Source: a virus. Taken from it: a DNA stretch of 28,212 nt. Below are positions 1-28,212 of the stretch, one piece after another. The stretch is taken from positions 1-28,212 of IMG/VR virus record IMGVR_UViG_3300030106_007723; one strand, given 5' to 3'. Position 1 is the first letter of the stretch, and every line of letters begins with the position of its first letter. Made by a program: the position numbers and the translations under genes. Under the pieces are notes generated by a model. It saw only the letters and a list, made by a program, of their open reading frames with translations, was not told the origin of the DNA and did no database searches.

Positions 1-3000
1 ACACCAACTCAATCACCCACACAGACAAAAACACCAACAAATACTGCTACATCATCAAGAACACCTACTCAGACAGTTACAAGAACAATTTCAGAATCAC
101 CAACTCAAACACCAACTCAAACTCAGACAAGTACTCAAACACCTACTCAAGGAGCTACACCTACAGTTACTAGAACAAGAACACCAACCCAGACACAAAC
201 ACAAACTCCAACACAATCACCCACACAAACCGCTACAATAACTAGGACGAAATCTATTACTCAATCTGTATCACCTACACAGACACCCACTCAAACACAG
301 ACACCTACCAATACACCAACTCAATCTAGAACGCAAACCAGAACTGCAACTAATACAAGAACAGCTACTCAAACAAGAACAGCTACACAAACAGTTACTT
401 CTACTTCAAGTAGAACAGCTACTCAAACACAAACTGTTACCCAGACTGCTACAAAAACTGGTACCAGGACACCAACTCAAACGAGAACGGGTACACAAGG
501 AGCTACACCTACACAAACACCTACACAAACAGTTACCCAGACACCCACTCAGTCAAGAACACAAACACCAACACAAACAAGGACAATTACAAGAACCTCC
601 ACGCAAACAAGAACAGCTACACAAACAAAAACAAGAACCCAGACACCTACACAGTCAAGAACTGCAAGTCAGACACCCACAAGAACAGAAACACCTACTG
701 CTACTCAAACACCAACACAGACAGCAACTCTTACTAGAACAGCTTCTCAAACACAAACACCTACTCAAACAAAAACAAGAACTCAAACACCAACTCAGAC
801 AAGAACAGCTACTCAAACACAAACGCAAGGCGCAACAGCTACTAGAACACCTTCTCAGACCGTTACAAGGACCCAAACACCAACACAATCCCCTACACAA
901 ACACCTACTCAAACAGCGACAAGAACACAAACACCTACCAAAACCATAACTCAGTCACCTACAAGAACACAATCTCCAACAAAAACAGCTACTCAAACAC
1001 CGACACAGACAGAAACAAAAACACCAACACAAACACCAACACAAACCGCTACAAGATCTAGAACACCTACCGATACAAGGACACCTACACAAACAGCGAC
1101 AAGAACTCAGACACCAACACAAACAAGAACTTCTAGTCAAACGGCTACCAGAACACAAACACCTACGCAGACTCAAACAGGTACACAAACACAAACACCC
1201 ACTCAAACAGCTACTCGAACCCAATCCCCTACTTTCACACCAACCCAAACAGCTACAAGATCTAGAACACCATCGCAAACAGTTACAGCATCATCAACAA
1301 GAACAGCAACACAAACTCGTACTTCTACACAAACTAAAACTAGGACACAAACTCCAACACAAACACCAACAAGAACCGCTACTCAAACCAAAACTAGGAC
1401 ACAAACACCTACACAAACAGCTACTAGAACAAGAACCCAATCTCCTACTAGAACTCAATCTCCAACCGTTACTGTAACAGCATCAAGAACAGCTACCCAA
1501 ACGCCAACAAAATCTATAACGCAAACAAAAACAAGAACACAAACACCTACTCAATCAAGAACAGCAACAAGAACACCAACACAGACACAAACTAGAACAG
1601 AAACACCTACACAAACACCTACTAGAACACCTACCCAGACTAGAACAAAAACAAGTACTAGAACTGCTTCTCAAACTCAAACACCAACCGTAACTGCTTC
1701 TCCTACTAGAACAGCTACTCAGACAAAAACAAGAACTCAGACACCTACTCAATCACAGACAGTTACAAGAACAAGAACACCAACCCAGACAGAAACACGT
1801 ACTCAAACTAGAACAGCTACACAGACAAAAACAAGAACTCAGACACCTACACAAACACCTACACAGACTAGAACACAAACACGTACTGCTACGCAAACAG
1901 AAACAAGAACACCTACACAGACACAGACAAGAACGCAAACACCTACACAGACAAGAACAAGAACGCAATCCTCCACTGTAACTAGGACTCGAACAGCAAC
2001 ACAAACAAGAACACATTCACAGACAGTAACAAGAACACAAACTCCAACACAAACGGCTACAAGAACACCTACACAAACTAGAACACGCACACAAACACCT
2101 ACACAAACAAGAACGGCCACACAAACTAAAACAAGAACACAAACACCTACTCAGACACAGACATCTACAAGTTCTAGAACACCTACTCAAACGAGAACAC
2201 GCACACAAACACCTACACAAACAAGAACAGCTACTCAAACAAAAACAAGAACTCAGACACCTACTCAGACAAGAACAGCTACTCAAACACAAACACAGAC
2301 AAGTACAAGAACTCCTACTCAAACAAAAACAAGAACTCAAACACCCACACAGACTAGAACAGCTAGCCAGACTCAAACAAGAACCCAAACACCTACAAGA
2401 ACGAGAACAGCTACGCAGACTAGAACACCTACACAGACCAGGACTGCTACTCAAACACCAACCCAGACGAGAACAAGAACCCAAACACGTACTGCAACAC
2501 AAACAGCAACAAGAACTACCACCCAAACGAAAACACGCACACAAACACCTACACAGACTAGAACACGAACCCCATCACAAACAGTTACACCTACAGTTAC
2601 AAGAACACGAACACCAACACAAACTCAAACAGGTACTAGAACACAAACACCAACTCAAACAAGAACAATTACAAGAACAGATACGCCTGATTCTACAAGA
2701 ACACGTACTCCTTCACAAACCGCTACTGCAACTAAAACTAAAACAAGCACTAGAACACCTACACAAACAGCTACAAGAACTACCACCCAAACGAGAACAC
2801 GTACACAAACACCTACTCAAACACCTACTCAATCAAGAACACAAACACCTACAAATACGGTAACAAGGACAAGGACACCGACCCAATCAAGAACACCGAC
2901 ACAAACAAGTACAAGAACCGAAACACCAACTCAAACAAGAACGGCTACACAGACAAGAACACGTACACAAACGCCTACACAGACTCAGACACCCACACAA

Positions 3001-6000
3001 ACACGATCACAGACACCGACACAGACAAGAACACGAACCCCATCACAAACACGTACTCGGACACAAACAGCTACAAGATCTAGAACACCAACACAAACAT
3101 CAACTCAAACAAGAACTAGAACTGCTACACAAACTCGCACTAGAACACAAACACCTACTCAATCACAGACGGCTACAAGAACGAGAACGCCAACACAAAC
3201 AAGAACAAATACTCAAACATCTACGAGAACACAAACACCTACCCAGACTAGAACACCTACTCAAACACAGACAAGAACACAAACCCCGACACAAACAAGA
3301 ACATCTACAAGAACTCAAACACCAACTCAAACAAGATCTGCTACACAAACACGTACTAGGACACAAACACCAACTCAAACACCCACACAGACATCTACAA
3401 GAACCCGTACTCAAACTAGAACGGCAACACAAACTAAAACAAGAACTCAGACACCCACACAAACTTCTACTAGAACTACTACACAAACCAGGACGCAAAC
3501 ACCTACACAAACTAGAACACCCACTCAAACATCTACAAGAACTCAAACACCAACGCAAACAAGAACAGCTACACAGACAAGAACTAGAACTCAGACACCT
3601 ACTCAAACAAGAACAGCTACACAGACAAGAACACGTACACAGACACCTACAAGAACAAGGACTCCAAGTCAAACACAAACACCAACACAAACAGTTACAA
3701 GAACACGAACACCAACACAAACCAGAACGGCAAGCAATACACAAACAAGAACAAGAACTAGAACACCAACCCAGACACCAACCAATACAAGAACCGAAAC
3801 ACCAACAAGAACGAGAACCCCAACACAAACAAGAACACCATCTCAAACGCAGACAAAAACGCAGACAAGAACTGCTACGCAAACTCGTACCAGAACTCAG
3901 ACGCCAACGCAAACAAGAACTGCTACAGAAACAAAAACACCTACTCAAACCCGCACCAGAACACAAACACCTACTAGAACACAAACACCCACACAGACTA
4001 GAACACCAACTCAAACGCGCACTAGAACTCAAACACCAACAGTTACTATAACAAGAACTGCTACTCAAACCCGTACCCGAACACAAACACCTACGCAGAC
4101 AGCTACTCGTACAAGAACAAAAACAAGAACACAAACACCTACAAGAACGAGAACTCCAAGTCAAACACAAACACCCACACAGACAGCTACACGTACAAGA
4201 ACACCAACACAGACTGCTACTAGTACAAAAACCAGAACAAGGACACAAACACCTACACAAACTGCTACTAGAACACAAACTCCTACCCAGACAAGGACAC
4301 CATCGCAAACACGTACTAGGACGCAAACGCCCACTAGAACACGTACACAGACACCCACTCAAACACCCACTCAAACTCCAACACAAACAGTTACCAGAAC
4401 AAGAACTGCTACACAAACTCGTACCAGAACTCAAACACCAACACAAACAAGAACCGCTACGAGCACTAGAACCAGAACTCAGACATCCACTAAAACAAGA
4501 ACAAGAACTCCTACACAAACACGCACCCAAACACCAACAAGAACTAGAACGCCTACACAAACACCAACTCAAACAAGAACAATAACAAGAACTGATACAC
4601 CAGATTCTACAAGAACTAGAACACCTAGTCAAACACAAACACCTACCCAAACTAGAACACAAACGCCTACTAGAACTAGAACACAATCACCTACTCAAAC
4701 AAGAACAGCATCTCAAACAAGAACCAGGACTAAATCTCCTACACGTACTAAATCTATTACTCAAACTAAAACAAGAACCCAAACACCTACTAGATCCAGA
4801 ACACCGACCCAAACTAGAACCAGGACACAAACACCTACAAAAACAAGAACACAAACGCCTACTAGAACCAGGACACAAACACCTACAAATACAGCAACGA
4901 GAACTAGAACACCTACACAAACACGTACGGCTACTAATACTAGAACTAGAACCCAGACACCAACAAGATCTAGAACTCCAACTCAAACAAGAACAAGAAC
5001 ACAATCTCCAACAAGAACAGCAACTAGAACCAGAACGAGAACACCTTCTCAAACGGCTACTAGAACGAGAACTAGAACAAGAACACCAACTCAAACGAGA
5101 ACAAGAACTCAAACTAGAACTCGTACTCAAACACCAACAAGAACTAGAACACCAACTCAAACGAGAACTAGAACCCAGACACCAACACGTACAAGAACAC
5201 CTACGCAAACAAGAACTAAAACTAAAACAAGAACACCTACAAGGACCAGAACGAGAACGAGAACGCCTTCTCAAACTGCTACAAGTACTGTAACTAGAAC
5301 TAGAACTCCAACTCAAACTAAAACAAAAACTAGAACACCTACAGTAACAAGAACACGAACACCAACTCAAACACGAACAAAAACTAGAACACCAACACGT
5401 ACTAGGACACAAACACCTACAAGAACGAGAACACCTACTTATACTAGAACAAAAACTAAAACAAGAACACCAACAAATACAAGAACTAGAACTCGAACAC
5501 CTACACAAACACGTACGTCTACTAATACCCGTACTAGAACTCAAACGCCTACTAGGACTAGAACACCTACTAGAACGAAATCTATTACTCAAACTAAAAC
5601 TAGAACACAAACACCTACTAGAACAAGAACCCCTACTAGAACAAAATCTATAACTCAAACGAGAACAAGCACCAGTACAAGAACTCGAACTCAAACACCA
5701 ACGAGAACGAAATCTATAACTCAAAGTAAAACTCGTACTCCAACGAGAACGAAGTCAATTACACAATCTAAAACGAGAACACCTACAAGAACGAAATCTA
5801 TAACCCAAAGTAAAACTCGTACTCCAACGAGAACGAAGTCAATTACACAATCACCTACTTATACAAAAACTAGAACTAAAACTAAAACTAGAACACCTAC
5901 AGTAACGAAATCTATTACACAAAGTAAAACAAGAACACCTACAAGAACAAAATCAATTACGCAAAGTAAAACCCGTACACCCACTAGAACAAAATCTATT

Positions 6001-6180
6001 ACTCAAAGTAAAACACGTACTCCTACGGTAACGAAATCTATTACACAATCTAAAACGAGAACGCCTACTAATACACCTACTAATACGAAAACTAAAACGA
6101 GAACGAGATCAAAAACTCCTACTAGTACAAAAACTAAAACCAAAACACCTACAAAAACCAGAACACCAACTAAATCACCA
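1..6180 (+). repeat. Low-complexity (Thr-x)n coding repeat, about 2,060 codons
   Basis: Almost every odd codon is ACN. Sampling one codon in twenty (the first codon of each 60-base row from 1 to 6121, 103 rows) gives Thr 99 times and Ser (TCT) four times (1261, 1441, 3841, 5581), with no break in register. Where Thr is missing from its register the replacement is usually Ser, Gly (in TQGAT, near 151, 499 and 829) or Asp (in TDTPDST). Synonymous codons ACA, ACT, ACC and ACG are freely mixed, so this is not a simple DNA microsatellite. The + strand is strongly A/C-rich. Lys and Arg become more common at x positions in the last third. Confidence 0.95.
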
Positions 6181-6837
6181 TCAGGAGGACCTGTAACTCC
6201 TACGGTGGTGATGTTTAATAACTTTAATAATACCCCAACTACTACTAGTGCTTATGGGTGTGCTTATGTTGAAGATGGTAGCCCTGGTCCTGCATATGGA
6301 AATATTTCTTCTAAGTATGTTACATCTGGTGGTGTATATACATCTACTACTAGATGTTGGATGTGTGATTCCGGTAGTACACCTAGTGGTAGTACAGGGC
6401 CTAATGGTGGTGTTGTTGATACTACTATGGCTACGAGTGGCACTGCTAATTCGAGTTCTTCTTATAGATATTTGTATTGTGAAACATCAAGCCCTAACAC
6501 CACAAGTACAACGTTTGGTTATCTGTTAAAAACTAATAATGTTCCTGCAAGTAAAACAGTTAAGGTAGAATTTTGGTATCATATGTATGGATCGAATATG
6601 GGTACCATGGTCATAGGTTTTGGTGAAAAAACCGGAACAACTTCCTATTCACAAAAAGGGTCTGTTACTTTATCTGGACAACAACAAGCAAGTCAGGGAG
6701 CTGCTTGGTTAAAGAGCTCTAATACATATTCACACGGTGGTACAACTAGACAAAATTATGTTTCTTTATATTATATTTCAGGTGGCGGGTTTAGAGGAGA
6801 TGCATGTTTTGACTCTGTAGAAGTTTCTTATACATAA
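1..6837 (+). CDS. Giant Thr-x repeat fibre/adhesin-like protein with C-terminal MAM-like domain (5' truncated)
   Basis: Frame 1 is open from the first base to the TAA at 6835-6837, giving at least 2,278 residues; the start lies outside the window. Residues 1 to about 2060 alternate Thr with Gln, Arg, Pro, Ala, Lys, Ser or Val, for example TPTQTRTATQTRT. The C-terminal ~210 residues (from about 2065, after SPSGGPVTPTVV) are ordinary globular sequence with five Cys and the stretch VEFWYHMYGSNMGTM, then a Trp, then DACFDSVEV at the end. This order matches the MAM fold (F-W-Y-H-M-x-G followed by a terminal DD/DS-V strand), a beta-sandwich known for adhesion. The likely role is a long virion stalk carrying a binding tip; this is inferred from architecture and from the structural genes downstream. 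Internal ATG 6205 is not the start, because the frame is open far upstream. Glycosyltransferase genes follow immediately. The MAM call is by eye and moderately sure. Confidence 0.85.
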   Translation, partial: TPTQSPTQTKTPTNTATSSRTPTQTVTRTISESPTQTPTQTQTSTQTPTQGATPTVTRTRTPTQTQTQTPTQSPTQTATITRTKSITQSVSPTQTPTQTQTPTNTPTQSRTQTRTATNTRTATQTRTATQTVTSTSSRTATQTQTVTQTATKTGTRTPTQTRTGTQGATPTQTPTQTVTQTPTQSRTQTPTQTRTITRTSTQTRTATQTKTRTQTPTQSRTASQTPTRTETPTATQTPTQTATLTRTASQTQTPTQTKTRTQTPTQTRTATQTQTQGATATRTPSQTVTRTQTPTQSPTQTPTQTATRTQTPTKTITQSPTRTQSPTKTATQTPTQTETKTPTQTPTQTATRSRTPTDTRTPTQTATRTQTPTQTRTSSQTATRTQTPTQTQTGTQTQTPTQTATRTQSPTFTPTQTATRSRTPSQTVTASSTRTATQTRTSTQTKTRTQTPTQTPTRTATQTKTRTQTPTQTATRTRTQSPTRTQSPTVTVTASRTATQTPTKSITQTKTRTQTPTQSRTATRTPTQTQTRTETPTQTPTRTPTQTRTKTSTRTASQTQTPTVTASPTRTATQTKTRTQTPTQSQTVTRTRTPTQTETRTQTRTATQTKTRTQTPTQTPTQTRTQTRTATQTETRTPTQTQTRTQTPTQTRTRTQSSTVTRTRTATQTRTHSQTVTRTQTPTQTATRTPTQTRTRTQTPTQTRTATQTKTRTQTPTQTQTSTSSRTPTQTRTRTQTPTQTRTATQTKTRTQTPTQTRTATQTQTQTSTRTPTQTKTRTQTPTQTRTASQTQTRTQTPTRTRTATQTRTPTQTRTATQTPTQTRTRTQTRTATQTATRTTTQTKTRTQTPTQTRTRTPSQTVTPTVTRTRTPTQTQTGTRTQTPTQTRTITRTDTPDSTRTRTPSQTATATKTKTSTRTPTQTATRTTTQTRTRTQTPTQTPTQSRTQTPTNTVTRTRTPTQSRTPTQTSTRTETPTQTRTATQTRTRTQTPTQTQTPTQTRSQTPTQTRTRTPSQTRTRTQTATRSRTPTQTSTQTRTRTATQTRTRTQTPTQSQTATRTRTPTQTRTNTQTSTRTQTPTQTRTPTQTQTRTQTPTQTRTSTRTQTPTQTRSATQTRTRTQTPTQTPTQTSTRTRTQTRTATQTKTRTQTPTQTSTRTTTQTRTQTPTQTRTPTQTSTRTQTPTQTRTATQTRTRTQTPTQTRTATQTRTRTQTPTRTRTPSQTQTPTQTVTRTRTPTQTRTASNTQTRTRTRTPTQTPTNTRTETPTRTRTPTQTRTPSQTQTKTQTRTATQTRTRTQTPTQTRTATETKTPTQTRTRTQTPTRTQTPTQTRTPTQTRTRTQTPTVTITRTATQTRTRTQTPTQTATRTRTKTRTQTPTRTRTPSQTQTPTQTATRTRTPTQTATSTKTRTRTQTPTQTATRTQTPTQTRTPSQTRTRTQTPTRTRTQTPTQTPTQTPTQTVTRTRTATQTRTRTQTPTQTRTATSTRTRTQTSTKTRTRTPTQTRTQTPTRTRTPTQTPTQTRTITRTDTPDSTRTRTPSQTQTPTQTRTQTPTRTRTQSPTQTRTASQTRTRTKSPTRTKSITQTKTRTQTPTRSRTPTQTRTRTQTPTKTRTQTPTRTRTQTPTNTATRTRTPTQTRTATNTRTRTQTPTRSRTPTQTRTRTQSPTRTATRTRTRTPSQTATRTRTRTRTPTQTRTRTQTRTRTQTPTRTRTPTQTRTRTQTPTRTRTPTQTRTKTKTRTPTRTRTRTRTPSQTATSTVTRTRTPTQTKTKTRTPTVTRTRTPTQTRTKTRTPTRTRTQTPTRTRTPTYTRTKTKTRTPTNTRTRTRTPTQTRTSTNTRTRTQTPTRTRTPTRTKSITQTKTRTQTPTRTRTPTRTKSITQTRTSTSTRTRTQTPTRTKSITQSKTRTPTRTKSITQSKTRTPTRTKSITQSKTRTPTRTKSITQSPTYTKTRTKTKTRTPTVTKSITQSKTRTPTRTKSITQSKTRTPTRTKSITQSKTRTPTVTKSITQSKTRTPTNTPTNTKTKTRTRSKTPTSTKTKTKTPTKTRTPTKSPSGGPVTPTVVMFNNFNNTPTTTSAYGCAYVEDGSPGPAYGNISSKYVTSGGVYTSTTRCWMCDSGSTPSGSTGPNGGVVDTTMATSGTANSSSSYRYLYCETSSPNTTSTTFGYLLKTNNVPASKTVKVEFWYHMYGSNMGTMVIGFGEKTGTTSYSQKGSVTLSGQQQASQGAAWLKSSNTYSHGGTTRQNYVSLYYISGGGFRGDACFDSVEVSYT
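5578..6060 (+). repeat. Ten copies of a KSITQ(S/T) motif, mostly a 42-bp (14-residue) tandem array
   Basis: The Lys codon of KSITQ lies at 5578, 5644, 5710, 5752, 5794, 5836, 5908, 5950, 5992 and 6034. The copies at 5710-5836 and 5908-6034 are exactly 42 nt apart, with unit KSITQSKTRTPTRT. The block 5701-5768 recurs at 5785-5852 with only two base differences, so an 84-bp double unit was duplicated recently. Isolated copies also occur near 250, 1510 and 4750. The array sits just before the globular C-terminal domain. Confidence 0.9.
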
Positions 6838-6848
6838 CAATTCTAGTT

Positions 6849-6877
6849 GATATTTTAATTTTGAATGTTAAAATATC
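6849..6877. repeat. Perfect AT-rich inverted repeat between the stalk gene and the first glycosyltransferase
   Basis: GATATTTTAA (6849-6858) and TTAAAATATC (6868-6877) are exact reverse complements around a 9-nt loop. It lies 11 nt after the stop of the giant ORF and ends 3 nt before the ATG at 6881. There is no T-tract after it, so it is not a canonical intrinsic terminator. It could be an RNA processing or stability hairpin, or could mask the start of the next gene. Confidence 0.75.
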
Positions 6878-6880
6878 TTG

Positions 6881-8425
6881 ATGCCAGGAATAAAAATCTA
6901 TAGAAAAAGTAGGTTAAAAAATGAAAATACTGAAAAGATAGTAGAACAAACTATCCAAGAAGTAAAAAATGACGAGGAGGTTAATACCGAATCATTACCA
7001 ACACCCGAAGAAGAACCGCAACCATATGTAATAAAAGATTATAATAGCGTTATAGATCCTTCTTTTTATCAAACATTTCCTGATCATCTTAAAGGTAATC
7101 AACAAATTTTTATTCAAATAGCTGCATATAGAGACCCTGAATTAGTACCAACTATTGAAAGTATTATTGCTAATGCAGATGAACCAGATAACTTAAGATT
7201 TGGTATTTGCTGGCAACATCATATGGACGACGATTTCGATAAAGAAATGTATGAATATATGAAAGATGAAAGGTTTCAAGTAATTGATGTAGATAATAAA
7301 AGAGGGCACGGTACTTGTTGGGCAAGACACTCTATACAACATCTATATTGTGAAGAAGAATTTACTTTAGCAATTGATTCTCATCATCGTTTTGTTCCTG
7401 GCTGGGATTCAAAGCTAAAAAGCATGTATTATTATTTGCAACAAAAAGGTCACACAAAACCTCTTCTCACTGGTTACATTACTAGTTATAAACCATGGTT
7501 AGAAAACAGCGACGATACTGGAGAATATTCATTAGAAAATGGTTTTGAAACAGAACCTTGGAAAATGGTCTTTGATAGATTTATTCCAGAAGGTGCTATT
7601 TTCTTTTTGCCTACATCTATGACTGGAAAAGAACTTCAAGAGCCGATACCTTCAAGATTTTATTCAGCACATTTTTGTTTTACTGGAGGTGAATTTTGCA
7701 GAGAAGTAACTCATGATCCTAATTATTATTTTCATGGAGAAGAAATTAGTATAGCAGTAAGAGCTTACACACATGGATATGATTTATTTCACCCAAATGA
7801 AATTATAGCTTATCATGAATATACAAGAAAAGGTAGACCCCATCACTGGGATGATTGCAATAAAAAGCAAGGGCGTAAACATGATTGGTGGGAAGTAAAT
7901 GAAATGTGCCATAAACGAAATAGAATTTTATTTGGTATGGATGGTGAAGATCCTAATCAAATTAATTTCGGAGATGAATATGGTTTTGGTAAAGTTAGAA
8001 CAGTAGAACAATATCAACATTATTCGGGTATAAACTTTGAAAAAAGAGCTATAACCCAAGATGTAAGAGATAGTGTAAATCCTGTTTACCCGCATAATGG
8101 TACCCCTTATGAAGATATTAATTGGTTGAAAAACTGGTGTATAGATTTCTTTATACCTTGGGATGAATTACCAGAAACTTATGATGATACTGAATTTTGG
8201 TATGTTGGTGTTCATGATGAAGATGGGAATGAATTAGTCAGAGAAGATTATTCTATAGATAAAATTCAAGAAATTTATGACGAAAGACAAGATCCTCATG
8301 CAGCAAGATTTCCTATAGGTCTAGTATCTGATAAAAGGCCTGTAAGTTATACGGTTATACCGCATATTAGAGATAAAGGTTGGTTGGATAAGATTGAGAA
8401 ACAACTGGATCCAAACTTAAAGTAA
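6881..8425 (+). CDS. GT60-like (GlcNAc/Skp1-type) polypeptide glycosyltransferase, copy 1
   Basis: The protein has 514 residues from ATG 6881; an in-frame TTG at 6878 is less likely. After a charged, Glu-rich N-terminal tail (about 1-70) comes the catalytic domain. It starts IFIQIAAYRDPEL (about 76) and carries GTCWAR, then IDSHHRF with the metal/nucleotide-sugar Asp near 166, SRFYSAHFCFT, and HGEEISIAVRAYTHGYDLFHP (from about 284). These are hallmarks of the GlcNAc (PF11397) / CAZy GT60 family. Known members add GlcNAc from UDP-GlcNAc to Thr of Trypanosoma cruzi mucins or to hydroxyproline of Dictyostelium Skp1. Residues from about 420 form a C-terminal module (EFWYVGVHDEDGNELVRED ... GWLDKI) shared with the next gene. 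The family call is strong. The acceptor is unknown, but the Thr-rich stalk encoded just upstream is the obvious candidate. No clear Shine-Dalgarno sequence is seen. Confidence 0.85.
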   Translation: MPGIKIYRKSRLKNENTEKIVEQTIQEVKNDEEVNTESLPTPEEEPQPYVIKDYNSVIDPSFYQTFPDHLKGNQQIFIQIAAYRDPELVPTIESIIANADEPDNLRFGICWQHHMDDDFDKEMYEYMKDERFQVIDVDNKRGHGTCWARHSIQHLYCEEEFTLAIDSHHRFVPGWDSKLKSMYYYLQQKGHTKPLLTGYITSYKPWLENSDDTGEYSLENGFETEPWKMVFDRFIPEGAIFFLPTSMTGKELQEPIPSRFYSAHFCFTGGEFCREVTHDPNYYFHGEEISIAVRAYTHGYDLFHPNEIIAYHEYTRKGRPHHWDDCNKKQGRKHDWWEVNEMCHKRNRILFGMDGEDPNQINFGDEYGFGKVRTVEQYQHYSGINFEKRAITQDVRDSVNPVYPHNGTPYEDINWLKNWCIDFFIPWDELPETYDDTEFWYVGVHDEDGNELVREDYSIDKIQEIYDERQDPHAARFPIGLVSDKRPVSYTVIPHIRDKGWLDKIEKQLDPNLK

Positions 8426-8446
8426 AGTAAATTATAACAGGATGCT

Positions 8447-9805
8447 ATGAAAGACGAAACTATTTTTATACAAATTGCCTCGTATAGGGACCCAGAACTT
8501 CCAATTACATTAAAAAGCTGTATTGAAAATGCACACAGACCTGAAAATTTGAGGTTTAGTATTTGTAGACAATTTAAAGAAGGGGATAAATTTGATGAAA
8601 TCCCTCTATATGAAGATGATGCAAGATTTAAAGTTGTTAACGTACCTTGGAAAGAAGCTAAAGGTGTTTGTTGGGCTAGAAATATTGTTCAAAATGAATA
8701 TAACGGAGAGACTTATACTTTACAGTTAGACTCTCATCACAGGTTTGCACCTGGGTGGGATACACTTAGTATAGATATGGTAAAGCAGTTACAAAAAAAG
8801 GGTCATAAAAAGCCTTTACTAACAGCATACATTCCGTCATATAAACCTTCTAACGACCCAGATGGTAGAGAAAAGGATCCATGGTTTATGGAATATGATA
8901 GATTTATTCCAGAAGGTGCAATATTTTTCTTACCTTCAACTATACCTGATTGGGAAACAAGATTAGAACCAATGAGATCAAGATTTTATTCTGCTCATTT
9001 TTGTTTTACTTTAGGGCAGTTTTGTGAAGAAGTTCCACATGATCCAGATTATTATTTTCACGGTGAAGAAATTAGTATTGCTGTTAGAGCTTTTACTCAC
9101 GGTTATGACCTATTTCACCCTCATAAAGTATTATGTTGGCATGAATATACAAGAGAAGGAAGAGATAAGCATTGGGAAGATCATGACGTAGATTCTGGTT
9201 CATCTGCAGGTTGGATTTCTGTAAATGATAAATGCCATTTTAGAAATAGGACCTTATTTGGTATGGATGATACCGACCCTGAATCAATTGATTTTGGTAA
9301 GTTTGGTTTTGGTAATCAAAGAACGTTAGAAGATTATGAAAGATACGCTGGAATTAAGTTTGATAGAAGAGGCGTTAAAGAGTATACCTGGCCTGAAAGA
9401 TTAGAACCACCTACCCCGAATTATATTGATAACCCCGATATTTACCCAACTAAAGAAGATTGGTTAGATAGTTTCGGTCGTAACTGGTGTGTAGATATAT
9501 GGATATCAGGAGACGATATTAATACACCCGAGCATGAAGATTGTGACTTTTGGGCAGTAACAGCTCATGATAAAGATGGTGAAGAGATATATAGAGAAGA
9601 TTTAAATGAATGGAGACTTTCTGAAGAAAAAGCAAAAGAAAATGCAAGCTTTTTCTTAAAGTTTTGTTCTGATAAAGAACCAAGAACTTGGTGCGTTTTA
9701 CCACATAGTAAAAGTAAAGGGTGGTTAGATAGAATAGGCCCTGTTGAATTAAGAACACCAAGATCAAAATACGAAATAGAAAACGGAATTTTTGCTGATG
9801 AATGA
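8447..9805 (+). CDS. GT60-like (GlcNAc/Skp1-type) polypeptide glycosyltransferase, copy 2
   Basis: This is a 452-residue paralogue of the preceding gene without its charged N-terminal tail. IFIQIASYRDPELPITLKSC begins at about residue 5, GVCWAR follows, and QLDSHHRF places the catalytic Asp near 95. SRFYSAHFCFT and HGEEISIAVRAFTHGYDLFHP (from about 205) are nearly identical to copy 1, so the active site is intact. The C-terminal module (NWCVDIWIS ... DFWAVTAHDKDGEEIYRED ... GWLDRI) also matches. The family transfers GlcNAc to hydroxy-amino acids on polypeptides. Two diverged copies suggest either different acceptor sites or stepwise (priming and filling) action on a dense Thr array; this is inference. 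The start ATG 8447 has a short AGGA (8439-8442) upstream. The stop overlaps the start of the next gene, implying coupled expression. Confidence 0.85.
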   Translation: MKDETIFIQIASYRDPELPITLKSCIENAHRPENLRFSICRQFKEGDKFDEIPLYEDDARFKVVNVPWKEAKGVCWARNIVQNEYNGETYTLQLDSHHRFAPGWDTLSIDMVKQLQKKGHKKPLLTAYIPSYKPSNDPDGREKDPWFMEYDRFIPEGAIFFLPSTIPDWETRLEPMRSRFYSAHFCFTLGQFCEEVPHDPDYYFHGEEISIAVRAFTHGYDLFHPHKVLCWHEYTREGRDKHWEDHDVDSGSSAGWISVNDKCHFRNRTLFGMDDTDPESIDFGKFGFGNQRTLEDYERYAGIKFDRRGVKEYTWPERLEPPTPNYIDNPDIYPTKEDWLDSFGRNWCVDIWISGDDINTPEHEDCDFWAVTAHDKDGEEIYREDLNEWRLSEEKAKENASFFLKFCSDKEPRTWCVLPHSKSKGWLDRIGPVELRTPRSKYEIENGIFADE

Positions 9806-12398
9806 AGAACTACAAAGTAAATTAGCACCTTATAATACTTGGCAAGTAGAGAGAATATTTGATATTTCTTTACATAATGCTGGAAGAAAAAAAGATAATG
9901 AAGTTTTTTGTCTTTCAGTGGGTTCAATGGATGGTCATTTTCACGACACAATGGCGGGGTATATTTCGCTATATAGGTGGGGTGGGATGTTTATCGAACC
10001 TTTACCAGACGCATTTGAAGCTTTATCAAATTATTATAGAGAACATTTAAAAAATGATAAAGCTATTTTAGAAAATGTAGCAGTTTCGAATAATATAAGA
10101 GTCGAAACTATGTGTTATATACCTTGGAAAAAAATCGAAGAACTTGATTTAGATGTACCGTTAAAAGGAATGGCAAGTTTTATTCCTCCGGTAAATGGAT
10201 TTGATTCTGATGAAAAGAGTAAAGCTCTTTTAGATGAACACGGCGAAATGTGTGAAGTACCGGTAGTAGTATTAGATAGTTTATTAGAAAAACATAATAT
10301 AGAAAGAATAGATTATGTTACAGTTGATACTGAAGGCCATGATTATTGGGTCTTTGAAGGATTTAACTTTGAAAAATATAAACCTAAAGTAATTAAGTTT
10401 GAATTGTTTAACAGTGAAGACGGCAATTTAAAACAATTATTTGAACGTTTTGAAAATGCAGGGTATACATTAACCAATCAAGAAGGTTGTGATATCATGG
10501 CTTTTGAAAATGAACATTTAGAATTTTTAAAAAATAATAAAAGATGGCCTGAGGTTGAAAAGTTGGGACAGTGCGTAGAAAATACAGGTTATCGTTTAGA
10601 TAAAGATGGTAATTATGTAGATGCCCCTGAAAATGTAGAATTAGGTGATGACGATTATCAAGAACCAGAACCTTATGTTTATCAAGAAGAGAAAACAGAC
10701 GATAAACCTTCTCAGGTTTACTCTAACGAAGGACCATCAAAGACTACTATAGTTACTGGTATTTGGGATTTAAAACGAGATACCTTAGCGGATAGTTTTA
10801 AAAGACCGTTCTCTCATTATACGGATAAATTAATCGATCTTTTAAAAACAGACGCTCCAATGATTGTTTATGTTGACCCAGAATATGAAAGCCTAGTATG
10901 GGAACATCGATCAGAAGAAAATACGCAAGTAATTGCAAAAGCTGCAGAAGAATTTAAAACTTGGTTTGAATTTTTTGACCAAGTACAAAAGATTCGCTCT
11001 AACCCGGAATGGTATAATAAAGCATCCTGGCTCCCCGAAAGTACTCAAGCTGGGTTAGAGCTATACAATCCAATGGTAATGTCTAAGATGTTTATGCTTA
11101 ATGATGCAAAAATATCTAACCCTTTTGATACTGATTATTTCTTATGGGTAGACGGTGCCATAACCAATACAATACACCCTGGGTATTTTACCCATGATAA
11201 AGTAATAAACAAAATTCATCATTACTTGCAGAAGTTTTTGTTTATTTGTTTTCCGTATGAAAACTATGAAATACATGGTTTTGATCACGATAAATTAAGA
11301 GAGTATTGTAATGTAGATAAAACAACATGGGTAGCAAGAGCTGGTATATTTGGGGGTCATAAAGATTACATTAGCGATGTTAATGGTCTTTATTACGATT
11401 ACTTAAAAGCTACTTTAGACGAAGAACAAATGGGTACTGAAGAATCTATTTTTACCATTTTAACTTATAAACATAGCGATATAGTTGATCGTGTTATGAT
11501 AAGAGATGATGGGTTGATAGAATGCTTTTTTGAAAATCTAAAAAACGATACCGTAGATTTAATAACCACAAAAAGAATAAGAAATCTTGATGATGTTAAG
11601 ACCTATCTATACGTTATAACATATAATTCTCCAGATCAATTTTCTAGATTATGTGAAAATTGGGCTGAAAGAGAGAAATTTTTATATAATACAACAAAGA
11701 TATTGTTGAATAATTCAACCGATTTAACAACTCAAGATGAATATGATCAATTATGTGAAACTTGGGACTTTACTCAATTTAAAAAAGATAATATCGGTAT
11801 TTGTGGTGGTCGACAATGGGTCGCAGAACATTTTGAACAAACAGATGGAGATTATTATATCTTTTTAGAAGATGATATGTACGTCCATACAGATTGGAAA
11901 GGTACTTGCCCAAATGGTTTTCCTACATATATTCCTCAGTTGTACGATAAAGTTCATAATATTATGGAAAAGGAAGGTTATGACTTTTTAAAGTTTTGCT
12001 TTACCGAGTTTTTTGGAGATAATAGAGTGCAATGGGCTTGGTATAATGTACCTCAAGAGTTAAGAGAAAGTCATTGGCCAGAAAAGAAATATTTACCCGC
12101 AAATGGTTTAGATCCAAATGCACCTCTTACTAAATTCAAAGCTATAAAAAATGAAAATGGGCTAGCATATGCTGATGGTGAAATATTTTATTGTAACTGG
12201 CCTCAGATAGTTTCTAAAGAAGGTAATAAGAAAATGTTTCTAGAAGAAACTTGGGCTGCTCCTTTTGAACAAACTTGGATGTCATATATTTTTCAAGAGA
12301 CGGTAAAAGGTAATATCAATCCTGCTATTTTACTTGCAACTCCTTGCTATCATGAAAGGTTTGATTATTATGACGCATCTGAAAGAAGAGAAAACTAA
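9798..12398 (+). CDS. Three-domain fusion: FkbM-type methyltransferase, HtrL/YibB-like domain, GT-A glycosyltransferase
   Basis: The protein has 866 residues from ATG 9798, which overlaps the previous stop by 8 nt; TTG 9792 is an unlikely alternative. Residues about 30-235 are FkbM-like: VFCLSVGSMDGHFHDT (SAM loop), GGMFIEPLPDAFEAL, then DYVTVDTEGHDYWVFEGF. A linker with acidic YQEPEPYVYQEE follows. Residues about 315-590 begin TTIVTGIWDLKRDT and contain YFLWVDGAI and ARAGIFGG, matching the HtrL/YibB family, thought to be glycosyltransferase-like. Residues about 600-866 begin TYLYVITYNSPDQF and carry YYIFLEDDMYVHTDW, a GT-A fold with a DxD-like EDD metal site near 689. The fusion could extend and methyl-cap a glycan. 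Each domain call is by motif; substrate and linkage are unknown. Its position directly after the two GT60-like genes supports a shared pathway. Confidence 0.8.
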   Translation: MNEELQSKLAPYNTWQVERIFDISLHNAGRKKDNEVFCLSVGSMDGHFHDTMAGYISLYRWGGMFIEPLPDAFEALSNYYREHLKNDKAILENVAVSNNIRVETMCYIPWKKIEELDLDVPLKGMASFIPPVNGFDSDEKSKALLDEHGEMCEVPVVVLDSLLEKHNIERIDYVTVDTEGHDYWVFEGFNFEKYKPKVIKFELFNSEDGNLKQLFERFENAGYTLTNQEGCDIMAFENEHLEFLKNNKRWPEVEKLGQCVENTGYRLDKDGNYVDAPENVELGDDDYQEPEPYVYQEEKTDDKPSQVYSNEGPSKTTIVTGIWDLKRDTLADSFKRPFSHYTDKLIDLLKTDAPMIVYVDPEYESLVWEHRSEENTQVIAKAAEEFKTWFEFFDQVQKIRSNPEWYNKASWLPESTQAGLELYNPMVMSKMFMLNDAKISNPFDTDYFLWVDGAITNTIHPGYFTHDKVINKIHHYLQKFLFICFPYENYEIHGFDHDKLREYCNVDKTTWVARAGIFGGHKDYISDVNGLYYDYLKATLDEEQMGTEESIFTILTYKHSDIVDRVMIRDDGLIECFFENLKNDTVDLITTKRIRNLDDVKTYLYVITYNSPDQFSRLCENWAEREKFLYNTTKILLNNSTDLTTQDEYDQLCETWDFTQFKKDNIGICGGRQWVAEHFEQTDGDYYIFLEDDMYVHTDWKGTCPNGFPTYIPQLYDKVHNIMEKEGYDFLKFCFTEFFGDNRVQWAWYNVPQELRESHWPEKKYLPANGLDPNAPLTKFKAIKNENGLAYADGEIFYCNWPQIVSKEGNKKMFLEETWAAPFEQTWMSYIFQETVKGNINPAILLATPCYHERFDYYDASERREN

Positions 12399-12411
12399 AT
12401 AATGTTTCCTT

Positions 12412-12419
12412 ATTAAATA
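12412..12419 (+). promoter_or_regulatory. T4-late-like TAAATA box upstream of 12426
   Basis: ATTAAATA ends 6 nt before the ATG at 12426. A second copy, CTAAATAA, overlaps the stop codon of the glycosyltransferase fusion at 12395-12402. The T4 late promoter consensus is TATAAATA. Confidence 0.45.
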
Positions 12420-12425
12420 TTTCTA

Positions 12426-15400
12426 ATGGATGTTAAGGTACTTACAAGCAATAACTTAGTAAGTTTAAGTGCTAATTATAGTTTAGACCAGCAGATTAAC
12501 TTTTTAAAAAGCGAAAAAAATAGTTATCATGGTGTAGATTTTACGCTAAATGCATGTCTATCAGGTACTAAAGATACGTCTACTAACAAATATTCAAACT
12601 TTTATCTATCGAATAGCGAAAAATATAAAAACATTTTAGAGTTAGATAATTTAGATGTTCCTGACGATTATAAATTTGTTACTTATATTACAGTAACTGA
12701 AGCACCTACAACTTATCTTGCTGTGGGTAATAGCATTATTAATAATTCTGCTCAAGTTAATTTTACCGATTCATTATCTGACAATTCATATTTTTTAATA
12801 GAATTCAATTTTGATAACGAAACATGTTACATTTCAAATTCTAAAGACGTAACAAGATATCTTGGATTTGATTATATAAACAGTCAGTTTGTTTTTCTTT
12901 CTAGTAAAAGTGATGATTTAAGTTTGTTTAATTATGTTTATGATAAAGATAACCAATCGATTGTCTTCTCTAAAAAATTATACGATAAAGTAAATTATCT
13001 TTATTATGATCAAACTTCTAATTTATTATCTTTTAGAAATGCGTTATCCACTACTTCGTTTACTCCTTTTAGATATAAAAACGTATTCAAATTAAGGAAA
13101 GATTATTTTAATCTCTCTAATTCTTTATCAAGTTCAAATTACGTTTACAAACAATCTTTAGATAAAACTCAACTACAAGTTGACTCTCTAAAAAGTACTA
13201 ATGATTATAATTCAAATTTCCTTTTTAATAATGAATTTTATTCTATAAACCCTTACCAGCAAGCTAATTTAGATATTAATCTTTTAAATTTAAAAAATGA
13301 AAAGACTGTTAATAATGAACAGTCCGAAGGTGGGGTGTTTTTTAACGAACCGGCATTTAAGCACAGATACTACGATTCTTTATTTACAGGTGTAAATCAA
13401 GAAAAGGGAAATTATAATATTGGTTTAGGTTATGCAGGCTATTCAATTTCTAAAGTTTTTTACGCTGATAGTTTAAATTACTTTCATATACCTTTCAATA
13501 TATACCCTTACCAAAAATTAAATGTAAATGATTCATCTTTAGTAATATCGGGGTCTATACCGAGTGATACACCATATTATTCAGATAAAATATTCAAAAC
13601 TTTAAATGACTATTTATCTAGTTCTCCCTTTGGTAACGTTTCAGATACACAGACCGGTGCGTATCTTTGCACTTGGTTATCCGGAGGTGACGACCCAAAT
13701 CAACCAGGATTGTGGGTAGATAGATATTATGACCCAGCACAAATTTCTTACTATGAAGCTTTAACAGAAAGCTCTACTGCTTTGTTTCCTGACACTAATT
13801 TCGATCAAGTTAGTTCTAACGTAGGCTTTGATGACGTTAATTATGATTTATTTGACAAAATTAGCGACTTAACTTTTGAAGAAGGGGCTCTTTATGCTTA
13901 CCATCATATTGGTAATGATAATTGTCAATCATTTGTTAATGGTTTATCGTCAAAATTAATTTTTGATAACTTTGAAAGATATTTTAACAAATTTTATATA
14001 AAGCAGGATTTTGATAAAGAAATTTTATTTGATGGAAATTATTTTGCTAAAGCTTTAGAAGGGAGTTTAGATGATTTATCAACCTACGATAATTTTTCAG
14101 TTACGTTTGATATGTATAATGAAGACTGGACCAAACCTTTTGGTTCACAAATAGTAGGTAATTATACAAATAGAGGATATGGTATATACAACTATAGGAG
14201 AATAACTCCCCATTCATTAACTTTTTATCTTAAAGATATATTCATTTACAATACTTTTGGAACACTACTAAGAACTATTAATCATGATGCGACAATTATT
14301 AACATACAAAAATTACAACCTAACGGTGACTTTTTAGTTTTTGATTCTGCTGCATTTGTAACGAAGTATAACTATATAGGTACTAAATTAGAAAAAAGAA
14401 ATTTAGATTTTATAGAAAATAATCAAAATGTATCTTTTTATTCGTTTGGAAAATATGTTTTCATATTGAACGGTTCTGATTGGTATAGATTAGATTCTAC
14501 AAGTTTGGAAAGCGAATCAGGTGATGATTTAACATATGACGTAAAAAGATTAGGGGATGAATATAGTTCAATCGCAGTAAAAGACAATACTGTTTGTTTA
14601 CTATCTGGTTTTAACCCTAAGTTTATAGGTAATGATGTTTATTTTTATACCGAAAAAGTACTAAAATATTTTAACATTACCAATGATAGTTTAAGAGATA
14701 AGATTGAAGTAGAAATATTAAACGATTATACTTTTGATAATAACGGTGTATTTTATACGATTTTTGATCAGAATAAATTTGCTGTTATAGACCAATACGA
14801 TACTAATATTACTGATACATTTCCTGAACTATCTGCTAATAAGGGAGCAAGATTTGTTTCATTAAGCACAGTAACTGGAAATGAACAATCATTTGGTAAA
14901 GGTATAGATCTTATAAGCGAATTTTATAACGGTGAATTGGTAGATAATTTTCTAACTGTTTTTAGTTTAAGTTCTAATGGATCAACTAACCCAGAAACAT
15001 CGATAAATCTTCCTTTTTATACAAGATGCAAAACAGACTTTTCTGAAATAAGTAGCGTTACTGATGGTAATTTCACCACAACAAATCAAGCTTACGATTT
15101 GTTGAGAAATATTAATAACTATAACTACGTGCTAAACAATTTTGATGACGGTAAAAATTTAAATGTAATATTGAGGTTACCTTTAATTTATGACGTACAA
15201 ACATACGAAGAAGCAACTTTAACTTACCCGTTATCAAATATAAGCCCAGGTTATCACAATTTTACAACATCTTTAGATACAACAAAAGGGTTGTTTAATT
15301 TATTTGTTGATGGTAAGTTAGTAGACACTTACGGATTTCAAAATACAAAATATAGTTACGGTACTATTTTTGACAACACTTTTTATATTGGGACAGAACC

Positions 15401-15785
15401 CAGTTATGGTAATAATAAACTTAATGAAAATTTGGAAGACGTAAATTATTATAATTATGGTAACTTTACAATAAAAGATTTTTACATTTATAATATACCG
15501 CTATATATTTACGACGTTGCTAATATTATAAGATCAAAAAATAAAATTCAAAATCTTTCTTTTGAGTTGCCTACAGGAAAAAGAAACTATGTAGAACAAA
15601 TTGAAAGAACGTTTAAATTTAGATTACCAGGAAGGAAAAGCAATTTATTTAACGTGAAAATTTTAGATACAGGTATTACAGAAGAAAGCTTACAACTCGA
15701 TATATCAAATAATATTATTGAATCAATTAAGGAAGTGATTCCTGCTAATACTAAGTTAAATAAAGTTAATTGGGAAATAGAATGA
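12426..15785 (+). CDS. Large virion structural protein with C-terminal LamG-like region
   Basis: This is a 1,119-residue, Asn/Ser/Tyr/Asp-rich, beta-type protein without catalytic motifs, signal peptide or membrane segment. Around residue 411 is TGAYLCTWLSGGDDPNQPG followed by WVDRYYDP, a compact Trp/Cys-rich patch. Residues about 915-1050 look like a concanavalin/LamG jelly roll: YHNFTTSLDTTKGLFNLFVDGKLVDTYGF, then FYIGTEPS, then IKDFYIYNIPL. The C-terminus (TFKFRLPGRKSNLFNVKILDTGI onward) is more conserved-looking and may be the virion attachment part; this is a guess. It overlaps the next gene by ATGA, so the two are probably co-translated and may act together in the tail, baseplate or fibre. 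I do not recognise a named T4 homologue. A structural role is inferred from composition, size and neighbours. Confidence 0.75.
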   Translation: MDVKVLTSNNLVSLSANYSLDQQINFLKSEKNSYHGVDFTLNACLSGTKDTSTNKYSNFYLSNSEKYKNILELDNLDVPDDYKFVTYITVTEAPTTYLAVGNSIINNSAQVNFTDSLSDNSYFLIEFNFDNETCYISNSKDVTRYLGFDYINSQFVFLSSKSDDLSLFNYVYDKDNQSIVFSKKLYDKVNYLYYDQTSNLLSFRNALSTTSFTPFRYKNVFKLRKDYFNLSNSLSSSNYVYKQSLDKTQLQVDSLKSTNDYNSNFLFNNEFYSINPYQQANLDINLLNLKNEKTVNNEQSEGGVFFNEPAFKHRYYDSLFTGVNQEKGNYNIGLGYAGYSISKVFYADSLNYFHIPFNIYPYQKLNVNDSSLVISGSIPSDTPYYSDKIFKTLNDYLSSSPFGNVSDTQTGAYLCTWLSGGDDPNQPGLWVDRYYDPAQISYYEALTESSTALFPDTNFDQVSSNVGFDDVNYDLFDKISDLTFEEGALYAYHHIGNDNCQSFVNGLSSKLIFDNFERYFNKFYIKQDFDKEILFDGNYFAKALEGSLDDLSTYDNFSVTFDMYNEDWTKPFGSQIVGNYTNRGYGIYNYRRITPHSLTFYLKDIFIYNTFGTLLRTINHDATIINIQKLQPNGDFLVFDSAAFVTKYNYIGTKLEKRNLDFIENNQNVSFYSFGKYVFILNGSDWYRLDSTSLESESGDDLTYDVKRLGDEYSSIAVKDNTVCLLSGFNPKFIGNDVYFYTEKVLKYFNITNDSLRDKIEVEILNDYTFDNNGVFYTIFDQNKFAVIDQYDTNITDTFPELSANKGARFVSLSTVTGNEQSFGKGIDLISEFYNGELVDNFLTVFSLSSNGSTNPETSINLPFYTRCKTDFSEISSVTDGNFTTTNQAYDLLRNINNYNYVLNNFDDGKNLNVILRLPLIYDVQTYEEATLTYPLSNISPGYHNFTTSLDTTKGLFNLFVDGKLVDTYGFQNTKYSYGTIFDNTFYIGTEPSYGNNKLNENLEDVNYYNYGNFTIKDFYIYNIPLYIYDVANIIRSKNKIQNLSFELPTGKRNYVEQIERTFKFRLPGRKSNLFNVKILDTGITEESLQLDISNNIIESIKEVIPANTKLNKVNWEIE

Positions 15786-18700
15786 TAAACATTTCTACAG
15801 AATTTACTAATTATGGGTACACATTTAACAGAACTTTAAGCTCTGTCATTCAATTACCTTTTGAAGAAAATGAAATATTATTAGGTGTTAACGAATTAGT
15901 AAACGGCTATAATTTTAATTCTAGCGTAGATAAACTTCAATCTAATTTAATGTACCTTTATTCGGTATCTAAATTAGCTAATCCAGATTTACCGCAATTA
16001 TATGAAGGGTTTATAGGCACTGCATGTATAGAATGCCCTAAAATGGAAGTATCTATAAAAAACTTTACACCTTATACTAAAGCAGTTGAAGCAAATGATA
16101 ATGAAAATTTGGATGAAATGCCGTATTTTTATTTGTCTGATCATGAAAATAATTCCTATATAATTGCTTATGACTATAACGGGGTTAACCCTATTACAAA
16201 TGATCTTAGAGGGGATTTAATTACAATTGATTTAACTTTAGGACAATATTCAGGAGATCTTTTAGCTACTTATGGTACACAACAAGCCTTAAGTGCATAT
16301 TTTCAAGCAAATTCTTTTAGATATAATTCATTATATGGAGGTACAAATAGTTGGCCAGTATTAGAGTTGTCATCATTCTCAGAAGGTGGTATATTTTTTG
16401 GTGGTCAAAATTTTTCAATTTATGGGAGTCTTTTCAATAATACACCCGCTACATTAAAACTCCAACAAGGGTTGCCTAGTTTCGGGTTTAAAAGATTTGA
16501 AAATATTAATACCGAATCTTTAGTTACTACAACGGTAAACAAAGAATTTAATTATCTTACGTCTCTTTCTATAGGACCCGGTACGTTATCTGGTTATGAA
16601 AGTCTTTTTTGCGTTAGCCTTTCAACTATTTCCGCTTTAAGTGCTAAAACAAATTCTTCGCTTTCTGAAGATTATACTTTTGTAAACGTAAGTTCAAGTG
16701 TAGGGGTTAATAACGAATTAGGATTTTTAGGGATAAATGGTTCTGCATATAATAATGGTTCATTATATGTTTCAGATGAAGGTAATAATGGTGTTTATAG
16801 GATAAACGTTAATGGATTTGTTAATGAAGACAACATAAGAAGTTACCCTGATCCTAAATTCTATGAAACCGAAATTATAGGAGGGTTTGGTGGTATAAGA
16901 GATAATTATTCTTTCAATAGACCTAAAGTTTTACAATATTATAAAGACGAACTTTACGTGCTTGATCAAGGAAATCTTTGTATAAAAATATATGATAAAG
17001 ATCTAGGTTTCGTGCGAAATATTAGAAAGTCTGCATTTTATAAAAACAACCCACCAGCGGCTATAAAGTTATATAACGACAAATTTTATTGGTTAACCAC
17101 TAGTGGTATAATGTATACTTTAGATTCTGATTTGAATCCAATAACTTCTAAACAATTATATAACTTTCAAAACTCAGAAGAGTTTGTAGATTTTATAGTT
17201 GATGAATCTATTGATTCAATTTTCGTTGCTACCAAATTAAACTTATACAAATACTTTTTTTCTAACTTAGAATACATAGGTCGTTTTAATTTAAAGAATA
17301 ATAAAATAGAAAATGTTTATATTAACTTTATAACGCAAATTAATACTAACGACGAATCTCAATTATATGTTTATGTTAGAAATAATAATGCAGGTGGTTT
17401 CTTAATTTTTAATGAAGATAAAAATTATCTTAATTTACTTTCTAATTATAATTTTGATGTATATGGTATAGAAGATATTAAAGTCGATAAAAATGAAAAT
17501 GTATCAAATTTTAGTTACAATAAAAGCATTATTAAACTTTTAGGTAATAATTTACAATTCAAAAACTTTATTTCTAACGTAGTTACTGTTTCGCTTTTAA
17601 GGGACGGTGGTATTAGTTTTGATGGTGTAAGATATTTTGATGACGAAGATTTATCTATTTTAGATTTTGAACCCTCATTAAACAATTTTATCGGTACAAA
17701 TGAAATATTTTCAAGAACTGTTGTTAATAGAGTTCTAAAAGAAATATACGATTATCAAATTGAGTTAGTTAATTTGTTTAAAAACAAAGTTACACCTCCT
17801 CCGTCGCAGGTGAACATTTTATCACCTACTTTGGACGGATTAATGTTGGAAGATTTTCCAGGTAACGCTAACGGTTATTATAGACTTGAAAATGGTGATG
17901 ATAATAGAGACGCTGTATTGTTAGAAAATGAAGTTTTAAAACAGCAACCTGTAGAATTACCTGAACCACCACAACCAGAACCCGAACCTGAACCTGAACC
18001 AGAAGAAACTGAATGTGAATGTTATGTTACTATAGATAGTACAGACTGTATGTTTAATGATCTACCAGATACTTGCAACCCACCATATAGTCTAATAGAT
18101 TTAGATAATTTCAATAAAGAAGAAACGGTTCAAAAAGAATTTGTTTTCCCAGAAGATTTCCCTACTGGTGAACTTTTAGGTTCAAGATATATTATTGCAG
18201 GTGATTCTAGTGTAGAAGATTACACTGTAACCATTGACGGTTATATAAAAAGATATTCCTCTGGTTGGATTCATATACCAATGAATACTTCCACCGACAG
18301 TTATTATATTAATATAAATGGTGAAAGAATAAAGAAAAACGGTGAACAATTTTATTTTGCAGATATAGCAGATTTAACAGATATGGATCGAGCTATTACT
18401 TATTTTGAGCAACAAGAACAAATAGCTATAGATAAGCTTAAAGATGAAATGAAGGACGCTGGTATACCTTTAGCAGTGGACCCAACCACTATAAATTCAG
18501 CTACAGGTAATACAAGAGAAATAATTTATAAGTTAGATGAAAGTAAAAAGTTGGGTGTATTATCTTATGTTTCAAAAAATTTAGATGTTATAAATTATTT
18601 CGGTGATGTCATAGATGTAGGTTACAAATCGTTTAAAACAATAAACGTTAACAATGGGTTAGTTTATAATAATACGGTATTTGGAATGTACTTAGTTCCT

Positions 18701-19555
18701 ACTCCTGAAAAAAATATTGGCGAATGGACTTACGTTGGTATAGATTGGACAAGTTATAATTATAATATTCAAGATAGATGCACATCAGCTGAATTGAAAG
18801 ACTTTTTTGTTTATTTTAAATTTAATGCAGTAAAAGGTTCTAATGATATACCTCCTTTAGATAGTTATACTAAAACTGAACTTTTAGATTATTTTGAAAA
18901 CCCTGAAAAAACGACAAATCAAACATATCAAATAACTTATAAAGGGTTAAACGAAAGGAACGACCCTATTAAAGTTTCGGATGATAAAAAGAAATTGTCA
19001 TTTTTAGATAGTAGAGATCCCGATATTAATTCTACATTTACTATAGAATCTGGTGATGCGATATTTTCAGATGATGGAAACTCTATTATAGGAAATTCTG
19101 TGGTAAATATAGTTTTTAATTGGGATGATGATCCTAATGTAGCTGGACGTTCCGTTGAAGAAATATCTATTTTAGATACTTCATGGGAAATAACTGCATC
19201 TTCAAAGGGTACAATCAAGAAAGAAATATTAATACCAGCTGGATTTAAAGTAGAAGGTAAAGTATATGATGTTAATGGTTGCTTACTTTATACTTTAAGT
19301 GGACCTGAAAAAGAACAAACCGAAATTAGAAAAGGTCAGTCTGGTGGTATAATTAAACCAGGGGTAATAATAGACCCTCAAGATCTAAAAGACTTACAAG
19401 ATCAATTGAAAGATGACCCTGATTTTGATTTATCGGTTATAGGTGTGCAAAATAGCGACGGTGACGGTATTATAAACCCATTTACAGGTGAGTCAGCTTC
19501 TCAGGGTTCGGGACAATCTAAATCAAGTGATACAAAGAAACCAAATACACCCTAA
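15782..19555 (+). CDS. Large virion structural protein with NHL/propeller-like region and Pro-Glu linker
   Basis: The protein has 1,257 residues from ATG 15782, inside the ATGA overlap with the previous stop; an in-frame TTG at 15770 is less likely. Residues about 310-430 contain NHL-like blades: YNNGSLYVSDEGNNGVYRINVNG, YKDELYVLDQGNLCIKIYDKD, YNDKFYWLTTSGIMYTLDSD. A rigid Pro/Glu linker (EPPQPEPEPEPEPEE) at about 726-742 separates this half from a second half that starts with a Cys cluster (CECYVTIDSTDC). The end is a Ser/Gly/Gln/Lys-rich tail. No catalytic motif is visible. Size, beta-rich composition and translational coupling to the LamG-like protein suggest a fibre or baseplate component. 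The propeller assignment is by eye and moderate. No T4 counterpart is recognised. Confidence 0.75.
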   Translation: MINISTEFTNYGYTFNRTLSSVIQLPFEENEILLGVNELVNGYNFNSSVDKLQSNLMYLYSVSKLANPDLPQLYEGFIGTACIECPKMEVSIKNFTPYTKAVEANDNENLDEMPYFYLSDHENNSYIIAYDYNGVNPITNDLRGDLITIDLTLGQYSGDLLATYGTQQALSAYFQANSFRYNSLYGGTNSWPVLELSSFSEGGIFFGGQNFSIYGSLFNNTPATLKLQQGLPSFGFKRFENINTESLVTTTVNKEFNYLTSLSIGPGTLSGYESLFCVSLSTISALSAKTNSSLSEDYTFVNVSSSVGVNNELGFLGINGSAYNNGSLYVSDEGNNGVYRINVNGFVNEDNIRSYPDPKFYETEIIGGFGGIRDNYSFNRPKVLQYYKDELYVLDQGNLCIKIYDKDLGFVRNIRKSAFYKNNPPAAIKLYNDKFYWLTTSGIMYTLDSDLNPITSKQLYNFQNSEEFVDFIVDESIDSIFVATKLNLYKYFFSNLEYIGRFNLKNNKIENVYINFITQINTNDESQLYVYVRNNNAGGFLIFNEDKNYLNLLSNYNFDVYGIEDIKVDKNENVSNFSYNKSIIKLLGNNLQFKNFISNVVTVSLLRDGGISFDGVRYFDDEDLSILDFEPSLNNFIGTNEIFSRTVVNRVLKEIYDYQIELVNLFKNKVTPPPSQVNILSPTLDGLMLEDFPGNANGYYRLENGDDNRDAVLLENEVLKQQPVELPEPPQPEPEPEPEPEETECECYVTIDSTDCMFNDLPDTCNPPYSLIDLDNFNKEETVQKEFVFPEDFPTGELLGSRYIIAGDSSVEDYTVTIDGYIKRYSSGWIHIPMNTSTDSYYININGERIKKNGEQFYFADIADLTDMDRAITYFEQQEQIAIDKLKDEMKDAGIPLAVDPTTINSATGNTREIIYKLDESKKLGVLSYVSKNLDVINYFGDVIDVGYKSFKTINVNNGLVYNNTVFGMYLVPTPEKNIGEWTYVGIDWTSYNYNIQDRCTSAELKDFFVYFKFNAVKGSNDIPPLDSYTKTELLDYFENPEKTTNQTYQITYKGLNERNDPIKVSDDKKKLSFLDSRDPDINSTFTIESGDAIFSDDGNSIIGNSVVNIVFNWDDDPNVAGRSVEEISILDTSWEITASSKGTIKKEILIPAGFKVEGKVYDVNGCLLYTLSGPEKEQTEIRKGQSGGIIKPGVIIDPQDLKDLQDQLKDDPDFDLSVIGVQNSDGDGIINPFTGESASQGSGQSKSSDTKKPNTP

Positions 19556-19558
19556 ATA
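19551..19558 (+). promoter_or_regulatory. T4-late-like TAAATA box upstream of 19564
   Basis: CCTAAATA includes the TAA stop of the preceding gene and ends 5 nt before the ATG. No Shine-Dalgarno sequence is visible in the gap. Confidence 0.45.
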
Positions 19559-19563
19559 ATATT

Positions 19564-20541
19564 ATGGCAGGAAAAAAAATATCAGAACTTAATCCTTTAT
19601 TAGCAAATCAAATTAGAAATGACGATTTGATAACATTAGTCGATTCATCAGAAACTGTCATTACAGACATTAATAAAAAGGTTACGATAGAACAATTTAA
19701 TGATTTCTTAAAAAATAGGTCTTCAGTATTTCCTATATCTTTTCAACCTTCTTTTATAGAAACAAAAGCATATGGATTAACAGTATCGGGACAACAAAAT
19801 CAAACAAGAGATATTACCGGTACAGTAAGTAATAAAACTGTTAACATTGCAGATATAAGTACATTAAAATTTGATAAGTATGGTAGAGTTTGGGATATAG
19901 TAACAGAAGCTTCTTCAGAAAATATTTTATTAGGTAGCGGTACTGCAGCAAGTTTTTATAAAGGAAATATAGAAAACACCAATGAAGCTGGACCTAGTTC
20001 TTTTGATAATGTTAATACACCGATTAATAGAAATATAGGTGGTTATTTTAATAGGGATAGTTTTTATAATCCCGGTGCAAATGCAACTTTAATAAATTAT
20101 TCCGACGGCAGAACAGGTGACGTATTTTGGAATCATTTGTTTAATCAAACATACGAAACTTACGACACCACCACTATTGAAATAAATTACACACATAGTG
20201 ATACGGATACAAATTTTAAACCCCAACCGGGTAACGTTATTATAGAAATAGATTGGAAAAATAGTCAAGTATATGGCACAGGTTCATTACCTTATTATGA
20301 TAGTACAAGTGGTGCAATAAACTTTCCGATATTATTTACTAAAACTAATATACCTAATGCAAGTTTTATTTTTGAAGGAATCATACAAGGTGCAACAAAC
20401 AAACTTTGTGTTCCAAAACTATTAATTGATGGTTTAAACAAAAAAATAACAGGGTTACCAATTTATACTATTATTGATTCTGCTAATAATGTTATTACCA
20501 ATCAATCTGTAGCTGTTAACGTTTCAATTACTAGTACATGA
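19564..20541 (+). CDS. KKIS-type fibre-like structural protein, paralogue 1
   Basis: The protein has 325 residues. The N-terminus MAGKKISELNPLLANQIRNDDLITLVDSSET resembles the short 'KKISEL ... DDL' attachment segment at the start of many phage fibre and tail-associated proteins. After a THR/ASN-rich middle (LKFDKYGRVWDIV, then TTIEINYTHSDTD, then GNVIIEIDWKNSQ) it ends VAVNVSITST, typical of beta-rich domains. The protein encoded next has the same layout, so the pair is a tandem duplication. It overlaps that gene by ATGA. It probably attaches to the head, neck or tail and lies just before the gp13 homologue. The exact location and partner cannot be told from sequence. Confidence 0.7.
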   Translation: MAGKKISELNPLLANQIRNDDLITLVDSSETVITDINKKVTIEQFNDFLKNRSSVFPISFQPSFIETKAYGLTVSGQQNQTRDITGTVSNKTVNIADISTLKFDKYGRVWDIVTEASSENILLGSGTAASFYKGNIENTNEAGPSSFDNVNTPINRNIGGYFNRDSFYNPGANATLINYSDGRTGDVFWNHLFNQTYETYDTTTIEINYTHSDTDTNFKPQPGNVIIEIDWKNSQVYGTGSLPYYDSTSGAINFPILFTKTNIPNASFIFEGIIQGATNKLCVPKLLIDGLNKKITGLPIYTIIDSANNVITNQSVAVNVSITST

Positions 20542-21437
20542 GTAAAAAAATCTCACAACTTACAAAGTCGACTTTTTCAGAAGTTACCCCTGATGATTTA
20601 ATTTTATCTGCTGGTTTAAGTGTTCCTGAAGATTTAGTAAATGAAAATCTTTCTGAAATTGATTTAAAAGGTGCTAGAAATATTAACAGTGACGACAATT
20701 ATAAAATTACAGTAAATGAATTTTGCAAATATTTTAGAGCAAAAAATACATATCAATTAAAAGAAAAATATTTTAATTTTGATAATGTAAAAAGTTCGGT
20801 TTCAAATAATAACGTTGAAAAGAAAGATTTAGAAAGCTTAACGTTTAATGAATTCGGTATAGTAACAGATTTAACTTTAAAAGATGGTACCGGAAAAGTT
20901 ACTGATACTATAGCAGGTACTTTTTTATCAACCCCGTCTACTAAAGAATGGCAAGGTTACTTTGATAAAACGGTTGACTCAGAACAGTCTGGTCAAGTTA
21001 TTGGAGGTACTATTGGGTCTTGGTTAGGTCTTTTTGATAAATCTTATTCGTCATATAAAAAGACTATTATTAATTATACGCAAGCAAGAAATGATTCTAC
21101 AGGTAATAACTTATTTGATGTATGTAAACATAAAATTATTATTTTTTGGGATCATGGAAATACAAAATCTATTTTAGCGTGTGCTTCTGGTCAATACCCT
21201 GCACTTGAGGGGCCAAGTGCTTTACCTTTAAAATATAATACCAAAACATATTTGATAAACGATTTATTTATACCTCAGAAAGACGACACTTTTAGCAAAA
21301 GTGCTGGCGATGAATATAAAGTATTATTAGAAATAGACGTAGCTAATTCTAAAATTAATAAATTACCCTTACCTTCATATTTAGGAAACGGTCAAGAAAC
21401 GGTTGCCGTTTCTATGACAGTTGAGTCTTTTGTATAA
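20538..21437 (+). CDS. KKIS-type fibre-like structural protein, paralogue 2
   Basis: The protein has 299 residues, with its start inside the ATGA overlap at 20538. MSKKISQLTKSTFSEVTPDDLIL mirrors the N-terminus of the preceding protein. LTFNEFGIVTDL, KTIINYTQARND, HKIIIFWDHGN and the terminal VAVSMTVES align in order with that protein's LKFDKYGRVWDIV, TTIEINYTHSD, GNVIIEIDWKN and VAVNVSITS. Overall similarity is otherwise low, so the duplication is old or fast-evolving. No enzyme motif, signal peptide or membrane segment is seen. A heteromeric fibre or collar structure built from the pair is plausible but unproven. Confidence 0.7.
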   Translation: MSKKISQLTKSTFSEVTPDDLILSAGLSVPEDLVNENLSEIDLKGARNINSDDNYKITVNEFCKYFRAKNTYQLKEKYFNFDNVKSSVSNNNVEKKDLESLTFNEFGIVTDLTLKDGTGKVTDTIAGTFLSTPSTKEWQGYFDKTVDSEQSGQVIGGTIGSWLGLFDKSYSSYKKTIINYTQARNDSTGNNLFDVCKHKIIIFWDHGNTKSILACASGQYPALEGPSALPLKYNTKTYLINDLFIPQKDDTFSKSAGDEYKVLLEIDVANSKINKLPLPSYLGNGQETVAVSMTVESFV

Positions 21438-21440
21438 ATA
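21433..21440 (+). promoter_or_regulatory. TATAAATA late-promoter-like box upstream of the gp13 gene
   Basis: This is an exact match to the T4 late consensus TATAAATA. It overlaps the stop codon of the previous gene and ends 7 nt before the ATG at 21448. Confidence 0.55.
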
Positions 21441-21447
21441 ATATCAA

Positions 21448-22473
21448 ATGGATTGTTCAACGGTATTACCTGTAAGCTCTTTTTATTCTACTAATCTTAA
21501 CAATAAGATTTGTAGTTATGACAGGTTAGCTCAGAGAATTTCAAGAACTTTAGGAGCACCTTTAATTAATATTGAAGTTCATCAAGACAATTTATATGAA
21601 AATATAGGTATAGCTGTAGAAATGTTTACTAAATTTGCTGGTTATACCCGCGAATATTTGGTTTTTGATTCTGCTCTTTATGAAAGAGGCCCGGGGATTA
21701 GATTAGATGTTCTAATGACCGCGAAAAGAACAGAGAATTTAATTGATAATGATGTATTATTAAATCCAAATTTTTCATACTTATATCCTGATAAATGTGG
21801 TACTAGTTTTGCCCCTTTATACGGTATAGGTAAAATGATTATAGGTGAAACTGCTAACCCTTATATTTTTGAAGTTGGGGAAAATTTAAAACCTGATCAA
21901 TTATATCTAAATCAATCTTTTGATTATCTTTTAGATGATTATAGAAAGGTTATTGATATAAGAGGGTTTGAAATTGGTTCATCTGACGGTGTTAATACAT
22001 TATTTACCATTGAACAAACATTGGCTCAGCAAACTTATTTTAGTTATTCGATGGGTAACTATGGGTTTGACTTAGTTAGTTGGTATGTGTTAAAGAACTG
22101 GTTGGATACGAGAGAGCATGTATTAGCTTTACGAAAAAGCGTTAACTTTAATCAACGTACACAATACATGCAAATGTACCCCGAACCAGGAAGTGAAAGA
22201 TTCTGGGGTATATTAGAATGTTATGTAGAACAACCTATACAATGGGTAATAAAAGAGCCTTGGGTATATCAATATGCATTAGCATTGACTAAAATAAACT
22301 TAGGGAGAGTAAGAGGCAAATACAGCAACGTGCAGCTCTTTGGTGGTGGTGTATTGAATTATGATATGCTACAAGAAGGTAGAGAAGAAAAAGCTAAATT
22401 AGAAGAAGAATTATATACTGGAGCTTCACCAGGATTGAGCGATGCAGAACCTCCATTGTTTTTAATTGGCTAA
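21448..22473 (+). CDS. gp13: T4 gp13-like neck / head-completion protein
   Basis: The protein has 341 residues. RTLGAPLINIEVHQDNLYENIGIAVEMF (residues about 33-60) matches the T4 gp13 start region (RLGAP-I-NVE ... DQIYDCIQRALELY). The C-terminal stretch LFGGGVLNYDMLQEGREEKAKLEEELY, ending PPLFLIG, matches gp13's [28 protein letters not shown] and terminal PPFGILVG. T4 gp13 is about 309 residues, so length fits. In T4 it joins gp14 in the neck that seals the DNA-filled head before tail attachment. YALALTKINLGRVRGKYSNV lies just before the C-terminal motif. It is preceded by an exact TATAAATA box and has no clear Shine-Dalgarno sequence. No gp14 homologue follows; the next gene is sulfotransferase-like, a departure from the T4 order. 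Confidence 0.85.
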   Translation: MDCSTVLPVSSFYSTNLNNKICSYDRLAQRISRTLGAPLINIEVHQDNLYENIGIAVEMFTKFAGYTREYLVFDSALYERGPGIRLDVLMTAKRTENLIDNDVLLNPNFSYLYPDKCGTSFAPLYGIGKMIIGETANPYIFEVGENLKPDQLYLNQSFDYLLDDYRKVIDIRGFEIGSSDGVNTLFTIEQTLAQQTYFSYSMGNYGFDLVSWYVLKNWLDTREHVLALRKSVNFNQRTQYMQMYPEPGSERFWGILECYVEQPIQWVIKEPWVYQYALALTKINLGRVRGKYSNVQLFGGGVLNYDMLQEGREEKAKLEEELYTGASPGLSDAEPPLFLIG

Positions 22474-22475
22474 TT

Positions 22476-22483
22476 TTTAAATA
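22476..22483 (+). promoter_or_regulatory. TTTAAATA late-promoter-like box upstream of 22489
   Basis: TTTAAATA ends 5 nt before the GTG start at 22489. An AGG at 22483-22485 overlaps its last base and is too close to the start to be a good Shine-Dalgarno site. Confidence 0.4.
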
Positions 22484-22488
22484 GGTTT

Positions 22489-23274
22489 GTGCCAGACTTC
22501 ATATGCTTTCGCAATAGTAATTTTCTTTGTGTAGGTTCTCCTTGCGGTGGTTCTCATTTTGTAAATCATGTACTCAATGAAATGGGCATTAAATGTGATA
22601 TAGAGACAGTCCGCCCGGGGCAAAGTTTAGTAATGTGGGCATATGCTCCGGGGTATAATGCATCTTTACCCGACAATGTTAAGAACCCACCAGAAGAATT
22701 ATTAGAAAAAAATTATAAATGGGCTAAACATACATATGATTATGTTATTCATTACACAAGACATCCATTAAAATCTATTCCTTGCTTACAAGAGGAAATG
22801 TGCGCAGTAAAAAAAGATTTAGACGAAGAATATTTTAATATTATGCGTAAAGGAGTGTTTAATGGTCTTAAAAAAGCTAATTGGGATTTTATGACCCCAC
22901 CATGGCAAAATTTAAAGTTAAACAGAGTGGAATATGTTTTAGACTTTTGGGTTAAATGGCATAAAATGATTCTTTTAAAAAAGCCAGATATAACTATAAA
23001 GGTAGAAAACTTAAAAGATGAAATTTATAAATTTGTAAAAGATAAAACGCAATGTAAAAACAATGCTGAACTAGATACTTCTGTTCAACATAATACAGGT
23101 TCACGAAGAAAAACTATGGGTAGACCTACCGAAAATAAAGAAATGGAAATTTTTATCCGAGAAATGCTTCCTAAAATTAATATACAGTTACTACAAGAAG
23201 TAGTTAAGTTGGGAAACAAATTCGGATATGAGTTTCCTAATGAAGTTGTATTAAAGTGTAAGCATTTTAAATAA
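22489..23274 (+). CDS. Sulfotransferase-like P-loop protein
   Basis: The protein has 261 residues from GTG 22489. The upstream in-frame TAA at 22471 leaves no other start before the conserved loop, and the next ATG would remove that loop. Residues 12-32 (FLCVGSPCGGSHFVNHVLNEM) resemble the 5'-phosphosulfate-binding loop of PAPS-dependent sulfotransferases, with GSPCGGSH in place of the usual R-S-G-S/T. YTRHPLKSIPCLQ (R91, S96) resembles the 3'-phosphate-binding R ... S segment. If active, it would move sulfate from PAPS to a glycan or protein. It sits between gp13- and gp4-like genes, away from the glycosyltransferase cluster, so a virion-decoration role is inference. A kinase-like or non-catalytic P-loop protein is the main alternative. 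Confidence 0.6.
   Translation: MPDFICFRNSNFLCVGSPCGGSHFVNHVLNEMGIKCDIETVRPGQSLVMWAYAPGYNASLPDNVKNPPEELLEKNYKWAKHTYDYVIHYTRHPLKSIPCLQEEMCAVKKDLDEEYFNIMRKGVFNGLKKANWDFMTPPWQNLKLNRVEYVLDFWVKWHKMILLKKPDITIKVENLKDEIYKFVKDKTQCKNNAELDTSVQHNTGSRRKTMGRPTENKEMEIFIREMLPKINIQLLQEVVKLGNKFGYEFPNEVVLKCKHFK
23266..23273 (+). promoter_or_regulatory. TTTAAATA late-promoter-like box upstream of the gp4-like gene
   Basis: TTTAAATA contains most of the preceding stop codon and ends 5 nt before ATG 23279. Confidence 0.4.
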
Positions 23275-23278
23275 AAAT

Positions 23279-23722
23279 ATGGCTACGGGTAAGTTTAGAC
23301 AGGGTGTATTTAAACCAAGACACAGAAACAAATACAGGGGAAAAGATTACCCGATTTATAGATCTGGGTGGGAATTAAAATTTTTTAGATGGTGTGATTT
23401 AAATGAAAATGTTACTGCTTGGGATAGTGAGTGTGTTATTATTCCGTATTTGAATCCTCTTACAGGAAGAGTTCAAAGATATTTTGTTGATGGGTTAGTT
23501 ACCATAAATGAAACAAATGGACCTAAAACGTACTTGATAGAAATAAAACCATCTAAACAAACCCAACCCCCAAAAACTAAAAAATACCAAAAAAGAAAAA
23601 CTACTCTTTACGAACAAAAAACGTATGTTCAAAATAGAGCTAAATGGGATGCTGCAGAAAAATGGGCTAAGAAAAAAGGGGTAGAATTTAAAATTTTAAC
23701 CGAAAAGGAATTAGGAGTATAA
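23279..23722 (+). CDS. gp4: T4 gp4-like head completion protein (PD-(D/E)xK nuclease-like)
   Basis: The protein has 147 residues, close to T4 gp4 (about 150). IYRSGWELKFFRWCDLNENVTAWDSE, then IIPYLNPLTGRVQRYFVD, then YLIEIKPSKQT follows the family pattern (YRS-WEL ... W-CD-N-NV ... W-SE ... IPY-P ... RYF-D ... LIEIKP). The E32, D71 and E88-x-K90 arrangement is that of a PD-(D/E)xK nuclease, and gp4 is thought to trim or protect packaged DNA ends while completing the head. The Lys-rich C-terminal half fits DNA contact. It overlaps the next gene by one base (TAATG), so it is likely translationally coupled to the FkbM gene. In T4, gene 4 lies elsewhere, so the order here is rearranged. Confidence 0.8.
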   Translation: MATGKFRQGVFKPRHRNKYRGKDYPIYRSGWELKFFRWCDLNENVTAWDSECVIIPYLNPLTGRVQRYFVDGLVTINETNGPKTYLIEIKPSKQTQPPKTKKYQKRKTTLYEQKTYVQNRAKWDAAEKWAKKKGVEFKILTEKELGV

Positions 23723-24342
23723 TGTTATTAGATTACGACGAATTAGTAGAAAAATATAAAATGAATGTTACCGGTGTTATTCATATCGGTGGTCATCATG
23801 GTAGTGAATATGATTTGTATAAAAAATATGATTCAATTAAACATATTCTTTTTTTTGAGCCTGACTTAGATAGCTTTAAAATTCTATCTGAAAAAGTTGA
23901 TGGGGATGACAAAGTTATATGTGTTAATAAAGCTTTGGGACCGTTTATTGGAAAAACAAAATTTCATCGAAGCAAAGATAATTTAGGTCAAAGTAATTCA
24001 TTAATGAAACCTGATTTACATGCAAGACAATACCCGCATATTGTCTTTACTGAAGAAATTGAAATAGGTTTTGATAATTTAGATAGGTATGAACCGAGTA
24101 AAAAATTTAACCTTATTAACATAGACGTTCAAGGGTTCGAACTAAATGTTTTTATAGGCGCTAAAAAGACTTTAAAAAATATAGACTATATAATCGCTGA
24201 AGTAAACAGAGATGAACTATATGAAGGTTGTGCTAGAGTTGAAGAGTTAGATGCTTATTTGGGTGTATATGGCTTTACAAGAGAAGAAACATCTTGGGAT
24301 GGAATATCTTGGGGAGATGCATTTTACCGTAAAAAATCATAG
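23722..24342 (+). CDS. FkbM-family SAM-dependent methyltransferase
   Basis: The protein has 206 residues. VIHIGGHHGSEYDLY (about 19-33) is the SAM-binding loop, HILFFEPDLDSF (about 41-52) holds the acidic ribose-binding residue, and NLINIDVQGFELNVFIGA (about 128-145) is the FkbM D-x-Q-G-x-E signature. FkbM enzymes usually O-methylate sugars or polyketides. A phage copy next to head genes suggests methylation of a virion or cell-surface glycan; the substrate is unknown. It starts at ATG 23722 within TAATG and has no own promoter box. It is a stand-alone relative of the FkbM domain in the three-domain fusion at 9798-12398, but clearly diverged, not a recent copy. Confidence 0.85.
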   Translation: MLLDYDELVEKYKMNVTGVIHIGGHHGSEYDLYKKYDSIKHILFFEPDLDSFKILSEKVDGDDKVICVNKALGPFIGKTKFHRSKDNLGQSNSLMKPDLHARQYPHIVFTEEIEIGFDNLDRYEPSKKFNLINIDVQGFELNVFIGAKKTLKNIDYIIAEVNRDELYEGCARVEELDAYLGVYGFTREETSWDGISWGDAFYRKKS

Positions 24343-24346
24343 AAAG

Positions 24347-24354
24347 TATAAATA
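24347..24354 (+). promoter_or_regulatory. TATAAATA late-promoter-like box upstream of the gp21 gene
   Basis: An exact TATAAATA ends 9 nt before ATG 24364. It heads the head-assembly genes gp21 to gp23. Confidence 0.55.
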
Positions 24355-24363
24355 TTATCAGAC

Positions 24364-25044
24364 ATGTCTTATAAACTATTAGTTGAAACACCTGCTTCAA
24401 AAGAAGACTTTGAGTACGTACTTGAAGAAAGCGGTAAAGATGGTAAGAAAAATATGTACATCAAAGGCCCTTATATGATGGCCGAAGAAGTTAACCGTAA
24501 CAAACGTTATTATCCTACCAATGAATTGAAGCGAGAGATCGAAAGATATAAGAAAGATATGATCCGCGAAAATAGGAGTATGGGTGAATTAAACCACCCT
24601 ACAACTGCAGAAGTAGATCTAGAACGTGCATGTCATATGGTAACAGACATATGGCAAGAAGGTAACATGTTTTACGGTAAGTCTAAAGTGCTTTCAACCC
24701 CATGCGGACAAATAGTAAAAAGTTTAATTAATGACGGTGTAAAAGTTGGTATGAGTTCAAGAGCTTTAGGACAACTTACACCGGTAGAAGAAAAAGCTGG
24801 TGTTAGTAAAGTCACCGATATGAAGTTGGTAGCGGTAGATTGTGTTTCCGATCCTTCTTGTCCAAAAGCCTTTGTAAATGGCATCTTAGAAAGTAAACAA
24901 TATATTTTAGATCAAGATGGAAAATTCGTAGAAGCTTATGACACTTTTGAAGAAAAGTTAGAAACCCTACCTACAAAAGAGTTGGATTCGTATTTAAGAG
25001 ATCAAGTACTTGACTTTTTAGATAAAATTGGCTCTAAAGCATAA
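24364..25044 (+). CDS. gp21: T4 gp21-like prohead core maturation protease
   Basis: The protein has 226 residues, near the T4 gp21 length. MYIKGPYMMAEEVNRNKRYYP is the typical N-terminal strand block of phage prohead serine proteases. GELNHP supplies the catalytic His (H78) and VGMSSRALG the catalytic Ser (S131/S132); VDCVSDPSCPKAF follows as in the T4 family. In T4 it sits in the prohead core, activates itself, and cleaves gp22, gp23 and other core proteins after (L/I)-x-E. An exact TATAAATA box precedes it. The next genes are a 47-residue peptide, then scaffold and capsid, the usual gp21-22-23 order. The gp20 portal gene is not adjacent. Confidence 0.92.
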   Translation: MSYKLLVETPASKEDFEYVLEESGKDGKKNMYIKGPYMMAEEVNRNKRYYPTNELKREIERYKKDMIRENRSMGELNHPTTAEVDLERACHMVTDIWQEGNMFYGKSKVLSTPCGQIVKSLINDGVKVGMSSRALGQLTPVEEKAGVSKVTDMKLVAVDCVSDPSCPKAFVNGILESKQYILDQDGKFVEAYDTFEEKLETLPTKELDSYLRDQVLDFLDKIGSKA

Positions 25045-25047
25045 ATA
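25040..25047 (+). promoter_or_regulatory. CATAAATA late-promoter-like box upstream of the 47-residue gene
   Basis: CATAAATA overlaps the gp21 stop codon and ends 8 nt before ATG 25056. Confidence 0.45.
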
Positions 25048-25055
25048 ATAGATAT

Positions 25056-25199
25056 ATGTCACAACGTAAAGAAATAGCAAAGTTTTTAAAAAATGTTTCC
25101 ATTGGGGAATATAAAAACGCACACGACAATTTACGTACAGTAGTTGAAGACAAACTTAAGCTGAAAATTAAAAAGGCAGCTAACAAAAGAATTTTTTAA
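25056..25199 (+). CDS. 47-residue basic peptide, possible small prohead core component
   Basis: The reading frame ATG 25056 to TAA 25199 fills the gp21-gp22 gap almost exactly and is preceded by its own TAAATA box. The product begins MSQRKEIAKFLKNVSIGEY and continues KNAHDNLRTVVEDKLKLKIK, ending KKAANKRIF. It is Lys-rich, strongly helical in pattern and free of Cys. In T4, small core proteins (gp67, gp68) are encoded beside gp21, so a gp67/68-like internal head peptide is plausible by position and character; I cannot show homology. The lack of alternatives in this gap and clean spacing on both sides (one base to gp22) support a real gene. Confidence 0.75.
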   Translation: MSQRKEIAKFLKNVSIGEYKNAHDNLRTVVEDKLKLKIKKAANKRIF

Positions 25200-25200
25200 A

Positions 25201-26076
25201 ATGGACAAAATAACTGATATACTCCAGGAAAAAGCCAGTGGTATTCTTACAGAGGATACATTAAAGCGAATTGAAGATGCTTTCAACAAAAAGGTTGCCC
25301 TTCACGTTGAGTCAGCACTAGTAAAACAGGATGATGAATATAGCGCCAAGTTAGAGCATTTGCTCGAGGCCATTGACGTCGACCACACAAGCAAGCTGGA
25401 CAAGGTTATCAGTGCCATTGATAAGAACCACGGTGAAAAATTAATTTCAGTGGTTGAGAAGTATAGCAGAGCTATTAATGAAGAAGCTACTACTTTTAAG
25501 AGCGACATGGTAGGACGCGTTAGCAAATACCTTGATCTGTATCTTGAGAAATTAGTACCGCAGAAACAAATTAACGAAGCGGTTAAAAACAGAAGATCTA
25601 ATAAGGTTTTACATGAAATGAGAAGAGTGTTAGCGGTTGATGCTGCTTTACAGAAGAATAGCATTAAGGACGCAATCTTAGATGGTAAAACAAGAATTGA
25701 TGAGTCTGTTGAGCAATTAAACGAATCTACAGCAATCGTAGAACGTTTAGAAAGAGAAAATGCATTTCTTAGAAGTAAGTTAACCTTAGAAGAAAAGGTA
25801 GCTGACTTACCGGAAGATAAAGCTGCATTTTGTAAGAAGGTACTTCACGGTAAATCACAAAGATTTATCAATGAAAACTTCGATTATACGTTGAAGATGT
25901 TTGACAAAAATCATGAAGAGCATCTTGAAGTTTTGCATGAGCAAGCCAAAACGCAAAACACGGTAACTAAAGATGTTGACCGACCAATCATTGAAGAGAG
26001 TGTAGAAGCTCCTACTAATGAATTTGAAGATCACGCACCTTTAGGATCGTATATGGGCGAGCTTAGCAAATATTAA
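25201..26076 (+). CDS. gp22: T4 gp22-like prohead core scaffolding protein
   Basis: The protein has 291 residues (T4 gp22 is 269), lies between the gp21 and gp23 homologues and has the expected character: acidic/basic, without Cys except one, and long heptad-like helices. Regions at about 45-90 (repeated K-x-D-x-V-I-S-A-I-D patterns) and about 155-200 (ESVEQLNESTAIVERLERENAFL) should form coiled coils. LPEDKAAFCKKVLHGKSQRFINENFDYTLKMF (about 205-240) resembles the conserved C-terminal part of the scaffold. Several (L/I)-x-E sites, such as IIE near the C-terminus, could be gp21 cleavage sites. In T4 the protein forms the core around which gp23 assembles and is digested before packaging. It starts one base after the preceding stop, with AT-rich sequence and no Shine-Dalgarno site. 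Confidence 0.88.
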   Translation: MDKITDILQEKASGILTEDTLKRIEDAFNKKVALHVESALVKQDDEYSAKLEHLLEAIDVDHTSKLDKVISAIDKNHGEKLISVVEKYSRAINEEATTFKSDMVGRVSKYLDLYLEKLVPQKQINEAVKNRRSNKVLHEMRRVLAVDAALQKNSIKDAILDGKTRIDESVEQLNESTAIVERLERENAFLRSKLTLEEKVADLPEDKAAFCKKVLHGKSQRFINENFDYTLKMFDKNHEEHLEVLHEQAKTQNTVTKDVDRPIIEESVEAPTNEFEDHAPLGSYMGELSKY

Positions 26077-26084
26077 TAATCGAA

Positions 26085-26098
26085 TTTTTTCGAAAAAA
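26085..26098. repeat. Palindrome TTTTTTCGAAAAAA in the gp22-gp23 gap
   Basis: This is a perfect 14-bp palindrome nine bases after the gp22 stop. It can also fold as TCGAA-TTTT-TTCGA (26080-26093). No T-tract follows on the + strand, so terminator function is doubtful. Confidence 0.5.
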
Positions 26099-26109
26099 CA
26101 AAGAATTTC

Positions 26110-26127
26110 TAGTACACTATTGTACTA
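26110..26127. promoter_or_regulatory. Inverted repeat TAGTACA-CTAT-TGTACTA upstream of the capsid gene
   Basis: A perfect 7-bp stem with a 4-nt loop lies 22 nt before ATG 26150. The gp23 gene has no TAAATA box in its leader, unlike most neighbours, so this hairpin may be a 5'-UTR stability element, a processing site or an operator. Which one cannot be decided from sequence. Confidence 0.5.
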
Positions 26128-26149
26128 TACAAACCCACATAATTAAGTT

Positions 26150-27682
26150 ATGAAATCTATCAAACCCACACAGGCTTATATCGATCAAGATAGAGCCGCG
26201 GCATTGTTAGAGAAGTGGACTCCAGTATTGGATTACTCTTCTGATAACGTAGCTGCCATCGAAGACGATCACACTCGTCTTAATACGGCAATGCTCCTGG
26301 AGAACCAGGAAGCATGGTGTTTGAATGAGGCGAATAACGTTTCTGGTGGTACTGGTTCTGTTTTGTCTAATGGCGGAAACAACATTGGTCAATACGGTAA
26401 TCAGATCCCCAACTCGTACACGCAGGGTGATACTTACGCAACTGGTGATTACCGTTTGCCTAAGATTCTCATCCCGATGATTCGTCGTACATTCCCAGAG
26501 TTGATCACTAACGAAATCGTTGGTGTTCAGCCTATGAGCGGACCTGTTGGCTTAGCATTTGCTTTGCGCTACAAATATGATACCGATGCCTTAGGTAACG
26601 GTATTGACGGCATACCTCAATCTACTGCTACCGAGAACGCAACTGCTGGCTCTGGTATCAAGAAGGGTAACGTCGCTGGTGGTGTTGACGGCAAAGAACT
26701 TGGCTATCAGATGTTAGATACCCGTTTCACAGGTACATCTTCTGGTCAGTTGTCCGGTCTTGGTGCTGGTACAGACTTCCCATTCGTCGATCAGGACGGT
26801 GGTGTTGCAAGATTGCTTGCTAACTTCGAGTTAACAGGTAAGATTCCTCAGGTGCTAGTTAGTTTCGAGAAAACAGCTGTTGAAGCTGGTACTCGTAGAT
26901 TAGCAGCTCGTTGGTCTGTTGAGTTAGAGCAGGATCTTAAGAACATGAATGGTATTGATATCGATACTGAGCTCACAAACGCTATGTCTTATGAGTTACA
27001 GGCTGAAATCGACCGTGAAATGTTAATGAGAATGATCCAGGTCGCTCTTGACAACGGTACAGGTAATGGTTATTCTGTATGGGCTCCTCAATCAGCCGAT
27101 GGTCGCTGGTTAGTTGAGCGTAACAGAGACTTCTACCAGAGACTCATTATTCAGGCAAACAGAATCGCGATTAGAAACCGCCGTGGTGCAGCTAACTTTG
27201 TTGTTGCAACACCTCGTGCAGCTGCTATTCTCGAGATGTTACCTGAGTTTCAATGGGTACCGGTACAGGGTAACGTTAATACACAGCCAGTCGGTGTTGC
27301 TAAAGTTGGTAACCTCGGTGGTCGTTTCAACGTTTACCGCGATACTCGTACTGAAGCTCAGTTTGAGCAGAACGCTGGTTACATTTCGCAGCCAGATCAA
27401 GGTACATATATCCCAACTGCAGCACGTACAACACGTGTTGAGTATACGTTGCTTGGATATAAAGGTCCTGAGTTTTACGACACAGGTATTATCTACTGTC
27501 CGTACATTCCTGTTATGGTTCAGAGAACAATTGGTCCTAACGACTTCTCGCCACGTGTTGGCTTGTTAACCCGTTATGGTGTTGTTGACAACATCTTCGG
27601 TGCTAACTTGTATTACCACGTTGTGATCTTGAAGAACTTGGGCGATGCGTTCACACCAGGTTCACAGGCCGTTTACTTCTAA
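26150..27682 (+). CDS. gp23: T4 gp23-like major capsid protein
   Basis: The protein has 510 residues (T4 gp23 is 521). ILIPMIRRTFPELITNEIVGVQPMSGPVGLAFALRYKY is the conserved N-arm to shell-domain block of T4-like capsid proteins. LLGYKGPEFYDTGIIYCPYIPVMVQRTIGPNDFSPRVGLLTRYG is the C-terminal block. The protein assembles into head hexamers after gp21 cleavage. A candidate site is LNE60-A61 (T4 cleaves after E65 at an (L/I)-x-E site), which would leave a mature protein of about 450 residues. Codon use differs from neighbours: Arg is often CGT/CGC, and GTC, ATC and AAG are common, a pattern of high expression. The leader holds a hairpin, and a strong intrinsic terminator follows at 27702. Confidence 0.96.
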   Translation: MKSIKPTQAYIDQDRAAALLEKWTPVLDYSSDNVAAIEDDHTRLNTAMLLENQEAWCLNEANNVSGGTGSVLSNGGNNIGQYGNQIPNSYTQGDTYATGDYRLPKILIPMIRRTFPELITNEIVGVQPMSGPVGLAFALRYKYDTDALGNGIDGIPQSTATENATAGSGIKKGNVAGGVDGKELGYQMLDTRFTGTSSGQLSGLGAGTDFPFVDQDGGVARLLANFELTGKIPQVLVSFEKTAVEAGTRRLAARWSVELEQDLKNMNGIDIDTELTNAMSYELQAEIDREMLMRMIQVALDNGTGNGYSVWAPQSADGRWLVERNRDFYQRLIIQANRIAIRNRRGAANFVVATPRAAAILEMLPEFQWVPVQGNVNTQPVGVAKVGNLGGRFNVYRDTRTEAQFEQNAGYISQPDQGTYIPTAARTTRVEYTLLGYKGPEFYDTGIIYCPYIPVMVQRTIGPNDFSPRVGLLTRYGVVDNIFGANLYYHVVILKNLGDAFTPGSQAVYF

Positions 27683-27701
27683 TCGAAGTACACACATTTG
27701 C

Positions 27702-27727
27702 AAAGCCCTCTTCGGAGGGCTTTTTTT
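27702..27727 (+). terminator. Rho-independent terminator after the capsid gene
   Basis: AAAGCCCTC and GAGGGCTTT form a perfect 9-bp stem closed by a TTCG tetraloop and run directly into a T tract (27721-27727). It lies 19 nt after the gp23 stop and isolates the highly expressed capsid gene from the next gene. Confidence 0.95.
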
Positions 27728-27754
27728 ATGTTTACAGAAAAATTAACAAAGAAG

Positions 27755-27762
27755 AATAAATA
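27755..27762 (+). promoter_or_regulatory. AATAAATA late-promoter-like box after the terminator
   Basis: AATAAATA ends 5 nt before ATG 27768. Its place between a strong terminator and the next gene argues that it is a true transcription start signal. Confidence 0.5.
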
Positions 27763-27767
27763 ATTAC

Positions 27768-28212
27768 ATGGCTTTCAATACGAACGAAATTATTGCTTTT
27801 AATCACAGTTGTTACTCAGCAGGCGAAGACACGACATCTGAAAACATCGTACCGCCACCCTCACCAGCAGGACCTTTGAGTGGTTATGCTATTTCTCCAG
27901 GTGCCCCAGCAAACTTTTATAACCTGAACTATTCTATCTCAGGTCAGAACATGGACATCGTAGTAAGAAGATTTGGTGATCAAGGTACTAACAACCCTCA
28001 TGGTGGTAATGCTAAGATCGTTGGTGTTCTATATGATAGAAATGGTAGCACAGCATTACATACAGCCTCTGCAGTACATTTAGAAAGCCCCTACAATGGT
28101 ACAAGTTCGACAATAACATGTAAGTTACCATCAGTAAGATCTACTAACACTGTAATAGCAACGATTGATGAAAATAATTTAACAGTTTATTATCACTTAA
28201 GTTCAGCAGGAG
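27768..28212 (+). CDS. Unrecognised structural-looking protein (3' truncated)
   Basis: The frame is open from ATG 27768 to the right edge, giving 148 residues with no stop. The N-terminus MAFNTNEIIAFNHSCYSAGE is followed by a Pro/Gly-rich segment (VPPPSPAGPLSG), then Gly/Asn/Thr-rich, beta-type sequence (NYSISGQNMDIVVRRFGDQG, AKIVGVLYDRNGS, TVIATIDENNLTVYYH). There is no signal peptide, membrane segment or enzyme motif. Its position after the capsid terminator with its own TAAATA box suggests a separately expressed virion protein, perhaps head decoration or a fibre. I do not recognise the family. Confidence 0.7.
   Translation, partial: MAFNTNEIIAFNHSCYSAGEDTTSENIVPPPSPAGPLSGYAISPGAPANFYNLNYSISGQNMDIVVRRFGDQGTNNPHGGNAKIVGVLYDRNGSTALHTASAVHLESPYNGTSSTITCKLPSVRSTNTVIATIDENNLTVYYHLSSAG

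Follow-up and report, generated by a model that had tools for sequence, protein, structure and literature searches.

The window analysed here comprises the first 28,212 bases of the 61,653-base virus record IMGVR_UViG_3300030106_007723, and all the genes whose positions are given below lie on its plus strand. The window opens within a large ORF (positions 1-6837), which is the 3' part of a gene truncated by the end of the contig. The 5' end of this ORF must be missing because the frame is open to the start of the window, which is itself the start of the record; the N-terminus of the protein, its presumed attachment end, is lost with it. The first 2058 visible residues (1-6174) form a (Thr/Ser-x)n stalk, and the remaining part of the ORF (6175-6837) encodes a C-terminal MAM domain. 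Two genes for PF11397/GT60-like polypeptide glycosyltransferases, GT1 (6881-8425) and GT2 (8447-9805), follow directly, as had been noticed in a sequence-only reading of this DNA. GT2 overlaps the gene of an 868-residue fusion of an FkbM methyltransferase, HtrL/YibB and a GT-like C-terminal domain (9792-12398), which is presumed to be a glycan elongation or capping enzyme. Further downstream are two large ORFs of 1119 and 1261 residues (12426-19555), the second of which matches a virion structural protein family, and the genes of a head-tail adaptor (21448-22473), a head closure protein (23279-23722), a head maturation protease (24364-25044) and the major head protein (26150-27682). The tail sheath and the large terminase are encoded on the remainder of the contig. 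The virus is a T4-like myovirus, and the stalk-GT cassette is located in its late structural region.

Thr or Ser occupies 1024 of the 1029 odd positions of the stalk (945 Thr, 79 Ser, 3 Gly and 2 Asp), and Thr is found at only three of the 1029 even positions. With 948 Thr among its 2058 residues (46%), the stalk has the long, repetitive, Ser/Thr-dense character of a mucin-like tract and agrees with the roughly one thousand Thr acceptors estimated earlier. The intervening x positions are dominated by Arg (300), Gln (289), Pro (188), Ala (73) and Lys (67), which makes the stalk strongly basic (367 Arg and Lys against 14 Asp and Glu). All four Thr codons are in use (ACA 536, ACT 254, ACG 81, ACC 77), and the stalk is therefore not a recent expansion of a DNA repeat. 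The use of many Arg, Pro and Ser codons likewise rules out a DNA-repeat artefact.

The 220 residues that follow the stalk hold a MAM domain (PF00629, E = 1e-7, above the cut-off), a jelly-roll presumed to serve as an adhesive tip; the sequence-only reading does not mention it. A structural-region gene with T4-like head and adaptor genes nearby and a receptor-binding-type domain at the end of its product has the features of a fibre gene. Mucin-like polypeptides extend by about 0.25-0.3 nm per residue. If extended in the same way, the visible stalk alone would span about half a micrometre. A pattern scan of viral contigs, in which an intact copy of the stalk gene was sought through its MAM tip, yielded no relative.

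The two enzymes score 222.8 and 241.2 bits against PF11397, for which the curated cut-off is 21, and share 52% sequence identity. The likely start codon of GT1 is the ATG at 6881, not the TTG at 6878, and the protein has an N-terminal extension of about 70 residues. In GT2 the catalytic domain begins at residue 4, preceded by neither an extension nor a signal peptide. The motifs pointed out earlier are present in both copies (IAAYRDPEL or IASYRDPEL, DSHHRF and HGEE), and D95, S96, H97, R99, E207, E208 and H232 are invariant in an alignment of 55 phage homologues that includes both of them. An AlphaFold2 model of GT2 has a mean pLDDT of 89. In a comparison with the PDB, polypeptide GalNAc-transferases take all of the top 29 places (Z 18.7-22.3, over 263-288 aligned residues), and other GT-A enzymes come next at Z 16.2; the model thus has a GT-A fold like that of polypeptide HexNAc-transferases. 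Neither a two-member nor a 55-member profile found a GalNAc-transferase among the solved structures by sequence, and the relation between the two groups is therefore based on the fold comparison together with PF11397. Among the members of the GT60 family are the Skp1 hydroxyproline GlcNAc-transferase and the polypeptide alpha-GlcNAc transferase of Trypanosoma cruzi, and GlcNAc is typically the first sugar of mucin-type glycans in protists (PMC6939170, PMC8724618). By analogy, GlcNAc is the expected sugar and probably the donor moiety used by GT1 and GT2.

The association of such enzymes with Thr-alternating ORFs, defined by at least 22 Thr in 30 alternate positions, was examined in 80 viral-contig loci carrying a GT60 homologue, ORFs being counted within 10 kb in the fetched flanks. 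A Thr-alternating ORF lies within 10 kb of the GT60 gene in 53 of these loci, compared with 1/80 MCP loci, 0/68 random 15-mer loci and 0/79 collagen-like loci, the control loci being shorter on average than the GT60 loci. When the loci are required to be at least 9 kb long, the comparison is 53/80 against 1/126 (Fisher p 1e-27), with phage lineage incompletely controlled. Ten of the 27 remaining GT60 loci have the Thr-alternating DNA pattern elsewhere on the record, and 17 of the 80 GT60 records have no Thr-alternating ORF. Five loci of the latter kind have unrelated genes upstream of GT60. After deduplication 25 of 41 clusters are positive at 90% GT identity, two cultured-phage loci included, and 11 of 25 at 80%. 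Phages RAS14 and CM1 also have a GT60-like glycosyltransferase, RAS14 lacking a Thr-alternating stretch.

The reverse test made use of a scan for a 15-fold (ACN NNN) pattern that was blind to GT60, and considered those of the resulting contigs that are at least 20 kb long. PF11397 is present on 19 of 61 such Thr-alternating phage contigs (12/44 in a first batch and 7/17 new records in a second) and on 1 of 70 controls (0/25 random, 1/45 collagen-like; Fisher p 1e-6), phage lineage again being incompletely controlled. The co-occurrence that had been proposed as a check is thus observed in both directions, with controls near zero. A generic trait of fibre-rich phages is ruled out as its cause by the collagen-like controls (1/45). 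The 42 Thr-alternating contigs without PF11397 are in many cases fragments. On contigs without a known GT60, a Pfam scan of the ORFs 3' of the stalk genes found mostly ordinary phage genes and two PF11397 proteins, and no alternative GT family emerged there. Other Thr-alternating fibres match LamG, beta-propeller or 'virion structural protein' families. In the literature searched, no earlier report of the pairing of GT60 with Thr-alternating proteins was found.

The two genes are not only found together but also ordered. In 31 loci both are on the same strand and fewer than 500 nt separate the end of the stalk gene from the GT60 gene downstream of it; in 24 the distance is below 100 nt. Among 24 deduplicated loci, the stalk gene is the immediate upstream neighbour of GT60 in nine, where 2.8 are expected from chance gene order (p 0.0008). 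Two loci retrieved by using the FkbM-YibB-GT protein as the query have the order stalk, GT60, GT- and methyltransferase-like genes, and then further stalk ORFs. The position directly 3' of GT60 was surveyed in 80 ORFs of other phages and contains FkbM methyltransferases (8), GT10 fucosyltransferases (5), GT25 (4) and YibB (4), with further matches to GT34, GT7C, RXYLT1, TylF, UDP-galactopyranose mutase, a carbamoyltransferase and sulfotransferases. The control, 75 ORFs located more than 5 kb from GT60 in the same loci, contains mostly unrelated families, besides four YibB, two GT4-type and a few nucleotide-sugar enzymes. Since this slot is filled by different enzymes in different phages, the initiator appears to be fixed while the outer glycan is diversified, which suggests a conserved initiating enzyme with an exchangeable outer-glycan set. 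The contig of the window additionally encodes a nucleotidyltransferase, a PfkB kinase and GT2-, GT4- and galactosyltransferase-like proteins. At the level of gene linkage the locus has the layout of a mucin-type pathway, in which an initiating enzyme is linked to its candidate substrate and is followed by extension and capping genes.

A similar pairing occurs on bacterial chromosomes. In Bacteroidota (Jiulongibacter L479, Saprospiraceae L474, Bacteroidia L476 and genome G463/L518), GT60 adjoins a protein of Thr/Ser/Pro repeats whose N-terminus is signal-like and contains RR. The Saprospiraceae protein carries a Por_Secre_tail domain, and the Jiulongibacter locus also has a carbamoyltransferase and an FkbM-YibB fusion resembling that of the window. 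These loci resemble those of the phages in having GT60 beside a Thr/Ser-rich, P-alternating protein, with the FkbM-YibB fusion and carbamoyl- and sulfotransferases nearby, and differ from them in being chromosomal, in the signal-like N-terminus of the repeat partner, and in that the genes are often divergent. As an independent setting, the Bacteroidota pairing supports the substrate assignment, and the resemblance suggests that the phage and Bacteroidota systems share ancestry. PF11397 is rare, being found in 7 of 390 genomes of the order searched. Most GT60 loci of the Burkholderia type have no Thr-repeat partner nearby, and the family therefore probably acts on further substrates; it may have targets other than Thr stalks.

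Because the pairing of stalk and glycosyltransferase recurs in dozens of phages and in some bacteria, it is probable that such phages make mucin-like fibres of their own and coat them with sugars. Taken together, these observations make it quite probable that the region encodes a mucin-type O-glycosylation module of the phage, in which the GT60-like enzymes glycosylate the Thr/Ser stalk fibre. The proposal of the sequence-only reading that the virus makes and glycosylates its own mucin-like fibre has gained from the gene linkage, the polypeptide-GT fold and the bacterial recurrence; UDP-GlcNAc as the donor and the modification of Thr continue to be predictions. The enzymes might instead act on a host surface polysaccharide, on another virion protein or on the phage DNA, and lie beside the stalk gene because both belong to a common fibre and adsorption neighbourhood. 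Such targets would account for the GT60 loci that lack a Thr-alternating ORF, and there are well-known phage glycosyltransferases that modify host antigens or DNA (cited in PMC12619734). However, the nearest folds are specifically those of polypeptide GalNAc-transferases, well apart from other GT-A enzymes, stalk and GT60 adjoin more often than gene order predicts, the association is absent from collagen-like fibre contigs, and the bacterial pairing of GT60 with T/S/P-repeat proteins lies outside any phage fibre locus. A different target is therefore unlikely.

The substitutions within the stalk are informative about what is being conserved. Of the 84 positions of the Thr phase that lack Thr, 79 hold Ser, compared with the 22% that one-step codon neighbours would give (log10 p about -44). 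For the 41 GT60 clusters, the representatives have Ser in 372 of 513 such replacements, against 24% expected. Thr-alternating contigs from the blind scan have a weaker Ser bias, which is 52% with PF11397 and 53% without detected PF11397. As these two values are similar, the hydroxyl constraint appears to be independent of a detected GT60 and, given the 42 of 61 contigs without PF11397, Thr-alternating stalks may exist without GT60. Exchange between Thr and Ser is generally tolerated in proteins, and the Ser bias taken by itself is therefore no proof. The x residues differ freely among the phages (P, N, Q, V and E elsewhere, Pro being the commonest in related stalks), and the hydroxyl phase is maintained. 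This pattern indicates that the side-chain hydroxyl is what the stalk retains, the x residue being free.

The same data bear on the possibility that the stalk is an unglycosylated basic Thr-x rod, which binds surface polymers electrostatically or acts as a spacer, the enzymes decorating the tip or neighbouring structural proteins. The large excess of Arg and Lys over Asp and Glu is what such a rod would have, and many phages with Thr-alternating ORFs have no PF11397 on the contig. A rod acting through its charge does not need Thr or Ser at nearly every alternate position, however, and its x residues would not be expected to vary between phages while the hydroxyl phase stays; an unmodified basic rod is thus quite improbable. 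The strict i, i+2 spacing of Thr also resembles one face of a strand in a structural beta or ice-binding-like array unrelated to glycosylation, but such an array can be dismissed almost entirely in view of the Pro at the x positions, which disfavours beta strands, the replacement of Thr by Ser and not by Val or Ile, an alternation almost unbroken across the whole stalk, and the association of Thr-x stalks with glycosyltransferases.

If the stalk is indeed the substrate of GT1 and GT2, it is possible to outline how the module may operate. The product of the stalk ORF would be an adhesin fibre of the virion, a disordered, mucin-like rod of great length in which every second residue offers a hydroxyl acceptor and which ends in a MAM tip. 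The soluble GT1 and GT2 would work on it in the host cytoplasm, before assembly, adding alpha-linked HexNAc, probably GlcNAc, to Thr and less often to Ser of the rod. Of the two copies, one may prime the rod and the other fill in. The FkbM-YibB-GT protein, with the other glycosyltransferases and nucleotide-sugar enzymes of the contig, would then extend and cap the first sugar; in other phages the same slot is held by fucosyl-, galactosyl-, methyl-, carbamoyl- or sulfotransferases. The rod would subsequently be assembled into the virion with its MAM tip pointing outwards. Dense glycans would hold the rod extended and protease-resistant and would display a variable sugar coat, and they might serve in stiffening, protection from proteases, shielding or adhesion.

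Mucin-type glycosylation is usually regarded as eukaryotic. The proposed module resembles the pathway of animal mucins in its dense Thr/Ser within a presumably disordered, Pro-containing rod and in an initiating enzyme followed by variable extension enzymes, the GT27 GalNAc-transferases having the closest solved folds. It differs in that its enzymes have no significant sequence similarity to the solved GalNAc-transferases, in acceptors spaced strictly at every second residue, and in a bacterial cytoplasm taking the place of the Golgi. With the GT60 enzymes of Dictyostelium and Toxoplasma (Gnt1) and of T. cruzi (the mucin pp-alphaGlcNAcT) the phage proteins have PF11397 and the DxH and HGEE motifs in common, and like the cytosolic Skp1 enzyme they lack a signal peptide. 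Eukaryotic GT60 members initiate mucin-type O-alphaGlcNAc (PMC6939170, PMC8724618); unlike them, the enzymes of the window are phage-encoded, duplicated, located in a late structural region and adjacent to their candidate substrate. Virion proteins are also the targets of phage-encoded glycosyltransferases in mycobacteriophages and, as has been suggested, in XacN1. In the mycobacteriophage work cited in PMC12619734 the glycans are carried by the C-termini of capsid and tail-tube proteins, whereas the window has a proposed dedicated mucin-like fibre and a proposed GT60-type initiator.

The sequence-only reading had considered such a virus unusual. The arrangement has turned out to be widespread among tailed phages from the environment, and glycosylation of phage virions was already known. 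It is somewhat likely that tailed phages possess a widespread modular system of mucin-type O-glycosylation, in which dedicated Thr/Ser-alternating fibres are combined with a GT60-like initiator that is conserved and with extension and capping enzymes that are exchanged rapidly and provide each phage with a glycan coat of its own, and that this system shares its ancestry with a surface-mucin system of Bacteroidota. If so, it would account for a large group of Thr-alternating phage ORFs that lack an annotation (PHROG 15511, of unknown function), the variable sugar coat would add a further layer to the interactions of phages with hosts and environment, and bacteria would have a compact route to dense O-glycan rods. 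The pairing is directly testable, since the genes of the candidate substrate and of the enzymes are neighbours both in phages and in some Bacteroidota.

A cultured example with both genes is Xanthomonas phage XacN1. In the study of this phage, at least two glycoproteins are reported and glycosyltransferases encoded by the phage itself are suggested; the main text names no glycan-carrying proteins, and electron microscopy showed no tail fibres (PMC5852040). The GT60 enzyme of XacN1 is ORF334 (PF11397, E = 3e-77), and 12 kb away from it lies the Thr-alternating ORF350, beside an annotated structural protein.

On Bacteroidota chromosomes, a GT60 (PF11397-type) glycosyltransferase gene adjoins that of a Thr/Ser/Pro-repeat protein with an RR-signal-like sequence in Jiulongibacter (L479:7945-15148), Saprospiraceae (L474:6361-13104), Bacteroidia (L476:2148-3442) and genome G463 (L518:4884-9452). 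The Jiulongibacter locus also carries a carbamoyltransferase and an FkbM-YibB fusion, and the Saprospiraceae locus a YibB-GT2 protein and a sulfotransferase. It is possible that these represent a bacterial surface-mucin locus. Environmental phage contigs (the L165-L284 set) commonly encode Thr-alternating ORFs, which belong to PHROG 15511, a family of unknown function; GT60 is absent from most of the contigs in this set that carry them.

Beyond the window, on the same phage contig (L472), several GT-like ORFs surround the genes for a nucleotidyltransferase (PF00483; L472:12745-13623, record 40957-41835) and a PfkB-family sugar kinase (L472:11955-12752, record 40167-40964), which may form a phage nucleotide-sugar pathway. 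ORFs 22489-23274 and L472:129-773 are putative sulfotransferase-like genes, judged by eye from a P-loop-like start and RxP motifs. A Pfam search with both gave no significant match (the best for L472:129-773 was Sulfotransfer_1, E 0.06). A QueF-like 7-cyano-7-deazaguanine reductase gene (L472:770-1675) hints at 7-deazaguanine modification of DNA or RNA in this phage.

The stalk, the (Thr/Ser-x)n part at 1-6174, is extremely basic (R+K 367, D+E 14), whereas its relatives are P/N/V/E-rich.
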